Origin: Elusimicrobia bacterium CG_4_9_14_3_um_filter_62_55
GTDB lineage: Bacteria > Elusimicrobiota > Elusimicrobia > UBA1565
Direction: 5' to 3'
Assembly: GCA_002790095.1 (NCBI GenBank)
Contig: PFUL01000197.1
Coordinates: 1 to 53,920, forward strand
Length of the DNA: 53,920 bases
In this document: positions 1 to 53,920 of the stretch, in pieces
Position numbering within the stretch: position 1 is the first letter of the stretch
Layout of the letters: each line of letters begins with the position of its first letter
Translations under genes and position numbers: made by a program
The notes under the pieces: model-generated
What the model saw: the letters and a program-made list of their open reading frames with translations, nothing else
Told to the model about the DNA's origin: nothing
The model's database searches: none

Positions 1-118
1 CACGGAGTTCGAAGTCGAACTGATCACGCCGATCGCGATGGACAAGGGTCTTCGTTTCGCGATTCGCGAGGGCGGCCACACCGTGGGCGCCGGCGTCGTC
101 GGCGAGATTATCGAGTAA
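1..118 (+). CDS. tuf: Elongation factor Tu, C-terminal end (partial)
   Basis: Only the last 38 codons are present; the frame begins at base 2 and ends in TAA at 116-118. The visible peptide reads [20 protein letters not shown], followed by [16 protein letters not shown], which is the domain III tail of EF-Tu. EF-Tu is the GTPase that delivers aminoacyl-tRNA to the ribosome. The gene leads into rpmG, tRNA-Trp, secE and nusG, the classical order downstream of tuf in many bacteria, which supports the call. The gene is cut by the window edge, not broken. Confidence 0.95.
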
Positions 119-125
119 GGACGGC

Positions 126-281
126 ATGGCTAATAATCGCTACACGACTACTCTCGCCTGCACCTCGTGCAAGGAAAAGAATTACACGTTCGCGCACGGC
201 AAGAAGAAGCAGTACAAGCTCGAGATCAAGAAGTTCTGCGAGAAGTGCGGCAAGCAGACGCCGCACAAAGAGACGAAGTAG
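126..281 (+). CDS. rpmG: 50S ribosomal protein L33
   Basis: A 51-residue basic protein starting MANNRYTTTLACTSCKEKNY. It has two CxxC pairs (C12/C15 and C38/C41), the zinc-ribbon form of L33, and ends in HKETK. L33 sits near the E site of the large ribosomal subunit. It follows tuf by 7 bp and precedes tRNA-Trp, secE and nusG, the standard neighbourhood. Its length is normal for the family. A zinc-binding L33 implies zinc demand at the ribosome, but no zinc-independent paralogue is visible here to suggest regulation. Confidence 0.95.
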   Translation: MANNRYTTTLACTSCKEKNYTFAHGKKKQYKLEIKKFCEKCGKQTPHKETK

Positions 282-296
282 CCCCTGAGGGCAGAC

Positions 297-328
297 CCCC
301 TCCCCCGGCGACGGGGGAGGGGCCCTTT
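297..328 (+). terminator. Probable terminator or processing hairpin after rpmG
   Basis: A perfect 10-bp stem (CCCCTCCCCC at 297-306, GGGGGAGGGG at 313-322) closes a 6-nt loop and is followed by CCCTTTT. The T tract is short and offset by three C residues. It may therefore attenuate between tuf-rpmG and the tRNA, or serve as a processing signal, and not terminate fully. Confidence 0.55.
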
Positions 329-331
329 TGG

Positions 332-402
332 GGGGGCATGGTGTAATGGTAACACAGCGGTCTCCAAAACCGCGGCTCGAGGTTCGATTCCTTGTGCCCC
401 CG
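332..402 (+). tRNA. tRNA-Trp (CCA anticodon)
   Basis: A complete cloverleaf can be drawn. The acceptor stem is GGGGGCA/TGCCCCC with discriminator G. The D arm is GTGT/ACAC, the anticodon stem is GCGGT/ACCGC with loop CTCCAAA (anticodon CCA), and the T arm is CGAGG/CCTTG with loop TTCGATT. The 3' CCA is not encoded, since the bases after the discriminator are CACC, so it must be added enzymatically. A tRNA-Trp between rpmG and secE is a common bacterial arrangement. Confidence 0.96.
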
Positions 403-439
403 CACCGTTTTTGACGGACTTTAACAGACGACAGAGAGA

Positions 440-637
440 ATGATGGCTGAATTCCCGAATCCCGCGACCTTTCTTAACGAGGCTTGGCTTGAACTCAAGA
501 AATCCAGCTGGCTCACGCGCCAGCAGGCGATGGGGTCGACGGTCGTGGTGCTCACGCTCGTGATGATCGTGGCGCTCTACATCAGCGGGATCGATTTCCT
601 TCTCTCGGTCGTCATGGGCGCCCTTCTCGGGCGCTGA
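440..637 (+). CDS. secE: Preprotein translocase subunit SecE
   Basis: A short 65-residue SecE with the single C-terminal membrane segment typical of most bacteria (about residues 34-62, VVVLTLVMIVALYISGIDFL). It is preceded by the amphipathic region FLNEAWLELKKSSWLTRQQA, in which the conserved E/K-W-P/L-x-R element is recognisable. SecE clamps SecY in the SecYEG channel. Two ATGs are adjacent (440 and 443), so the exact start is uncertain by one codon; GAGAG just upstream serves as a weak ribosome binding site. nusG follows after 13 bp. Confidence 0.93.
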   Translation: MMAEFPNPATFLNEAWLELKKSSWLTRQQAMGSTVVVLTLVMIVALYISGIDFLLSVVMGALLGR

Positions 638-650
638 CCAGGAGCTGAAG

Positions 651-1181
651 ATGGATCGAGGCTGGTACGTCGTTCACACGCAGTCGGGCTGGGAGGATCG
701 TGTTCGCTCCCACCTCGAACAGAAGGTCGCCACGGAAAACCTGAAGGGCAAGGTCTTCCAGGTGCTGATCCCGACCGAGCGGGTCGTCGAGGTCAAGAAG
801 AACAAAAAGTCCGAGAAGAAGCGCAAATTCTTTCCGGGCTACATTCTTCTCGACATGGTCGTCGACAACGAAACCTACTGGGTCGTCAAGAACATCAACG
901 GCGTGACGGGCTTCCTCGGGGAACCCCGGCCTCAGCCGCTCCCGGACGCCGAAATTTCCCAGATTTTGGAACTGACCAACGAATCGGCGACCGGCAAGCC
1001 GAAACCGGCGGTTCAGTTCGAGAAGGGCGAGAACGTTCGCATCACCGAAGGCCCGTTCCGGCACTTCATCGGCGTCGTGGAAGACGTCAACGAGCCGAAG
1101 GCGAAGGTCAAGGCGATGGTGACCATCTTCGGGCGCCCGACCCCGGTCGAGTTGGATTTCCTCCAAGTCGAGAAGCTCTAA
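651..1181 (+). CDS. nusG: Transcription termination/antitermination protein NusG
   Basis: 176 residues starting [20 protein letters not shown], the hallmark NGN-domain opening. [10 protein letters not shown] (about residues 62-72) and [11 protein letters not shown] follow. The C-terminal KOW domain contains [18 protein letters not shown] (about residues 125-143). NusG binds RNA polymerase and links it to Rho or to the ribosome. AGGAG lies 6 nt upstream of the ATG. It is cotranscribed with secE; the next gene is not rplK, as would be usual, but a small membrane protein. Confidence 0.97.
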
Positions 1182-1201
1182 GGATTTAAGAGGATCGGAC
1201 G

Positions 1202-1504
1202 GTGATGGATGTCGAGCCGGAAATCGTGACCCCAGAGCAGGAACGGGAACGCCGATCCGTCTCGATTCCGTTTTTCGGGGCGGTATTCGCGGGAACGACC
1301 GTCCTCGCGGCCGCGGCGGTGATGGGGCTGATGCTCTTCGGGAAGGTGCTGCTCGTTTCCGCAGTCCTTTCGTGGATTTGGCCCCGCGTGTTTTCCCCGG
1401 ATTTTACCGCGTGGGTATTCGGGACACCGACCGTCCCGTATTGGAAAATTTTGCTGTTGTGCGGCCTAGGGACCTTCGCAGTCCGCTGGCTGACAAAAAA
1501 GTAG
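1202..1504 (+). CDS. Small membrane protein of unknown function between nusG and rplK
   Basis: About 100 residues; a GTG at 1202 is followed directly by an ATG at 1205, either of which could be the start, with AGAGG upstream. The N-terminus is charged (VEPEIVTPEQERERR). It is followed by two hydrophobic stretches (about residues 23-58 and 80-96) and a basic end, WLTKK, suggesting two or three membrane helices with a short cytoplasmic tail. I do not recognise the family. It sits in the otherwise invariant nusG-rplK interval with about 20 bp before and 48 bp after, so it is probably cotranscribed with translation genes. A role near SecYEG is only a guess from SecE proximity. Confidence 0.75.
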   Translation: MMDVEPEIVTPEQERERRSVSIPFFGAVFAGTTVLAAAAVMGLMLFGKVLLVSAVLSWIWPRVFSPDFTAWVFGTPTVPYWKILLLCGLGTFAVRWLTKK

Positions 1505-1552
1505 ACCGAGTCCGACAACGGACGATTGAAGGTCACGGAGGAGTAAAAGAGT

Positions 1553-1981
1553 ATGGCCAAGAAGATCAAAGGCTTCATTAAGCTGCAGATCCCGGCCGGG
1601 TCGGCGAACCCGGCGCCGCCGGTGGGACCCGCGCTCGGACAGCACGGCGTCAACATCATGGACTTCTGCAAGCAGTTCAACGAACGCACCAAGAAGATGG
1701 AACAGGGGATGAAAATCCCCGTGGTGATCACGGTTTTCGACGACCGGTCGTTCACCTTCATCACGAAGATGCCGCCGATGTCCGCGCTCCTAAAAAAGGC
1801 CGCGGGACTCGCGAAGGCCTCGGGCGAGCCGAATAAGAACAAGGTCGGCAAGATCACGCTCGCGCAGGCTCAAGAGGTCGCCAAGACGAAACTGCCCGAC
1901 CTCAACACCAACGACGTCGACCAGGCCGTCCTGATGGTCAAAGGCACGGCGCGTTCGATGGGCATCGAGGTGGAGGGATAA
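1553..1981 (+). CDS. rplK: 50S ribosomal protein L11
   Basis: 142 residues, normal length. It starts [20 protein letters not shown] and continues with [20 protein letters not shown], the canonical L11 N-terminal domain that forms the GTPase-associated centre with 23S rRNA. The C-terminal RNA-binding domain ends [19 protein letters not shown] lies about 10 nt before the ATG. rplA follows after 4 bp. In many bacteria L1 represses this operon by binding the rplK leader; I could not confirm such a site in the short gap before the gene. Confidence 0.97.
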
Positions 1982-1985
1982 TCCA

Positions 1986-2669
1986 ATGGGAAAACGACTG
2001 GCAAACGCCGTTAAAGACGTCGACGCGGAGAAGCTGTACTCTCTGCAGGAAGCTGCGGAACTCGTCAAGAAGACGGCTACCGCTAAGTTCGACGAATCGA
2101 TCGAACTGCACGTGCGGCTCGGCATCGATTCCCGCCAATCCGAACAGCAGCTTCGCGGAACCGTCGCGCTGCCCAACGGCACCGGGAAAACCCGACGCGT
2201 CGCGGTGATCGCGAAGGGCGATAAGGCGAAGGACGCCGAACAGGCCGGGGCCGACCTCGTCGGACACATGGACCTGGTCGACACGATCGCGGGCGGGAAG
2301 TTCGACTTCGACGTGCTCGTCGCGACTCCCGACGTCATGAAGGACATCGCGAAGCTCGGCCGCGTACTGGGCCCGCGGGGACTCATGCCCAACCCGAAGA
2401 GCGGAACGGTCACCTTCGACGTCAAGAAGGCCGTCGCCGAGCTTAAGGCCGGGCGCGTTGAATTCAAGAACGACGACTATGGAATTCTCCACATCGGAAT
2501 CGGCAAGAAATCCTTCGAGCCGGCGAAGATTCTGGAGAACGCCAAGGCCGTTCTGGCCACCATCCTTAAGATGAAGCCCTCTTCATCCAAAGGCACCTAT
2601 GTTCGCAGCGTCACCCTGTCCTCGACGATGGGACCGGGGATCAAAGTCAACCCGAACGAAAAGTTCTAA
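1986..2669 (+). CDS. rplA: 50S ribosomal protein L1
   Basis: 227 residues, normal length. Family motifs include FDESIELHVRLGIDSRQSEQ near the N-terminus, LGRVLGPRGLMPNPKSGTVT (about residues 124-145) and a C-terminal RSVTLSSTMGPGIKVNP. L1 forms the mobile stalk at the ribosomal E site and commonly autoregulates rplKA. It follows rplK by 4 bp. The usual downstream partners rplJ-rplL-rpoB-rpoC are missing; a membrane pyrophosphatase begins 21 bp later. Confidence 0.97.
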   Translation: MGKRLANAVKDVDAEKLYSLQEAAELVKKTATAKFDESIELHVRLGIDSRQSEQQLRGTVALPNGTGKTRRVAVIAKGDKAKDAEQAGADLVGHMDLVDTIAGGKFDFDVLVATPDVMKDIAKLGRVLGPRGLMPNPKSGTVTFDVKKAVAELKAGRVEFKNDDYGILHIGIGKKSFEPAKILENAKAVLATILKMKPSSSKGTYVRSVTLSSTMGPGIKVNPNEKF

Positions 2670-2690
2670 GAGAGGATCAACCCCTACACA

Positions 2691-4679
2691 ATGACCTTTG
2701 AAATGACGACGTTCGTTCCTTACGCGATCTCCTTCGGTCTCGGCGGCCTGGGAGTCGCGGCGTGGAATTACCAGAGCATCAAATCGTCCCCGCACGGAGA
2801 CGAGAAGACGATGGAAATCGCCAATACGATCCAGCAAGGCGCCATCATCTTCCTGAAGCGCGAGTACAAGATTATCGCGATCTTCGTCGCGGTGGTCTGC
2901 GCGGCGCTGGCCGCGTTCGTCGGCAAGCAGACCGCCATGGCCTATCTGACCGGCGCCGGCTTCTCGATGTTCGCGGGCTGGTTCGGCATGGCCGCGGCGA
3001 CGACCGCGTCGAGCCGCACGCTCGAAGCCGCCAAAACCGGCGGCGCTCCGCTCGCGCTGGAAGTCTCGTTCCGCGGCGGATCGGTAATGGGAATCACCGT
3101 TGCGGCGCTGGGCTTGGTCGGCGTGGCGATCGTCTTCTGGTTCAACCAGACGCCCGAGGTCATCAACGGCTTCGCGATGGGCGCCTCGTCGATCGCGCTG
3201 TTCGCGCGCATCGGGGGCGGCATCTACACGAAGGCCGCCGACGTCGGCGCCGACATCGTCGGCAAGACGGAAGCCAATATCCCCGAGGACGACCCGCGCA
3301 ATCCGGGCGTCATCGCCGACAACGTCGGAGACAACGTGGGAGACACCGCCGGCATGGGCGCGGACCTCTTCGAGTCCTACGTGGGCTCGATCATCGCGTG
3401 CATGGCGCTGGCCTACACCTGGGACACCAATCAAGCCGACGGGATGCTGCTGCCGTTGATCCTGGCGACGCTGGGGCTGATTGCCTCGGTGCTCGGGGTC
3501 TGGTCGATGAAGCTGCTGCGCTCGATGGAGCCGGATAAGGCGCTGCACATGTCCACCTACATCGCCGGGGCGCTGTTCGCCTTTCCGTCCTACGTCGTCA
3601 TCAACAACATGTTCCATTCGTCGGGCTACTTCTACTGCGTGGTCGCGGGGCTCGTCACGGGCATTGCGATCGGCATGGAAACCGACTACTACACCTCCAA
3701 GGGACCGGTCATTAAGCAGGCCGAAACCTGCCAGTCGGGCGTCGCGACGGCCATCATCAACGGCGTCGCGATCGGTTTCGAGAGCGTCATCCTTCCGATC
3801 ATCACGATCGTGCTCGGTATCGGGGTCTCCTTTAAGTTCGGCGGCCTCTACGGCATCGCCCTCGCGGCGCTGGGGATGCTCTCGACGATCGGGATCGTCA
3901 TGGCGACCGACTCCTACGGCCCGATCGCCGACAACGCCGGCGGCCTTGCCGAGATGTCCGGCGCGGGACCCGAGATCCGCAAGATCACCGACAAACTCGA
4001 CGCGATCGGCAACACGACCGCGGCGGTCGGCAAGGGCTTCGCGATCGGCTCGGCGGCGCTAACAGCGCTCGCGCTGTTTACGGCCTTCCAAAAAACGGCC
4101 GCGCACCTGACCGGAAAGCCGCTGGATCTGCGGCTGACCGAGGTCGAGGTCGTCATGGGGCTGTTTCTCGGGGTGATGATGCCCTGCGCGATCGCCGCGA
4201 TGACGATGAAGGCCGTCGGCCGGGCGGCCAACAAGATGGTCCTCGAAATCCGTCGCCAGTTCAAGGAAATCAAAGGGCTGCTCGAAGGAACGGCGAAAGC
4301 CGACTCGAACACCTGCATCGACATCGTGACGAAGGGCGCGCTCGAGGAGATGATTCTCCCCGGCATCTCGGCGGTTCTCGCGCCGCTCTTGGTCGGAAAA
4401 TTCCTCGGCCTCAGCGCCCTCGGCGGATTCCTCGCCGGAGCGACCGCCTGCGGCGTCGTGCTCGGCCTGATGATGGCCAATGCCGGCGCGGTGTGGGACA
4501 ACGCGAAAAAGCACATCGAGCAGGGCCACTTCGGCGGCAAGGGCTCGGAAACCCACAAAGCGGCCGTCGTCGGCGACACCGTCGGCGATCCGTTCAAGGA
4601 CACCTCGGGACCGGCGATGAACATCCTCATCAAGCTGATGACGATCGTCTCGCTCGTGTTCCTCCCCGCGCTCATCTAA
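2691..4679 (+). CDS. hppA: Membrane-bound ion-pumping pyrophosphatase (K+-dependent type)
   Basis: 662 residues with about 15-16 hydrophobic segments. It couples pyrophosphate hydrolysis to H+ or Na+ export. Signature motifs are present: ADVGADIVGKTEANIPEDDP, then the substrate loop DNVGDNVGD (about residues 206-214), and late VGDTVGDPFKDTSGPAMNIL. GNTTAAVGKG has Ala444 and Gly447 where K+-independent enzymes carry Lys and Thr, so the potassium-dependent subclass is indicated. Proton versus sodium specificity cannot be decided by eye. The start is the ATG at 2691, and a second in-frame ATG lies at 2703. It is placed directly after rplA and before a strong terminator, so it is probably cotranscribed with ribosomal protein genes. 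Confidence 0.95.
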   Translation: MTFEMTTFVPYAISFGLGGLGVAAWNYQSIKSSPHGDEKTMEIANTIQQGAIIFLKREYKIIAIFVAVVCAALAAFVGKQTAMAYLTGAGFSMFAGWFGMAAATTASSRTLEAAKTGGAPLALEVSFRGGSVMGITVAALGLVGVAIVFWFNQTPEVINGFAMGASSIALFARIGGGIYTKAADVGADIVGKTEANIPEDDPRNPGVIADNVGDNVGDTAGMGADLFESYVGSIIACMALAYTWDTNQADGMLLPLILATLGLIASVLGVWSMKLLRSMEPDKALHMSTYIAGALFAFPSYVVINNMFHSSGYFYCVVAGLVTGIAIGMETDYYTSKGPVIKQAETCQSGVATAIINGVAIGFESVILPIITIVLGIGVSFKFGGLYGIALAALGMLSTIGIVMATDSYGPIADNAGGLAEMSGAGPEIRKITDKLDAIGNTTAAVGKGFAIGSAALTALALFTAFQKTAAHLTGKPLDLRLTEVEVVMGLFLGVMMPCAIAAMTMKAVGRAANKMVLEIRRQFKEIKGLLEGTAKADSNTCIDIVTKGALEEMILPGISAVLAPLLVGKFLGLSALGGFLAGATACGVVLGLMMANAGAVWDNAKKHIEQGHFGGKGSETHKAAVVGDTVGDPFKDTSGPAMNILIKLMTIVSLVFLPALI

Positions 4680-4698
4680 CGCGGAACGATCCATACTG

Positions 4699-4733
4699 AA
4701 CGGCCCCCGGCGAAAGCCGGGGGCCGTTTATTT
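4699..4733. terminator. Strong bidirectional terminator between hppA and the Spy-like genes
   Basis: A perfect 13-bp stem (4699-4711 pairs with 4716-4728) capped by a GAAA tetraloop is followed by TTATTT on the plus strand and preceded by an A-rich stretch. It lies between convergent genes, so it can terminate hppA and also the minus-strand pair ending at 4753. Confidence 0.9.
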
Positions 4734-4752
4734 CGCCCCACTACCGATCGTC

Positions 4753-5397
4753 TTAGCGCTTTACGGGAGGCGCCAGGATCACATCCCCGGCGCCGTCGTG
4801 CCAATCCTCGGGCGGCGGAACGTCGCGCTGCGAGCCCTCGCCCTGCTCCCGCCGTCGCTCCATCCTCTCGCGAATCCGCTCGCGGATCGCGGGAGGAAGC
4901 TCCTCGCGGCCGCCCGATTCCCCCTTGCGCCACATCTCCGGCGGAAAGTCCCGCCGGCCGCGCATGCGGTCGCGCATCTCTTCGGGGAGATCGCCGGGAT
5001 CCATGTCGATTCCCCGCATCCGCCGCTCCCCTCCTCGAACGCCTCCACGCTTCATGCGCTGCATCATCGCGTCGAATTTTTCTTTCTGATCGAGATTCAG
5101 CGACTCCCGAATGGCCTCCCGCGACTCCTGATTCGATCGGCGAAGCTCTTCCGAGAGGGTCTTTATTTTCTTCTTGAGCTTCTGAAGTTCCTCGATCTTG
5201 CTCTTATCCCTTGCGGCGCTCTTCTCAAGAATCTTGCCGATTTTTTCCTTCTGTCCCTCGTCGAGCTTCAACCCCTTGTCGAGCCGTTCGAGCATACGCT
5301 CCTGGCGCAAAGGTTCCCGCTCGCCCGGTTCCTCCCCGGCCCCCGGGGCGGCCGCGGCGAGCATCGCCGCGCCCAACAACAGAGCGATCCCCGTCAT
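4753..5397 (-). CDS. Spy/CpxP-like periplasmic protein
   Basis: 214 residues with an N-terminal signal peptide (MTGIALLLGAAMLAAAAPGA). A long charged helical region follows, carrying two LTxxQ-like elements: KLDEGQKEKIGKIL (about residues 44-57) and LNLDQKEKFDAMM (about 98-110). Such paired motifs mark the Spy/CpxP family of periplasmic chaperone-like or metal/stress-responsive helical-hairpin proteins. The C-terminal half (from about 115) is Arg/Glu/Gly/Pro-rich and probably disordered, longer than in Spy. The start overlaps the stop of the upstream paralogue (ATGA at 5394-5397), so the two are translationally coupled. The family call is by motif only. Confidence 0.7.
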   Translation of the reverse strand: MTGIALLLGAAMLAAAAPGAGEEPGEREPLRQERMLERLDKGLKLDEGQKEKIGKILEKSAARDKSKIEELQKLKKKIKTLSEELRRSNQESREAIRESLNLDQKEKFDAMMQRMKRGGVRGGERRMRGIDMDPGDLPEEMRDRMRGRRDFPPEMWRKGESGGREELPPAIRERIRERMERRREQGEGSQRDVPPPEDWHDGAGDVILAPPVKR

Positions 5398-5864
5398 TGC
5401 CGCGATCCGCCGCCGCCTGCGGCCTCGTGAGAGGGCTCCACCTTCACCGGATTGCGGCGCAAGTCGACGCGCATTTCATCGAACGCTTCCCGCTGCTGAT
5501 GACTGAGAAGCTCCCGGATTTCTTCATACATCGTCCGGATCTCCTTGCCGAGTTCCCTGCCGACCGCATCCAATTCGGCAAGCAGCTCCGCCTGCCGCTC
5601 CCAATTCTTCTCGTTTCGCTTATAGGAGTTGTCTATGACCGCGCGCACCTTCGCTTTCTGACCCTCCTCCAAGCCGACCCTCTTGCCGATCGTCTCGACG
5701 AAATCCTTCGCGAACTCCTCCGGAGACGAATCGACGCGTCCCTGCGTCGTAACCGACTCTTGAGGAGGAGGCTTCCCTCCCTTTTCCTGCGTTCCCGCGG
5801 CCGAAACGTTCAAGGACGCGGCCGCGAGACAAATCAAGGCTAAAAACAGCGGATTTCTATTCAT
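5394..5864 (-). CDS. Spy/CpxP-like periplasmic protein (upstream paralogue)
   Basis: 156 residues with a signal peptide (about residues 1-22, ending NVSAAG). The mature part is a charged helical region with GLEEGQKAKVRAVIDNSY (about 63-80) and LLSHQQREAFDEMRVDLRR (about 118-136), both matching the Spy/CpxP LTxxQ pattern. It is shorter than its downstream partner and ends in a Gly-rich tail. There is no clear Shine-Dalgarno before the ATG. A TTGACG-17-TAGACT promoter lies 30 bp upstream. With its neighbour it probably forms a two-gene envelope-stress or metal-response unit; the inducing signal is not visible. Confidence 0.7.
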   Translation of the reverse strand: MNRNPLFLALICLAAASLNVSAAGTQEKGGKPPPQESVTTQGRVDSSPEEFAKDFVETIGKRVGLEEGQKAKVRAVIDNSYKRNEKNWERQAELLAELDAVGRELGKEIRTMYEEIRELLSHQQREAFDEMRVDLRRNPVKVEPSHEAAGGGGSRQ

Positions 5865-5894
5865 CGGAGGACCCCCAAAATGACGGCCTTATGA

Positions 5895-5923
5895 AGTCTA
5901 ACAGCCGCCCCCCGCCGCGTCAA
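5895..5923 (-). promoter_or_regulatory. Sigma70-type promoter for the Spy-like pair
   Basis: On the minus strand TTGACG (5918-5923) is separated by 17 bp from TAGACT (5895-5900). This gives a leader of about 23 nt before the ATG at 5864. Confidence 0.75.
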
Positions 5924-5980
5924 GGAAGGGTTTTTAAGATTCAAAACAACCTCAAGTCTCGACGGAAAGGCCCCGGACAC

Positions 5981-6009
5981 TTGAAAACTGTCGCTCCGAC
6001 TGCTAGAAA
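5981..6009 (+). promoter_or_regulatory. Sigma70-type promoter for the zinc-ribbon protein gene
   Basis: TTGAAA (5981-5986), 17 bp, TAGAAA (6004-6009); the ATG is only 9 nt further on, so the mRNA leader would be about 2-3 nt. It is divergent from the promoter at 5895-5923, with the two -35 boxes 57 bp apart. Confidence 0.65.
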
Positions 6010-6018
6010 GATAGGACC

Positions 6019-7095
6019 ATGCTCGATCGTTGCCCGGGATGCGCTCATGAGGTCTCCGATACCGCGGAGGTCTGCCCGGAGTGCGGGTTTAAATTCATCG
6101 CGGACGCCCCGCCCGCCAACACGCACGGAGCCGAAGACAACGATCCTATTTTGGACCCGCCCGCCTCGTTGTCCGACGATCCGGTACTCGACCCCCCCGC
6201 CTCGCAGGAATTCGACAACGACGATCTGCTCGCGATTCAAACGGGAAGCGGGCTTCCCAGCACCTACGAACACGATACCTATGAGCCCCCGAAACGGCCC
6301 GACCCGCCCGCGAAGTCGCAGGCGACGATCTTCGTCGTCGCGGGATTATGCATCGCCGCGATGGCCCTGAGTTCCGTGTTCATCAAGCATCAGAAAGCCG
6401 AGAAAGCGCGGCTGGAAGCGGAGGCCAAGACCGCCGCGGAGGCGGACGCCGCCAAGGCGCGCATGGCCGCCGAAAGGGCGGCCGCCGAGCAAGCCGCCTC
6501 GCTCGCCAAAGCCGCTGAGCAAGAGAGGCTGGCGCTCGCCGCCGCGCAAGCCGCCGAAGAGGAAAAAGCCGAATTACGGGAATCGAGGAAAAGGAAACAC
6601 CGGTCGGCGCTTCTCGACACGCCCCAACGGCGCCGCGGCCTCCCGGAAGATCCGGCTGTGATCGCCGCGGCCCAGGATTCCGGAGGCGGCTTCGGCGGAT
6701 TTGAAGTGCCTACCACCGACTCCGCCGCTCCGGAGTTCGGAAAGGATTTCCGGGTGAAGGGAACGGTTTACGACCTTTTCACGATGAAACCGATCGGGGA
6801 GGTCGACGTGGTCTTCAGCGACCTCCAATCCGGGAAACAACTTGCGACCGTTACCGATGATTCGGGAGGGTTCATTGCGCATCTGCCCATTAACGGGAAA
6901 GGCTATACGATGAAGATTCGGCACTCCGGCTACGAGCCCAACTACCTCGAAGACTCCGCCCCTTCCTTTAAGACCCTCCCGATCGATCAGCGAAAATCCC
7001 AGGCCGGCGAATGGATGCGCGCCGGCGGAAAGACCACGCTCAATTCGAACAAGAAGACGTTGATCCGGCGCGATTTCGCGCTGATTCCTAAGTAG
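6019..7095 (+). CDS. Zinc-ribbon, single-membrane-span, coiled-coil protein with a C-terminal carboxypeptidase-regulatory-like domain
   Basis: 358 residues. Residues 1-25 form a zinc ribbon (C5, C8, C19, C22). Residues 40-62 hold a small Asp/Pro duplication (DPILDPPAS, DPVLDPPAS). A membrane helix spans about 103-122, and residues 125-195 are an Ala/Glu/Lys-rich coiled coil. After a linker, about 243-330 resembles a carboxypeptidase-regulatory-like beta sandwich (FRVKGTVYDLFTMKPIGEVD, later TVTDDSGGFIAHLPINGKGY). The layout predicts a cytoplasmic zinc ribbon, a periplasmic stalk and a beta-sandwich tip. I do not know a named family with this order. The gene is monocistronic by spacing, with a near-leaderless promoter. 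Confidence 0.75.
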   Translation: MLDRCPGCAHEVSDTAEVCPECGFKFIADAPPANTHGAEDNDPILDPPASLSDDPVLDPPASQEFDNDDLLAIQTGSGLPSTYEHDTYEPPKRPDPPAKSQATIFVVAGLCIAAMALSSVFIKHQKAEKARLEAEAKTAAEADAAKARMAAERAAAEQAASLAKAAEQERLALAAAQAAEEEKAELRESRKRKHRSALLDTPQRRRGLPEDPAVIAAAQDSGGGFGGFEVPTTDSAAPEFGKDFRVKGTVYDLFTMKPIGEVDVVFSDLQSGKQLATVTDDSGGFIAHLPINGKGYTMKIRHSGYEPNYLEDSAPSFKTLPIDQRKSQAGEWMRAGGKTTLNSNKKTLIRRDFALIPK

Positions 7096-7177
7096 AGCCG
7101 AAAGGCCGCATATCCCCTAGGCCCCCTGCCGCGCTTGAGGTCCCTTAAAGACACAGGCGCGGCCGATCCCCGTCCGC

Positions 7178-7190
7178 TATCCTGAGCCCA
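7178..7190 (+). promoter_or_regulatory. -10 element predicting a leaderless mRNA for the secreted nuclease-like gene
   Basis: TATCCT at 7178-7183 is followed by exactly 6 nt and then the ATG at 7190, so initiation about 7 nt past the -10 falls on the start codon. No convincing -35 was found 16-18 bp upstream. Confidence 0.5.
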
Positions 7191-8773
7191 TGAACCTTCG
7201 CTGGCTCGCCGTTTTATTCCTCGCGGCTCCCGCAGCGGGCGCCGGCCGCGTCGCCGTCGCCCCCGTCTCCGTCCGCGTACCGTCTTTGGCGAACGTCGCA
7301 GCCCTGAACGCGCCGAGCCTGTCGCTCTCCGGCGCCCCGTCTTTGCTCTCGCTCGGCCTCCCCTCCGCCCCGGGCCTGGTACTCCCGACCCTCGGACCGG
7401 CGTCCTTGCCGCTGCCGGACGCCCCCGCGGCCCTTTCCCGGGCGGCGGACCCCATCGGCCGGGCCTCGCGCTCCGACGCCGCCCTCACGATCCCCGACGC
7501 CCCCGCGGGAAAAATCCTCGAAAACAAGCCGGTCCTGCGCGCGCTCACCGAATCGGTCGCCGGCGTCCGCGAAGGAAAGCGTTCCGGCCCCGTTTCGGCC
7601 GCTCCGTTTCTATCGATGTTCGACGGGAGCGGCGCTCTCAACCCCGCGGACGCCTCCCGCGTCCCCGGGGGCGTCGTCAACGACGAGGGGGTTCGCGTCA
7701 CCGGACGCGCGGCGCAGTACTACAAGCAAGTCCGCCGCATCGTCGAGAAATACAAAGGCCGATTGGGTCTCGAGGAAAGTCTCGATGTGATGGACGACGC
7801 CTACGCGGACGTTTGGGCGAAGCTTTCCGCGATCGAGACGATCGCGGACCGCGAAGTCGATCATCCCAACACGCATCTGGAACGAACGCTTTTATGGGTG
7901 GACGGCGTGATGGAGTCCAAGGGGAAACGCACCGCGATCAACACCCACCGGGTCTACTTCCACAAGGCGAAAAATCCGCGCTCTGAGATCGAAGAAGGGA
8001 TCCGGCGCGTGGACGGCTACCTCGAGCAAGCCGAACGCTTTTTCGCCCGACGCGGCGACGCCGAACGGGCGCTCGGGCCGCTCGACGAAATCGTGCTCGC
8101 GTTCGACGCGCGCGGCTACGCGGAAATAAAACGCCATCTCCAAACCCGAGGCCGGGAGTTCGCGAAACGCCGCGGGAACCGCTTCCGCTTCGAATTTCTC
8201 GACGAGCTCGTGGAGACGCCGAAGAACGAGGACGCGATGCGCGCCGAGTTCGACCGCCTGACCGAGCGCTACGCCGGAGACGAAGGCCTGGACAAGATCA
8301 TCGAAGGCGTGACCTACAGCCGCTACGTCGGCCTGCTGCTGGAGCTTCGGACCGTCGAACATCTCGTCGATCAAGGCTACGAACTGCTCCAAAGCGGCCG
8401 GGAACTTTTCGACAAGGACGGGAAATACGTGACCGAGCTCGATCTCGTCGCGCGCTCGCCGCAGGGGCGCGTCTCGATCATCGAGGCGAAATCGGCCCGG
8501 GTTCCCATTGCGAACAAAGAGGCGCTCGATGACAAGGTGATCAAGAAACTCGACACCTATCTCGCGCATTGGTCCGAACTCGAAAAGGCGGCGGGAACGA
8601 AGATCGACGGCGTGACGTTTTCGTTCGACGTCGGCATGAACCGCGCGCTCGCCGCGTTCTTGAAGGAGCAGGAAGCCGCTCTCTCGAAGCGATACGGAGT
8701 GCCGGTCCGGTTCCTCTTCATCGAGAGCGTTCCCCGCGAAGGCGGCGGAACCGGAAAACGGCGCCGACGCTGA
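7190..8773 (+). CDS. Secreted protein with a C-terminal PD-(D/E)XK nuclease-like domain
   Basis: 527 residues. It has a signal peptide (MNLRWLAVLFLAAPAAGAGR), then about 110 residues of Ala/Pro/Leu/Ser-rich low complexity. A charged helical middle follows (about 165-370). The C-terminal domain carries a PD-(D/E)XK-type pattern: a helix with LLLELRTVEHLVDQGYELL, then TELDLVA with D418, and VSIIEAKSA with E432 and K434, giving D-x13-E-x-K. That arrangement is the catalytic core of many nucleases. Export of such an enzyme would be unusual; alternatively the fold is non-catalytic. There is no Shine-Dalgarno; a -10 hexamer TATCCT ends 6 nt before the ATG, so leaderless expression is likely. Confidence 0.7.
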   Translation: MNLRWLAVLFLAAPAAGAGRVAVAPVSVRVPSLANVAALNAPSLSLSGAPSLLSLGLPSAPGLVLPTLGPASLPLPDAPAALSRAADPIGRASRSDAALTIPDAPAGKILENKPVLRALTESVAGVREGKRSGPVSAAPFLSMFDGSGALNPADASRVPGGVVNDEGVRVTGRAAQYYKQVRRIVEKYKGRLGLEESLDVMDDAYADVWAKLSAIETIADREVDHPNTHLERTLLWVDGVMESKGKRTAINTHRVYFHKAKNPRSEIEEGIRRVDGYLEQAERFFARRGDAERALGPLDEIVLAFDARGYAEIKRHLQTRGREFAKRRGNRFRFEFLDELVETPKNEDAMRAEFDRLTERYAGDEGLDKIIEGVTYSRYVGLLLELRTVEHLVDQGYELLQSGRELFDKDGKYVTELDLVARSPQGRVSIIEAKSARVPIANKEALDDKVIKKLDTYLAHWSELEKAAGTKIDGVTFSFDVGMNRALAAFLKEQEAALSKRYGVPVRFLFIESVPREGGGTGKRRRR

Positions 8774-8790
8774 TTGGCGCCTGCTCCCGT

Positions 8791-8810
8791 TGCCCCGTAT
8801 ATTAGGGGCA
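8791..8810. other. Small hairpin between convergent genes
   Basis: A perfect 6-bp stem, TGCCCC (8791-8796) and GGGGCA (8805-8810), with an 8-nt AT-rich loop. It lies between the nuclease-like gene and the end of prfB. There is no T tract on either side, so a terminator role is only possible. Confidence 0.35.
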
Positions 8811-8853
8811 TCAACGCGCGAACGCGCGCGCTCGTCGACGGAGGCTGAAATTT

Positions 8854-10005
8854 CTACTCGTCGTCGCCGGCGGCCGCGGCCCGGCGGTCCGGACGCCCTG
8901 CGGCCATCCACGACAGGAATTCGTGCATGAACCCATCGAGATCGCCGTCCATCACGCCTTGGATCTGAGAGGTCTCGTGGCCGGTCCGCAGGTCCTTCAC
9001 CATCTGATAGGGCATGAACACATACGAGCGGATCTGGTTTCCCCAGCCGATGTCGCCTTTCGAGTCGTAGTGCTTGTCGAGGGCGGAACGCTTCTTGTCC
9101 AACTCGATTTGATACAGCTTGGCTTTGAGCATCCGCATCGCGTTCTGCTTGTTCTGCAGCTGGGACCGCTCGGTGCGGCAGCCGACGACGATGCCGGTCG
9201 CCAGATGGCGGATGCGCACCGCGGTCTCGACCTTATTGACGTTCTGCCCTCCCTTGCCGCCCGCGCGGGAAGTCGTCACTTCCACGTCGGCGTCGGTGAC
9301 CTCGATGTCGATGTCGTCGTCGATCTCGGGAACCACGTCGCATGAGGCGAAGGAGGTATGACGGCGCTTGTTCGAGTCGAACGGCGACACCCGCACCAGC
9401 CGGTGCACTCCCGCCTCGCTCTTCAGGTAGCCGTAGGCGTTGGGACCGCGCACGAACGCCGCCATCGATTTAATGCCGGCCTCTTCGCCCTTATGGACGT
9501 CGGTCAACTGAAACTGGAATCCGGCCTGCTCGGCCCAACGCTGGTACATCCGCATCAGCATATCGGCCCAATCGCAGGCCTCGGTCCCGCCGGCTCCGGC
9601 GTTGAGCGTCAGCACGGCGTTGTTTCCGTCGAACTCCCCCGAGAGCTTCATCCGGGCGTCGAGTTGGACGATTTTTCGCCGCGCCGAGTCGATGTTTTTA
9701 TTGACCTCGGCCAGTTCGCCGGCGTCCTCGGCTTCCTGGGCGAGTTCGAAAAGCGCCGTGATATCGTCGACCGCGGATTTCGCGGCCTCGTAGTCCTCGA
9801 CGACTTTCTTAAGGCCGTTAAGCTCCTTGGACTTCTTCTTCGCCGAAGAAGAATCCGCCCAAAATTCGGGATCCGCGGCCTCGGCCTCGCGCGCTCGAAC
9901 GTCGTTGCGCCGCGCCGGTATATCGAGCATCTTCTCGACCGCCGCCAGGTTCTCCCGGAGCTGCGCGACGCGCTGACCCGTCTCGCTGAATTGTGGTTCC
10001 GACAT
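8854..10005 (-). CDS. prfB: Peptide chain release factor 2
   Basis: 383 residues from the ATG at 10005. The peptidyl-tRNA hydrolysis motif GGQ lies in [20 protein letters not shown]. The stop-codon-reading tripeptide SPF occurs in [18 protein letters not shown], identifying RF2 (UGA/UAA) rather than RF1 (PxT). The reading frame is continuous through the N-terminal region where many bacteria place the programmed +1 frameshift, so that autoregulation is absent here. A TTG lies 9 nt upstream in frame, but the GGAAGG box is spaced correctly only for the ATG. It is the last gene of secA-lnt-deacetylase-prfB, 5 nt after the previous stop. Confidence 0.95.
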
Positions 10006-10010
10006 AAAGG

Positions 10011-10928
10011 TCAATCCTTCCGTTTATATGCCCGCACCGTCTCTTCGACCGTCGCCGCGTGAAGCGCCGCCGTCTCCTCGGGAGTCTCCGCGTAGCCGCC
10101 GCCGAGCGTCACGACCAGTCCCGCCCCTCGCGCCGACACTTCCTCGGCGACGAAGCGATCGCGTCGGGCGATGTCCTCCGCGTCCAGCGAAAAACGGCCC
10201 AGCCGATCTCCCGAGTGAACGTCGACTCCGGCCTGGTACAGGACAAGCTCCGGTTTAGCCTCGTCGAGAAAGGCGGGAAGGCGTTCCCGGAGGATTTTAT
10301 GATATTGCGCGCCGCTTGTCCCCGCAGGGAGGGCGTGGTCCTCCGTGGAGCGAGACGGCGTCCCGGATCCGTCGAACGGGTAGAGCTCCGCCCCGTGGAT
10401 CGAGAAGGTCGCAAGCCCCGGTCGCCTTGCGAGCAGCGCGGCGGTGCCGTTGCCTTGGTGCGCGTCTAGGTCGACGACGGCCGCGCGCGTGAAGGCTCCC
10501 TCCTCGCGCAAAGCGACCAGTGCGTAGGCGAGATCGTTGAACACGCAAAAGCCCTCGCCGTGCCCGGCGAAGGCGTGATGGGAGCCTCCCCCGAGATGAA
10601 CCCCCAGCCCGCCCGACAACGCGTCGCGCGCGGCCGCGAGCGTTCCCGCGGCGCATTTGCGGTGGGCCAACGCCAAAGACGGCGACCAGCGCAGTTCCAT
10701 GCGCGCTTGCTGCTCCAGAGACAGCGTTCCGTCGAAAACCGCGGCGATCCACGCCGCGTCGTGCACCGCCTCGAGTTCCCGCGCCTGCACCGCTCCCGGG
10801 TCGACCAAGTCGGACGGCCGCAGCGTCCCGCCCTCGATCAGCCGCTCGGCCGTGCGGGCGAACTTCGCGGTCGGAAAAGCATGCGATCTTAAGTCCACCA
10901 CATAATCCGGCGAGTAAAACGCCCTCAT
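10011..10928 (-). CDS. Histone-deacetylase-superfamily (AcuC/acetylpolyamine amidohydrolase-like) hydrolase
   Basis: 305 residues from the ATG at 10928, which overlaps the lnt stop (ATGA). Zinc-hydrolase motifs of the arginase/deacetylase fold are present: [20 protein letters not shown] (tandem active-site histidines), [15 protein letters not shown] (Asp/His metal ligands), [14 protein letters not shown] (second Asp) and TLGGGYAE. Members remove acetyl groups from lysines, polyamines or small amides; the substrate here is unknown. An in-frame extension to 11009 exists but overlaps lnt by 85 bp and lacks family similarity, so I rejected it. Its location between lipoprotein maturation and release factor genes gives no clear functional link. 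Confidence 0.88.
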
Positions 10929-12466
10929 CGGCGCGCCCGCTTCATCCGCTCGCCCAACGCCGCCGCGGCGAGCAGCAAAGACGCCAGGATCGCGGCCACG
11001 CCGAACCAATCGCCGTGCCGCGAATAAAACGACCCCTCGGTAAACGGCGAGACTGGAATCCGCGCGTCCAACCGCGCGCGCTCCCCGATCGGGACGCTTT
11101 CAAGAACCACGCCCCACGGATCGATCACCGCGGAGATGCCCGTGTTCGCGGCGCGGATCACCGTGGCGCGATTTTCCACGGCGCGCAGAATGTTGGTCGT
11201 CAGATGCTGGTAGGGGCCGTCGGTATTCTTGTACCAGCCGTCATTGGTCAAATTGACGAAGACGCGCGCGCCGCGCGCGGCGTCGAGTCGGCCGTACTTG
11301 GGAAATACGGCCTCGTAGCAGATCGTGACCGCGGTTTTTCCGATCGGCAGATCGAACAGGGCCTGTCGGGCGCCCCCCGCGGTGAACTCCCCCATTTGAG
11401 CGAGAATTCCGATCCAAGGCTCCAGCCACCGCCTCATCGGAACGAATTCCCCGAAGGGAACCAGTTCGCGCTTATGATACAGTCCCGCCGGAACTCCGTC
11501 GGCTCCGATCCAGACCGCGGAATTGTGAAGCCGTTCTCCCGAGCGCGTAATGGTTCCGACGATCATCGGGGCCCCGATCCGCTTCGCCCACCCTTCGATC
11601 CAGGAAAAATTTCCCGGTTCGTCGAGCCAGCCCGGAAGCGCGGACTCGGGCCACAGCACGAGCGCCGTCTTCGCGCTTCTCGGCCGGGCCAGCAGGGCGT
11701 CGATCGAAGCGCGGATGTCGCCCTCGAACCGGCCGTCCCACTTACGGTACTGGTCGATGTTCGGCTGAAGGATCTCGACTGCGGCGGCGTCCGGCGACGG
11801 CGCAGGCACGGGCCGCGCCGCCAGCACGGACGTGCCCCAGGCGGCGGCCGCAAGAATCATCAACCCCGCCGCGCTGAGATTGTTGCGCGGCGTGCGCGAC
11901 GGTGATTTGCGCGCGAGTTCGGCCAAGGCCCCGTTCCAAACAAGGATCAAGAACGCCAGTCCGTGCGGACCGAAAACGGCTCCCAACTGCAGCAGCGGCA
12001 GCCACCGGTATTGCGTGTACGCAAGCAGATCGAAACCGACCCGCGGCGTCCAACGGGCGCTCGCCGACGCCAACGCGACCCACAGGAGCGCCCAGACCCA
12101 GGGAAGCGCCCCCGCCGGCAGCCGCCGCGCGCTCTCGCGGACGGCCGCGCCGTAAAGCGCCCAATTGAGCGCCAGGAACCCCGCGAGCGCCGTGAGCGCG
12201 ATCCCCGAGACCGGCAGCGGCACTCCGGCGAAGCGACAGGTGTGGAAAATCCAAAACAACGACCTTCCCGCGAATCCGAATCCGAATAGAAAGCCGAGCA
12301 GCGCCGCTTCCCGCCTAGACGACGCATCCCGGGCGCAGTAGAAAAGCGCCGCGGGCGCGAACCACGCAAGATAGGAAAACCCTATTTTAGGAAGACAAAG
12401 CGAAAAGGCGATCCCCGCGGCGAAGCACGCGAGCCGCTTGATTCCCGCTACGCGATTCCGTGGCAC
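10925..12466 (-). CDS. lnt: Apolipoprotein N-acyltransferase
   Basis: About 513 residues from a GTG at 12466; another GTG at 12499 is possible. An N-terminal membrane domain of about 6-7 helices precedes a periplasmic nitrilase domain. The catalytic Glu lies in [12 protein letters not shown], the Lys in [17 protein letters not shown] and the Cys in [16 protein letters not shown], all in family order. [10 protein letters not shown] and [11 protein letters not shown] are also conserved. Lnt adds the third acyl chain to the N-terminal cysteine of lipoproteins, which implies a diderm envelope with outer-membrane lipoproteins. It overlaps the end of secA by about 19 bp and the downstream deacetylase-like gene by 4 bp, so all are one transcript. 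Confidence 0.93.
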
Positions 12467-15183
12467 TTCTTGTACTTCTTGCCGGAACCGCAGGGGCACG
12501 GATCGTTGCGGCCGATCTTCTTGATCTCGGGGCGCTCGCTCTCCCCCGGTGCCTTTTGAAGAATCGAGCGGCCGGGCGGTGGCGGGGCGGCGCCGTTCGC
12601 GTTGGAATCCCCCGTCTCGGAATCCGCGTCGGGCGCGTCCGGGTCCGGGTGCAGCGCGACGGCCTGACGCACGAACGGCTTCGGCGGCTGCTTCGGAGCC
12701 TGAATTCGAAACAGGTACTCCAGCGTCTGCTGGCGGGTCCGGTCGAGCATCGTTTCAAACAGCGCGAAGGTTTCCTTTTGGTATTCGATCTTCGGATCCT
12801 TCTGACCGTAGGCGCGCAGATGGATGTACTTCTTCATCTGGTCGAGATCGTACAGGTGATTCTTCCAGATCTGGTCGATGATCTGCAGCAGCACCATCTT
12901 CTCGATATCGCGGAAGTTGTATCCCGAAAAATCCTTATCGCGGTCCGCGTACGCCGCGAGGCATTCCTCTTTGAGCTCCTGATCGATGCCTTCGTGCGTC
13001 AGCGTTCTCAACTCGTCGGCCTCGATCTCGTACTCGATGTCGTAGATCCGCCGCATGTGGTCGGCGAGACTCACCATGTCCCAGGCTTCCGGGTACGCTG
13101 ATTTCGGGCAGAAGCGGGCGACGATGTCTTCGACATCCTCTTCAATCATCCGGGAAATCAGCGGGCGCATGTCGGAGCCGTCGAGCACCTTGTTGCGCAA
13201 TCCGTAAACGACCTCGCGCTGCTTGTTCATCACGTTGTCGTAGTCGATCAGCTGCTTGCGGATGTCGAAGTTGTGCGTTTCGACGCGGCGCTGGGCGCCT
13301 TCGATCTGCCGGCTGACCAGCGGGGATTCGATCGGCTCGTCCTCGGTCATGCCGAAGCGCTGCATCAGGCCCTGAATCTTGTCCGAGCCGAACAGGCGCA
13401 TCAGCTCGTCGTCGAGCGCGAGATAAAAGCGGGTCTGCCCCGGATCGCCTTGCCGGCCGCAGCGGCCGCGCAGCTGATTGTCGATGCGCCGCGCGTCGTG
13501 GCGCTCGGTCCCCATCACGTACAACCCGCCTTCCCCCAGGATGTGCTTCTGCTCGACCGGGTCCGGCGGATTGCCGCTGAGCACGATGTCGGTTCCGCGT
13601 CCGGCCATGTTCGTGGCGATGGTCACGGTGCCTTTCTTTCCGGCCTGCGAGATGATGCTCGCTTCCTGCTCGTGATACTTCGCGTTGAGCACCTGATGCG
13701 GGATGCCCTTTTCGCGCAGCATCGTCGCCAGCATCTCGGACTTCTCGATCGACCGGGTGCCGACGAGCACCGGGCGGCCGCGCTTCCAGCTCGCGGTGAT
13801 GTCCTCGACGATCGCGCGCCATTTTCCGCGCTGGTTCAGGAACACGATGTCCGGCTCGTCGGTGCGCGAGTTCGGCCGGTTCGTCGGAATCTCGACGACG
13901 CCCAACTTGTAGATCTCGTGGAATTCGTCGGCCTCGGTCATCGCCGTTCCGGTCATGCCGCCGAGCTTCAGGTACATCTTGAAGAAATTCTGGAAAGTGA
14001 CCGTCGCGAGCGTCTGGTTCTCCTCGCGCGGCGGGAGCTTTTCCTTCGCCTCGACCGCCTGGTGCAGCCCCTCGGACCAGCGGCGGCCGGGCATCAAGCG
14101 TCCGGTGAATTCATCGACGATAACGACCTCGCCGTCCTTGACGACGTAATCCACGTCGCGCTTGTACAGATGATGCGCCCGCAGCGCTTGGGTGATGTGA
14201 TGCACCCAGGCGCCGGAAAGGTCGTCGTAGAGGTTTTCCAGACCGAGAAGCTTCTCGCACTTCGCGATCCCTTGGTCGGTCAGCGTCGCGTTGTGGTTTT
14301 TCTCATCGATGACGGCGTCGAAACCCTTGCCGAGATCCTCTCCGGTATATTTCGCCTGGACCTCGTCTTCCTCGGTGATCTTGCGGATGACGAGGTGCGG
14401 GACGATCTTCTCGATCGTGACGTAGCGGTCCGTGCTCTCTTCGGCCGGGCCGGAGATGATCAGAGGCGTGCGCGCCTCGTCGATTAGAATCGAGTCCACT
14501 TCGTCGATGACGGCGTAGTGCAGCGGACGCAGAACGCGGTCCTCGGCGCGCACGACCATGTTGTCGCGCAGGTAGTCGAATCCGATTTCGTTGTTGGTGA
14601 CGTAGGTGATGTCGCGGTTATAGTTCTCGCGGCGGTCCTCGTTGTCCATGTCGTGCTGGACGAAGCCGACGCTCATCCCGAGAAATCTAAAGACCGGCCC
14701 CATCCACTCGCTGTCGCGCTTGGCCAGGTAATCGTTGACGGTGACGATATGCACGCCCTTGCCCGCGAGCGCGTTCAAATACACCGGGCAGGTCGCGACG
14801 AGGGTTTTCCCTTCTCCCGTGCGCATCTCCGCGATGCCCCCGTTGTTGAGCACCATCCCGCCGACCATCTGCACGTCGAAATGGCGAAGGCCGATGGATC
14901 GCTTCGAGGCCTCGCGCACGAGCGCGAACGCCTCGGGGAGAATTTCCCGCAGCGCTTCTTTGTAGGCTTCTTTTTTCTCGTCCTCGGTCGAATTCTCCCC
15001 CAAGGCCGCCAAGCGCTCCTCGATGATTCCCTTGAGCTCCTCGGTCCGCTTCGGGAAATCTTCGTCGGACATCCGCTGGATCTTTTCCTCAAAGAAATTG
15101 ATCTCGTTGAGGATGGGATCGAGCTCCTTGATCCGGCGCTGGGACGGGGTTCCGATGACTTTGTAGACGAGTTCTTCGATCAT
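12448..15183 (-). CDS. secA: Preprotein translocase ATPase SecA
   Basis: About 911 residues from the ATG at 15183. Walker A is [20 protein letters not shown], the DEAD-type box is [20 protein letters not shown], and [14 protein letters not shown] and [13 protein letters not shown] mark motor domain 2. The C-terminus ends in a zinc-binding SEC-C motif ([16 protein letters not shown]). SecA drives secretion through SecYEG. The open frame extends far upstream to 15603, antisense to hom, but SecA homology begins near [11 protein letters not shown]. An ATG at 15216 is the alternative start; TACAAT between the two ATGs could be a -10 box favouring 15183. The promoter region is shared with divergent hom. 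Confidence 0.95.
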
Positions 15184-15262
15184 AAAGGGTTCGGAAGGAT
15201 TGTACAACTTTCCCATTGCCGGGCGCCGTAGACGGCGGCCCCGCCCGAAAGGTCCGATTTTG

Positions 15263-15275
15263 TAGAATTTCGCGA
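15263..15275 (+). promoter_or_regulatory. -10 element predicting a leaderless hom operon mRNA
   Basis: TAGAAT at 15263-15268 is followed by 6 nt and then the hom ATG at 15275. There is no Shine-Dalgarno in the short space and no obvious -35. The secA-hom divergent gap is only 91 bp, too small for a classical threonine attenuator. Confidence 0.5.
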
Positions 15276-16573
15276 TGAAACCCGGCAAACGCATCGGCGT
15301 CGCAGTCTGCGGACTCGGCAATGTGGGCGCGGAGACCGCGCGTCTTTTGCGCGTGCGAAAATCGGAGCTTTCGGCGCGTCTGGGCGCGCCGCTCGACCTG
15401 CGCTGGGTCGTCAGCCGCCGGGCCGCCGCCACGGCGCGGACTTTGGGCCTGCCCGCCTCCGTACGCCGCGCGAAAACTCCGGAGCGGGCCCTGCGCGACC
15501 CCTCGGTCGACGTCGTGGTCGAACTTTTCGGCGGCCTCGACGCCGCCCGTCGGCTTGTCCGTGCCGCCTTCGCAGCGGGCAAGCACGTCGTCACCGCGAA
15601 CAAGCATCTGGTTTCCGAACGCTTCGAAGAACTCGACCGCGCCGCCCGCCGCGCAGGCGTCGGCTTCGTCTACGAAGCCGCTGTCGCCGGCGGCATCCCG
15701 ATCATCGGCGCCATCCGCGACGGTCTCGCGGCCAACCGCGTCGAGCGCGTGAGCGGAATCTTCAACGGCACGACCAACTATATTCTTTCGAAGATGGCGC
15801 ACGACGGCTGCGAGATGGGGTCCGCGCTCGCCGAAGCGCAGCGCCTGGGAATGGCCGAACGCGATCCCACGATGGACCTCAACGGCAGCGACACCACGCA
15901 CAAGATCGCGATCTTGGGTTCGATGCTGTCGGGGCGCTGGGTCGAGCCGCGCAAGGTCCCCCGCGAGGGGATCGAGCGGATCGAAGCCGAGGACATCCTC
16001 TTCGCCGCCTCCCGGCTCGGGCGCACCGTCCGCCTGATCGGCACCGTCGCGCCGTCTGGGGACGGCGGATCGGTCGAAGCCCATGTCCAGCCGACCTTGA
16101 TCCCGCTGGAACACCCGCTCGCCGCGGTGCACGGCGGCTATAACGCGATCCTGGTGCAGGCGTCGTCGGCCGAAGACCTGATGTTCTACGGCAAAGGCGC
16201 GGGACCCGGCCCGACCGCCAGCGCGGTGCTCGCCGACGTCCTCGCCGTCGCGCGAGGCGACGCGGGCCGCGCGCCCCGCCCGACGAGAGGCCGGGCCAAG
16301 ATCTCGCCGGAATCCCCGGCTCCTTATTTTTTGAAGCTGCGCGTCGCCGACGTCCCGGGCGCGCTCTCGGCGATCACGGGCAAACTCGGCAAGGAGGGCG
16401 TCTCGATCGCGCAGATCTATCAGAACGAACGCGGCGCCCGCTGGGTACCCGTGATGATTCTCACGCACAAGACGACGCGGGAACGGCTCGACCGCGCCCG
16501 CGCGGCGATCCTCGCGCTTAAGACCGTTTCCCGCGCCCACAGCCTGCTGCGGCTTCTCCCCGATGGCGCGTAA
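15275..16573 (+). CDS. hom: Homoserine dehydrogenase
   Basis: 432 residues. An NAD(P)-binding Rossmann start (VAVCGLGNVGAETARLL) is followed by KHVVTANKHLVSE and the family signature GGIPIIGAIRDGL with FNGTTNYIL. The catalytic Lys/Asp region is near GSDTTHKIAILGSM. A C-terminal ACT domain (about residues 348-428, starting YFLKLRVADVPGALSAITGK) should give threonine feedback inhibition. The enzyme reduces aspartate semialdehyde to homoserine. The gene overlaps thrC by 11 bp and starts the hom-thrC-thrB-lysC operon. Confidence 0.96.
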   Translation: MKPGKRIGVAVCGLGNVGAETARLLRVRKSELSARLGAPLDLRWVVSRRAAATARTLGLPASVRRAKTPERALRDPSVDVVVELFGGLDAARRLVRAAFAAGKHVVTANKHLVSERFEELDRAARRAGVGFVYEAAVAGGIPIIGAIRDGLAANRVERVSGIFNGTTNYILSKMAHDGCEMGSALAEAQRLGMAERDPTMDLNGSDTTHKIAILGSMLSGRWVEPRKVPREGIERIEAEDILFAASRLGRTVRLIGTVAPSGDGGSVEAHVQPTLIPLEHPLAAVHGGYNAILVQASSAEDLMFYGKGAGPGPTASAVLADVLAVARGDAGRAPRPTRGRAKISPESPAPYFLKLRVADVPGALSAITGKLGKEGVSIAQIYQNERGARWVPVMILTHKTTRERLDRARAAILALKTVSRAHSLLRLLPDGA

Positions 16574-17645
16574 GGGTTTGATCGAACGCTGGCGTGCGCG
16601 GCTGCCCGTGTCCGCCAAAACACCGCTGATCTCCCTTCTGGAAGGCGAGACGCCGTTGGTCCCCGCGCCCCGCTTGTCCGCGGCGGCGGGGCTGCCCGAA
16701 AACGCCGTGTGGCTGAAGGTCGAAGGCGCCAATCCCACCGGGTCTTTTAAGGACCGCGGCATGACGCTCGCGATTTCCAAGGCGGTCGAAGAAGGCGCGC
16801 AGGGCGTCATCTGCGCCTCCACCGGAAACACCGCGGCCTCCGCGGCGGCCTATGCCGCCCGAGCGGGGCTTCGCTGCGCGGTGCTGCTTCCCGCGGGTGG
16901 AGTCGCGGCGGGGAAGCTCTCGCAATCCTTGATGCACGGCGCGGAAGTGATCGCAATCCGGGGAAATTTCGACGAGGCGCTGCGCCTCGCGCGGCTGATC
17001 GCCGAAGACTCGGGCTGGACGATGGTCAACTCGACCAACCCCTACCGCCTCGAAGGCCAGAAAACCGGCGCCTTCGAAATCGTCGCCGCGCTCGGCCGCG
17101 CGCCCGACTATCAGTTTATGCCTGTGGGCAACGCGGGAAACATCACCGCGTACTGGATGGGCTATCGCGAGGCGCACGCCCGGACGCAATCGGGACTTCC
17201 GAAGTTGATGGGCTGGCAGGCCTCCGGCGCGGCGCCGATCGTTCTGGGACGCAAGGTGAAAAATCCGAAGACGATCGCCAGCGCCATCCGCATCGGCGAT
17301 CCGGTGTCCTGGAAACGTGCGATCGCCGCCCGCGACGAAAGCGGCGGACACATCGGCAAGGTCGCCGACCGGGAAATTCTGGCGGCCTACCGCATGCTGG
17401 CGCGGGAGGAGGGCGTGTTTTGCGAGCCCTCAAGCGCGGCGGGCGTCGCGGGACTGCTCGCCTGGTCGAAAGCGAAAAAATTCCCGACGCGAAATCGAAC
17501 GCGCCTTCGCGTCGTCTGCGTCCTGACCGGAAACGGTCTCAAGGACCCGGACACCCCCAAGACGATGTCCTACTCGCTCTGCACGATCTCCGCCTCCCCG
17601 GCGGCGCTCAAACGCGTGCTGAAAGGGGGACGGCGTGGCCGCTAA
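16563..17645 (+). CDS. thrC: Threonine synthase
   Basis: 360 residues, the shorter bacterial PLP enzyme class. The lysine that binds PLP is in GANPTGSFKDRGMTLAISKA, followed by CASTGNTAASAAAYAARAG. The glycine-rich phosphate loop is in MPVGNAGNITAYWMG, and CEPSSAAGVAGL near the end is also conserved. It converts O-phosphohomoserine to threonine, the product of the adjacent thrB. The start overlaps the hom 3' end (11 bp) and the stop lies inside thrB (11 bp), indicating tight translational coupling. Confidence 0.96.
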   Translation: MARKGLIERWRARLPVSAKTPLISLLEGETPLVPAPRLSAAAGLPENAVWLKVEGANPTGSFKDRGMTLAISKAVEEGAQGVICASTGNTAASAAAYAARAGLRCAVLLPAGGVAAGKLSQSLMHGAEVIAIRGNFDEALRLARLIAEDSGWTMVNSTNPYRLEGQKTGAFEIVAALGRAPDYQFMPVGNAGNITAYWMGYREAHARTQSGLPKLMGWQASGAAPIVLGRKVKNPKTIASAIRIGDPVSWKRAIAARDESGGHIGKVADREILAAYRMLAREEGVFCEPSSAAGVAGLLAWSKAKKFPTRNRTRLRVVCVLTGNGLKDPDTPKTMSYSLCTISASPAALKRVLKGGRRGR

Positions 17646-18585
17646 GAAGCGCCCCCCGGTCTCCCGCGTGCGGGTTCGCGTTCCGGCGACGACGAGCAAC
17701 CTCGGCCCCGGCTTCGACGCGGTCGGCATGGCGCTCTCTTTGCACTGCGAGGTCGATCTCGAGATCGACCGTTCCCGGCGGGGTCCCGCGCGCGTCGAAT
17801 ATTCGGGAGAGGGCGCGGGAAGCGTTCCGGACGGCGAGTCGAATCTCGTCGTGCGCTCGTTCCGGGAATTGCTCCCGAAGAAGCGTCTTCCGTTCGCGCT
17901 GCGCTTTAAAGTCCGCAACGGGATTCCGCTGGCGCGAGGGCTCGGTTCGAGCGCGGCGGCCCGCCTCGCCGGCCTGCTCGCGGCGGCGGCCGCCCGTGAT
18001 TTCAAATTCTCCCGGCCGGAAGACGCGCTCGCGCACGCGGTGCGCCTCGAAGGCCATCCCGACAACTGCGTCCCCGCGTTCTTCGGCGGCTTCCGCGTCT
18101 GCGTCTCCAGTGAGACCCCGATGCTCCATTTCCCGGTCCGAGTCCCGAAAACCCTCGGCATCGTCGTCTGCGTTCCCGACTTCGAGGTTTCGACCGAAAA
18201 GGCGCGCAAGGTCCTCCCGAAGCAGGTTCCCCTCACGACCGCCGTCGACGCCTCGAGCCGTCTCGCGCTGCTGCTGTACGCGCTGGAGACCGGTTCCTTC
18301 CCGCTTCTAAAAAAGGCCATGCGCGATTCGCTGCACGAACCGCATCGCGCCAAACTCGTCTTGGGCTACGAAAAAGTGCGCGCCGCGGCCGAACGACACG
18401 GCGCCTTCGGCGCCTGCCTTTCCGGCTCGGGACCGACCGTGCTCGCCTTCACGCCGCGCTCTGCCGAGCGCCAAGCCGCGATCGGCCGCGCGATGGCGCG
18501 CGCCTTCCGCCGCGCCGGCTCCGGAGCGCGCGCGATCGTCCTCGACGTCGACTCCCGCGGCACGAAGCTTTCCTGGGGCGGCTGA
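17635..18585 (+). CDS. thrB: Homoserine kinase
   Basis: 316 residues of the GHMP kinase superfamily, starting with GTG inside the thrC end. The first motif is VRVPATTSNLGPGFDAVGMA. The ATP-binding GHMP motif is IPLARGLGSSAAARLAGLLA, and the C-terminal glycine motif is GAFGACLSGSGPTVLAF. It phosphorylates homoserine for ThrC. Its last base pair overlaps the ATG of lysC (TGATG). Start choice is constrained by the short overlap and by homology beginning near residue 10. Confidence 0.95.
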   Translation: MAAKKRPPVSRVRVRVPATTSNLGPGFDAVGMALSLHCEVDLEIDRSRRGPARVEYSGEGAGSVPDGESNLVVRSFRELLPKKRLPFALRFKVRNGIPLARGLGSSAAARLAGLLAAAAARDFKFSRPEDALAHAVRLEGHPDNCVPAFFGGFRVCVSSETPMLHFPVRVPKTLGIVVCVPDFEVSTEKARKVLPKQVPLTTAVDASSRLALLLYALETGSFPLLKKAMRDSLHEPHRAKLVLGYEKVRAAAERHGAFGACLSGSGPTVLAFTPRSAERQAAIGRAMARAFRRAGSGARAIVLDVDSRGTKLSWGG

Positions 18586-19817
18586 TGAAGCCGGCAATAG
18601 TCATGAAATTCGGCGGAACCTCGGTCGCCGATCCCGAAAAAATCCAGCGGGCGGCGGAGCGCGCGATCGCGCTCAAACGCGGCGGCCGCTCCATCGTCGT
18701 CGTGGTCTCCGCGCCCGGGAAAATGACCGACGAACTGCTGCAGCTCGCGCGACAGATCACGCCCTCCGCCCAAGGCCGCGAGCTCGACGCCTTGGTGTCC
18801 ACCGGCGAAACGATCAGCATTTCGCTGTTCGCGATGGCCCTGGCCGCCCGGGGATGCCCGGCGATTTCCTTGACCGGACCCCAGGCGGGCGTCGAAGCAG
18901 ACGACAACCATACGCGCTCCACGATCACCCGCATCCGGCCGGCGCGCATCCTGCGGGAGTTGAAAGCGGGGAAGGTCGTCGTCGTCGCCGGATTTCAAGC
19001 GCGAAACCCAAAGGGAGAAATCACGACGCTGGGTCGGGGAGGCTCCGATCTAAGCGCCGTCGCCGTCGCCGCCGCGCTCAAGGCCGAACGCTGCGAGATT
19101 TACACCGACGTTAAAGGCGTCTACACCGCCGATCCGCGTCTGGTGTCGCAGGCGCGCCTGATCAAGCGCGTCTCCTACGAGGAGATGCTCGAGCTTTCCG
19201 CGGCCGGAGCGCAGGTGATGCTCTCGCGCTCGATCGAGGTCGCCAAACGCTACGGCGTAACGATCCATGTCCGCTCGTCGTTTCACCCGTCGTCCGGCAC
19301 GCGGATCGAGTCCCTTTCGGAGGAGAAGATGGAAGAAGCCCACGTCTCGAGCCTCGCGCTCGACAAGAGTGAAATCCGCCTCAGCATCGTCGGCGTGCCC
19401 GACCGCCCCGGCGTCGCCGCGAAGGTGCTCGCGAAACTCGCCGACGCCGGCATCCCCGTCGATCTTATCGTCCAGTCGGCCCCGACGACGGCCGGCGTCA
19501 ACGACATCTCCTTCATGACCCCCCGCGCGCACGCCGAGGACGCGAAAAAGGCGCTCGCCTCGCTGACGCTCAAGCTCGGCGCGCGCGGCGTCGACCTGCA
19601 GGATCGCGTCGTCAAGGTCACCGCCGTCGGCACCGGCTTTCGCCGCCATCCCCGGATCGCCGCGGCGATGTTCGCGACGCTCGCGAAGGCGCGCATCAAC
19701 ATCCAGATGATCTCCACCTCGGACCTGCGCGTAAGCTGCGTCATTGACCGCGCGCACGGCGAGAAGGCTCTGCGGCTCCTGCACGCCGCGTTCGGCCTCG
19801 GCAAGAAGCGGCGATGA
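18585..19817 (+). CDS. lysC: Aspartate kinase
   Basis: 410 residues, monofunctional. The kinase domain opens with VMKFGGTSVADPEKIQRAAE and contains VSTGETISISLFAMAL, TTLGRGGSDLSAVAVAAALK and EIYTDVKGVYTADPRLV. Two C-terminal ACT domains (about residues 265-335 and 345-405) include LSIVGVPDRPGVAAKVLAKL and VTAVGTGFRRHPRIAAAMFA. It makes aspartyl phosphate, the first step to lysine, methionine and threonine. The ACT pair predicts lysine and/or threonine feedback. It is the last gene of the operon; a T-rich stretch follows. Confidence 0.96.
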   Translation: MKPAIVMKFGGTSVADPEKIQRAAERAIALKRGGRSIVVVVSAPGKMTDELLQLARQITPSAQGRELDALVSTGETISISLFAMALAARGCPAISLTGPQAGVEADDNHTRSTITRIRPARILRELKAGKVVVVAGFQARNPKGEITTLGRGGSDLSAVAVAAALKAERCEIYTDVKGVYTADPRLVSQARLIKRVSYEEMLELSAAGAQVMLSRSIEVAKRYGVTIHVRSSFHPSSGTRIESLSEEKMEEAHVSSLALDKSEIRLSIVGVPDRPGVAAKVLAKLADAGIPVDLIVQSAPTTAGVNDISFMTPRAHAEDAKKALASLTLKLGARGVDLQDRVVKVTAVGTGFRRHPRIAAAMFATLAKARINIQMISTSDLRVSCVIDRAHGEKALRLLHAAFGLGKKRR

Positions 19818-19889
19818 GGCGCCTCGCCGCCGCCGGGCGAAGCCTTAAAGAAATACCGATTATTTTTTAGTCTTTTTTTTATTTTTCTT
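19816..19889 (+). terminator. Possible terminator region after lysC
   Basis: The palindrome GAGGCGCCTC (19816-19825) and a TCGCC/GGGCGA inverted repeat are followed by several T tracts between 19861 and 19889. The T run is about 20-40 bp beyond the stems, so classic intrinsic termination is uncertain. The T tracts also act as upstream AT-rich DNA for the next promoter. Confidence 0.4.
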
Positions 19890-19916
19890 GACAGGTCCGC
19901 GCCCCGCTGATATAGT
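19888..19916 (+). promoter_or_regulatory. Near-consensus sigma70 promoter for proC-rnd
   Basis: TTGACA (19888-19893), 17 bp, TATAGT (19911-19916), with T-rich UP-like DNA upstream. The predicted start is near 19923, leaving a leader of about 110 nt. This is the strongest promoter seen in the window. Confidence 0.85.
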
Positions 19917-19922
19917 TAAGCG

Positions 19923-20033
19923 ACGGCTGGGTCCGGCGGCTGTTTCGGACCCGAGCCTTCTTCCGCCTGGAACGCCGACCCATTACGGGGATTGGCTTCC
20001 GGGTTTCTTTTTGCAGGGCAACAACGAACGACC
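19923..20033 (+). other. Structured leader of the proC transcript
   Basis: About 110 nt between the predicted start site and the proC ATG at 20034. A stable stem forms between 19925-19935 and 19946-19957 (GGCT-GGGTCCG with CGGACCC-g-AGCC, one bulge). A weaker CCC/GGG pairing lies near 19978-19990, and TTTCTTTTT follows at 20003-20011. The layout is compatible with attenuation or a cis-regulatory RNA. I could not match it to a known riboswitch or to SRP RNA. Confidence 0.45.
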
Positions 20034-20864
20034 ATGCTGAAAAACAAAAAAATCGCGGTCATCGGCGCGGGCCACATCGGCTCGGCGATCATCGGCGGAA
20101 TTCTGAAAGCCAAACTCATCTCGCCCAAGAGCGTCACCGCATCCCGGCGAAGCGCCGAGGCGCTCGACGAACTCAAAAAGCGCTTCGGCATTCAAACGAC
20201 CCCCGACAACCGCAGAGCGGTCAAGGGCGCCGATATCCTCATCCTCGCGGTCAAGCCGCAGGGAGCGCCCGCCCTGCTCGAGGAAATCGCCCCCGTCGTG
20301 CGCGAGGATCAGCTGCTCATCTCGGTGATGGCCGGCGTCACCACGGAACGCATCAACAAACTTCTAGGCAAACCGAACCCGATCGTGCGCGCGATGCCCA
20401 ACACCCCGGCGCTGGTCGACGCGGGCGCGACGCCGCTTTCGAAAGGAGCGCACGCGAAGGACGCCGATCTCGCGATCGCGGAAACCATCTTCAAGGCCGT
20501 CGGCATCGTCGAGATCGTCCCCGAATCGTTGATGGACGCGGTCACGGGCCTCTCGGGCTCCGGGCCGGTGTACATCTACATGGTCATCGAGGCGCTCATC
20601 GACGGCGGCGTGAAGATGGGCATACCCCGCACCGTCGCCCGGCGTCTCGCCGCGCAAACCGTCCTCGGCGCCGCGAAACTCGTCATTGAAACGGGCAAGC
20701 ATCCGGCGATCCTTAAGGACGAGGTCACGACGCCCGGCGGCACGGCGATCGCCGCCGTGCACATGCTTGAGTCGAAAGGTCTGCGCAACGTTTTGATCGA
20801 GGCGGTCGCGACCGCCGCCCGGCGCTCGCAGGAACTTAGCCGTCCGGGGGATGCCGGATCGTGA
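20034..20864 (+). CDS. proC: Pyrroline-5-carboxylate reductase
   Basis: 276 residues from the ATG at 20034. The upstream in-frame TTG at 19992 lies within the leader and adds no homology. The NADPH-binding motif IAVIGAGHIGSAIIGGILKA opens the protein. VMAGVTTERI and VRAMPNTPALV follow, and the signature is VTGLSGSGPVYIYMVIEALI with GGVKMGIPRTVA. VTTPGGTAIAAVHMLE closes the active site. It catalyses the last step of proline synthesis. Its stop overlaps the GTG start of rnd (GTGA). Confidence 0.95.
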   Translation: MLKNKKIAVIGAGHIGSAIIGGILKAKLISPKSVTASRRSAEALDELKKRFGIQTTPDNRRAVKGADILILAVKPQGAPALLEEIAPVVREDQLLISVMAGVTTERINKLLGKPNPIVRAMPNTPALVDAGATPLSKGAHAKDADLAIAETIFKAVGIVEIVPESLMDAVTGLSGSGPVYIYMVIEALIDGGVKMGIPRTVARRLAAQTVLGAAKLVIETGKHPAILKDEVTTPGGTAIAAVHMLESKGLRNVLIEAVATAARRSQELSRPGDAGS

Positions 20865-22132
20865 GCCCCGAAAAAGCCTCGCGGGCGAAAACGAAGCCCG
20901 CGAAGGAACCCGCGAAGATGATCGAAGCCCTCGAGGAACTCGAGTGGCTCGCCGAAAAACTCAAGGGCGTCGGACATGTCGCCATCGACATGGAGTCCGA
21001 CAGCTTCTACGTCTACCACGAGAAGGTCTGCCTGCTCCAGCTCACCGCGTTCGGCGAGGATTTCGTCATCGACCCTCTCTCGGTCAAGGACATCTCACCT
21101 TTGGGCCCGATGTTCCGCGATCCGAAGATCGAGAAGATCTTCCACGCCGGCGAATACGACATCGTCTGCCTCAAACGCGACTACGGGTTCACGATCGTCA
21201 ATATCTTCGACACGATGGTCTCCTCGCGCACGCTGGGCTCCAGCCGACTCGGCCTGGCGCCGCTGATCGAGCAGCACTTCGGCGTAAAACTCTCGAAAAA
21301 GCTGCAGCGCGCGAATTGGGGAAAGCGGCCTTTGACCCCCGAGCACATCGAGTACGCGCGAAACGACACCCATTTCCTGCACGAACTGCGCGACCGCCTC
21401 GCCGCGGAACTCGACGAGAAAGGCCTGCTGCGCGACGCGCAGGACGAATTCAAGCGGCTCGAGAAGCTCGAACCCGCGTCGAAATCCTTCGACCCCGATC
21501 ACTTCTGGCACCTGCACGGCGCGCGCGACCTCGACGGGCAGCGGCGCGCCGTTCTCAAACGCCTCTACATGTTCCGGGAGAAAACCGCCGCGCGTCTCGA
21601 CCGCGCCCCCTTTCGCGTCATGCCCGAGGACCTCTTGGTGCGGATCGCGGAAAAGAAACCCGCCGACATGGACGCGCTTAAGAAAATCCGCGGCATGTCC
21701 CCGTATTTGTTCAGCAAGTTCGGCAAGGAGCTGCTTCGTGAAATCGATAAGGGCGCGGAAGCCGCCCCGGTCGAGAAGCCGCCGAAGCGCCCGAAGCGCG
21801 ACGCGTGGGACGGCGACTCGATGCGCCGCTACGAGGCGCTCCGGGAATGGCGCAAGGAAACGGCGGCGAAACGCGGGGTGAACCCCGTCGTCATCCTGCC
21901 CACCGAGGACGTCCGCCTGCTCGCGCAGTCGCCCGCGGTGAACCCCGACGATGAGAAGCATTGGCTTGAGTGCGTCAGCGAATACAAGCGGGAAGCCTAC
22001 GGCGAGGAGATTCTCGCGATCCTAAAGGCCCCGCGCCCGCAGCGCAAAAAGCGGCGCCGCTCGCGCAAAAAGAAGCCCTCCGGGGAAAACGGCGAATCAC
22101 TCGCCGTGCAGGACGCGGATCAGGAAGCGTAG
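20861..22132 (+). CDS. rnd: Ribonuclease D-like 3'-5' exonuclease with two HRDC domains
   Basis: 423 residues. The DEDDy exonuclease residues are visible: VAIDMESDSFYVY (D and E), IFHAGEYDIVCLKRDYG (D) and HIEYARNDTHFLHELRDRL (Y and D). One HRDC domain spans about 205-300 (RRAVLKRLYMFREKTAARLD) and a second about 325-385 (YEALREWRKETAAKRGVNPV). The C-terminus is Lys/Arg-rich (KKRRRSRKKK), suiting RNA binding. It acts in 3' maturation of tRNA and small RNAs. It starts with GTG overlapping proC. The last 36 bp overlap the antisense 3' end of the J-domain gene. Confidence 0.92.
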   Translation: MSPEKASRAKTKPAKEPAKMIEALEELEWLAEKLKGVGHVAIDMESDSFYVYHEKVCLLQLTAFGEDFVIDPLSVKDISPLGPMFRDPKIEKIFHAGEYDIVCLKRDYGFTIVNIFDTMVSSRTLGSSRLGLAPLIEQHFGVKLSKKLQRANWGKRPLTPEHIEYARNDTHFLHELRDRLAAELDEKGLLRDAQDEFKRLEKLEPASKSFDPDHFWHLHGARDLDGQRRAVLKRLYMFREKTAARLDRAPFRVMPEDLLVRIAEKKPADMDALKKIRGMSPYLFSKFGKELLREIDKGAEAAPVEKPPKRPKRDAWDGDSMRRYEALREWRKETAAKRGVNPVVILPTEDVRLLAQSPAVNPDDEKHWLECVSEYKREAYGEEILAILKAPRPQRKKRRRSRKKKPSGENGESLAVQDADQEA

Positions 22133-22528
22133 AAACCACACCGTCCCGAGCGCCCCGCCCGGGATCACCACGCCCCACAGCAGCACCTGCTCCGGACTCC
22201 ACGCGAACTTGAACCCCAGCTTTTCCGCCTGGGAGAACTCCTCGTCTTCGTCCCACGGTTTCGCGAACGACCGTTGATAGGTGCGCCGCAGCTCGGGCGG
22301 GTCTTCGACGACTTCCTGGGGTTCGGGAACCGGAAACCCCGAGTCGCGAAGATGCGCGTACGCGTCGCGGATTTTCATGAAGCGCTTGGTGAACACGGCC
22401 CGCTCGGTGTCGGAGCCCGCTCGGTCGGGATGCGCCTCCAGCGCCTTAAGACGGTAGGCTTGCTGGACGGCCTTCGCGTCGGAGCCCGGCTCGACGGCCA
22501 GCGTCCGGTAGGCTTCCTCGTCGGTCAC
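22097..22528 (-). CDS. J-domain protein with a C-terminal membrane helix
   Basis: 143 residues starting with GTG. The N-terminal J domain (about 1-65) has DEEAYRTLAVEPGSDAKAVQ, an HPD tripeptide in ALEAHPDRAGS, and FMKIRDAYAHLRD. A Pro/Glu linker follows. A hydrophobic helix lies near the end (about 113-137, VLLWGVVIPGGALGTVWFLR). It would recruit DnaK to the membrane; the client is unknown. The reversed order (J domain first, membrane anchor last) suggests a tail-anchored protein. The promoter TTGCGG-17-TATTCT ends 6 nt before the GTG, so the mRNA should be leaderless. Confidence 0.85.
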   Translation of the reverse strand: MTDEEAYRTLAVEPGSDAKAVQQAYRLKALEAHPDRAGSDTERAVFTKRFMKIRDAYAHLRDSGFPVPEPQEVVEDPPELRRTYQRSFAKPWDEDEEFSQAEKLGFKFAWSPEQVLLWGVVIPGGALGTVWFLRFLIRVLHGE

Positions 22529-22534
22529 GCCCTA

Positions 22535-22563
22535 AGAATAGCCCAAGCGCGCGGCCGCCGCAA
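22535..22563 (-). promoter_or_regulatory. Promoter of the J-domain gene (leaderless)
   Basis: On the minus strand TTGCGG (22558-22563), 17 bp, TATTCT (22535-22540), then 6 nt to the GTG at 22528. There is no Shine-Dalgarno. Confidence 0.6.
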
Positions 22564-22700
22564 CCCGCGCAACATCTTTTTTACCGGGCCGTAACATCCC
22601 TGAAACGACCGGCTGTTAGACTGTAAGAGTCGTTTAGGGCAACAGGCTAAGGCGTACATCAGGGCTGCAACGGCAAACCACCAACCACCTAGGCAAAAGC
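22564..22700. other. Gene-free region with an inverted repeat upstream of the J-domain gene
   Basis: No open frame with coding character was seen. AAACGAC (22603-22609) and GTCGTTT (22629-22635) form a 7-bp inverted repeat with a 19-nt loop, followed by a C/A-rich, G-poor stretch (22640-22700) that leads into the terminator hairpin. A plus-strand small RNA ending at that hairpin is possible, but no good promoter was found. Confidence 0.3.
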
Positions 22701-22743
22701 AAAGCGGCGGGATAGACCTCCTCCCCGCCGCTTTCGCTTTTCC
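22701..22743. terminator. Bidirectional terminator downstream of rlmN
   Basis: A perfect 11-bp stem (AAAGCGGCGGG at 22701-22711, CCCGCCGCTTT at 22724-22734) encloses a 12-nt loop, with T-rich DNA on both sides (cgctttt on plus, gctttt on minus). It lies just past the rlmN stop and so most likely ends that minus-strand transcript. Confidence 0.85.
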
Positions 22744-22758
22744 TATTCGGAAAAAGTC

Positions 22759-23829
22759 CTATCTTCGCTTCTTCCCCTTCCGGGCGGACGGGATCCGGGG
22801 AGTCTCGGTAATCAACTGCCCGCAGGCCCCGTCGATGTCGGTGCCGAGATTTTTGCGGATCGTCACGCTGACGCCGCGCAGCTGCAGATAATCCTTGAAA
22901 CGCTGGGCGGCCTCCTTCGTGGGCTTCTCGTGGCGCGTATCGGTCGGGTTCCAGACGATCAGGTTCACGTGCAGCAGATCCTTGCGGTCGACGCTGCGCA
23001 CGAATTTGGCGAGTTCCCGGGCGTGCTCCACGCGGTCGTTCTCTCCGGCCAAGAGCACGTACTCCAAGAAGATCTTCCGGCCCGTGCGCTTGATCGCGTA
23101 CGCCAACACCCGCTTCAAATCCTTGAGCGGATACGCCTGGTTCACCGGCACGAGCTTCGTCCGAGTCTTGTCGTCGGCCGCGTGCAAAGACAACGCAAGA
23201 TTCACCTGCGGGAACTCCTCTAAGAAGCGCTCCATCCCCGGCACGATGCCGACCGTCGACACCGAGACATGCCGCGCGGCGAGTCCGAGCCGCTCGGGGT
23301 CGAGCAGGATCTTCAAGCTCTCCAGCACCGGACCGATCGCGTGCAGCGGCTCGCCCATCCCCATGTAGACCACGTTCGACAGCCGTCCCTTGATCTTGTT
23401 TTCGCGCATGTACCGGCGCCAGAAGACGACCTGGTCGGCGATCTCCTCGGCGGTGAGATTGCGTTTAAGCCCCATCAGCCCCGTCGCGCAAAAGGTGCAG
23501 CCCATCGCGCAGCCGACCTGCGACGAGATGCAGGTGGTCCAATGCGCGCCGGGCTTGGGCTTGAGCAGCACCGACTCGATGAGTTTCTTGTCGTAAAGCC
23601 TGAGCGCCGCTTTGTGCGCGCGGCCGTCGGCCGAAACCTTGACCGTCGCGGCCGCGACGCTCGACAGGGGAACGGCTTCGGCGAGTTCCCTGCGCAGGGC
23701 GGCCGGGATCGCGGTCATGGCCTCGTAGGAGCCGATGCCGTCTTGGTACACCGCCTTTAAGACCTGCTTCAGCCGGAATTTCGGCTCGTTGCGCTCTTCG
23801 AGCGCCGCCTTCAGTTTCGCCGCGTCCAT
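22759..23829 (-). CDS. rlmN: Dual-specificity RNA methyltransferase RlmN
   Basis: 356 residues of the radical-SAM family. The CxxxCxxC cluster motif is CAMGCTFCATGLMGLKRNL. NVVYMGMGEPLHAIGPVL and the SAM-binding region VSVSTVGIVPGM are conserved. A cysteine near the end (DGACGQL) is the second catalytic Cys. It methylates C2 of A2503 in 23S rRNA and A37 of some tRNAs. The ATG at 23829 has no Shine-Dalgarno; TACAAT ends exactly 6 nt upstream, indicating a leaderless mRNA. It is divergent from gnd and ends at a strong terminator. Confidence 0.96.
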   Translation of the reverse strand: MDAAKLKAALEERNEPKFRLKQVLKAVYQDGIGSYEAMTAIPAALRRELAEAVPLSSVAAATVKVSADGRAHKAALRLYDKKLIESVLLKPKPGAHWTTCISSQVGCAMGCTFCATGLMGLKRNLTAEEIADQVVFWRRYMRENKIKGRLSNVVYMGMGEPLHAIGPVLESLKILLDPERLGLAARHVSVSTVGIVPGMERFLEEFPQVNLALSLHAADDKTRTKLVPVNQAYPLKDLKRVLAYAIKRTGRKIFLEYVLLAGENDRVEHARELAKFVRSVDRKDLLHVNLIVWNPTDTRHEKPTKEAAQRFKDYLQLRGVSVTIRKNLGTDIDGACGQLITETPRIPSARKGKKRR

Positions 23830-23835
23830 AAGGGG

Positions 23836-23841
23836 ATTGTA
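23836..23841 (-). promoter_or_regulatory. -10 element predicting leaderless rlmN mRNA
   Basis: TACAAT on the minus strand (23836-23841), 6 nt before the ATG at 23829. No clear -35 at the standard spacing. Confidence 0.5.
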
Positions 23842-23913
23842 GCTATTCGCATCCCCAAGCGGTTCCTAAAAAGCTACAAGCTACTATCCGACGCCCCGCC
23901 TCAGGAGGCCCTT

Positions 23914-24810
23914 ATGCAGCTCGCGATGATCGGTCTGGGAAAGATGGGTTTGAACATGACCAAGCGCCTCATTCAGGGCGGCCACCGGGTCGTCGGCTAC
24001 GCGCACACAAAGAAATCCGTCGCCGCCGCGGTCCGCATCGGCGCGACCGGAGCCCGTTCGCTGGAAGAAGCGGTCGCCAAGCTGTCCTCGCCCCGCGTGG
24101 TCTGGCTCATGATCCCGGCGGGAAAACCGGTGCACGACGCGATCGCCCGCCTCTCGTCTCTGCTGAAAAAAGGGGACATCCTCATAGACGGCGGCAACTC
24201 CCATTTCAAAGAAGATGAACTCCACGCCGCGATGCTCAAACCCCGCGGCATCCACTACCTCGATATCGGAGTCAGCGGCGGGATCTGGGGGCTGGACATC
24301 GGCTACTGCATGATGGCGGGCGGCGGGAAAGCCGCATTCCGGACGGTCGAACCCGCCCTGAAAACCCTGGCGCCGAAAGACGGCTACGCGCATGTCGGAC
24401 CCGTCGGGGCCGGTCATTATGTGAAGATGGTCCACAATGGGGTCGAGTACGCCTTGATGCAGTCCTACGCGGAAGGCTTCGAGCTGATGCGCGCCTCGCC
24501 CTACAAGATCGATCTCCGGCAGGTCGCCCACCTGTGGAATCAAGGAAGCGTCGTGCGTTCCTGGCTGCTGGAACTCGCCGAGGACGCGTTCAAGAAAGAC
24601 CCGGGGCTCAAGAACATAAAGGGCTTCGTCAACGACTCCGGGGAGGGCCGCTGGACCGTGCTGGACGCGGTTGAAAACGCCGTTCCCGCGTCGACGATCG
24701 CGCTGGCGCTTTTCCGCCGCTTCCGCTCGCGGCAGCGGGATTCCTTCTCCGATAAGGTCCTCGCGGCTCTGCGCAACGAGTTCGGCGGACACGCGGTCAA
24801 GAAGGCCTGA
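23914..24810 (+). CDS. gnd: 6-phosphogluconate dehydrogenase, short (decarboxylating) type
   Basis: 298 residues, the short GntZ/YqeC-like class, not the long (about 470-residue) form. The cofactor motif is MIGLGKMGLNMTKRLIQGGH. IDGGNSHFKED, YLDIGVSGGIWGLDIGYCMM and the substrate/catalytic stretch GAGHYVKMVHNGVEYALMQS are all present. It oxidises 6-phosphogluconate to ribulose 5-phosphate; short forms often prefer NAD+. A clear AGGAGG lies 7 nt before the ATG and TACTAT at 23882-23887 may be the -10. zwf follows after 5 bp, so both oxidative pentose phosphate enzymes are coupled. Confidence 0.93.
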   Translation: MQLAMIGLGKMGLNMTKRLIQGGHRVVGYAHTKKSVAAAVRIGATGARSLEEAVAKLSSPRVVWLMIPAGKPVHDAIARLSSLLKKGDILIDGGNSHFKEDELHAAMLKPRGIHYLDIGVSGGIWGLDIGYCMMAGGGKAAFRTVEPALKTLAPKDGYAHVGPVGAGHYVKMVHNGVEYALMQSYAEGFELMRASPYKIDLRQVAHLWNQGSVVRSWLLELAEDAFKKDPGLKNIKGFVNDSGEGRWTVLDAVENAVPASTIALALFRRFRSRQRDSFSDKVLAALRNEFGGHAVKKA

Positions 24811-24815
24811 CTCCG

Positions 24816-26252
24816 GTGAGTTCGACTTCGCGCGGCGTGCGGATCCGGGTTCGGGAGGGCCTCTGCATCGAGGCGAAATCCGACCCCTGCGGGCTGGTCA
24901 TCTTCGGCGCCTCCGGGGACCTGACGCGCCGTAAACTATTCCCCTCTCTGACCTATTTGAAGGAACACGGCCTGCTGCCCGGGTCCTTCTACGCCTTGGG
25001 CGCGGCTCGAAGCGCCATGACCGACGCCGAAATACGCTCGCTGGCCCCCGAGCTCGACGCCGTCTACTATCTCCGCGGGGACTACGACGACGCGGCCGCC
25101 TATCGAGAGCTCAAGGAACGGATGCGCGCGCTGGACAAAACCCATCAAACGGGCGGCAACGCGATTTTCTATCTCGCCGTTCCCCCCGAGCTGTACCCGG
25201 TGATCCTGCGCGGACTCGGCGACGCGGGGCTGCTCGACGGAGCCGCGCCCGGCGGCTGGGCCCGCGTGATCATCGAGAAACCCTTCGGCCGCGACCTCGC
25301 CAGCGCGATGGAGCTTGAGACCGCGCTGGGGGCCTATCTGCGCGAGGATCAGATCTACCGGATCGACCACTATCTCGGAAAGGAAACGGTGCAGAACATC
25401 CTGCTCTTTCGCTTCGCAAACTCGATCTTCGAGCCGATCTGGAACCGCTCTTACATCGACCATGTGCAGATCTCGGTCCTGGAAAGCATCGGGGTCGAAA
25501 AGCGCGCGGGGTATTACGATCAATCGGGGGTCGTGCGGGACATGTGCCAGAACCACATGACCCAGCTGCTGGCGCTCACCGCGATGGAAGCGCCCACGAG
25601 CTTCGCGGCCGACCACGTGCGCGACGAAAAAAGCCAGGTGTTCCGCTCGATCAACCCCCTCGCCGCCGAAAACGTCGTCCTCGGTCAATATGCCGGCTAT
25701 CGCTCCGAAGCCGGCGTGTCGCCGAATTCCCGAACGCCCACCTATGCGGCGCTGCGGGTCGACATTTCGAACTGGCGCTGGGAGGGGGTTCCCTTTTACC
25801 TGCGAACGGGAAAGAAACTCGGAAAGCGCGCCGCGGAAATCGCGGTGACCTTCAAGCGCGTCCCGCATTCGCTGATCCCCCAGCTAAGGCCCGAGGACTT
25901 GGAGCCGAATGTCCTCGTCTTTCGCATCCAGCCCGATGAGGGCATCTCGCTTTCCTTCGAGGCGAAGAAGCCCGGCCCGAAACTTTGCCTGGGCGCTCTT
26001 ACGATGGATTTCGATTACGACGAGGTGTTCGGTGAGGACCCGCCGGAAGCCTATCAGCGCCTCCTGCTCGACTGCATGCAGGGGGATCAAACCCTGTTCA
26101 TCCGCCGCGACGCCGTCAAGGAGACGTGGCGCTTGGTCGAGCCGCTGCTCGATTCGAAGAAATTCGAACCGGCGTTCTACGACCCCGGAAGCCCGGGGCC
26201 GGCGGCCGCCGACGCGCTCATCGGACGCGACGGACGCAAGTGGAGACTCTGA
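24816..26252 (+). CDS. zwf: Glucose-6-phosphate 1-dehydrogenase
   Basis: 478 residues starting with GTG. The nucleotide-binding start is LVIFGASGDLTRRKLFPSL. The active-site signature is RIDHYLGKETVQNILLFRFA (His/Asp/Lys). EKPFGRDLASA, YYDQSGVVRDMCQNHMTQLL and VPFYLRTGKKL are also conserved. It makes 6-phosphogluconolactone and NADPH. It directly follows gnd. No 6-phosphogluconolactonase gene is seen here. The stop at 26252 faces the convergent abiEi gene across 74 bp. Confidence 0.95.
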   Translation: MSSTSRGVRIRVREGLCIEAKSDPCGLVIFGASGDLTRRKLFPSLTYLKEHGLLPGSFYALGAARSAMTDAEIRSLAPELDAVYYLRGDYDDAAAYRELKERMRALDKTHQTGGNAIFYLAVPPELYPVILRGLGDAGLLDGAAPGGWARVIIEKPFGRDLASAMELETALGAYLREDQIYRIDHYLGKETVQNILLFRFANSIFEPIWNRSYIDHVQISVLESIGVEKRAGYYDQSGVVRDMCQNHMTQLLALTAMEAPTSFAADHVRDEKSQVFRSINPLAAENVVLGQYAGYRSEAGVSPNSRTPTYAALRVDISNWRWEGVPFYLRTGKKLGKRAAEIAVTFKRVPHSLIPQLRPEDLEPNVLVFRIQPDEGISLSFEAKKPGPKLCLGALTMDFDYDEVFGEDPPEAYQRLLLDCMQGDQTLFIRRDAVKETWRLVEPLLDSKKFEPAFYDPGSPGPAAADALIGRDGRKWRL

Positions 26253-26326
26253 ATTCGTACTTGGTGTCAGGCCGTCACTTTGTCACTTTTGCTCGTTTAT
26301 GGGCGCTGCGAATACATCCGTGAATT

Positions 26327-26953
26327 TTATGATCGATTTTCCGGGCGCAGCAGCGCTTCCAATTTTCGCATGACCAGCGTCCGGGTGCGCAGCGACGGGA
26401 TTCTCCGCACCCATTCACGGGCCAGGCTTTTCTTGAATCGCTTCGGGAACTCGATTTCCGGGAAGGATCGGAACAGCCCGGATTTTGCCGGCGAAAAATA
26501 GAGCGTGTCCAGCAGCGCCTTCTCCGGTACGGCGATGCTGGGACCGTGGCGGCCGACGCGCTCGAAGCCGAAAAAAAAGCGGCTGCTGATATGGTGCAGC
26601 GAAGCCGAACCGAGCGGCGAATCGAACCGCCGGGTCTGCCCCGGCGTCACGGCGTAAAGGACCGAGGGAATCTGCGAAATCATCCCGTGATGGTACAAGG
26701 CCGATTGAAGCGAGATGTAGGCCGGCATCGGCGCCGCAAGCGCCTCGGCGAGCGCCATGCGGTCCATCCTCCCCGGAAGCGACCACAGACCGGGCCTCAG
26801 GCGCGCCAGCACGCCCGCGCGCGCCAATCGGGCGAGCATATGACTCGCCGCCGAACGCGACAGGTGAAGAACGCTTGAGGCATCGTTGGTCGTGAAGCAG
26901 GGAACGTCGAGCTTCGACAGCGACGCCAGGGCCGTAATCGCGTTCATGCTCAT
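26327..26953 (-). CDS. AbiEi-like antitoxin / transcriptional regulator (type IV TA)
   Basis: 208 residues from the ATG at 26953, which overlaps the toxin stop (ATGA). It has an N-terminal winged-helix region (about residues 12-60, FTTNDASSVLHLSRSAASHM then ARLRPGLWSL). A conserved antitoxin domain follows with YISLQSALYHHGMISQIP, TRRFDSPLGSASLHHI and IAVPEKALLDTLYF. This is the AbiEi pattern: the N-terminus represses the operon and the C-terminus neutralises the toxin. An upstream extension to 27001 is rejected as overlap. In the classical abiE operon the antitoxin comes first; here it follows the toxin. Confidence 0.85.
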   Translation of the reverse strand: MSMNAITALASLSKLDVPCFTTNDASSVLHLSRSAASHMLARLARAGVLARLRPGLWSLPGRMDRMALAEALAAPMPAYISLQSALYHHGMISQIPSVLYAVTPGQTRRFDSPLGSASLHHISSRFFFGFERVGRHGPSIAVPEKALLDTLYFSPAKSGLFRSFPEIEFPKRFKKSLAREWVRRIPSLRTRTLVMRKLEALLRPENRS

Positions 26954-27723
26954 GTCTCCGCGTCGAGTTGAGCGACGACTCGGCGCACCAAGGCATCCCA
27001 AACCTCAGGGGAGTCGTAGACCTTCAGATCGTCGGGGTCAAGGTAGGCTCCGACCTGCCCCTTGAAATCGGAGAAATCGAGACTTAAAGCGGCGGCTCGG
27101 GCTTCCTCGATCGGAAAATCGAAGCCTTCGATCGCCTCCTTCGCGCGCACCCCGGAGTCAAGCAATAAGGCGATGTCGAAGAGATCGCGCGCCTGCGCCT
27201 GCGCCTGCGCCTGCGCCCTGCCCGAGAGCGCGCGCAGTTTCTGTCGGAACGCCTCCTCCGGCCGGTAATGCGGCATGAGAACCGGCGCGAGTCCGTAGCG
27301 GCGGATGAGCAGCGGATCGACGGGACCGACCTCGCGGTGCTCGGAAAGGCCGCGACGGGAGAATTCGATCTTCGTCTGCACCCCTTCGCCGTAGCCGGGA
27401 GCGCGCAAGGCGAGCTTCCAGCGCTGGGTCGTCTCCGTCTGTTTCGGCTCGAAAACGCGGAGGATGGCGATATTCTTGATTTCGAGAACGGCGCGCAACG
27501 AGGCGCCGTCGAGAATGCCGCCGACTTTCTTGCGCAGCGTTTCCGGCGCCGTTACCTGGATGTCCAGATCCAGGTCTTCTGAATATCGGACGCTGCCCAA
27601 AAAAAAGCGCAGATTGCAGCCGCCTTTTACGGCGAAGAGGCTTTTATCCAGCTTTCGGCTCAACTGGGCGAGAAACAATAGATGAAATATCTCGACGGAT
27701 TCCTTGGCTGCGCGCTCGAACAC
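26950..27723 (-). CDS. AbiEii-like nucleotidyltransferase toxin (type IV TA)
   Basis: 257 residues from a GTG at 27723. The nucleotidyltransferase core is FAVKGGCNLRFFLGSVRYSE followed by DLDLD (about residues 31-54), the metal-binding motif of DUF1814/AbiEii enzymes. KIEFSRR and the C-terminal RDLFDIALLLDSG are further hallmarks. Such toxins modify tRNA or otherwise block growth and can abort phage infection. A run of Ala-Gln dipeptides (about 170-177) is encoded by a perfect hexanucleotide repeat. The longer frame from 27789 runs through the promoter and is rejected. It is leaderless by position of the promoter. Confidence 0.87.
   Translation of the reverse strand: MFERAAKESVEIFHLLFLAQLSRKLDKSLFAVKGGCNLRFFLGSVRYSEDLDLDIQVTAPETLRKKVGGILDGASLRAVLEIKNIAILRVFEPKQTETTQRWKLALRAPGYGEGVQTKIEFSRRGLSEHREVGPVDPLLIRRYGLAPVLMPHYRPEEAFRQKLRALSGRAQAQAQAQARDLFDIALLLDSGVRAKEAIEGFDFPIEEARAAALSLDFSDFKGQVGAYLDPDDLKVYDSPEVWDALVRRVVAQLDAET
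27191..27214. repeat. Hexanucleotide tandem repeat inside the toxin gene
   Basis: Four perfect copies of GCCTGC on the plus strand, which encode an Ala-Gln dipeptide run on the minus strand. Copy changes would keep the frame and alter the length of the AQ linker. Confidence 0.85.
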
Positions 27724-27729
27724 TATTCT

Positions 27730-27761
27730 ATTATTGTTGATATTGATATAAATGTCAATAT
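27730..27761 (-). promoter_or_regulatory. abiE promoter with overlapping operator-like inverted repeat
   Basis: On the minus strand TTGACA (27753-27758), 17 bp, AATAAT (27730-27735), then 6 nt to the GTG start. The inverted repeat ATATTGA (27740-27746) / TCAATAT (27755-27761) covers the spacer and the -35. AbiEi proteins are known to bind inverted repeats in their own promoter, so this is the likely autoregulatory operator. The segment is markedly AT-rich compared with its surroundings. Confidence 0.7.
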
Positions 27762-27770
27762 ACAGATATA

Positions 27771-29195
27771 TTAATACGCCGCATCCCAAGGGGCGGCCAA
27801 CGCCCTCACCGTCGTGGAAACATCCCGCAGCGCTGAGCCCTTCTTAAACGCCGCCGTCCGCGCGTTCGCCGCCGCGACCGCTTCATAGCCGTACTCCCGG
27901 ATCAGGTCCAAAAACACCTCGATGACCGTAAGATCGTCGGGCTCGTCTAGGGCGTCGGCCAGCGCGCGCGCCCTGCGCAGCGGCTCGGCGCCGTGCGTCG
28001 CCTCCAGCGCCGCCAGCGCCCGCCGCAATTCCCCCGGCGCCACGAGCGGATTCACGCGGTAGATGTTCGCGTCGCGGTCCCCGAACCCCCCGTCGCGGCT
28101 CTCGCCGCGGTAGACCTCGAGCGCGTTCGCGCGCTCCAGTTCGAGCAGCCCGAGCGACAGCGTATAGTCGCTGAGCCCGTACTTTTTGGCGAGATCCTTC
28201 TGGCTGCGAAACCAATACGGGTTCTTGACGCTGTTTTGCGCCTCATACAGGGCGATCAGGTACGCATAGCGCGCCCGCGTCGACAACCGCGTCGCCGCGC
28301 CGGTCGACCAATACGAAGCAGGCACCGAAAACGACGCCCCCGAAGCGCCCAGCGACACGGTCCGCTTGCGTCCGTCAAACTTCAACAACCGGTATTTCCG
28401 GTCCAGCCGCTGCAGCGGCCGGCGCAGCTTCTCGTAGTAGTCCACGCCCGTCGGCCGCGCCGCCGCGGGATGGCCGATCGCCGACGCCAGCGTCGCGTAG
28501 TCAAGCGGCAATGTCCCCGCGCCTTGCCGCAAAAACTCCAGATACAGCGAAAGGGCGTGGTCGTCGCGCGCGCGCACCATGCGCCGGCCGGCACGCGGCT
28601 CGAGCAGCAGCGCCTCGGGGACCAAGACGCCGGCCGTCCCCGCGGGGACCGGAGGGGCGCGCTCGAGGATCAGAGCGTCCAGCGACTGGGTGACGGCGCG
28701 CGCGGATGCGGTCGACTCGAAGAGGACGGCGAGCTCGTGGTTCGTGCGCAGCGCGGTCTTTGACCAGTTCGTGCTGCCCACGACGCAGATCCGCCCGTCG
28801 ACGACGAGGGCCTTGCTGTGAAGATAGGTGCGCGGGCTGTCGTAGGCGATATCGACGCCTGCAGCGTGCAGGGTTTTATACGCGAGGGCGCTCTCATGGA
28901 ATTTTTCGTTTTCGAGCACGACGCGTACGCGCACGCCGCGCCGCCGGGCGGCGGCCAGCTCTTCGACGAGGGCGTCGACGGGGTGCGCGGGGTCGCTTCC
29001 GTCCATGATGATGAAGTACATCGCGATGTCGATGCTCTCGCGCGCGCCGGCGATGGCGGCGGTCACGGCGGGGATGTAGTCGCTGCCTGCGAGGAGGCGC
29101 GGCGGCGCGGATGAGGCGGGCGCGGCCGGGAGCAGCGCCAGGGCGATGATGAGGCCCGCCGTGTACGGCCGGCAGCCGTTCGCTTCGTTTGGCAT
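27771..29195 (-). CDS. Secreted phospholipase-D-like protein with a winged-helix-like C-terminal region
   Basis: 474 residues from the ATG at 29195; GGAG precedes it by about 9 nt. There is a signal peptide (about 1-30, LIIALALLPAAPASS). The PLD domain follows: ARESIDIAMYFIIM, then the HKD motif TYLHSKALVVDG (H126, K128, D133) and CVVGSTNWSKTALRTNHELA. Only one HKD copy is seen, as in Nuc-type nucleases that act as dimers. Residues about 325-380 (FRSQKDLAKKYGLSDYTLSL and RDANIYRVNPL) look like a winged-helix domain, which is odd in an exported protein. Substrate could be nucleic acid or lipid. Confidence 0.82.
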   Translation of the reverse strand: MPNEANGCRPYTAGLIIALALLPAAPASSAPPRLLAGSDYIPAVTAAIAGARESIDIAMYFIIMDGSDPAHPVDALVEELAAARRRGVRVRVVLENEKFHESALAYKTLHAAGVDIAYDSPRTYLHSKALVVDGRICVVGSTNWSKTALRTNHELAVLFESTASARAVTQSLDALILERAPPVPAGTAGVLVPEALLLEPRAGRRMVRARDDHALSLYLEFLRQGAGTLPLDYATLASAIGHPAAARPTGVDYYEKLRRPLQRLDRKYRLLKFDGRKRTVSLGASGASFSVPASYWSTGAATRLSTRARYAYLIALYEAQNSVKNPYWFRSQKDLAKKYGLSDYTLSLGLLELERANALEVYRGESRDGGFGDRDANIYRVNPLVAPGELRRALAALEATHGAEPLRRARALADALDEPDDLTVIEVFLDLIREYGYEAVAAANARTAAFKKGSALRDVSTTVRALAAPWDAAY

Positions 29196-29277
29196 CACTA
29201 ACTTCTCCGAATTGCTCCTGGTTGCCTTCCCGAAGGCTAACCCCTCCGCTCGGACATTGCCGCCCCGGCTGCTATTT

Positions 29278-29553
29278 CTAACCTCCACGCTCCACCAGGC
29301 GTCCTGTCACGAACTTGTGAATGATGCTGGCAACGAGCGTTTGATATGGGATGCCCTCTTCTACGGCGCGCTGCTGCATCCCCTCGAGATCCTGAGGGGA
29401 GAGCCTTATATTGATCCGCTTGCTCTTCTGGAGCGCATCTCGAGCATAGGACTGATAGCGGCCGATTTCAGCTTTTCGATTGGCGACAGGCTTCCACTCT
29501 CCACGCGCGTACGAACGCTCAATTTTCTTTTCTTCCTTTGTCAGTTTGCTCAT
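29278..29553 (-). CDS. BrnA/CopG-like antitoxin
   Basis: 91 residues. The protein is strongly charged at the N-terminus (MSKLTKEEKKIERSYARGEW), then KRINIRLSPQDLEGMQQRAV and GIPYQTLVASIIHKFVTGRL. The second half has the ribbon-helix-helix pattern of antitoxins paired with BrnT-type toxins. It starts inside the toxin stop (overlap 4 bp), the toxin-first order typical of brnTA. It is expected to bind and repress the promoter at 29763-29791. Confidence 0.8.
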   Translation of the reverse strand: MSKLTKEEKKIERSYARGEWKPVANRKAEIGRYQSYARDALQKSKRINIRLSPQDLEGMQQRAVEEGIPYQTLVASIIHKFVTGRLVERGG

Positions 29554-29753
29554 TTTTCAGCTCCGCCCAAGTAGCGCTTTGTGGCCTGTCTGCTCGGGAT
29601 GATGCGCTGATGCGGATACCGGGTTTTATTGGGATGTCCAACGAGATCCAGTATGTCACCCCCGGCGATCTTTAATGCAGCCAGTTCAAAACTAATCCCG
29701 CGCGTCGCCTGAAGCCATTCATTCTTTTTTGTGTCCCACCGAATAGCCTTCAT
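29550..29753 (-). CDS. BrnT-like toxin, apparently internally deleted
   Basis: 67 residues: KAIRWDTKKNEWLQATRGIS resembles the BrnT-type opening (WDxxKN...RGxSFE), and DILDLVGHPNKTRYPHQR is followed at once by IIPSRQATKRYLGG. As I recall relatives, about 25-30 residues of central beta strands (roughly IFVV...YVYLVPF...FLKT) separate these two parts. Here they are missing without breaking the frame. If so the RNase core is lost and the pair is probably inactive as a toxin, though the antitoxin may persist as a regulator. The promoter is intact and near consensus. Confidence 0.7.
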   Translation of the reverse strand: MKAIRWDTKKNEWLQATRGISFELAALKIAGGDILDLVGHPNKTRYPHQRIIPSRQATKRYLGGAEK

Positions 29754-29762
29754 TTAGAATAG

Positions 29763-29791
29763 AGTGTAGTACAATGTGTGCCTATTGTCAA
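29763..29791 (-). promoter_or_regulatory. Promoter of the BrnT/BrnA-like pair
   Basis: On the minus strand TTGACA (29786-29791), 17 bp, TACACT (29763-29768), then 9 nt to the ATG at 29753. The predicted leader is about 2-3 nt. The palindrome TGTAGTACA (29765-29773) overlaps the -10 and may be an operator. Confidence 0.75.
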
Positions 29792-29935
29792 CACTTGGAA
29801 CGGATGACCTTCCCCCAATCTTTCATCCGGTTCCAAGACAGCCTGGGCGCGAACTTCCAGCGCAAATAGCCCAGTCAACTATGCAGTCTTACGCGATTGC
29901 AGCGATTGCGAAACGCGTCCACTATAACCCGCCAC

Positions 29936-29964
29936 TTGCCCCCCCCGGAGAGCCCGGCTATACT
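29936..29964 (+). promoter_or_regulatory. Promoter of the beta-helix gene (leaderless)
   Basis: TTGCCC (29936-29941), 17 bp, TATACT (29959-29964), then 6 nt to the ATG at 29971. There is no Shine-Dalgarno between promoter and start. Confidence 0.65.
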
Positions 29965-29970
29965 CGCGCT

Positions 29971-30906
29971 ATGAGCCTATCGACGCTCGCTCTACTCCTT
30001 CTGGCGCCCGCTCTCACCCAGGCCAGGACCTGGACGGTCTCCGCCAACGGCAAAGGCGACGCGAAATCGTTTTACGACTTCGCCCCGGAGCAGCTCCGCC
30101 CCGGCGACGTCGTCGTCGTCAAACCCGGAAAATACGACCAGCAGCTGCAGGCCGCCAACGGCGTCGAGTACCGCGCGCTCGGCAAGGTGATCGTCGAAGG
30201 CATCGCCGTCGACAACGTCTCCGGCGCGAAGATCCGCGGATTCACGCTCGACGGAGAAGGACAGCGCGACTCCGGGATGACCGTCAACAACTCCCAAAGG
30301 ATCGAGATCTCCGCCTGCCGCCTAAGCGGCTTCTTCGAAGCCCTGAGCCTGTCGGGCTCCGAGGGGGTGACGATACGGGAGATGCGCCTGGAAGACAACG
30401 ACCATTCCCTGATGGTGATCAACTCCAAGAACGTCGTGATCGAGCGCTCCCTCATCGGCCGCCGCCCCCGCCCTGCGGAACAAGACAACGCCGGCGCGTT
30501 CGGCGTGGACATCTCCGGAAGCGATCGCGTCACGCTCGACCACAACACCCTCGTGCGCAACACGGGGACCGCGATCGCGGCGCGCAACGCGACGCGGCTC
30601 GCGCTCACCAACAACATCATCGTGGGAAACGGCTGGGGGGTTTTCTTCCAAGGCGTGAAGCAGCCCCGTCTGGAGCGCAATCTCTTCAACGGCAACACGA
30701 ACGGAGACGAGATGCCGCCCGAAGACCCGGAGCAGGTCCCGGCGCTGAAAAGCGGCGGCATTCAGTTGTTCGAGCCGGCGGGCTTCGCTGATTTGAGGAA
30801 GGGGGATTGGCGTCTGCGCCACGACGCCAACTCGGCGAAGGCCGGGACGCGGGGCTCCTATCTGGGAGCCTTTCCGCCTCTTCCGGACCCCAAAGACTCG
30901 CGGTGA
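29971..30906 (+). CDS. Secreted right-handed parallel beta-helix protein
   Basis: 311 residues with a signal peptide (MSLSTLALLLLAPALTQART). The mature part starts like polysaccharide-lyase or NosD-type beta-helix proteins (TVSANGKGDAKSFYDF, LRPGDVVVVKPGKY). It continues as about ten short repeats such as GAKIRGFTLDGEG, GVTIREMRLEDND, NVVIERSLIG, RVTLDHNTLVRNTGT and RLALTNNIIVGNG. The Asn-ladder pattern is typical of pectate-lyase-like folds, but I see no clear catalytic set, so the activity is unknown. The start at 29971 is supported by the signal peptide and promoter; an upstream frame to 29776 is rejected. The next gene follows by 6 bp. Confidence 0.85.
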   Translation: MSLSTLALLLLAPALTQARTWTVSANGKGDAKSFYDFAPEQLRPGDVVVVKPGKYDQQLQAANGVEYRALGKVIVEGIAVDNVSGAKIRGFTLDGEGQRDSGMTVNNSQRIEISACRLSGFFEALSLSGSEGVTIREMRLEDNDHSLMVINSKNVVIERSLIGRRPRPAEQDNAGAFGVDISGSDRVTLDHNTLVRNTGTAIAARNATRLALTNNIIVGNGWGVFFQGVKQPRLERNLFNGNTNGDEMPPEDPEQVPALKSGGIQLFEPAGFADLRKGDWRLRHDANSAKAGTRGSYLGAFPPLPDPKDSR

Positions 30907-30912
30907 TCCGCG

Positions 30913-31587
30913 ATGATCGATTTCAGCAAGCAGCAATTCGTTCTCGCCCGCCTCGCCGACTACTGCGACTACCGCACCCGAATCCAGAGCGCACGCGATC
31001 CCGTTCTCTACATGTGGGAGAAGCTCAAGGAACTCGACGGACCCCTGCAGGCGCTTAAGCAGGAGATCTTCACCGAGGCCGCCGCCGCGTTCTTTTGGAA
31101 AGTCCGCCGGAAGGAACTGGCCGGGGAGGATATCGCCGATTTCAAGCAGCTGATGGACGCGTATCTCGGCCCCGGAGATTTCGCGGACTCCATGTTCCAC
31201 CTGGGAGACCCCGCCGCCCTCGTCGACAACGAGGAGCGCTTCCGCGGCGCGGTGAATTTTTTTCGCGGCGTCAAAGTGACCCGGCTTCTCGACGAGGAGG
31301 AGAAACCCCCCGAGCGAAGGCGCGCGCAATGGGATAGAATCGTCTCCGATCTCATGAACCGCCTCGGCTTCGACATCCTCGAACGCTCCGTCGATCATCG
31401 GCCGATGAACGCGCGGCGGCTGCGCTTTCTGCTGCGGCGGCTGCGCCGGCAGACGGCGGAATACTCGATCGTGCTTCACTTCCCCAAGCACGCCCAAGAC
31501 ACCTTCACGCCGTTTATCCTCCCGCGCGTCGAGGCGCTGATCGCCGCGAATCAGCGCGTGCTGCGCGCAATCCGGGGCTCGAAGTGA
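30913..31587 (+). CDS. Conserved-looking hypothetical protein
   Basis: 224 residues, soluble, with no signal peptide or membrane helix. It is Arg/Leu/Glu-rich and mostly helical (FVLARLADYCDYRTRIQSAR, RRLRFLLRRLRRQTAEYSIV). I do not recognise the family. It begins 6 bp after the beta-helix gene and its stop overlaps the GTG of the TauE-like gene (GTGA), so it belongs to the same transcript. The C-terminal part (FTPFILPRVEALIAANQRVL) suggests an amphipathic helix. Function unknown. Confidence 0.75.
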   Translation: MIDFSKQQFVLARLADYCDYRTRIQSARDPVLYMWEKLKELDGPLQALKQEIFTEAAAAFFWKVRRKELAGEDIADFKQLMDAYLGPGDFADSMFHLGDPAALVDNEERFRGAVNFFRGVKVTRLLDEEEKPPERRRAQWDRIVSDLMNRLGFDILERSVDHRPMNARRLRFLLRRLRRQTAEYSIVLHFPKHAQDTFTPFILPRVEALIAANQRVLRAIRGSK

Positions 31588-32405
31588 GCGCGCTTTACGC
31601 CGCGCTTCTGTTCGCCTCGGGGGCCTTCACCGGGACGCTCGGCGCGATTTTAGGTCTCGGCGGCGGGGTTTTCCTGGTCCCGGCGCTGGTGCTGGGCTTC
31701 GGCGTCCCGATCCGCGACGCGGCGGCGGCGGGGCTCGTCGCGGTGATCGCGACCTCGAGCGCGGCGGCGGCGGTCAACACCGGCCGGGGCCTGGTCAACA
31801 TCCGCCTGGGCATGGTGCTGGAGACCGCGACGGTCTCGGGGGCGGTGGCCGGCGGAGTCGCGGCGGCTTTTTTACCGGCGCGCGTCATCATCGGCGTGTT
31901 CGGCGCGCTGCTTGCGGCGGTGACTGTGCTGCTTTGGCGTGAACCCGCCGCGCACGACCCGGACGCGGCGGACTCCGACGGTCTCTTTCCGGACGAATAC
32001 CACGATCCGTCGCTGGGGCGCACGGTGCGCTATTCGGTGCGCCGGATCGGCGCCGCGATGGGAACCGCCTTCTTCGCGGGCAATCTCTCGGGACTGCTCG
32101 GCGTCGGCGGGGGCGTGGTCAAGGTGCCGGTGCTGCATCTGTTTTGCGGGATGCCGATCAAGGCGGCGGCGGCCACGAGCAACTTCATGATCGGGGTGAC
32201 CGGGGCGGCGGGGGCGGTGACCTACGCGATGCACGGGGGTTTGGATTCTTCGTTGTGCGGCATCGTCGCGCTCGGCGTGCTGAGCGGCTCGACGGCGGGA
32301 GCGCGCATCGCCCCCCATCTGCCGGCGCGCGCGATCCGCAGGGTCTTCGCCCTGCTGACCTTGCTCCTTTCAATCCAAATGCTGCGGAGAAGCCTTGGAC
32401 TCTGA
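31584..32405 (+). CDS. TauE/SafE-family membrane transporter
   Basis: 273 residues with about 7-8 membrane helices. Two homologous halves carry the family motif: GTLGAILGLGGGVFLVPALV near the N-terminus and GLLGVGGGVVKVPVLHLFCG in the middle, each followed by AAATSNFMIG- or AAGLVAVIATS-type helices. Members export sulfite, sulfoacetate or other organosulfur or thio compounds; the substrate here is not known. It starts with GTG overlapping the previous stop and is followed, with an 11-bp overlap, by a DUF1634 gene, a frequent partner of TauE. Confidence 0.9.
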   Translation: MSALYAALLFASGAFTGTLGAILGLGGGVFLVPALVLGFGVPIRDAAAAGLVAVIATSSAAAAVNTGRGLVNIRLGMVLETATVSGAVAGGVAAAFLPARVIIGVFGALLAAVTVLLWREPAAHDPDAADSDGLFPDEYHDPSLGRTVRYSVRRIGAAMGTAFFAGNLSGLLGVGGGVVKVPVLHLFCGMPIKAAAATSNFMIGVTGAAGAVTYAMHGGLDSSLCGIVALGVLSGSTAGARIAPHLPARAIRRVFALLTLLLSIQMLRRSLGL

Positions 32406-32655
32406 GTTTGAACGGCGCTTGGGACGGCTGCTCTTGGCCGGGGTTCTGCTCAGCGGGGGGGTGATCCTCACCGGTCTCGCGCTCTCGCGTCCGGGTGTCG
32501 TCGTTTTGGGAATCAATCTGCTGATCGCGACGCCGATCGCGCGGGTCGCGGTGATCGGCGTCCGCTATGCCCTCGACCGCGAGTGGCGCTGGGCCGGGCT
32601 ATCGGGGCTGGTGCTCGCGATCATCGCGGCGAGCGCCGCGCTGGGACTGCATTAG
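32395..32655 (+). CDS. DUF1634-family small membrane protein
   Basis: 86 residues, TTG start inside the TauE-like gene. There are three hydrophobic segments (about 11-30, 35-55, 65-85) with LLLAGVLLSGGVILTGLALS and GINLLIATPIARVAVIGVRY. DUF1634 proteins are typically encoded right after TauE/SafE transporters and are presumed accessory subunits. The TAG stop overlaps the stop of the convergent HicA-like gene by 3 bp. Confidence 0.82.
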   Translation: MDSEFERRLGRLLLAGVLLSGGVILTGLALSRPGVVVLGINLLIATPIARVAVIGVRYALDREWRWAGLSGLVLAIIAASAALGLH

Positions 32656-32840
32656 TTCGGCGGGTCGATTCCGAGCAGTTTGCAGATCTTGCGCGCCGCG
32701 TGATCGGCCATCTCCGGGTGACGGGTCACCGGGGTCTCCGCCCCGGTCCCGGCGTTCTGGTACACGGAGTACTTGCCGCCTTCGCGCAGGAGTACGCATC
32801 CTTTCTTGGTGAGATGCTTGATCAGGTCCTTTCTTCGCAT
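32652..32840 (-). CDS. Lone HicA-like protein with the catalytic histidine replaced by tyrosine
   Basis: 62 residues. The sequence follows the HicA mRNA-interferase pattern: RRKDLIKHLTKKGCVLLREG, then GKYSVYQN, TPVTRHPEMAD and ARKICKLLGI. In this family the catalytic residue is the His of a GGxHSxY motif; here codon 24 is TAC (Tyr), one transition from CAC. No HicB antitoxin gene adjoins it. It is preceded by GAGGAGG and lies 9 nt after xth on the same transcript. The loss of both His and antitoxin suggests a disarmed relic or a protein with a non-nuclease role. Confidence 0.8.
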   Translation of the reverse strand: MRRKDLIKHLTKKGCVLLREGGKYSVYQNAGTGAETPVTRHPEMADHAARKICKLLGIDPPN

Positions 32841-32849
32841 ACGCCCTCC

Positions 32850-33638
32850 TCAAAACTTTAAGACGACTTCGATGGGACAATGGTCGGAACCCATCACGTC
32901 AGGATGAATCCGAGCGGATTTCAGATTCTTGCGCAGGGATTGGGAGACGAAGAAATAATCGATGCGCCAGCCGACGTTGCGCTCCCGCGCCCGCGTCATC
33001 TGATCCCACCAGGTGTAGTGCGCGCCGCCGCTCTCGAACTCCCGGAAGCTGTCGATGAAGCCCGCGGCCAAAAACGAATCGATCCAGACTCGCTCCTGAG
33101 GCAAGAATCCCGACACCTTCTCGTTTTCCTTCGGCCGGGCGAGATCGATTTCCTTGTGGGCGGTGTTCACATCGCCGCAGACGACGAGATTCTCGATTCC
33201 TTTTTTGTGATAGCTTCCCATCAGCTTCAGAAACCAGGCGTAGAAGCGCATCTTGTAGTCGAGCCGCTCGGCGCGCGCCTTGCCGTTGGGAAAATAGACG
33301 TTGAACAGCGAGAATTCGGGGTAATGGTGCGCGATCACCCGGCCTTCCCTGTCGAATTCGTCGACCCCGAGCGCGGTCTCGACCTTCACCGGCTCGGGTT
33401 TCGAGTAAATGGCGACGCCGCTGTAGCCTTTGCGCTCGGCCGAATGGTAAGAGGACCGAAAACCGTCGACAGCGCGGATTTCATCGGAAAGCTGCTCGGG
33501 GAGCGCCTTGGTCTCCTGGAGACACACCACGTCGCCGCCGCTGACGGGCATCCACTCGAGCAGGCCCTTTTTCGACGCCGCGCGAATCCCGTTGACGTTC
33601 CAGGAGATCAGGCGATACGACTTGGATTTCTTAGGCAT
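32850..33638 (-). CDS. xth: Exodeoxyribonuclease III (AP endonuclease family)
   Basis: 262 residues of the EEP superfamily. Active-site motifs in order are LISWNVNGIRAASKKGLLEW (Asn), CLQETKALPEQL (Glu), NVYFPNGKARAERLDYKM (Tyr), NLVVCGDVNTAHKEIDL (Asp/Asn), WRIDYFFVS and VMGSDHCPIEVVL (Asp/His). The length is close to E. coli Xth. It repairs abasic sites and 3' blocked ends. AGGAAGG immediately precedes the ATG. The promoter TTCGCT-17-TAAAAT lies at the end of the TRL-like gene upstream. Confidence 0.95.
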   Translation of the reverse strand: MPKKSKSYRLISWNVNGIRAASKKGLLEWMPVSGGDVVCLQETKALPEQLSDEIRAVDGFRSSYHSAERKGYSGVAIYSKPEPVKVETALGVDEFDREGRVIAHHYPEFSLFNVYFPNGKARAERLDYKMRFYAWFLKLMGSYHKKGIENLVVCGDVNTAHKEIDLARPKENEKVSGFLPQERVWIDSFLAAGFIDSFREFESGGAHYTWWDQMTRARERNVGWRIDYFFVSQSLRKNLKSARIHPDVMGSDHCPIEVVLKF

Positions 33639-33667
33639 TCCTTCCTCGCGCCGGACGACGCGAGGTC

Positions 33668-33696
33668 ATTTTACTTCTTTGCGCGCGTCTAGCGAA
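33668..33696 (-). promoter_or_regulatory. Promoter of xth and the HicA-like gene
   Basis: On the minus strand TTCGCT (33691-33696), 17 bp, TAAAAT (33668-33673), then 29 nt with an AGGAAGG box to the ATG at 33638. Confidence 0.55.
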
Positions 33697-34120
33697 AGCC
33701 GCGCGCGGCGATCTCGACGCATTGGCGGCGGTACAGCCCCAGGATGCCGATGATGTGAACGTCGATTTTCACGTCGTAGAGCCCCCGAAGTTCCCCGTTG
33801 TTTTCTCGGATCCGCTCCAGGGCCTCGCGGGTTCCGCCCTTGCCGGCGGCGCCGGAGATCTGGGTGGGCCGAAGCGACGCAGACAACGGGACCGAGAGAC
33901 CGTGCTGGCAGCCCTTTCCGCGCACCGGGCCAGTCTTCACCGCGTCCGGCGGCAGCTCCCCTTCGGTCAAGGAAACAAACGACAACGGCGCTTCGGTGTT
34001 CTGAAACAAGAGGATCCCGCCCATGCCCATCACCCCGCCGTTGGCGCGGTAGGAGGGCTTCTCGGCGGTTTGCGCCGATGCGGGCGCCGCGAGCAGAGCG
34101 GCGGCAAGCAGGAGACTCAC
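33689..34120 (-). CDS. TRL-like secreted protein (second of tandem pair)
   Basis: 143 residues from the GTG at 34120, which overlaps the stop of the upstream gene (GTGA). It has a signal peptide (SLLLAAALLAAPASAQ). The mature protein ends RGLYDVKIDVHIIGILGLYR followed by RQCVEIAARGF. This matches the TRL-family C-terminal pattern (I-LGIYG..CTIV-G) and has a central GKGCQHGLSVPLSASLRP. A longer frame from 34474 overlaps its neighbour and is rejected. The function of TRL proteins is not established. Confidence 0.65.
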   Translation of the reverse strand: MSLLLAAALLAAPASAQTAEKPSYRANGGVMGMGGILLFQNTEAPLSFVSLTEGELPPDAVKTGPVRGKGCQHGLSVPLSASLRPTQISGAAGKGGTREALERIRENNGELRGLYDVKIDVHIIGILGLYRRQCVEIAARGFR

Positions 34121-34458
34121 GGCCGGCCGACTCTTCCCGAAACCACGGTGCAGATTTTTGAATACAACCCCACGACGTAGGACCGGACATGCGTGTCCGT
34201 GTTCACGTCGTAGAGAACCGCCTTCGGGTCGCCGGCCAGCGCGTCGGCGAGCGCGGCCGAATACCCGGCGTCGCCCCAGGCGAACAGGTACAGCGCCGTG
34301 CGGTAGCAGGACCGTCCCGAAACGGTCGGGTCCGACGACGACGCCTTCACGTCGGACGGCGTGGCCGAACGGTAGGCGCGCGGGGCGTGGATATTCGTGT
34401 ACAGGCATCCCGAGGACAGGGACGCGGCCAGAAAAACGGGGAGCAAGCTCTGTTTCAT
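34117..34458 (-). CDS. TRL-like lipoprotein (first of tandem pair)
   Basis: 113 residues with a lipoprotein signal (LLPVFLAASLSSGCLYTNIH; Cys18 in LSSGC). The TRL-type body is GRSCYRTALYLFAWGDAGYS, KAVLYDVNTDTHV and YVVGLYSKICTVVSGR, with paired cysteines. It probably sits in the outer membrane after Lnt processing. TAGTCT ends 6 nt before the ATG, so the mRNA should be leaderless. It is divergent from the membrane protein at 34497, only 38 bp away. Confidence 0.72.
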   Translation of the reverse strand: MKQSLLPVFLAASLSSGCLYTNIHAPRAYRSATPSDVKASSSDPTVSGRSCYRTALYLFAWGDAGYSAALADALAGDPKAVLYDVNTDTHVRSYVVGLYSKICTVVSGRVGRP

Positions 34459-34464
34459 AGCGCA

Positions 34465-34470
34465 AGACTA
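34465..34470 (-). promoter_or_regulatory. -10 element predicting a leaderless TRL operon mRNA
   Basis: TAGTCT on the minus strand, 6 nt before the ATG at 34458; the -35 is weak. It overlaps the promoter region of the divergent gene, where TACCCT (34482-34487) lies 9 nt before the ATG at 34497. Confidence 0.45.
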
Positions 34471-34496
34471 CCACTTTGCGCTACCCTATCGCATCG

Positions 34497-34988
34497 ATGA
34501 CCATACCTCCCGGCCTCCCGAAACCGCCCGCGCCGCGCACGGCGTTCGTCACCAGCCTCGGATGGACCGGCCTGATCGGCGGCGCGCTCAGCGCTCTGAC
34601 GGGCGTCATGGAATGGTTCGCCGCCCGCCCGTTCGCCGAGCAGGGGTTCATCGACATCGTCCTCAAACTCAAGCAGTACGCCGTTCTCTCCTGGGTCGGC
34701 GCGATTCCGACTCTGATTTTTTCCTGGGGCGTACTGCACCGGCGGGAATGGGGGCGCAAGGGGATGCTGGTTCTGATCGCCGTCGCGGTCTTGGCGCATT
34801 TGGCGCTGCTCCCGACGCTGCGTCAGGCCTTCGCCGGCGCGGGAGAACTCGCGCCGGGATCGCTTCTGGAAGCCGTCCTTAATACCGCGAAGTGGACGAC
34901 CTACGGCGCGCTGGCGGTCGCGACCGCGGTCATGCTCTGGCTCGGCCGCAAGCTCGCGACCTCCCCGGTTAAGGACGAATTCTGCTGA
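34497..34988 (+). CDS. Four-helix membrane protein of unknown function
   Basis: 163 residues from the ATG at 34497 (a TTG at 34476 is in frame but lacks support). There are four hydrophobic segments, about 20-40, 60-78, 85-107 and 130-150, including VTSLGWTGLIGGALSALTGV, LSWVGAIPTLIFSWGVLH and GMLVLIAVAVLAHLALLP. I do not recognise the family. Its last codons (PVKDEFC) and stop lie inside a repeat that reads, on the other strand, as the C-terminus of AroQ. The natural 3' end may therefore have been shaped by recombination. Confidence 0.75.
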   Translation: MTIPPGLPKPPAPRTAFVTSLGWTGLIGGALSALTGVMEWFAARPFAEQGFIDIVLKLKQYAVLSWVGAIPTLIFSWGVLHRREWGRKGMLVLIAVAVLAHLALLPTLRQAFAGAGELAPGSLLEAVLNTAKWTTYGALAVATAVMLWLGRKLATSPVKDEFC

Positions 34989-34993
34989 GCAGC
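34942..34993. repeat. aroQ-3'-end repeat, copy 1
   Basis: 52 bp that recur at 36214-36265 with only two mismatches. The last 28 bp (34966-34993) are identical to 50723-50750, the true 3' end of aroQ. The core contains GGACGAATTCTGCTGAGCAG. On the minus strand it reads LLSRIRP-stop. Confidence 0.95.
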
Positions 34994-35295
34994 GCCATGT
35001 TCCCGTAGTTTTGCCTGATCAACGGCGTCTTGTTTCGCGCTTTGTGCGCGATGCTCGAACGAACCGGCAACTGTCCCCGGGGACAGTTGCTCTCGATTGA
35101 AATTTCCGTCGCGGCATGCACGCGCGTGATGCGCGGGAGCGCGGCGCCCGGAGCCTGCGGGCGGGAAGTCCTTTACGCCGAAGACGACTCTCGTATTTCC
35201 CCTCGGCGCGCCTGCGCGCCGAGGCCGGACGCCCCCCGCGGGGGCGTCCGCGCCGTTGGGGGCATTCAGCCCTTGAAACTACGGGAACATGGAGT
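34994..35295. mobile_element. MITE-like element with 17-bp terminal inverted repeats and nested palindromes
   Basis: CCATGTTCCCGTAGTTT (34995-35011) and AAACTACGGGAACATGG (35276-35292) are perfect inverted repeats. The 10-bp sequence GCTGAGCAGC flanks the unit on both sides (34984-34993 and 35296-35305), like a target duplication. Inside are several hairpins. A perfect 24-bp palindrome lies at 35069-35092 (half-site GCAACTGTCCCC). CCTCGGCGCG pairs with CGCGCCGAGG at about 35201-35224, and GGACGCCCCC pairs with GGGGGCGTCC at about 35227-35249. There is no plausible gene inside. It would have to be mobilised in trans. The region 34989-35361 otherwise holds only the next gene's promoter. Confidence 0.75.
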
Positions 35296-35329
35296 GCTGA
35301 GCAGCCTGGCTAAAAATCAAGGAAGTGGG

Positions 35330-35361
35330 TATAAAGGGAGTCCAATGTTCTCGGAGGAACT
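35330..35361 (+). promoter_or_regulatory. Promoter and ribosome binding site of the cysteine-rich protein gene
   Basis: TATAAA (35330-35335) is a good -10; the -35 (TGGCTA at 35307-35312, 17 bp spacing) is weak. GGAGGA lies 6 nt before the ATG at 35362. The promoter begins just outside the inverted-repeat element. Confidence 0.5.
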
Positions 35362-36201
35362 ATGCGGCTGCCCCATCATGTCATGGCGTTCATCGCGGCG
35401 GCTTTGATTCCCGCTTCGGCGGCTTCGGCGGGATCGAGGCAAACCGAATGCTTCAGCGGATTCCATCAGTGCATGCGCGAGAATAAAGGACAGATGAAGA
35501 TGTGTATGGAGCGCCGCGACGCCTGCATGAAGGGGGAGAAGCCCTCCGGCGAGGCCGGGAAGCCGAAGAAAGTTCCGTCGCCGTTTTTGAACATCGAATG
35601 CAGTAAGAAATATTCGAAGTGCATGGGACAAAGGAAGGCGAATAAGAAACTATGCGACGATGCCCACTCGCGCTGCCGGCGCGGGGAGGAGGAAGAAGCG
35701 CCGTCAGCCGCAAAGGGGAGAGATGGGAAGACGGACACTCCCGCGGCGAAGAAGAACCCAAAAAAATCCGTCGAGACAAGGCCGGCCGACAAGCCGCGCG
35801 GGGTCCGGATCGGGGGGACAAGCACGAAAGGCATCGACGGCCCTTGCTGGACGATGAACGTTTCGAAGAAGACTTGCGCCGAGTGGAAGTCCGAAAAGTG
35901 CAAAACGATGGGCAACGCCTTCCGCACGAACGACGACTGCGCGGCCTGCCTTAACGACTACCGCCTTCCCATGGGGAAAGTTGCGCAGCCCGTTTTTCAG
36001 TATGTTCAGATGATGAAGCTCTGCAAAGAGGAGCGGCGCGACCTGGACAAACTCGAGGAGTGCATCAAAACGATTAAGGACGCCGACGAGCGGGCGGCCA
36101 GCCGGAAATACCTCGAGGCCCAACGGGCCATCGACGGCATCGTCGCCGACGCCAAGGCCAGCGGCATTCACGGCTGCGGCAATTTTTCGAGGGTTCGCTG
36201 A
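35362..36201 (+). CDS. Secreted cysteine-rich protein with an exact CX6CX10CX6C internal repeat
   Basis: 279 residues with a signal peptide (about 1-23). Two copies of the same cysteine spacing occur 50 residues apart: C30, C37, C48, C55 and C80, C87, C98, C105 (for example ECFSGFHQC and ECSKKYSKC). The spacing suggests two disulfide-stapled helical hairpins. A Lys/Glu/Ala-rich linker (about 107-150) follows. The C-terminal domain has eight more cysteines (GPCWTMNVSKKTCAEWK, CKTMG, DDCAACLNDYR, MKLC, LEECI, HGCG). I do not recognise the family. Disulfides imply an extracytoplasmic location. The gene stands alone between two aroQ-end repeats. Confidence 0.8.
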   Translation: MRLPHHVMAFIAAALIPASAASAGSRQTECFSGFHQCMRENKGQMKMCMERRDACMKGEKPSGEAGKPKKVPSPFLNIECSKKYSKCMGQRKANKKLCDDAHSRCRRGEEEEAPSAAKGRDGKTDTPAAKKNPKKSVETRPADKPRGVRIGGTSTKGIDGPCWTMNVSKKTCAEWKSEKCKTMGNAFRTNDDCAACLNDYRLPMGKVAQPVFQYVQMMKLCKEERRDLDKLEECIKTIKDADERAASRKYLEAQRAIDGIVADAKASGIHGCGNFSRVR

Positions 36202-36213
36202 CCGGCCCGCGTG

Positions 36214-36265
36214 TCGGCCGCAAGCTCGCGACCTCCCCGATCAAGGACGAATTCTGCTGAGCAGC
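36214..36265. repeat. aroQ-3'-end repeat, copy 2 (hybrid junction)
   Basis: 50 of 52 bp match copy 1 at 34942-34993. Its right flank continues as an AroQ-like C-terminal coding sequence on the minus strand, whereas its left half resembles the 3' end of the membrane-protein gene at 34497-34988. Confidence 0.93.
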
Positions 36266-36282
36266 CGCCGCATCGCTTCGCC
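36241..36282 (-). pseudogene. Remnant of an aroQ 3' end
   Basis: The minus strand reads GEAMRRLLSRIRP-stop; the intact AroQ ends GEALRRLLSRIRP. The nucleotide differences are mostly silent (GAA/GAG, CGG/CGC), apart from Met/Leu and the stop (TGA/TAA). That is the pattern expected of a displaced homologous aroQ tail and not of chance. It lies 3 bp before the stop of the downstream beta-barrel gene. Confidence 0.8.
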
Positions 36283-36285
36283 GCC

Positions 36286-38199
36286 TTAGAAGCTGAAGGT
36301 GGTTCGAACGTTCACGCCGTAGGTGGCGGTGTCGCTGGCTGGGGTGATCCTGTCGTTGGAGGCGGTCATGAAGCCGCCCAGCGTCAGGCCGAGTGATTTC
36401 GCGACCTTCAGGGTTGCCTGCAAGTTCAAGTTCGTGTCCTGCCGATCGGCCGGCGCGGCCCCGTCGTCATCTTCGGTGTCGGTGAAGGATACGGACCCCT
36501 GAAGGGAGAAGCGCCCCGAATACAGGTCCGCGCTGAAGGAACCCGACAGCGTGTTCGAATGCAGTTTTGAGCCGTCCTTCTCGTCGCGGGTGATATTCGT
36601 CGTTTCACCGAGCGTGGCCGATAAGCGCTCGTTGAATTTCCAATTTCCCGAGATGTTGAAGGTGTTGGTCAGAAGGTTGTTGGCGGCGCTTGTGCGGTCG
36701 GTAAACTTGGATCGCTGGTAAGAGAAGTTGACGCTGCCCCCTTCCCAGGCCTGATTCAGTCCGACAGAGGTCCCGTCCGTCCTGTTGTCCTGGGTGCTGA
36801 GCGGCTCGCCATAGGCTCGATTCAGGGTGTAGCCCAATGTCAGACGCGTCCGCGTCGGGAAACTGGTCTCGGCGTTGGACCCCAGCGCGCGCTGGCGGCT
36901 CGTGGTTTTCGCCGGGTCGCTTGCCAGGTTGTCCCGGGACTGGCTTAAGCTGTTGTTTAGAGTGATCCAGTCCCACGGCCTCAGCATCAGGCCGCCTTCA
37001 TGCGTGTAGCGGTCCTTTGAGACCCCGGGAGCCGCCAAGTTCACAAATTGGGCGCCGTTGCGGGACACCGTGCCCGTCACCGACCAGCGCGGCTGCGTGA
37101 AGCCGGTCGCTATGCGCCAGGCGTTATCGGTCACCGCCGCGGCGGTGGAGGTCTTGTTTGCCTCGAACGCGCTGTACTGCCAGTCGCCCTCGACTTTCAG
37201 GTTCTCGCTCGCCGCCCACGCGATCCCGCCGCCTGCCGCCCGACTGCGCGCCGGCAGAAGGCTGGGGCCGGGTGCGGCGAGGGAGCCCGGGGAGTCTTCC
37301 ACCTGCGCGTAATTGCCGCGCAGTATTAGATTGCCGGGCAGGTTAAACGAGCTCTGCGTGCCGTACATCAGCCGCTCGAACACCCCGTCAGTGGCCGCAG
37401 CGACCTGAGCGGCCACCGCATCGATCACCCACTTCGCGGACCCCAGCTTGATCTCGCGGGATTTTATCAGGGCGCCGCGCACGCCGGAGCCCGAGACGGA
37501 CAACGGCGAGAAGTTCGGGGAAACGTCGCCCAAACCGATGTCCGCATAGGGCGCATGGTAGTTGAACAGAAAAGTGCGGAAATCATAATTTTTTTTCTGG
37601 TCGTGGATCGTGTTGGCGTTGAGTTCGAAAGGAGCCTTGTTCACGGTGCCCGACAGATTGACGCTCGTGTCGGCCTGCCAGTCGTTGGGCCCCGTGTCGT
37701 TGCGGTAGCCGACCACAACGTTGCCGCCCACCGTGATGGGAAACGGCGAGGGGCGCGCGGCACCCTCAGGCACGGATATCTGCGGAGTCACCGGGAAGGA
37801 CTTGTCCTGGCTCTGAACGATGCGCTGCTCGTTATGAACGATGAACACGCGAAAGGTGTAGTCCCCGGAGTACTGGATGGGCACATCGAACTTCAGGTCC
37901 ATCGGGAGGCTCCCCCCGGGAGTTACGGCCGCGGTCGGCTTGAAGCGTTTTGTGGACGCGAGATACTTCCCCTTCTTGTCGTAGACCTGAGCGATGAGAT
38001 AGGTCTTGTTGACCTCCCACGTCTCGTTGCCCTGGTTGACCGCCAACACGCGGAAGAACACCGTCCCGCCCGCGTTGACGGGCAGAGGCTCGGCGTTGGT
38101 GAACATAAATTGTCCCGTGTCCGCGGCCCACGCGGGCACGGAGAGGGATAACAAGAGCGCTAGGAGCGCCCCACTAGAAGACGACGAACCGCGCTTCAC
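36286..38199 (-). CDS. Outer-membrane beta-barrel protein of the surface operon
   Basis: 637 residues with a GTG start overlapping the giant gene by 26 bp. It has a signal peptide (ALLALLLSLSVPAWAA). Residues about 28-135 form an Ig-like domain (TVFFRVLAVNQGNETWEVNK, YSGDYTFRVFIVHNEQRI). From about 150 the protein is a chain of alternating, aromatic-ended beta strands (GNVVVGYRND, LFNYHAPYADIGLGDVSP, NLILRGNYAQVED, SVNFSYQRSKFTD), ending in VRTTFSF with a terminal Phe as in outer-membrane barrels. It could anchor, secrete or display the giant protein encoded just upstream. No named family was recognised. Confidence 0.82.
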   Translation of the reverse strand: MKRGSSSSSGALLALLLSLSVPAWAADTGQFMFTNAEPLPVNAGGTVFFRVLAVNQGNETWEVNKTYLIAQVYDKKGKYLASTKRFKPTAAVTPGGSLPMDLKFDVPIQYSGDYTFRVFIVHNEQRIVQSQDKSFPVTPQISVPEGAARPSPFPITVGGNVVVGYRNDTGPNDWQADTSVNLSGTVNKAPFELNANTIHDQKKNYDFRTFLFNYHAPYADIGLGDVSPNFSPLSVSGSGVRGALIKSREIKLGSAKWVIDAVAAQVAAATDGVFERLMYGTQSSFNLPGNLILRGNYAQVEDSPGSLAAPGPSLLPARSRAAGGGIAWAASENLKVEGDWQYSAFEANKTSTAAAVTDNAWRIATGFTQPRWSVTGTVSRNGAQFVNLAAPGVSKDRYTHEGGLMLRPWDWITLNNSLSQSRDNLASDPAKTTSRQRALGSNAETSFPTRTRLTLGYTLNRAYGEPLSTQDNRTDGTSVGLNQAWEGGSVNFSYQRSKFTDRTSAANNLLTNTFNISGNWKFNERLSATLGETTNITRDEKDGSKLHSNTLSGSFSADLYSGRFSLQGSVSFTDTEDDDGAAPADRQDTNLNLQATLKVAKSLGLTLGGFMTASNDRITPASDTATYGVNVRTTFSF

Positions 38200-41100
38200 A
38201 GGCGGTATCCTCCTTCCCGGAGATCCACATACGCATCGTATACTTGCCCGGGGGCGTCCCTGCGTTAAGGCCGAAGGTCACCTTGCTCGGCCCGACGCCG
38301 TCGGCATCAGTGCCTTCGCTGTTGCTCTGCGAGGCAATCCACGCCACCTCCCCCTGGAGCGAATCGTCATCCTCCGCATCCTTGACCTTCGAGGCCAGAT
38401 TGGTGATTTTATCGACGTCCTCATCGTACTCCAGGCCGATCACATTGGAGACGTCCTTGCCGAGCGCGGTCTGGGCGGCGCCTCCTGCCGTCTTCTTGAG
38501 GACATCGCCGACGTTATCGCCTTTCACGGCGCTCTTGACGCCGGCGGAAAGGGCGCCGAGAGCGATCATGTACTTATCGTTGGTCCCGATGCCCGGCGAG
38601 TCGAGGCCGATCGCCTTGGAAGCCGTCTCGCCCAGGGCCGTCGCGGCGGCACCCTTCGCGGCGCCCGCGAAGACATCCCCGACATTCCCCCCGTTCGCCG
38701 CCGCGGTAAGCCCCCCGGAAAAGGCCCCAAACGCCAGATCGAACTTGCTGGTCGACCCCGCCGAGAAGCCGCCCAAATCCGAATATTTGGACTTAATGGT
38801 CCTTTCCGCGGACTGGACCGTGAAACCGGGCGCACTCAACTGGTACGGGTTCGGCTCGCTGGCAATCATGCTGGCCTGCAAACTCGAGCCCTCCGGCAGC
38901 CCCTTACAGCTCATCTTGAAGGTGCCCCCGGGCCGAGGTGCGAGCGGGGTCAACGTAGCGGAGTACTTCGTCTTCGGCTCTTTCACCGACGGCGGAGCCG
39001 TCACCGTGAGCATGAGGGTCGACAGATTGTTCTTGGGCGCGCGGTCCGGACGATCAAGGATGCCCGCTTTCACTTCGTACTTGCCGGCCGTATGCGCCGG
39101 GATGCGGAACATCCGAGAGACTTTGCCGTTCTCTGGGATCGACGGGATGGTCACGTCAGGATCGATGGTGTGGCCGTCCATCCGCAGGCCCACTTTGACG
39201 TTCTTCTCGTCGAAATTGCTCTGGCTATGGATCGGCAGCTTGGCCTCGTAGTAGTTGCCCCTGCGGGTGAGGACCAGCGCGCCGGCGTAGAGCTCGCGGT
39301 AGGGGAGTTCCACGTTGACCGCTCCCGAGTTGTTCTTGGGATCATCGTCATCGTACTCGATCAGCGTCGCGCCCACGCCCCCTCGCCATATGACATCCGG
39401 TTTGACCGGGACGTAGAACCTCCCCACGAAGGATCCGTTCGCTTGGCGTTGGGCCGAGGCACGCCACTCTTTGTTGGGGTCGGTGGTATTGATCCTCAGC
39501 TTCATCTCTTTGAGCGGGTAGTTCCCGCTGATGCGGTCGATCTGGACGGTGAACGGGACCTGCCCCCCCGAGATCTCGCCGGGGTGCATCACCGGAGTGC
39601 CGACCTTATAGTCGTAGCCGAGCTTGAACCTCGCGGACATCTTGTTGTTGCCGTGGTCGTCGTCGTTGTAGTTCATGTGCGCGACCGCGATGTGAGCCTT
39701 GCCATCGACGGGGCGCTTGATCAGGAAGTCCGCCACCGTGGACTCCTTGGCAGCCAGGGAAGCGATTGTCTTCTCCACCTTCTGGTCGATCTTCCCTTCC
39801 AGATAGACGCTCAGGGGGATGTCCTTCTCGGTACGGTCGCCGATATTGGCCACTGTGACCTTGACCGAAGACTTCCCATCCGTGAGCCCCCCGAGCTCCA
39901 GCTTCGTGATCTTCGCATCGAAGACGGGCCGTGCAGGCAGGTCTCTGAAAGAAGACGTCAGGCTGTCGTCATTGGGGTTCGCGTCCTCGAAATCCACGAT
40001 CATCGCGGTAAAGGTCCGCGCCGTTTTGGTCTTTTGGATAGGCACATCGATCATGGCGCTGCCGCTGCCGTCCGCGCCCAGGGTCACCTGGATGTCCGGG
40101 CCGAGGTTCTTACCGTTCTCCCGGACCCGTACCGGGATCTTGCCCTGAAGCTCCGGGCCCCATTCCTTGGCCAACTCGACCTTGACGGGGACCTTGTTCC
40201 TCTCCCCTTTGGCCCACACTGCGGCCAGCTCGGCGGCCGTAGGAGCCGCAATCCTGGCGACCTTGTAGTTCCGCTTGGCGGCGAGCGCGCGGTTCTCCGC
40301 GGTCGGCGGCGGGAGGGCCGTATTGTACGGCTTCGCGGGGACGTTCACGGACTTCTCGAAGACGACTTTATTGTCCCGCCACAACTTCAGTGTGAAATCC
40401 CAGGGCCCGGTGGACATGATGGCGCCCGCATGCGGGTACATGTGGGCCTTCAGGGGATATCCCTCCACTTCGGCCGAATCTCTCCCCCCCGGCTCCTGGT
40501 ATTCTCCGAATCTCGCCACACCGGGTCCTTCAAACGACATCCTGTAGCCCCTTTTTGTGAAGCCCTGGGCGAACTCGGGGAACGCGAAGAAGCAGTTGTT
40601 GCCCGGCGAGGGGTCATGGACCCGGGCGGCGCCGATGGTGACCGGCGGACTCGGGATACTGCGGGTCTTGGTCATGACGTTGTCGCCTGGGGTTGCGTCG
40701 CTGTCCATGTTCAGCCCCCCCTTGAAGTCCCCAGGCCCCACCTTGGCCGTGAGCTGCACGTTCTCCCCCCAGCCTGCCTCGACCGTGAAATCGGCAGAGG
40801 CCGCCCCGTTGAAGGTCGGTTTCATCTCCAGCTTGCCGTTGCCGGCCTTCAGAGCGATGAAGTAAATGTTGTCCTTATAGAAGACGCTGCGATTGGACAC
40901 ATGGACGGTCACCGGGATGCTCACGCGCCTGTTCGGGAGGATGATCATGTCCCCGATCTCAATATTGGCCACTCCAAGGTCTTTGGCTTCGAAAATCGTC
41001 GAAAGGGCCGCCTGGTCATCGGCGCTCTTGTCGTCCTTTTGCCCCTCCAGGACGGCAATCAGATTATAGGCTCCCCTCGCGCCCTTATAATTGTTCGGGA

Positions 41101-44100
41101 TATCGAAGGAGACCTCGCGGGACTCACCCGGCTGTAATTTTTCGTCGAGCTTCTTCTTGCCGTACTCCTTGTCCGGCTCCTCACCCGAGGGGGCCATCCA
41201 CCCCCCTTCGGCGGGTTTGCGGGTGAGGGAGACGGTGGGCGCGTCTTCGGTCACGACACCCGTGTTCTTGACGGTCACACTCACTTCGAAGCCCAGAAAA
41301 GACGGGCTCCTGAAAGCGTCATTCTTCACCGCCACCTTGGTGACAGCCAGGTTCCATTCCGGCCGATCAGGCAGCGTCAACGAGAATCCCTTTTTGTTGT
41401 CTTCGGGGTTGAGCTCTCCTTCCAAGGAGCCTAATACCTGCGCCGTCCCCTTGACCGGACCGCCGACAGCGGGCAACGGCACATTCACCATGAGTTTCTG
41501 CGACTTTCCGGGCTTGATTTCCGGCTTATCAGACGGGTCCGAGACATATTCCGCCTCGCCCAGCGTCAGGCTGACGTGGACATCCTTGACCAGCGTCTTC
41601 CCGTTGTTCTGCACCTCGACGATGACGGGGGCCGTGCGCTTCTTAGTGTCGATCCCTTTCCCCAGGGTCACCTCGCCGATGGACAGATCCCAGGGAAGGC
41701 GGGGCACCGTGACGTACTTCTTGTTGTTGCTCGGATCGGCATCTTCGGTATCCTGCGAGGGCCCTACCCAGACAGAGACCTTCTGGGACGTCTCTTTCAG
41801 CGGGAAGTTGATCGTCACCGTCTTCTGAGCGTCCTTCTTGAGCTTCGGATACTCTTTGGCCTTAACGTGGTTCGGGCTCACGCCCAACAGAGGCGCCAGC
41901 GACTCGCCATCGCCCAGATTCTTGATCACCACATCGATCGGGACCGTCTGCGTCTTGGGGTCGAAGTCATCCGGCCGCACCGTCGCGCTGAGGATGGCCA
42001 GGTCGAGGCGCGGCGGCTTGGGCGGGAACTGGAGCACCAAGACCTTCAAGTCGTTCTTATTGTTCTGGTCCTTGACCTCGGCCTTGATCGCTCCGAGTAT
42101 CACGGCCCTGTTGTCCTTGTCTGGCTGGACCTGGACGGTCCAATAGGTTTCCTGCTCCGGGCGGAGGGTCCTGGGAGTGGTGTACTTGTGCGTGTGCAGT
42201 CTGCCTTCCACCATAATGATTGGAGGCTCGACCGATTCCTCTATGCCGCCGAGATTCTTGACTGTGATGTTCACCGGCCACTTCTGCTCGACCTGACTGA
42301 AGTACGCCTTCTTGTTGCTGGTCTCGGGTGCCGTGATCTCGGTTACCGCTAGATCGCGCTTGGGCATATCGATCTCGGCGGTGTTATTGTTCGGCGTGAG
42401 ATCCTTGCTGTCGGGATTGCCCGCCTCTTCGCCGATATCCACGATCGCCTTGAGCTTCTTGCCTTTGGTCCAAGGCAGATGGAAGGTGAGGGAGCGCGCG
42501 CTGTAGCTGCCCGCTTCGATGGTGGGCAGCTTCACGGTCCGCAGTTCATATCCATCCACTTCGAACCGGATCGACGCACGCTCTTCCTTCACCGTGCCGG
42601 CCGCCTCGATCTTCACGCGGATCTGCATCGGACCGTCTTCCAAGTCGCCGACATCCGTACTGCCTTCTCCGACAGCCATGTCGGTGATCTTCAGATCATG
42701 CTTTTCCGGCATGATTTTCCGGAAAAAAGCGGACTTCAGCCCAGGCACCTTCGCGGTCTTTTCGGAAGTCGTGACCTCTTTGCCGTCTGTATCGACGACC
42801 GCCATGTGGAACAAGACGGTCTGGTCATCGGTCTTGGGGAGGTCGAACTTCACGGTCCCCTTCCAAGGCTGGTCGGTCTTGGAATCGATCCAATCGCTGT
42901 ACTGAGGATTCTCGAGGCCCTTCAGGGCAGCGGGGTCGCCCTTCCCCTTCACCATGAACCGGTATCGGCCCTTCATGGGCTTGGGGCCGCCATAGTACGT
43001 CATGCACTCTATCGGGAAATCATTCCCGCCGCCCAGCGCCTTATTGAGGGCCGCAAACTTTTTCTTGATTGATTCGTTGCTGAATATGCCCCAGCCTTCA
43101 TCTTCCTTTCCCCGCGACTTGAAACTCAGGCTGTCATACTCGGTCAGATCCGGGACCCCGGTGATGGCCGCGAACCAGGAGGCTGGAAGCTTGACGGTCT
43201 TCTCCTCCGATTTCAGATTCGTCAAAACCGGGTCCTCGGGATCGACCGAGAGCTGCCCGTAGAACTTGACCTCAGCGGGAGCCTCCAGAAAAGGCAAATG
43301 GAACACGACGGACTTGTCCGCGCCATTCCTTTCCAGATCCGTGATATCCTGGCTCTCGATCTTATCCCCGGACCAGTCGCTGGTCGGCACCAGGGTCACC
43401 GTGATCTTCGGCTCCTTTTTCGGTCCATCATTGACCACTTTGACGGTGATCGGGACGCCGCCTAAAGACGCCTCTCCGATGATGATCTCCTTAATAGAAA
43501 GGTCGCGCGGCGGCGGCGGGGCGGGGTCGCCGATCAGCTTCAGCGTGACGGTGTCGTTGTCGGGATTGGCGTCCTTTTCCGTCTGTCCCTTGTCGTCCTC
43601 CAGGACGACCGTCGCCGTCAGGACGTCTCCGTTGGCGATCGGATCCCGCTCGAGCTTGGCGAAGATCGTCCGACCGGTCTCCGAGGCCGCTTCCTGCGCG
43701 GCTATGGGAGCATCCGTGACTTTCGACTCGCTCGTCAGGGGGTCTCCATCGGTCGAGAGGGAATACTTCACCGAGTAGCGCGGCGCCTGCACCCCGCCCC
43801 CGTTCCTGACGGCGACGTCGGCTTTTAAGGTGATCGTCTTGTCCGCCGCTCTCTCGACCTTCGGATTCTTGAGTTCGACCAGTAGGTCGGGCGCGTTCCG
43901 CGCCGCGAGCGGCCCGCCGAGCGTCTTGGTGAAGGTATCGTTGCTGGGGTCGGCGTCCTTGACCGGCTTGCCGTTGCCGTCGAGCAGAGTGATGGTTGCG
44001 CTCAGCGTGGACATTTCCCTGATCGGGTCCCGGTCCAGCGCCGCGAAGAGGGTCTGGGACCGCAGCCCGCTCGAACCTTTGGCCTCCAGGGGCCTGTCGG

Positions 44101-47080
44101 TGATAATGCGACTGACTTCGACAGGATCTTTCCCCGCCGTGATCGCGTATTTCAGCGCGTACCGCCCGGCCGTCGCGTCGCCGTCGTTGAGCAGAGTGAC
44201 GTCGGCGCTCAGGTCGAACTTGCTCCCCGAAGGTTTGACGCTGAAGTTCTTCAGCGCGACCCGCAGGTCCGGACCGGGCGTCACCTGGGCCTTCGATTTC
44301 CTGGTGGGAATCTCCACCAGGATGGTTTCAGATTTTGTTGACGCAGATCCCAATACAAGATGGGCGATAAAGGGAAGCGTGACCCGGTCCAGGTCCTTTT
44401 CAAGATCGGTGATCCGTGAGGTCGAAGGCATCGAAAAATCTAAAGACGATTCCTCCCCGGCCTTCAGGCATGTGATTTTCGGTGGATTCGCGCCCCAATT
44501 TTGAACCAGCTCCCGGGCGAATGGGTCGATGAGTCCGGGATTGGAGTTCAGTTCCGTGAGCATTACAGCGTTGATATCTACGAAGGCGATACTCACGTCC
44601 GCAACGGGCGTCGAGCCGGAGTTCTTCACGGGGAGTGATAGAACTTTTCCCCTCAGGGTGGGCTTCGACATGCTGAATTTCGCGGGGTCGGGAGTCGCTG
44701 TCGCATCCGAACATGCCTGGGACCCGGCTGCCGGGGCCGGGGGGGAGATGACGCGGGTGATGCCCCGGGCTACGGGGTTCTGAGCGGCACCCTTCACGTG
44801 GGGCTGTAGATAGGCGCGCCACTGCCGCGGGATCCCGTCGTTCTTAGGCGTCGGAAGCCCTTTGAAGGCGATCTTCCAGGCCTTCTTGCCTCCCGAAAGA
44901 TTGAGCGGCTCGCTGAACCGGGGCTTGAAGGTCTTGTCCAGAACGGCCCTCTTGGTCTTCGCGTTGTACCACCAAAGCAAGAGCTGCACCTTGTAGACGC
45001 CTTCGGCGTTGCCGCTCTTCAGGCTCACATCGGCCGTGACATCTTGGCTCTGTGCGCCGGCGGCGGCGGCCGAGGCGGTCATGCTCCAGGTCGGGGCTGC
45101 GGCCTTGGCCGGCACTTGTTCCGGTTTCGCCGCGGTCCGGCTGGCAGCGACCGCAGGGTGCAGGGTGACGCGCTTGAAATTATTTTCGCTGCTGGCCTCG
45201 GACCCTGAACTCTCGACTGAAACCACCGCCTCGACGTTTCCCGTGCCCAGCTTCGCCCTGGGCACCTGGAACATCCCGGTGAAGGAATCTTTTTCCGCTT
45301 CGACACCCAACGACGCGACGGGTAGATCGGCAGCCAGTTCCTCCTCGTCCGCAAGCCGCTTTATTCGGACCGTCGCGCCGGTCGCCTTGCGCCCAATGTT
45401 GCGAACGATGACCTTCACGGGCACGTAGTCCGCTCCTGCGACGGCGTCCGCCTGACCCGCGTACGCGACGGCCAGGTCCAAGCCGGAAACCGCCGCGGTC
45501 GACGGCTTCCGCCGTCTCGGGATGTCGAGGGATACCGTCTTGATGCCGGAGTGGTCCTTATCCTCGGCGACATCCCAGGAAGCGACGTAGTCAGCATTAC
45601 GAATATCGGACGGCTCCCGAAATGGGATATTGAGGGTGACGTCCGTCGTCTCTCCGGAGCCGATCGAGTCGACGGTCTCTGAAGGGCTCCCCGCCGGATT
45701 ACCGGCCACCGGCTTGAGCGAGACGCGAATCGGTCCCGCGCCGTAACCCAGGTTGTTGGCGAGGGTTATCTTCACCGGCGCATACGCCCCGACCGCATTC
45801 GGGTTCTCGACCCATTCCCGTTGGACGGGCTGCCGAGCCACCGTCGTGATCCCCAGGCTGCCCGCCGCCTGCGATATCGGTTGAGTCGAACTATTCTCGC
45901 ATCGATTTCCGGAGAATCCGCTCGTACAAGCGCATCTCAAGACGGTCCCCGCCTGTGTGCAGAGGCCGCCGTTTCGGCATGGATTCGAAGCACAGAGGTC
46001 GACCGTCTCATCCGGGATCTTAAGCTCGACGGTCTTCGTGTTGTCGGTTGGGGAATCGTCGTAATAGGCCAGCGAGGCGGTCACCATGTACGGCTTGTGA
46101 AGGCCCACCCCGGAAAGATCGAGCCACGACCTAAACGCCAGGGTCGTTTTTCCCGAGGGAGAGAGGTTCGCGACGTTCGCCGTGAAACCGGAAAAACCGA
46201 GCGCGTTGAGAGGGGTGCCATTAATGCTCGCCGTGACTTGGAACGGCCCCTCCGACTGGCCTCCCTGATTGGCGACCTCCACCTTCGCCGTGATCTGATA
46301 TTGAGAACCGTCCTTTCTGAAGGAAGCATCGACCTTATTTACGGCCACGTTTCGCGAATCCGGCAAGGAGTCGGCCTTGATCTTGAATGACCGGTAGGTG
46401 TCGGGACGCGCGATGACGTTCCCGGAGCCATCGAGTCCTTCAACCGTCCAGTAGTAAAGGGTTCCGCCGGACAAACGATTCTGCACCAGCGTATTCGCGT
46501 CCTGGCGGATGTCGACCAGGGACTGGGTCACCACCTGGTTGATCTTGATCCTGGAGAACGCGGTGTCCTCGGCCACCTTGAGCCGGTAACTCGTAGCGGC
46601 GGGGTCCCAGCGGAATCGCAGAGGAGAGCCGGACACCTCCGCCATGTCCGCCGGTTCCTGGAGGATGATCTTCGGGTCCCGGACCTGCACGCTGGCCGTG
46701 CCGCTGACCGTCGTCCCGCCATTGGACGCGGTGCCGGTGAGGATGTAGGTTCCCGACTTTGTAAAGAAGCGGCTGACCAGAAGCCCGCTCAAGGTGGCGC
46801 TCGTAGTCCCAGCAGTGCCGGCCGGGGCCGTGTTGCCGGACTGTTGGAACACGGTGGCTCCGTCCGGATCCTGGATCGCGAAGGAAAACGCGATATTCCC
46901 GACCCCGGCCCCGTCGCTGGTGACTTGCATCGACAGCGTGACGCGGTCCGTCGCGAGCAGTAGAGAAGCGTCCGTGCCGTTGGACTGCGTCATCCGCGCC
47001 TGCGGACCGGAGATGCCGGCCCAGGCGACGGCCGGGGAGAGGAGGAAGGCGAGGCCGAAGGCCGGGAGGAATCGCCTCAT
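38174..47080 (-). CDS. Giant secreted CARDB-repeat protein with an EGF-like domain
   Basis: 2,968 residues (roughly 320 kDa) from the ATG at 47080 (ATGA overlap with the upstream gene). The signal peptide is MRRFLPAFGLAFLLSPAVAW. An Ig-like domain (about 25-120) and an Fn3-like domain (about 125-225) are followed by an EGF-like domain near 358-396 with six cysteines (DLCASNPCRNGGLC, then CACTSGFSGNRC). About 15 or more CARDB-type beta-sandwich repeats follow. They typically open with DLAV/DLSI, contain VxVxNxG, and end in acidic DxDPxNN-like turns (DADPSNDT, DANPDNDT, YDDDDPKNNS). The C-terminus has two Gly/Ala-rich homologous segments and ends CEARFVVF. It is likely a filamentous surface adhesin. 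Confidence 0.88.
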   Translation of the reverse strand: MRRFLPAFGLAFLLSPAVAWAGISGPQARMTQSNGTDASLLLATDRVTLSMQVTSDGAGVGNIAFSFAIQDPDGATVFQQSGNTAPAGTAGTTSATLSGLLVSRFFTKSGTYILTGTASNGGTTVSGTASVQVRDPKIILQEPADMAEVSGSPLRFRWDPAATSYRLKVAEDTAFSRIKINQVVTQSLVDIRQDANTLVQNRLSGGTLYYWTVEGLDGSGNVIARPDTYRSFKIKADSLPDSRNVAVNKVDASFRKDGSQYQITAKVEVANQGGQSEGPFQVTASINGTPLNALGFSGFTANVANLSPSGKTTLAFRSWLDLSGVGLHKPYMVTASLAYYDDSPTDNTKTVELKIPDETVDLCASNPCRNGGLCTQAGTVLRCACTSGFSGNRCENSSTQPISQAAGSLGITTVARQPVQREWVENPNAVGAYAPVKITLANNLGYGAGPIRVSLKPVAGNPAGSPSETVDSIGSGETTDVTLNIPFREPSDIRNADYVASWDVAEDKDHSGIKTVSLDIPRRRKPSTAAVSGLDLAVAYAGQADAVAGADYVPVKVIVRNIGRKATGATVRIKRLADEEELAADLPVASLGVEAEKDSFTGMFQVPRAKLGTGNVEAVVSVESSGSEASSENNFKRVTLHPAVAASRTAAKPEQVPAKAAAPTWSMTASAAAAGAQSQDVTADVSLKSGNAEGVYKVQLLLWWYNAKTKRAVLDKTFKPRFSEPLNLSGGKKAWKIAFKGLPTPKNDGIPRQWRAYLQPHVKGAAQNPVARGITRVISPPAPAAGSQACSDATATPDPAKFSMSKPTLRGKVLSLPVKNSGSTPVADVSIAFVDINAVMLTELNSNPGLIDPFARELVQNWGANPPKITCLKAGEESSLDFSMPSTSRITDLEKDLDRVTLPFIAHLVLGSASTKSETILVEIPTRKSKAQVTPGPDLRVALKNFSVKPSGSKFDLSADVTLLNDGDATAGRYALKYAITAGKDPVEVSRIITDRPLEAKGSSGLRSQTLFAALDRDPIREMSTLSATITLLDGNGKPVKDADPSNDTFTKTLGGPLAARNAPDLLVELKNPKVERAADKTITLKADVAVRNGGGVQAPRYSVKYSLSTDGDPLTSESKVTDAPIAAQEAASETGRTIFAKLERDPIANGDVLTATVVLEDDKGQTEKDANPDNDTVTLKLIGDPAPPPPRDLSIKEIIIGEASLGGVPITVKVVNDGPKKEPKITVTLVPTSDWSGDKIESQDITDLERNGADKSVVFHLPFLEAPAEVKFYGQLSVDPEDPVLTNLKSEEKTVKLPASWFAAITGVPDLTEYDSLSFKSRGKEDEGWGIFSNESIKKKFAALNKALGGGNDFPIECMTYYGGPKPMKGRYRFMVKGKGDPAALKGLENPQYSDWIDSKTDQPWKGTVKFDLPKTDDQTVLFHMAVVDTDGKEVTTSEKTAKVPGLKSAFFRKIMPEKHDLKITDMAVGEGSTDVGDLEDGPMQIRVKIEAAGTVKEERASIRFEVDGYELRTVKLPTIEAGSYSARSLTFHLPWTKGKKLKAIVDIGEEAGNPDSKDLTPNNNTAEIDMPKRDLAVTEITAPETSNKKAYFSQVEQKWPVNITVKNLGGIEESVEPPIIMVEGRLHTHKYTTPRTLRPEQETYWTVQVQPDKDNRAVILGAIKAEVKDQNNKNDLKVLVLQFPPKPPRLDLAILSATVRPDDFDPKTQTVPIDVVIKNLGDGESLAPLLGVSPNHVKAKEYPKLKKDAQKTVTINFPLKETSQKVSVWVGPSQDTEDADPSNNKKYVTVPRLPWDLSIGEVTLGKGIDTKKRTAPVIVEVQNNGKTLVKDVHVSLTLGEAEYVSDPSDKPEIKPGKSQKLMVNVPLPAVGGPVKGTAQVLGSLEGELNPEDNKKGFSLTLPDRPEWNLAVTKVAVKNDAFRSPSFLGFEVSVTVKNTGVVTEDAPTVSLTRKPAEGGWMAPSGEEPDKEYGKKKLDEKLQPGESREVSFDIPNNYKGARGAYNLIAVLEGQKDDKSADDQAALSTIFEAKDLGVANIEIGDMIILPNRRVSIPVTVHVSNRSVFYKDNIYFIALKAGNGKLEMKPTFNGAASADFTVEAGWGENVQLTAKVGPGDFKGGLNMDSDATPGDNVMTKTRSIPSPPVTIGAARVHDPSPGNNCFFAFPEFAQGFTKRGYRMSFEGPGVARFGEYQEPGGRDSAEVEGYPLKAHMYPHAGAIMSTGPWDFTLKLWRDNKVVFEKSVNVPAKPYNTALPPPTAENRALAAKRNYKVARIAAPTAAELAAVWAKGERNKVPVKVELAKEWGPELQGKIPVRVRENGKNLGPDIQVTLGADGSGSAMIDVPIQKTKTARTFTAMIVDFEDANPNDDSLTSSFRDLPARPVFDAKITKLELGGLTDGKSSVKVTVANIGDRTEKDIPLSVYLEGKIDQKVEKTIASLAAKESTVADFLIKRPVDGKAHIAVAHMNYNDDDHGNNKMSARFKLGYDYKVGTPVMHPGEISGGQVPFTVQIDRISGNYPLKEMKLRINTTDPNKEWRASAQRQANGSFVGRFYVPVKPDVIWRGGVGATLIEYDDDDPKNNSGAVNVELPYRELYAGALVLTRRGNYYEAKLPIHSQSNFDEKNVKVGLRMDGHTIDPDVTIPSIPENGKVSRMFRIPAHTAGKYEVKAGILDRPDRAPKNNLSTLMLTVTAPPSVKEPKTKYSATLTPLAPRPGGTFKMSCKGLPEGSSLQASMIASEPNPYQLSAPGFTVQSAERTIKSKYSDLGGFSAGSTSKFDLAFGAFSGGLTAAANGGNVGDVFAGAAKGAAATALGETASKAIGLDSPGIGTNDKYMIALGALSAGVKSAVKGDNVGDVLKKTAGGAAQTALGKDVSNVIGLEYDEDVDKITNLASKVKDAEDDDSLQGEVAWIASQSNSEGTDADGVGPSKVTFGLNAGTPPGKYTMRMWISGKEDTACEARFVVF
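38425..38745 (-). repeat. Duplicated Gly/Ala-rich segment near the C-terminus of the giant protein
   Basis: Two homologous segments of about 45 residues, one beginning FDLAFGAFSGGLTAAANGGN and the other YMIALGALSAGVKSAVKGDN. Both continue NVGDV(F/L), then a Gly/Ala-rich run, TALG, (K/N)-(A/V)IGL. The composition suggests amphipathic helices or a membrane-interacting region unlike the beta-rich remainder. Confidence 0.75.
45895..46005 (-). other. EGF-like domain within the giant protein
   Basis: Six cysteines have EGF spacing: C-x4-C-x5-C then, after nine residues, C-x-C-x8-C (LCASNPCRNGGLCTQAG, then RCACTSGFSGNRCEN). It is inserted between CARDB-like repeats 1 and 2. EGF domains are widespread in animals and sporadic in bacteria. 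Confidence 0.85.
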
Positions 47081-49587
47081 CGAACCACCGCCAACTTCTT
47101 CGTCGCGTCGGCCTGAGTGCCCGTGGCCTGGCCGACCACCTTGACCCGGACCAGATAAATTCCCGGGGCCACCGCCCGCCCGCGGTTGTCGGTCAGGTCC
47201 CAGCCCCAAGATACCTCGGCGCCCGAGCGACTCGCCTCGGCGCCGGAAAACTCACGCACGAGTGAACCTGTGATATCGAAGATGAACACTCGGGCATCGA
47301 TCGCCGACACCTTGGACTCGAACCGGATCGTTGTCCGGTTCCTGGCCGGGTTCGGGTAAAAGTAGAACGCCTTAGGGTCGAATAGCTTTGCGTTGGCACC
47401 CGCGGCCGAGGCGTCATTGAAGGCCACCGCGGCCGACTCGCCTTCCGCCAACCGCACCGTTATTGTCTCGCCGAATTCGACGCCGTTAAACGGCCGGAGT
47501 TGGTAGGTTCCCGGAAGGAGCTTCGGCACGGTGAAGCCTCCCTGCGAGTCCGTCGCCACCCTCGCGGCCAGTTGGCCCCTGTAAATCTCAACGAAGGCCC
47601 CGGAGGGCACGGCTGCGGCCGAGGCCGCGGCGCGGGACCCCGCCGGCGAGGACCCCTGCAAAGACAGCGTGCCGGTGATGCTCCCCAGAGTCACACTGAG
47701 CCCCAGTCCCATGGCGATGCCGGTGGTGCCCACCTGATGCCCCGACTGGGAAACGATAGACGTCGCGTCGCCGTCGCTCAGCTTCCACGAAGCTTGGATC
47801 GTATAGTTGATCCCGGTGTCGGTGGACAGTCCCGTGAAGCTCCAATTTCCGCCCGCGTCCGAGAACACCGTCGCAACCGTGCCCCCTGAGGCCGACAGGG
47901 TGATCTGCACCAGATTGACCTCTTGGTTCGGGTTGACCGTCACCGTCCCGCTGATCGCGTCGGTCGGCGCGGCGCCAGCCGCGGTGACGGTAGAGGTAGG
48001 GGTGGTGAAGTTGGTGTCGGTGCCGCCGTGGCCGGTTGCTTTCACCCGGGCATAATAAGTCGCGGCGCTGGTCAAAGAGAAAAAAGTCGCCGATGTGAGC
48101 AGCGTCGCACTCGAAGTCAGGGTGCCGCTGAAGTCGCTGGCGGTCGAGATTTGGGCGGTGTAGGAAGTACCCGACGGGTTGCCGTTGGCCGCCCAGGTGA
48201 AGGTGATCTGAGTGGAGCTATTGGCCACCACCGCGGGAGTGACCGGGACGGCCGCCTCGGTCGCCGTGGTCACGCTGGTGTCGTACGCCGTAGCCGTTCC
48301 GCCGTGGCCGACGGCACGGACCCGCAGGTAATAGGTGGTGTTGGGGGTCAGACCCGCAAACTGCGCGCTGGCAGCCAAGGTCATGCTCGACGCCGCGAGA
48401 GACCCGAAGTTCGAGGCGGCCGAAATCTCGGCTACGTACTCCGTCGTTGACGGATTCGAGTTCGCGTTCCAGCCCAGGGCGACGGTCGCCTCGCCCACCG
48501 ACGACACCGCCGTCCCGGTCGGCGGGTTGGCCAGGGTGGCCGAAGCGGCGAATTGGTTGTACGCCGTGGCGGTACTAGGGCCGAGAGCCTTGACCCCGAA
48601 GTAATAGGTGGTATTCGGAGAGAGGCCGGTAAGTGCCGCGTTTGTCTCGATCTCAGAGCTGGTGTTCGACGAAACGGCGACCCCCGAAGGAGGGTTGGCG
48701 GCATCGGTCGATGCGATCAGCGAATAGCCGGTCGATCCCAAGGTAAGCGCCCAGTTGGCCGTGGCGGAGCTCGCATGAAGCCCCGTCACGCCCGCGGTGC
48801 TGGGCGGCAAGACGTAGTGGGTGAACGTGGTCGAAGAGAAGCCGACCGTAAAGACCGACTGCACGTTGCCCGCCGTATCGAAGCCCTTGGTAACGATGTT
48901 ATAGGTGTGGCCGCTGACGAGCGTTGCGCCGAAGGACTGCGTGAAGAAGGGCCCTACGATGGTGGCGGTGCTCCAGAACTCGGCGGAACCAAAGCCCGCG
49001 CCCCCGTTCCAGTATTCGCCGGTGGAAAGGTCCTGGACGCGGACCTGAATAGTCGAGATGTTGAGGTCAACGTAGATTCCGCCGATCTCGGTGGTCGTTA
49101 GACGGCTCGATCCGTGCACGGGCGTTGCGACGCTTGTGTCTGGGGGAGTGGCGTCAATGGTGAAGATTTTGGTGGCGGGGGTGGAATCGGTATCGGCAGC
49201 GTCGTCCACCGCTCGAGCTTGGATGACGAAGTTCCCCTCCATTCCCGTGAGGGCGGCGGGACTGACCGAATCCGTCCAGGTCTCAGCGGCGGAATCGAAG
49301 GTTCCGTCCGCCGGTGTGGCGTTAAACCAGCCGTCTTCGGGATTGAAGTAGGACAATAAAAAGTCGAATTGAAAAACGCCGTCCCAGCACGAGTTGGTGA
49401 TCGTTTCACAGAGGCGGACCTGAACGTTGGAGACTGTGCCGTCGGCATCGGCCGCGGTCCCCGAGACGGTTACAAGGCTGGACATCACGTCGGCACTAGG
49501 CTGTTGAATGGCGGTATCGGGCTCCACGGCATGGACCGGCACCGCCAAGGCCAACCCCATCGCTAAAATCCCGATTCGCCGCTTCAT
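47077..49587 (-). CDS. Secreted Fn3-repeat protein with a FlgD/type-IX-like C-terminal domain
   Basis: 836 residues with a signal peptide (ILAMGLALAVPVHAVE). Bacterial Ig-like modules (about 25-270) are followed by at least three fibronectin type III repeats, recognisable by LSPNTTYYFGVKALG, LTPNTTYYLRVRAVG and LTSAATYYARVKATG. Then come carboxypeptidase-regulatory-like modules (SDAGGNWSFTGL, TDSQGGFTVPKLLPGTYQLR). The C-terminal about 90 residues read FYFYPNPARNRTTIRFE, VFIFDITGSLVREF, GRAVAPGIYLVRVKV and end KKLAVVR, the FlgD-Ig/type IX sorting-domain pattern. It is coupled by 4-bp overlaps to the PorV-like gene before it and the giant gene after it. Confidence 0.87.
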   Translation of the reverse strand: MKRRIGILAMGLALAVPVHAVEPDTAIQQPSADVMSSLVTVSGTAADADGTVSNVQVRLCETITNSCWDGVFQFDFLLSYFNPEDGWFNATPADGTFDSAAETWTDSVSPAALTGMEGNFVIQARAVDDAADTDSTPATKIFTIDATPPDTSVATPVHGSSRLTTTEIGGIYVDLNISTIQVRVQDLSTGEYWNGGAGFGSAEFWSTATIVGPFFTQSFGATLVSGHTYNIVTKGFDTAGNVQSVFTVGFSSTTFTHYVLPPSTAGVTGLHASSATANWALTLGSTGYSLIASTDAANPPSGVAVSSNTSSEIETNAALTGLSPNTTYYFGVKALGPSTATAYNQFAASATLANPPTGTAVSSVGEATVALGWNANSNPSTTEYVAEISAASNFGSLAASSMTLAASAQFAGLTPNTTYYLRVRAVGHGGTATAYDTSVTTATEAAVPVTPAVVANSSTQITFTWAANGNPSGTSYTAQISTASDFSGTLTSSATLLTSATFFSLTSAATYYARVKATGHGGTDTNFTTPTSTVTAAGAAPTDAISGTVTVNPNQEVNLVQITLSASGGTVATVFSDAGGNWSFTGLSTDTGINYTIQASWKLSDGDATSIVSQSGHQVGTTGIAMGLGLSVTLGSITGTLSLQGSSPAGSRAAASAAAVPSGAFVEIYRGQLAARVATDSQGGFTVPKLLPGTYQLRPFNGVEFGETITVRLAEGESAAVAFNDASAAGANAKLFDPKAFYFYPNPARNRTTIRFESKVSAIDARVFIFDITGSLVREFSGAEASRSGAEVSWGWDLTDNRGRAVAPGIYLVRVKVVGQATGTQADATKKLAVVR

Positions 49588-50570
49588 CTAAATCTCGCGG
49601 TGAACGAAATTTGATGGGCGTTGCCCAAACTGCCGAAGGGGGTGATGGCATAGTCGAGCCGATGCCCGAAAACACGCAGTCCGAAGCCCCCCACCAAACC
49701 GACCAAGCGTTCGACTCCCGAGCCCGAGCCCCCACCCAAACCGCTTCCCGTTAAAGCATCTCGAGACTCGGCGGAGCGAAAAAGGTATCCGCCGCGAAGG
49801 ACCAACATCCCTCCCGTGCCGTATTCTATCCCCGTCTTAAAGGAAGGACTTGATTCTCCTCTAAGCGATTCCAACTCCACCGACAGTCGCAGAAGCGCCG
49901 CCGGAGCGAAGTCGACGGAGACTCCCGTGCGCAGGATTCGAGGCAACGGGAAGGACCGGTCAAGAAATCTGACGCCCGGCCCCACATTGGCGAGCGCCGC
50001 GCCCGCTTGGATGCGGCCCCGGCGGTACATAAACCCCAGGTCGGCGGCGAAGGTGGAGGCCGTAAAGGTGTCGATATTCTGGCGGATAAACTTGCCCGTC
50101 ACACCCAGGCTCATCTTCCCGTTCAAGGGCTGGGCATAGGAAACCGCCGCGTAGAAATCGCTTGAGCCGAAGGTACGGTCGGGCTCGGGGGTGTTGCCCG
50201 TGCGCGCCTCGATCCCTCCCACCGAGAGGCGAGTGGCCGAGACGCCGAAGGCTTTGCGAGCCGAATCCCCGGCAGAGCCCAGCGGATGCACGTAGGCCAC
50301 GCGATCGACGGCGATGTCTTGAACATGGATCACATGCTCGGCCATCAGTTCGCGAGACAGCAGGCGGGACATCCCGGCGGGGTTCCAGTAAGTCGCGCTC
50401 GCATCGTCCGAGAGCGCGGTGAAAGCGTTCGCCATCGCGACGGAACGCGCTCCGGAACCTAAACGCAGGAACGCCAACGATGTGGTTCCCGCGGCGCGGC
50501 AAGGCTGAACCAGGGTGTAAAATAGAAAAATCGCCGCCACAAGTCGACGGCGCAAGGGATGTGACCCCAT
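49584..50570 (-). CDS. PorV/PorQ-like outer-membrane protein
   Basis: 328 residues with a signal peptide (LVAAIFLFYTLVQPCRA). The family signature is GSGARSVAMANAFTALSDDA followed by SATYWNPAGMSRL. A FadL-like barrel pattern follows (FGVSATRLSVGGIE, AVSYAQPLNGKMSLGVTGKF, LRGGYLFRS) and a terminal FTARFR strand. In Bacteroidota, PorV shuttles substrates of the type IX secretion system to the attachment complex; relatives occur in other phyla. As first gene of the surface operon, followed directly by a protein with a type-IX-like C-terminal domain, a similar role is plausible but unproven. Confidence 0.87.
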   Translation of the reverse strand: MGSHPLRRRLVAAIFLFYTLVQPCRAAGTTSLAFLRLGSGARSVAMANAFTALSDDASATYWNPAGMSRLLSRELMAEHVIHVQDIAVDRVAYVHPLGSAGDSARKAFGVSATRLSVGGIEARTGNTPEPDRTFGSSDFYAAVSYAQPLNGKMSLGVTGKFIRQNIDTFTASTFAADLGFMYRRGRIQAGAALANVGPGVRFLDRSFPLPRILRTGVSVDFAPAALLRLSVELESLRGESSPSFKTGIEYGTGGMLVLRGGYLFRSAESRDALTGSGLGGGSGSGVERLVGLVGGFGLRVFGHRLDYAITPFGSLGNAHQISFTARFR

Positions 50571-50579
50571 ACCGGACTA

Positions 50580-50608
50580 AATTTATCACGACCCCCAATT
50601 TTAATCAA
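50580..50608 (-). promoter_or_regulatory. Promoter of the four-gene surface operon
   Basis: On the minus strand TTGATT (50603-50608), 17 bp, TAAATT (50580-50585), then 9 nt to the ATG at 50570, giving a leader of about 2-3 nt. The intergenic DNA around it is AT-rich. Confidence 0.65.
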
Positions 50609-50722
50609 CTCAATTCATGATCACATCCATCGGTATACATGACTTGCGTCATATGCTCCGACGAATAGAAGCGAATCGGGCGGCGACCGGCGGCGTGATT
50701 CTGCGCCGCGTTTTGCCTTGAT

Positions 50723-50750
50723 CGGTTAAGGACGAATTCTGCTGAGCAGC
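50723..50750. repeat. aroQ-3'-end repeat, copy 3 (native aroQ end)
   Basis: 28 bp identical to 34966-34993, covering the AroQ C-terminal codons LLSRIRP, the stop and the first bases beyond it. It lies at the promoter-side edge of the surface operon; copy 2 lies at the other edge. Confidence 0.95.
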
Positions 50751-51175
50751 CGGCGCAGCGCCTCGCCGTAGCCGGCGGGCCCCTTCCCCATGACGCACCC
50801 GACGCAGACCGACCGGATCACCGATTTCCGCCGGAACGCCTCGCGTTTGCGGATGTCCGAGAGGTGCACCTCAAACGCGGGCAGCGCGACCGCCGCGATC
50901 GCGTCGCGCAGCGCGTAGGAATAATGCGTGTACGCGCCCGCGTTGATCAGCAGACCGTCGGCCCAGCGGCGCTGCGCGTGCAGTAAATCGATCAATTCCC
51001 CTTCCCCGTTGCGCTGAAACGCGCGAACACGCGCGCCGAGACGCGCCCCTTCGCGCTTAAGCCCCCGGTCGATCTCGACCAAGGTCGTCGTCCCGTAGAC
51101 GGAGGGATCCCGTTCTCCGAGCAGGTTCAAATTAGGCCCGTGCAGCACGAGGATGTTGAGCGTCTTCTTCTTCAT
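50726..51175 (-). CDS. aroQ: 3-dehydroquinate dehydratase, type II
   Basis: 149 residues, normal length for the dodecameric type II enzyme. ILVLHGPNLNLLGERDPSVY includes the catalytic loop Arg and Tyr. RAFQRNGEGELIDLLHAQ, LLINAGAYTHYSYALRDAI (Asn/His) and FEVHLSDIRKREAFRRKS (catalytic His) follow. It converts 3-dehydroquinate to 3-dehydroshikimate. The start overlaps the aroB stop (ATGA). It is the last gene of aroC-aroK-aroB-aroQ, and its 3' end is duplicated at 36.2 and 35.0 kb. Confidence 0.95.
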   Translation of the reverse strand: MKKKTLNILVLHGPNLNLLGERDPSVYGTTTLVEIDRGLKREGARLGARVRAFQRNGEGELIDLLHAQRRWADGLLINAGAYTHYSYALRDAIAAVALPAFEVHLSDIRKREAFRRKSVIRSVCVGCVMGKGPAGYGEALRRLLSRIRP

Positions 51176-52260
51176 GCGCCCTCCACGGCGTCGATCGCGG
51201 CGTCGATCTCCGCGGGCGAGACGTCGGCGACGCGCACGGGGTTTCCGACGCCCTTGAGCAGCACGAACACGTTTCTTCCCCCGACGGCCTTCTTGTCGAG
51301 CTTCAGCGGCGCCAGGAGCCCGCGCCGCGACAGTCCCGCCGGAATGCGAACCCGCGGGAGGCGCGCGAGCAGCGCGTCGATCTCGCGCTTATCCTTCGTC
51401 CAGCCCCGGCCGAAGGAAATCGCGGCCGCGGCCCGCATCCCCCACGCGACCGCCTCGCCGTGGCGGACCCGGCCGTAGCCCGACGCCTTCTCCAGCGCGT
51501 GACCCAGCGTGTGCCCGAAATTCAGAAGTTCGCGCGTCCCCGAAAGATCGCGCGTGTCGGCGGCGACGACCCGGGCCTTCAGCGCGGCGCAGCGCGCGAC
51601 GACGGCTTCGAGCGTTCCCTCATCGAACGCGCAGAGGCGGTTCCAGTCGGCGCTCAGACGCCGCGCGAACGCCCGGTCGAAGAGCAGCGCGTATTTGACG
51701 ACCTCGCCGAGTCCGGAGAGGAATTCCCGCCGCGGCAAGGATTTCAAAACGGCCGTATCGCAGACGACCAAGCGCGGCTGATAAAACGAGCCGATCGCGT
51801 TCTTCGCGAGCGGATGGTTCACCGCCGTCTTCCCCCCGATCGCGCTGTCGACCTGGGCGAGCAAGGTGGTCGGGACCTGGATCAACGGGACGCCCCGATA
51901 ATACGCAGAAGCGGCGAAGCCCGCCGCGTCCCCGACCGTCCCCCCCCCGAGGGCCACGACCGGCGTACGCCGCTCGACGCCCGCGCGCAGCAAAAACCCG
52001 AAGAAGCGCTCCACCGACGCGAGACTCTTCGCCGCCTCGCCGCGCGGCAGGGCGAAGAGCTCGGCCTTCCATCCGGCGGCGCGAAACGCGCGCTGCGCCC
52101 GAACCCCGAGCGAACGGGCCAAAAACGAATCCGTCGCGATGACGCAGCGGCGCGCGCGCGACAGGTCCCTGTGCATCAGCGCCGGCAGGCGGTCGAGCAG
52201 TCCCGCGCCGACCCGGACGGGGTAGGCGTCGGGCTCGGTTTTCACGATGATAGTCTTCAT
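51172..52260 (-). CDS. aroB: 3-dehydroquinate synthase
   Basis: 362 residues from the ATG at 52260 (ATGA overlap with aroK). Family motifs: VVALGGGTVGDAAGFAASAY (NAD binding), VPLIQVPTTLLAQVDSAIGG and KTAVNHPLAKNAIGSFYQP, GLGEVVKYALL, and the zinc-binding histidines of LLNFGHTLGHALE and VRHGEAVAWGM. It forms dehydroquinate from DAHP, the second shikimate step. An in-frame extension to 52497 overlaps aroK and is rejected. It is coupled by 4-bp overlaps on both sides. Confidence 0.96.
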   Translation of the reverse strand: MKTIIVKTEPDAYPVRVGAGLLDRLPALMHRDLSRARRCVIATDSFLARSLGVRAQRAFRAAGWKAELFALPRGEAAKSLASVERFFGFLLRAGVERRTPVVALGGGTVGDAAGFAASAYYRGVPLIQVPTTLLAQVDSAIGGKTAVNHPLAKNAIGSFYQPRLVVCDTAVLKSLPRREFLSGLGEVVKYALLFDRAFARRLSADWNRLCAFDEGTLEAVVARCAALKARVVAADTRDLSGTRELLNFGHTLGHALEKASGYGRVRHGEAVAWGMRAAAAISFGRGWTKDKREIDALLARLPRVRIPAGLSRRGLLAPLKLDKKAVGGRNVFVLLKGVGNPVRVADVSPAEIDAAIDAVEGA

Positions 52261-52817
52261 CTCAGGCCGTCCCTCCCATAACCCCGTCGATGGACGGCAC
52301 GGCGGGGCTTCCGCCCCGCCAGCCTCCGCGCGATGCGTTCGGCGATCTCCGTCGGGGATCCGAGCGCGGCGCGGACCCGGAAATGCGCCGCGCGCGCGTA
52401 CAGCGGACGCCGCTTCGCGAGCAGCGCCTCGGCGTTCCCCCACAGGGGGCGGACCGCCGCGCCCCGCCTTCCGACGCGACGGCGCAGCGCCGTCCATGGC
52501 GCCTGCAGGTAAACGACCGTGCCGGAGCGCCGCATCAAGGCCGTGTTTGCGCGCAGGCTCACCGCTCCGCCGCCGACAGCGATCACCGCGTCGCCAAGGC
52601 GCGCCGCGCGGGCCAGCGCGCGGGCTTCCCGCTTCCTAAATCCCGCCTCGCCTTCCGCCGCGAAAATGGCGCGCACGGACTCTCCCGCGGAGCGAACGAT
52701 CTCCCGGTCCAAATCCAAAAAGGTGCGGCCGAGCCGCCGTGCCAAAATCACCCCGACCGTCGTCTTGCCGCTTCCCATGAACCCCACCAGGAAAACCAAC
52801 CCCGTCGCCTCAGACAT
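52257..52817 (-). CDS. aroK: Shikimate kinase
   Basis: 186 residues from the ATG at 52817, overlapping the aroC stop by 8 bp. Walker A is LVFLVGFMGSGKTTVGVILA. FLDLDREIVRSAGESVRAIF holds the shikimate-binding Asp and the adjacent helix. FRKREARAL and AVIAVGGGAVSL follow, and a lid region is seen near RPLWGNAEALLAKRRPLYAR. It phosphorylates shikimate. The longer frame from 52868 lies within aroC and adds no homology. The C-terminal 20 residues are unusually basic. Confidence 0.94.
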   Translation of the reverse strand: MSEATGLVFLVGFMGSGKTTVGVILARRLGRTFLDLDREIVRSAGESVRAIFAAEGEAGFRKREARALARAARLGDAVIAVGGGAVSLRANTALMRRSGTVVYLQAPWTALRRRVGRRGAAVRPLWGNAEALLAKRRPLYARAAHFRVRAALGSPTEIAERIARRLAGRKPRRAVHRRGYGRDGLR

Positions 52818-53920
52818 CGCGCCACGCGTCCACACGCGCGCGGAGTTCTTCGAGGGAATCGCCCCCAAATTTAACGAGGAACGCGTCGGCCAAAACCAAT
52901 GCCGCCAGCGACTCGCCGATCACCGACGCCGCGGGGACCGCGCAGTAATCGGAGCGCTCCACATGGGCTTTCACGGCCTCGCCGGTGTCCAGGTCGACGG
53001 AATCCAAAGGATTCATCAGCGTCGCGATCGGCTTCATAGCCGCGCGCAGGACCAGCGGTTCGCCGGTGGTGATCCCGCCGTCGATCCCCCCGGAACGGTT
53101 CGTCTTGCGGATGACCTTGGTCTTGTCCGCGTTCCAATAAAGCGCGTCGTGCACCTTCGACCCGTGCAGCCGCGCCGCCTCGAAACCCAAACCGACCTCG
53201 ACGCCCTTGACGGCGTTGAGGCTCATCAAGGCTCCGGCCAACTCTCCTTCCAAACGGCGGTCCCACTGCGCGTAGCTGCCCAGACCGATCGGCAGCCCGT
53301 CAACGACGATCTCGAACACGCCGCCGATCGTGTCGCCGCTTCCCTTGACCGCGTCGATCTCCTGGATCATCCGGGATTCGATCTCGGCGCTCAGGCAGCG
53401 CACCGGCGAGTCGTCCGCGCGCAGGCCGATCTCGCGGGCGGGGACGCCGGAGACGTCCTTCTTATCGAGCGCCGTCCCGATCGAAACCACCCGGCTGCCG
53501 ATGCTGACGCCGAGTTCTTCGAGCAAGCGCCGGGCGACCGAACCCGCCGCGACCCGCATCGCCGTTTCGCGGGCGCTCGCGCGTTCGAGCACATTGCGCA
53601 AATCACTGTGACCGTATTTGACCCCGCCGGCGTAATCGGCGTGTCCCGGCCGGGGGACCTTCACCCGGCGGACGCTCTCGTCGCCGCCGGGCTCGGCGTT
53701 CATGATCTTTTCCCAGTTTTTCCAGTCGCGGTTTCGCACCTGCAGCGCGATCGGGGAACCAAGCGTTTTGCCGCGCCGAACCCCCGCAAGGATTTCGATT
53801 TGGTCGCGTTCGATCTTCATCCGACCGCCGCGTCCGTAGCCGAGCTGCCGCCGCGCCAGTTCGTGATCGATGAAGGACGCCTCCAGCGGCAGTCCCGCCG
53901 GAACCCCTTCCACGATCCCG
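52810..53920 (-). CDS. aroC: Chorismate synthase (5' end beyond the window)
   Basis: About 370 residues are visible; the N-terminal start (normally around 17-20 residues with the RxxTAGESHG motif) lies outside the window. Motifs present: EGVPAGLPLEASFIDHELAR, GYGRGGRMKIERDQIEIL, VPRPGHADYAGGVKYGHSDL, VRNVLERASARETAMRVAAG-like FMN site residues, and a C-terminal GGIDGGITTGEPLVLRAAMK. It makes chorismate from EPSP using reduced FMN. It is the first visible gene of the aroC-K-B-Q operon; aroA and aroE are not in the window. Confidence 0.95.
   Translation of the reverse strand, partial: GIVEGVPAGLPLEASFIDHELARRQLGYGRGGRMKIERDQIEILAGVRRGKTLGSPIALQVRNRDWKNWEKIMNAEPGGDESVRRVKVPRPGHADYAGGVKYGHSDLRNVLERASARETAMRVAAGSVARRLLEELGVSIGSRVVSIGTALDKKDVSGVPAREIGLRADDSPVRCLSAEIESRMIQEIDAVKGSGDTIGGVFEIVVDGLPIGLGSYAQWDRRLEGELAGALMSLNAVKGVEVGLGFEAARLHGSKVHDALYWNADKTKVIRKTNRSGGIDGGITTGEPLVLRAAMKPIATLMNPLDSVDLDTGEAVKAHVERSDYCAVPAASVIGESLAALVLADAFLVKFGGDSLEELRARVDAWRDV

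Follow-up and report, generated by a model that had tools for sequence, protein, structure and literature searches.

The window, a stretch of 53,920 nucleotides, is contig 66 of a 4.3-Mb, 202-contig draft genome from the Elusimicrobiota. Between ORF 34476-34988 and ORF 35362-36201 it contains a short element with inverted repeats at its ends, which is flanked by a direct repeat and carries a perfect palindrome and two GC-rich hairpins (Table 1). Most of this architecture had been described in a sequence-only reading, and it holds: the terminal inverted repeats are 100% complementary, and the two GC-rich stems were located near the right end. The flanking direct repeats are present, with a length of 11 bp rather than 10 bp, and the palindrome lies two bases from the position first given for it (35069-35092). 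Folding of the whole element gave z-scores of -8.3 (RNA) and -8.8 (DNA), with none of 200 shuffled sequences folding as well, in agreement with the multi-armed fold that had been proposed. No substantial ORF lies inside the 301-bp element, in which no stop-free stretch exceeds 95 codons. The element is short, lacks a transposase gene, has terminal inverted repeats and a target duplication and is present in many copies, and we classify what had been called a non-coding, mobile-looking unit as a MITE.

Table 1. Features of the window element and its insertion site, with the positions of nested and related elements.
Feature	Position	Strand	Remarks
MITE, GCCATGTT...AACATGGAG, 301 bp	34994..35294	+	sequence comparison and copies in genome
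Target-site duplication, left copy, 11 bp, TGCTGAGCAGC	34983..34993	+	
Target-site duplication, right copy, 11 bp, TGCTGAGCAGC	35295..35305	+	abuts -35 box
Terminal inverted repeat, left, CCATGTTCCCGTAGTTT	34995..35011	+	17 nt, 100% complementary to right one
Terminal inverted repeat, right, AAACTACGGGAACATGG	35276..35292	-	17 nt
Inner arm AACGGCG	35021..35027	+	pairs with 35251-35257 in fold
Inner arm CGCCGTT	35251..35257	+	pairs with 35021-35027 in fold
Perfect 24-bp palindrome GCAACTGTCCCCGGGGACAGTTGC (halves GCAACTGTCCCC/GGGGACAGTTGC)	35067..35090	+	core retained in many copies
Right-end hairpin 1, GC-rich, CTCGGCGCGC CT GCGCGCCGAG	35202..35223	+	covaries with relatives
Right-end hairpin 2, GC-rich, GGACGCCCCC CGC GGGGGCGTCC	35227..35249	+	covaries with relatives
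-35-like hexamer CTGGCT	35306..35311	+	3 of 6 to consensus; abuts right duplication
-10-like hexamer TATAAA	35330..35335	+	18-nt spacer; 26 nt before ATG of ORF 35362-36201
Gene downstream of predicted targeted promoter	35362..36201	+	279 aa, cysteine-rich, no confident family
Nested ~101-bp element, L118	G000:C125:63174-63274		
Nested ~101-bp element, L024	G000:C184:70-90		
G002 subfamily	L134, L145, L147, L149, L151		predicted to be promoter-adjacent at 3/5 sites

The sequence-only reading had called for a genome-wide search, with a single copy as the outcome that would speak against mobility; the element proved to be multicopy. Searching the draft genome with the window element returned 32 matches in about 20 places. 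Among them, about 14-16 count as clear copies, either complete or partial; these are 77-100% identical over the matched part and lie at unrelated sites. Element sizes vary from 185 to 347 bp. Several contigs terminate within copies, as expected because repeats break assembly. The draft genome also contains a second family, with ends (CCAAGTTTCCATAGTTTGG) that are related to those of the window element and an interior that differs; in G001:C110, from the same genus, a 369-bp relative is flanked by a 9-bp duplication (GGGATTTCC).

Further variants were seen alongside these copies. A related family in the draft genome (L113-L119) lies at a contig end in at least six cases (G000 C19, C48, C69, C97, C119 and C145), and some of its copies contain the 24-bp palindrome CTTTATAGGCGATCGCCTATAAAG. 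A second miniature element of about 101 bp (GGAAGCTGTGAAAAAATCCCC ... GGGGATTTTTTCACAGCTTCC) is nested in the left part of two elements. In G002, contigs C8, C28, C35, C40 and C49 carry a subfamily whose ends are CTCCATGTTCCCGGGGTTTG and which includes the long palindrome TCCTCGAATTGCCGGCCGTTCGGCAATTCGAGGA.

The two right-end stems were compared across 14 right ends from several genomes, and 96.8% of the pairs are retained. Double changes occupy 19 cells, against 7.9 in shuffled alignments and near zero when the stems are slid; the rows are related, so these counts are not independent events, and most changes fall at three positions. Judged from these alignments, the right-end stems are conserved as structure. 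The strong fold and the covarying hairpins are also what a structured non-coding RNA gene or a regulatory leader would show, but we regard such an identity as very unlikely for an element that has target duplications, faces promoters in either orientation and occurs in several sizes. A known RNA family was considered and rejected, as no Rfam match came near its threshold. A scan for terminator-like sites found none at the hairpins. As a guess, the hairpins may keep outside transcription out of the element, or may shield the promoter.

In G005, a genome of the same family, a right end identical in kind to that of the window element, including both hairpins, recurs many times. On contig C121 of this genome a window-type right end with its hairpins directly follows the C-terminus of an IS4-like transposase, a C-terminal fragment that is the one place where such ends are joined to a transposase. 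Relatives of this protein in G018, G032, G024 and G020 are IS4-like transposases, and a scan of the genome contigs with the transposase returned three relatives only. G032:C60 contains a complete 1607-bp autonomous element that encodes an IS4-like transposase between perfect 22-bp inverted repeats and is flanked by an 8-bp duplication (GGGCTCCC). The autonomous element of G018:C25 has related ends and an 11-bp repeat (TGCCTCGAAGC), the left copy of which sits 11 bp off the left element end, a discrepancy that we count against the overall reading. The ends of the MITE are thus shared with autonomous elements by way of the G005:C121 fragment and the related ends in G032 and G018; no complete autonomous copy with window-type ends was seen among the relatives' contigs. 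A transposase bordered by the same ends had been suggested as a thing to look for; in relatives, ends of this kind border an IS4-like enzyme. In the element's own draft genome no relative of the IS4-like transposase was found, which counts against our reading, and the sole DDE_Tnp_1 match there, which we take to be an IS1634-like transposase, lacks these ends.

The transposase matches DDE_Tnp_1 (E=5e-13), as do all three transposases compared. It is encoded by a single ORF and carries the YREK signature as Y-(2)-R-(3)-E-(6)-K (Y358, R361, E365, K372), and its catalytic residues D141, D239 and E365 are spaced by 98 and 126 residues; the IS4 family is defined by the YREK signature and D(60-110)D(100-150)E spacing (PMC2266710). 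The best score against the curated NCBIfam IS4 families is 59 bits, compared with a cut-off of 115, and all cut-offs were missed; the ends, CTCCA[TA]G, fit no subgroup in the published IS4 table (PMC2266710). We therefore describe the parent as IS4-like, without a known subgroup. Target duplications in these elements are 7-11 bp long, mostly 7-9 bp, while those of IS4 elements are typically around 10 bp, about one helix turn (8-13 bp) (PMC2266710). A search of solved structures with the transposase profile gave no match, and the AlphaFold model of the transposase, with a mean pLDDT of 41, was too low in confidence for use.

From its half-site ACTGTCCCC, the element had been likened to repeats moved by REP-associated tyrosine transposases. 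Like REP elements it is short, non-coding, palindromic and present in many copies, and six Y1_Tnp genes are found in its own genome. Unlike REP elements, which to our knowledge lack long inverted repeats and target duplications, it has both, and ACTGTCCCC is absent around all six Y1_Tnp genes; the proposed link is therefore unsupported. The ends are instead common to an IS4-like DDE element, and we give mobilisation by a REP-associated tyrosine transposase almost no weight. A REP/RAYT origin was rejected in the same comparison, no Y1 transposase gene among the six being flanked by the same repeat.

The insertion sites have a common feature. In a first set of 68 distinct outward flanks, scored with a sigma-70 matrix, 36 contain a predicted promoter, and in 31 of these 36 the distance from the CNTGG end out to the first base of the -35 box is 11-14 nt (about 9-12 nt if counted from the AG tip), a range that covers 4 of 39 possible offsets (p=5e-26). 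The -35 box alone and the -10 box alone each peak in this set (p about 1e-11 and 2e-11). The rule had been noticed by eye in these flanks, as TTGAC followed by a -10 box near element ends; it was fixed and then tested on a fresh set of 56 new flanks, with ends retrieved by a pattern search of 235 genomes belonging to the class (a reversed control pattern returned none). Here 34 flanks contain a predicted promoter, at 11-14 nt in 27 (p=5e-21). When the two sets are pooled, giving 124 distinct flanks of element ends from about a dozen genomes, 58 have a predicted sigma-70-type promoter at the target offset, against 1.1% of random window positions; that about half of the ends qualify would be expected if nearly every element has a promoter next to one end or the other. 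As a control for targeting, another repeat family offered two copies only. At L254 (G024:C66) and L252 (G024:C64) a strong predicted promoter lies outside the 11-14 range, at offsets 3 and 8, which may reflect deletions or an alternative target spacing.

Both junctions were available for 18 insertions, eight of them read whole and ten paired through a matching duplication across contig ends, a pairing that is inferred. A predicted promoter (score >=6) is present on one side only in 14 of the 18. At L023/L017 the two sides score 5.2 and 5.6, both middling values, and the scores are weak on both sides of L202, L160 and L013; the flanks of the old copies L013 and L015 contain no clear promoter, which counts against the rule. 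In two cases (L011; C48/C96) an older element end is followed by a duplication, a newer element and then that duplication again, all upstream of one predicted promoter. Such tandem rows would be expected if a promoter can be hit repeatedly. Insertion could instead be random, with only those copies surviving that lie upstream of promoters, since insertions disrupting genes would be lost. Survival alone predicts any upstream distance, but the offsets cluster within a peak of 3-4 nt in each of the two independent sets, and re-insertion in tandem has occurred at the same bases; we disfavour this explanation strongly.

The window copy itself lies just upstream of the likely promoter of ORF 35362-36201, as far as matrix scoring can tell. 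This predicted promoter scores 8.0, a value attained by 0.33% of random positions. It escapes a strict consensus scan, and its weak -35 box counts against our reading. The element had been thought to have hit a repeat hotspot at GCTGAGCAGC. The flank does lie in GCTGAGCAGC, but we read GCTGAGCAGC as merely the sequence that precedes this promoter, and other copies duplicate sequences unrelated to that of the window copy, their common feature being a predicted promoter 11-14 nt outside the element. The supposed hotspot is thus most likely the promoter, and the element most likely came to lie at GCTGAGCAGC because the promoter of ORF 35362-36201 is located there. A 52-bp repeat ending in GCTGAGCAGC (34942-34993 and 36214-36265, 96% identical) forms the 3' end of ORF 34476-34988 and recurs after ORF 35362-36201. 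An exact 23-bp part of it occurs a third time at 50728-50750, a copy without a match in the own-genome element search. This repeat is a matter separate from the placement of the element.

The flanks also bear on what is recognised. Where TTGAC occurs at the target offset, a -10 box follows 16-18 nt on in 27 of 35 flanks, against 14 of 294 occurrences elsewhere (4/94 in the window and 10/200 in relatives). Whole promoters therefore appear to be targeted, although selection against insertion in genes could contribute. The transposase might read DNA only, preferring a short GC-rich duplication followed by TTGAC, so that the promoter would be a mere carrier of the hexamer and RNA polymerase would have no part. 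The enrichment of C immediately before the -35 box in element flanks would suit such a preference, as would the insertion specificity described for IS231 of the IS4 family (PMC2266710), and loss of in-gene insertions could add to the association with -10 boxes. The strength of that association speaks against it, as do the many flanks in which a poor -35 box (CTGGCN, TTGCNN) is paired with a good -10 box; we consider recognition of DNA alone rather unlikely, yet a serious contender. The helper could also be a different transposase, for example a Mutator-type relative of ISKra4, as ISKra4 and ISLre2 target promoters (PMC3942029) and no helper is visible in the element's own genome. Only IS4-like transposases were found between such ends, the transposases have no Mutator-family match at E<=1, and G005:C121 joins a window-type right end to an IS4-like protein, all of which makes another helper improbable.

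With a probability of roughly 85%, we conclude that the window feature is a MITE with the ends of an IS4-like (DDE_Tnp_1, YREK) family of Elusimicrobiota, which inserts at a constant position with respect to sigma-70-type promoters. The number of copies, the inverted repeats and duplications, the transposase-linked ends, the fixed promoter distance and the hairpin covariation were computed here; from them we infer mobilisation in trans, in which an IS4-like transposase would act on the CTCCATG/CTCCAAG-type inverted repeats of the MITE. The element would be cut and pasted into DNA about one DNA turn ahead of the promoter, with a duplication of 7-11 bp whose right-hand bases immediately precede the -35 box. 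Promoter and gene would thereby stay intact, with the upstream DNA displaced by the length of the element. Since both would survive insertion, elements could accumulate without host death, which is in keeping with the many copies and contig breaks. The target would be chosen by the transposase touching either promoter-bound RNA polymerase or promoter DNA. We tentatively propose, at a little under even odds, that a new IS4-like branch has independently evolved polymerase-guided insertion. Its transposase would dock on promoter-bound RNA polymerase, at sigma region 4 or at the alpha C-terminal domain, and insert into the single helix turn that precedes the -35 box. If so, promoter docking would, together with the Mutator-type elements, be a recurrent bacterial strategy, comparable to that of yeast Ty3. 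The element ends may serve as markers of likely promoters in Elusimicrobiota genomes.

Like members of the IS4 family (IS231, ISH8 and IS4Sa subgroups), the parent elements combine a DDE_Tnp_1 match, the YREK signature and D-D-E spacing in a single ORF with inverted repeats of some 18-22 bp. MIC231, mobile cassettes derived from IS231, are non-autonomous derivatives sharing ends, and the MITE is likewise a non-autonomous derivative with the ends of IS4-like elements. Unlike in IS4, the ends are CTCCA[TA]G rather than CAT, CA or AAT, the scores fall under every curated NCBIfam cut-off for IS4, duplications are 7-11 bp long and insertion occurs beside predicted promoters. Promoters are nowhere mentioned in the IS4 review (PMC2266710), and we found no report of promoter targeting by IS4-like elements, in a literature search largely confined to open papers, which is not proof of absence.

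TnGBS, ISLre2 and ISKra4 insert 13-17 bp upstream of sigma-A promoters by means of Mutator-like transposases for which contact with the polymerase has been proposed, a behaviour termed unusual for prokaryotes; with the near-symmetric inverted repeats of Mutator-like elements, the promoter can lie next to either end (PMC3942029). The window-type family likewise inserts at a fixed distance upstream of predicted promoters, at 11-14 nt from CNTGG or about 9-12 nt from the AG tip rather than 13-17 nt. It is not a member of that group, as its parent transposase belongs to a different superfamily, without a Mutator-family match. That an IS4-like lineage also directs its insertions to promoters points to convergent evolution and offers a second system for asking how a transposase finds promoters. 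By this comparison, promoter seeking is shared by a transposase lineage that has no kinship with those already known for it.

Follow-up and report, generated by a model that had tools for sequence, protein, structure and literature searches.

A duplicated membrane-protein gene/aroQ junction in an Elusimicrobia genome as the probable fossil of two nested insertions with long target duplication

Genomic islands that integrate through tyrosine recombinases occupy gene 3' ends (e.g. SGI1 in trmE), also as tandem arrays. A different kind of event, insertion with long target duplication, came to light for restriction-modification genes when two H. pylori genomes were compared (Nobusato et al, 2000, as presented in PMC1643837 and PMC3031569), and was also treated in Helicobacter pylori by Furuta et al (2010; PMC1643837, PMC3031569, PMC3874152); we refer below to this system as it is outlined in those articles. 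Homology-facilitated illegitimate recombination (PMC3240628, PMC5361080) could likewise give a one-sided join of foreign DNA in which the old gene ends are retained, but it needs a homologous anchor in the donor, and at the locus described here none is visible outside the duplicated stretch. The insertions at this locus resemble insertion with long target duplication, and we compare the features of the two at the end.

The window, meaning the whole 53,920-nucleotide stretch that was analyzed, is contig C66 of a 4.3-Mb draft genome in 202 contigs (G000). One sister genome, Elusimicrobia bacterium NORP122 (G001), which belongs to the same genus and is ~70% identical at the DNA level, served as the outgroup.

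The duplicated junction and its empty site

The 70 bases at 36214-36283 (copy 2) repeat, in full and with slight divergence, the tail-to-tail junction between a small membrane-protein gene and aroQ. The two genes and the three copies of their junction are as follows.

34476-34988 (+): small membrane-protein gene, with its 3' end inside copy 1; 54% identical orthologue in NORP122; weak DUF7144 match below cut-off
34942-34993 (+): copy 1, the membrane-gene 3' end plus the overlap; left arm of duplication A; 52 bp, 96% identical to 36214-36265
36214-36283: copy 2, the full membrane-gene/aroQ junction, now coding for neither gene
36238-36283: right part of copy 2, which is the left arm of duplication B; 46 bp, with 5 differences from 50723-50768
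50723-50768 (-): copy 3, the aroQ 3' end plus the overlap; right arm of duplication B
50726-51175 (-): aroQ, an intact type II dehydroquinase (PF01220, E 3e-52); 73% orthologue in NORP122

When the window was compared with itself, the three pairings among copies 1-3 were the sole significant direct repeats. The left half of copy 2 differs from copy 1 at 2 positions (E 4e-17), the best BLAST piece between copies 2 and 3 is 41 bp at 93% (E 1e-9), and 34966-34993 in copy 1 is identical to 50723-50750 in copy 3 (28 bp, E 8e-7). With a 76-mer as the query, only 3 matches were obtained in the 4.3-Mb genome, and these are the same three copies. Their boundaries are nested, as copy 1 lacks the right half of the junction, copy 3 lacks the left half and copy 2 has both. 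The 20-bp overlap of the gene ends is intact in copy 2 (36241-36260), and both shared stretches (52 bp for copies 1 and 2, 46 bp for copies 2 and 3) cover it entirely. On the plus strand, copy 2 reads GRKLATSPIKDEFC-stop, compared to GRKLATSPVKDEFC-stop in the membrane gene, and on the minus strand it reads GEAMRRLLSRIRP-stop, compared to GEALRRLLSRIRP-stop in intact AroQ. The preliminary description had called copy 2 a hybrid, with a left half matching the membrane-gene 3' end and a right half reading as an aroQ end on the minus strand, and this was borne out. Its coordinates need small corrections, as the homology reaches 36283 and the left match covers 34942-34993 rather than stopping at 34966.

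The same description had likened copy 2 to a pre-insertion junction and had suggested searching for a genome in which the membrane gene is directly convergent with aroQ. Such an adjacency was found in NORP122, where the membrane gene (12353-12844, +) and aroQ (12825-13265, -) lie tail to tail on contig C68 with a 20-bp overlap at 12825-12844 and nothing between them. The target junction occurs once in this genome, with the same overlap in ~70% identical DNA, and the 15.7 kb that separate the two genes in the window are missing. The nucleotide alignment runs from window position 34954 to sister position 12810 and resumes at window position 50726, which corresponds to 12825. Other than NORP122, only two distant partial matches to the membrane gene were found. 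Either the window lineage gained the 15.7 kb by insertion or the sister genome lost them by a clean deletion, and the duplications favour insertion.

Two further ideas about the junction copies were set aside. Copy 2 does not appear to act as a hairpin or terminator (folding z-scores near 0, terminator absent). To the left of copy 3, in the region 50710-50728, an inverted 10-mer, CCTTGATCGG, gives the variant core of copy 2, CCGATCAAGG, when reverse-complemented; a templated insertion is possible, but chance is likelier, considering that the 10-mer recurs elsewhere in the window.

The inserted blocks and the MITE

Two blocks separate the three copies, and a MITE sits within the first interval.

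34994-35294: MITE at the end of copy 1; its terminal inverted repeats are 17 bp long and perfect
34983-34993 (left) and 35295-35305 (right, +): 11-bp target duplication of the MITE, TGCTGAGCAGC
35306-36213 (+): insert A, ~0.9 kb without the MITE, between copy 1 (MITE removed) and copy 2; missing from NORP122
35362-36201 (+): insert A gene for a 279-aa Cys-rich protein with a probable signal peptide; no family match
36284-50722 (-): insert B, 14.4 kb, a four-gene operon transcribed in the aroQ direction; missing at this site in NORP122
36286-38199 (-): 637-aa outer-membrane beta-barrel-like protein; weak OMP_b-brl match below cut-off; stop codon 2 bp from copy 2
38174-47083 (-): ~2,970-aa giant repeat protein; open frame, CARDB-like by inspection; N-terminal homologues beside related operons
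47077-49587 (-): 836-aa FN3 protein with a T9SS type A sorting domain; fn3 and Por_Secre_tail over cut-off
49584-50570 (-): PorV/PorQ-family outer-membrane protein; PorV over cut-off; NF033709, E 2e-46

The Cys-rich protein of insert A had no match in Pfam, NCBIfam or PADLOC and no homologue among 294 genomes of the phylum. Operons related to insert B are found elsewhere in the same genome and in other Elusimicrobiota. The beta-barrel protein of insert B is 33% identical to a paralogue in its own genome and 41% identical to its best match in the phylum sample, making it a divergent extra copy of a protein that is conserved across Elusimicrobiota. Recombinase, transposase and integrase families of Pfam and NCBIfam were matched by none of the four insert A and B proteins that were scanned (the Cys-rich, beta-barrel-like, FN3 and PorV/PorQ-family proteins). 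A viral origin was considered and dropped, as viral contigs gave no matches.

The element at 34994-35294 is short and non-coding, has terminal inverted repeats and a target duplication, and is multicopy, as expected of a MITE. About 15 full or partial copies of the family are present in the genome (~300 bp for the element at the window site), and three copies are flanked by duplications of 11, 9 and about 7 bp. Given its own 11-bp target duplication and those of the other copies (9 and about 7 bp), it is a separate MITE, a later arrival at the end of copy 1. Its terminal inverted repeat is CCATGTTCCCGTAGTTT, there are GC-rich palindromes inside, and several partial copies are located at contig ends. 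A resemblance between the right end of insert B and the inner end of the MITE came down to a gapped 13-14-base match, judged by eye, and is probably due to chance.

Similar insertions elsewhere in the genome

Direct repeats were sampled across 1.56 Mb of the same genome, and in this sample three more loci were identified in which single-copy direct repeats of 40-47 bp, located at gene ends, flank inserts of 826-865 bp.

Contig C11 (stretch L132, 9355-10274): 40-bp duplication, 840-bp insert; AbiEii-like nucleotidyltransferase
Contig C72 (stretch L103, 11038-11984): 41-bp duplication, 865-bp insert; Gp49(HigB)-like toxin and HTH antitoxin
Contig C159: 47-bp duplication, 826-bp insert; PIN toxin and probable AbrB-like antitoxin

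Many other direct-repeat candidates were discarded as paralogous domains, tRNA or palindromic repeats. The repeats at the four loci (window, C11, C72 and C159) are unrelated in sequence. On C11, the 40-bp repeat spans the overlap between a small membrane-anchored gene and ApbE, and an empty site exists in NORP122, where these two genes are directly convergent, overlapping and insert-free. On C72, the duplicated stretch is the 3' end of the upstream gene, whose last codons have been replaced by insert sequence. The C159 case is less certain than the others, since the region is repeat-rich. Small toxin-antitoxin genes are interspersed there (stretch L115, 424-3060) with a 160-210-bp repeat that has inverted ends (GTCAGGCCGTCAC...GTGACGGCCTGAC), and this cluster resembles a MITE family or an array of cassettes.

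A 339-kb sample of NORP122 contained no equally clear case, and an indel survey against the sister sample revealed no other long duplications. Most other insertions relative to NORP122 are without a long flanking repeat, so insertion with long duplication is one route among several, and survival bias may account in part for its prominence at overlapping gene pairs.

Proposed history, alternatives and relation to known systems

We consider copy 2 to be the fossil of an overlapping convergent junction into which two blocks were inserted successively, each with a long target duplication (probability roughly 0.7); both the two steps and their order are inferred. In the ancestor, the 3' ends of the convergent membrane gene and aroQ would have overlapped by 20 bp, which is the state seen in the sister genome. 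Insertion of B would have duplicated 46 bp of this junction (positions 25-70, now 36238-36283 and 50723-50768), and insertion of A would have duplicated 52-53 bp (positions 1-52/53, now 34942-34993 and 36214-36265), with a half-copy, A, a full copy, B and a half-copy as the outcome. That duplication A is less diverged than duplication B (2/52 vs 5/46) weakly suggests that B came before A and that A is younger. As both duplications include the whole 20-bp overlap, both outer genes retain their own intact 3' ends, and convergent gene ends would be the sites where such insertions are best tolerated. The middle copy would have kept both halves while losing its coding role, then drifted to its present five substitutions, and the MITE would have landed at the end of copy 1 afterwards. 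For the duplicating step, a staggered break or a one-sided strand invasion with a short back-step, followed by synthesis fill-in, would be most likely. Ku (NHEJ) was looked for and not found.

One point against this history comes from the five changes in copy 2. All of them are conservative in both reading frames, and they look slightly more conservative than expected under neutral drift (simulated P ~0.009 with a BLOSUM criterion chosen post hoc, and 0.085 by amino-acid change count), which makes the import or replacement of copy 2 from a diverged lineage a minor possibility. The preliminary description had invoked an incoming module with its own diverged aroQ end. This is neither needed nor supported, as two insertions with target duplication already yield a full middle copy. 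Furthermore, copy 2 alone is expected to drift, being the sole copy that no longer codes for either gene, and since it is free to change, its five substitutions require no imported aroQ tail. In a broader version of the import idea, a pre-assembled block of A, copy 2 and B would have come from a related lineage in a single event with a 28-29-bp target duplication (copies 1 and 3), so that copy 2 would carry the donor's diverged aroQ and membrane-gene ends. The fact that copy 2 is the odd one out, while copies 1 and 3 are identical over 28 bp, fits this scenario as well, as do the five differences that are conservative in both frames. However, drift of the only non-coding copy produces the same pattern, and the donor could have acquired a full junction between its A and B only through the same two insertions, adding a step. 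A search for a second lineage with A or its junction found none, and we regard a single import as unlikely.

Two tandem genomic islands, inserted by a tyrosine recombinase at an att site in the overlapping 3' ends, would turn copies 1-3 into attL, a central att and attR. Islands of this kind typically carry gene-restoring direct repeats at gene 3' ends, a central repeat remains where islands stand in tandem, and the genome has ~20 tyrosine recombinase matches. The locus nonetheless departs from this model in that none of the four scanned proteins of inserts A and B matched a recombinase, the repeats extend on opposite sides for A and for B, and the duplications at the other loci share no common att; four repeats without shared sequence argue against a site-specific recombinase. 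We strongly doubt the island explanation for these reasons. As for the assembly, unrelated pieces might have been joined through short repeats in a draft of 202 contigs, but shared stretches of only 28-52 bp that contain mismatches would bridge an assembly poorly, neither flanking gene is broken, the MITE sits inside copy 1 with its own duplication, and an independent locus has the same arrangement, with its empty counterpart present in the sister genome. An artefact is thus very improbable.

Two successive insertions with long target duplication share several features with the Helicobacter system as the cited articles describe it. The insert is missing from a close relative (here at the window locus and C11), the direct repeat on either side of the insert is a duplicate of the target sequence, a known transposase or integrase is absent (here judged from the scanned insert proteins), and the cargo is often a selfish module of toxin-antitoxin type. 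The duplications in Helicobacter are on the order of 100 bp, and those found here (52(-53), 46, 40, 41 and 47 bp) are variable and long, but at the short end. The cargo is also different, consisting here of toxin-antitoxin pairs, an AbiEii-like gene, a Cys-rich secreted protein and a 14-kb surface operon; restriction-modification genes had no match among the scanned cargo proteins. Unlike the Helicobacter cases in these sources, the duplication spans overlapping convergent genes in two proven cases (window and C11), and two events are nested in one junction. A bolder reading is that a dedicated gene-insertion activity, independent of sequence and distinct from all known transposases, integrases and end-joining systems, operates in this Elusimicrobiota lineage, makes 40-53-bp duplications and has repeatedly added cassettes at convergent gene ends (~0.85 kb in size, apart from one of 14 kb); we consider this quite unlikely.

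That bacteria can gain genes by insertion with long duplication, and leave the old ones unbroken, is known but has rarely been described. Even where its convergent genes overlap, a dense genome can accept foreign blocks undamaged provided that the duplication covers the overlap, as seen twice at the window junction and once at another (C11), and the nested case keeps the empty site as a fossil within the insert. Through these loci, insertion with long target duplication reaches a lineage other than Helicobacter and cargo other than restriction-modification genes. They also offer a simple genome-wide screen for passive gene acquisition, based on direct repeats of 40-60 bp that are single-copy and lie at gene 3' ends.

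Follow-up and report, generated by a model that had tools for sequence, protein, structure and literature searches.

A four-gene surface operon of Elusimicrobiota as the putative outer-membrane module of an ion-driven, flagellar-type machine

The window analysed here (the whole 53,920-nt stretch of contig PFUL01000197.1, assembly GCA_002790095.1, of Elusimicrobia bacterium CG_4_9_14_3_um_filter_62_55) holds a compact operon for a PorV-like protein, an Fn3-domain protein, a CARDB giant and an outer-membrane barrel, and raises the question of what these surface proteins do together and what might power them. A sequence-only reading had seen in them a candidate surface-display system. We think it rather likely that the operon is the outer-membrane/surface module of an envelope-spanning, ion-driven Elusimicrobiota machine, in which a flagellar-type rotor and stator power T9SS-like surface proteins.

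Organization and domain content of the operon

All four genes (g1 to g4) are intact and lie on the minus strand; their coordinates bear out the successive overlaps of 4, 4 and 26 bp noted earlier, and inspection finds the signal-peptide-like N-termini that had been read in all four products. The features are as follows.

50723..50768: direct repeat on the operon's upstream side; it overlaps the aroQ 3' end
49584..50570, minus strand: g1, PorV/PorQ-family outer-membrane protein, 328 aa (NCBIfam NF033709)
47077..49587, minus strand: g2, Fn3-domain protein, 836 aa, that also carries CarboxypepD_reg and ends in a T9SS type-A-like tail
47080..47358, minus strand: T9SS type-A-like C-terminal tail of g2
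38174..47080, minus strand: g3, CARDB giant, 2,968 aa (CARDB 132 bits)
46010..47080, minus strand: N-terminal part of g3, ca. 357 aa, with homology to the shorter CARDB protein of the family (blastp)
45902..45994, minus strand: EGF-like domain of g3 (20.5 bits, cut-off 21.5)
36286..38199, minus strand: g4, outer-membrane barrel of a phylum-wide family, 637 aa, GTG start
37786..38115, minus strand: g4 residues 29-138, modelled by AlphaFold2 as an N-terminal beta-sandwich domain
36292..37737, minus strand: g4 residues 155-636, modelled by AlphaFold2 as a 26-strand barrel domain
36238..36283: direct repeat on the downstream side, right next to the operon; an exact 25 bp within a 46-bp, 89% repeat
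34971..34993: the 23-bp repeat core once more (third copy)

The single promoter proposed for the operon was not confirmed, there being no sigma-70-like site upstream of g1; a promoter and terminator scan returned matches at chance level, and the 155-bp gap upstream of g1 is AT-richer (50% G+C versus 62-69%). The repeats on either side of the operon suggest a separately acquired module.

The PorV-like identity of g1 is upheld by the PorV/PorQ family model (159 bits, cut-off 90), with scores below the cut-offs of the PorV and PorQ equivalogs and 36-38% identity to the PorV genes at equivalent loci elsewhere. The second protein (Fn3, 61 bits; CarboxypepD_reg, 32.7 bits) had been read as ending in a type-IX-like sorting or FlgD-Ig domain; the former stands (28.8 bits, cut-off 27), while FlgD_ig, at 21 bits, falls below its cut-off. 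The same type-A model matches the tails of all 19 Fn3 proteins of the family that were tested, and the only resemblance to PorU seen in family-model searches is a tail-domain similarity. With its 836 residues, g2 is a small relative of the family's Fn3 giants of 1,300-4,400 aa.

The description of g3 as a CARDB/EGF protein holds for its CARDB part (about 17 repeats), whereas the sole EGF-like domain scores just under its cut-off. Elsewhere the family's CARDB protein measures about 420-710 aa. Because only the first ca. 357 aa (blastp E 1e-39 against L026) and scattered CARDB repeats match these relatives, the large size of g3 is a local elaboration. The export of the giant by PorV, as earlier proposed, is not supported, since the sorting tail sits on the Fn3 protein and profile searches detect none on g3.

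The barrel family and its linkage to a motor

In the AlphaFold2 model of g4 (pLDDT 86.7), a beta-sandwich at the N-terminus precedes a barrel of 26 strands. This barrel had been called private to the operon, wrongly so: members of its family occur in 28 of 199 Elusimicrobiota genomes. The g4 protein itself is a divergent member on a long branch, and its closest relative (41% identical) is the sole barrel of genome G123 (RA.bin80), which also encodes the cognate motor at another locus.

That the barrel might be an ordinary porin or transport channel of the MtrB or LptD type, with an incidental motor linkage, we regard as very improbable. Both porins have 26 strands, and the best Foldseek match of g4 is indeed MtrB (6r2q_B, E 2.5e-10), the porin of the Mtr complex. 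The TM-score is only 0.47 at 8% identity, however, and about 0.25 for LptD; g4 has no Pfam or NCBIfam match and no PDB sequence match to MtrB/PioB or LptD. It shows a fold likeness to MtrB only and was assigned to no known porin family. Moreover, the linkage to and co-occurrence with a motor extend across many families.

A cognate FliF/FliG fusion scoring above 300 bits is present in 25 of the 28 barrel genomes, and one further genome has the fusion together with a barrel fragment at a contig edge (Fisher p ~1e-27 for co-occurrence, uncorrected for phylogeny). In three barrel genomes (G035, G082, G157) the FliF/FliG relatives all score lower. The barrel lies at most 3.6 kb from the fusion for 19 of 29 copies, and nine named genomes with no complete motor visible beside the barrel still carry the fusion, one of them as a split frame. 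A common gene order was found at 40 named loci, and in one family barrel and motor genes are co-directional. Beside the motor one finds the barrel, an Fn3 protein with T9SS type-A tail and a CARDB protein, often with FecR and PorV. At six other loci of Elusimicrobia (L066, L068, L070, L072, L073, L088), one operon unites a PorV-family barrel, an Fn3/type-A-tail protein, the last barrel and a CARDB protein. This recurrence is why we hold that the four genes belong together, as the sequence-only reading had it; neither outcome named beforehand as refuting that reading, homologues that never co-occur or a last barrel from a known unrelated porin family, was observed. That reading missed the motor genes.

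The motor operon encodes a FliF(RBM3)-FliG(MC) fusion, a flagellar-class MotA, a TPR protein and, in most cases, two MotBs in tandem. The fusion is a reduced form with signal peptide; it matches FliG_C (70 bits), FliG_M (41 bits) and FliG in the PDB (E 4.5e-29), and its Foldseek matches are FliG and FliF RBM3. By inspection, the charges of the FliG torque helix are kept only in part. MotA matches flagellar MotA (E 1.8e-54) with no match to ExbB/TolQ, and its structure matches are flagellar MotA/PomA only, by which an ExbBD/TolQR-type motor was rejected. The MotBs show the plug and peptidoglycan-binding domain of MotB. Of the 31 distinct tandem pairs, 24 keep the ion-carrying Asp in both copies and none lacks it altogether; because the other seven keep it in one copy only, the sequences suggest a stator with a heterodimeric MotB.

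The system is not a flagellum, since FliM/FliN and FlhA are missing. Searches for FliM/FliN were negative in all 28 barrel genomes and positive in G032 and the control genomes; FlhA, also positive in the controls, occurs in one of 199 genomes and is absent from the window genome. A degenerate flagellar remnant was likewise rejected: besides these absences, the linkage is specific and conserved across several families.

Proposed mechanism and competing explanations

By homology, synteny and co-occurrence, the predicted machine comprises an inner-membrane half (fusion, MotA, usually two MotBs, and TPR protein) and an outer half (barrel, Fn3, CARDB, often FecR and PorV); torque transfer and gliding we infer. 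Fn3 proteins would cross the outer membrane by a SprA-like/PorV route and remain at the surface, MotA5:(MotB1-MotB2) stators, driven by the ion gradient, would rotate the FliF/FliG ring or put it under strain, and periplasmic parts would relay this motion to the barrel and the surface fibres. These would thereby be exported, reorganised or carried along the cell, much like adhesins in gliding Bacteroidota. Tentatively, and with slightly more doubt than confidence, we put forward a previously undescribed, gliding-like motility of Elusimicrobiota in which a flagellum-less rotary motor (FliF-RBM3/FliG fusion, heterodimeric-B stator) drives T9SS-like fibres via the 26-strand barrel.

The motor may instead power export, taking the place of GldLM in a T9SS-like secretion of Fn3 cargo without gliding. 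The PorV family and the type-A tails speak for this, as does a SprA-like protein in 33 of 34 tested genomes; in the genome of the window, the search suggested earlier yielded a 2,064-aa homologue (130.7 bits, under the 200-bit equivalog cut-off). In one lineage, moreover, the motor has a PorV gene and a clan-CD (C11) peptidase next to it. GldM was matched in none of 30 genomes, but the control genomes gave no match either. Export nevertheless seems independent of the motor, because genomes lacking a fusion-motor match (e.g. G007, G034) encode SprA-like proteins too, and the motor follows the 26-strand barrel rather than SprA or PorV. We therefore judge a purely export-driving motor unlikely.

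Two observations count against the window operon as a module of the machine: it has no adjacent motor gene, and g4 shares just 33% identity with the motor-linked barrel of its own genome, which lies with the cognate motor on contig C198. The operon could thus be a decoupled copy, forming static Fn3/CARDB adhesion fibres anchored by PorV and barrel, with no mechanical link to C198. The divergence of g4, the flanking repeats, the short Fn3 protein with an expanded CARDB giant (contrary to the family norm) and the sister genomes of the same genus and family, which show only other barrels, all agree with such a copy. Yet all four genes are intact, and the closest relative of g4 serves as the only barrel of a motor-bearing genome, so that decoupling seems to us doubtful, albeit less so than the export alternative. 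The operon is a second, motor-less set, probably acquired; under the motor-driven reading, it would borrow the motor of contig C198.

Relation to known motors

In the papers searched we found neither such a system nor any non-flagellar FliG system in Elusimicrobiota; an earlier description may exist outside them, for example in the main comparative study of groundwater Elusimicrobia. With the bacterial flagellar motor the system shares the FliF RBM3-like domain, the middle and C-terminal domains of FliG, the flagellar-class MotA and the MotB plug and peptidoglycan-binding domain. It differs in that FliF and FliG are reduced, fused and provided with a signal peptide, in having no FliM/FliN or FlhA export gate, in its MotBs, mostly two in tandem and in some pairs with the ion-carrying Asp lost from one copy, and in its link to an outer-membrane barrel.

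The T9SS/gliding machinery of Bacteroidota (SprA, PorV, GldKLMN, SprB) is similar in its PorV family, in the SprA-like protein, in the very large Fn3 surface proteins that end in type-A C-terminal tails, and in the presence of an ion-driven motor of the 5:2 class within one organism. Here, in contrast, FliF/FliG-MotA-MotB stands in place of GldLM, the 26-strand barrel family is the system's own, and the SprA-like proteins remain under the curated cut-off. According to a 2026 review (PMC13104615), GldLM resembles MotAB but is not homologous to it. The conserved gene set, by pairing a minimal rotor with flagellar-class stators and surface proteins, makes the matter testable and may represent a novel means of driving surface proteins or gliding. 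Besides the GldLM/T9SS of Bacteroidota, it would be a second case, assembled independently, of an ion-driven motor joined to surface proteins, and it would provide a naturally occurring stator that combines two distinct B subunits. A stator-type motor working without a flagellum is also known from the Agl gliding motor of Myxococcus (AglRQS; PMC13104615), whose proteins group with non-flagellar (GIT) stators (PMC12505986), whereas the MotA described here matches stators of the flagellar class and is accompanied by a FliG rotor.

The four-gene operon and the barrel family

The operon in the window is a tight minus-strand series of four genuine genes with overlaps of 4, 4 and 26 bp:

49584-50570 (-), g1, PorV-like protein
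47077-49587 (-), g2, Fn3 protein
38174-47080 (-), g3, CARDB giant
36286-38199 (-), g4, outer-membrane barrel, 637 aa

Their third-position G+C (0.71-0.82) matches the expectation for local coding sequence. A profile search assigns g1 to the PorV/PorQ family (159 bits). Fn3 domains are present in g2, whose T9SS type-A-like tail scores higher than the curated cut-off. The 2,968-aa g3 contains about 17 CARDB-like repeats, and the structure model of g4, of good confidence (mean pLDDT 86.7), presents a beta-sandwich followed by a barrel of 26 strands, as counted over the listed elements of the model. The single promoter proposed for the four genes was not demonstrated.

The last barrel had been called private; in fact, sequence searches identified relatives in 28 of 199 phylum genomes (18 genera), and a second copy lies on contig C198 of the same genome (GCA_002790095.1). 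Scanning a collection of named genomes gave 40 barrel loci; every record title that names a group gives Elusimicrobia or Elusimicrobiota, and a few titles read just 'bacterium'. In the loci inspected, the genes upstream of the barrel encode a large Fn3 protein that carries a sorting tail (its length in L100 is at least 4,444 aa) and a CARDB protein (about 420-710 aa across the family), often also a FecR protein and often a PorV protein. The genes for a FliF-FliG fusion, MotA, two MotBs and a TPR protein converge on it; in one family (L040, L045) they are downstream and co-directional. That the four window genes belong together is borne out by six named loci (L066, L068, L070, L072, L073 and L088), where Fn3-tail, CARDB, PorV and barrel genes occur in series, L072 adding FecR, although PorV is not the first gene there, unlike in the window.

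Co-occurrence with a flagellar-type motor

Of the same 199 genomes, 26 carry the cognate fusion (counted at > 300 bits), 28 carry the full-length barrel and 25 carry both; in the 26th fusion genome (G150) the barrel is a contig-edge fragment. Fisher's test gives ~1e-27, a value that overstates the evidence, the genomes being related. The pairs span families f1, f4, f7, f9, f11, f13, f18 and f22, and f23 if G150 is counted. For 19 of 29 barrel copies, the cognate fusion is no more than 3.6 kb away. Nine named genomes with no complete motor visible beside the barrel were searched; the cognate fusion is strong (368-445 bits) in eight of them and split (217 + 53 bits) in the ninth.

The fusion comprises a signal peptide, an alpha-beta-beta-alpha-beta domain, a long predicted membrane-crossing helix, and the FliG middle and C-terminal domains. 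FliG is its PDB sequence match (E 4.5e-29), and its model, of only moderate overall quality (pLDDT 70.7, pTM 0.34), resembles FliG and, less closely, the RBM3 region of FliF. Two prolines, which we take to be the expected ion-path residues, are conserved in the MotA family consensus. Since it matches flagellar MotA (E 1.8e-54) and PomA (~1e-40), and neither ExbB nor TolQ is in the match list, MotA belongs, by sequence, with the flagellar stators, class FIT of PMC12505986. The ion-carrying Asp of MotB is kept in most copies: of 31 distinct tandem pairs, 24 have it in both members, 7 in one only (Asn, Gly, Cys or Ala replacing it in the other) and none in neither. The loss occurs at either of the two positions (L035/L060, L061, L067, L065, whose partner lies past the contig end, L071, L033, L045 and L103). 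The simplest reading would be that MotB1 and MotB2 pair with each other and that one Asp suffices.

Comparison with the flagellum and T9SS

The barrel-motor set is not a flagellum, whose defining features, FlhA and FliM/FliN, are missing from it. FlhA was found in flagellated control genomes and in one of the 199 phylum genomes, G032, where the barrel search gave no hit. FliM/FliN were found in none of the 28 barrel genomes but in G032. An earlier study reported flagellar genes to be absent in Elusimicrobia (PMC7031533). In G032, which alone among the Elusimicrobiota genomes sampled has FlhA, contig C2 (about 111,600-127,000) also carries a FliG-like match and FliM/FliN-type domains, likely a true flagellar cluster.

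On present evidence the set cannot be filed as T9SS either. The T9SS type-A tail model matched all 19 Fn3-protein tails tested. The search for SprA suggested earlier did yield an SprA-like protein in the window's own genome (2,064 aa, contig C103), but its match of 130.7 bits, in three stretches, falls below the 200-bit equivalog cut-off. Of 34 genomes tested for SprA-like proteins, 33 have them, including some that lack the motor. GldM gave no match in the tested genomes, nor in the control genomes.

Because flagellum-defining features are missing, the set is not fileable as T9SS, and our literature search, within the limits of the library searched, found no description of a barrel-motor machine, we regard the machine as categorically new, the window operon being one module of it.

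Beside one motor operon lies a clostripain-family (C11, clan CD) peptidase (L057, 9360-10610). L049, L050, L054, L059, L062, L069 and L075 have genes of similar size, the domain having been tested in L057 alone. T9SS has a clan-CD peptidase of its own, PorU, of which the C11 peptidase could therefore be a functional counterpart. Ahead of a second type of FliF/FliG-MotA-MotB cluster (L090, contig C106, 1-16000, same genome) lie genes for a protein of 1,439 aa that has a T9SS-like tail and for a 583-aa PorV/TPR protein; L097, L103, L105 and L106 hold comparable sets. The genome has seven FliF/FliG-profile matches in total.

Proposed mechanism

MotA5(MotB1-MotB2) stators, anchored to peptidoglycan, would act on a FliF/FliG ring. 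Candidate parts for carrying force to the outer membrane are the ring's periplasmic domain, FecR, the TPR protein and the barrel beta-sandwich. The Fn3 proteins may be exported by an SprA/PorV-like route, displayed, and then moved or rearranged. We observe the parts, their linkage and co-occurrence, and we find that flagellar export and switch proteins are missing; from these observations we infer complex formation, rotation, force transfer and gliding. In rival accounts, the motor might serve export only, or the surface proteins might be displayed statically.

Origin of the window copy

No motor gene adjoins the window operon; the genome's cognate motor (FliF/FliG, MotA, one visible MotB and TPR) is beside the C198 barrel. 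The only barrels found in genus, family and order relatives share 29-34% identity with the window barrel, the genus-level comparison being with one same-genus genome, 78% complete. In the tree the window barrel falls outside the clade that holds the C198 copy and groups with the RA.bin80 barrel (support 0.88). A 23-bp sequence has only three copies in the whole genome, all in the window:

36243-36267, direct-repeat copy, flanks the operon
50728-50752, direct-repeat copy, flanks the operon and overlaps the aroQ 3' end
34971-34993, third direct-repeat copy

Because two repeats bracket the operon, one overlapping the aroQ 3' end, the simplest account would be acquisition of the operon and its insertion at aroQ. 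The genes next to the operon at 50726-53913 (minus strand) belong to the shikimate pathway: dehydroquinase II, dehydroquinate synthase and chorismate synthase.
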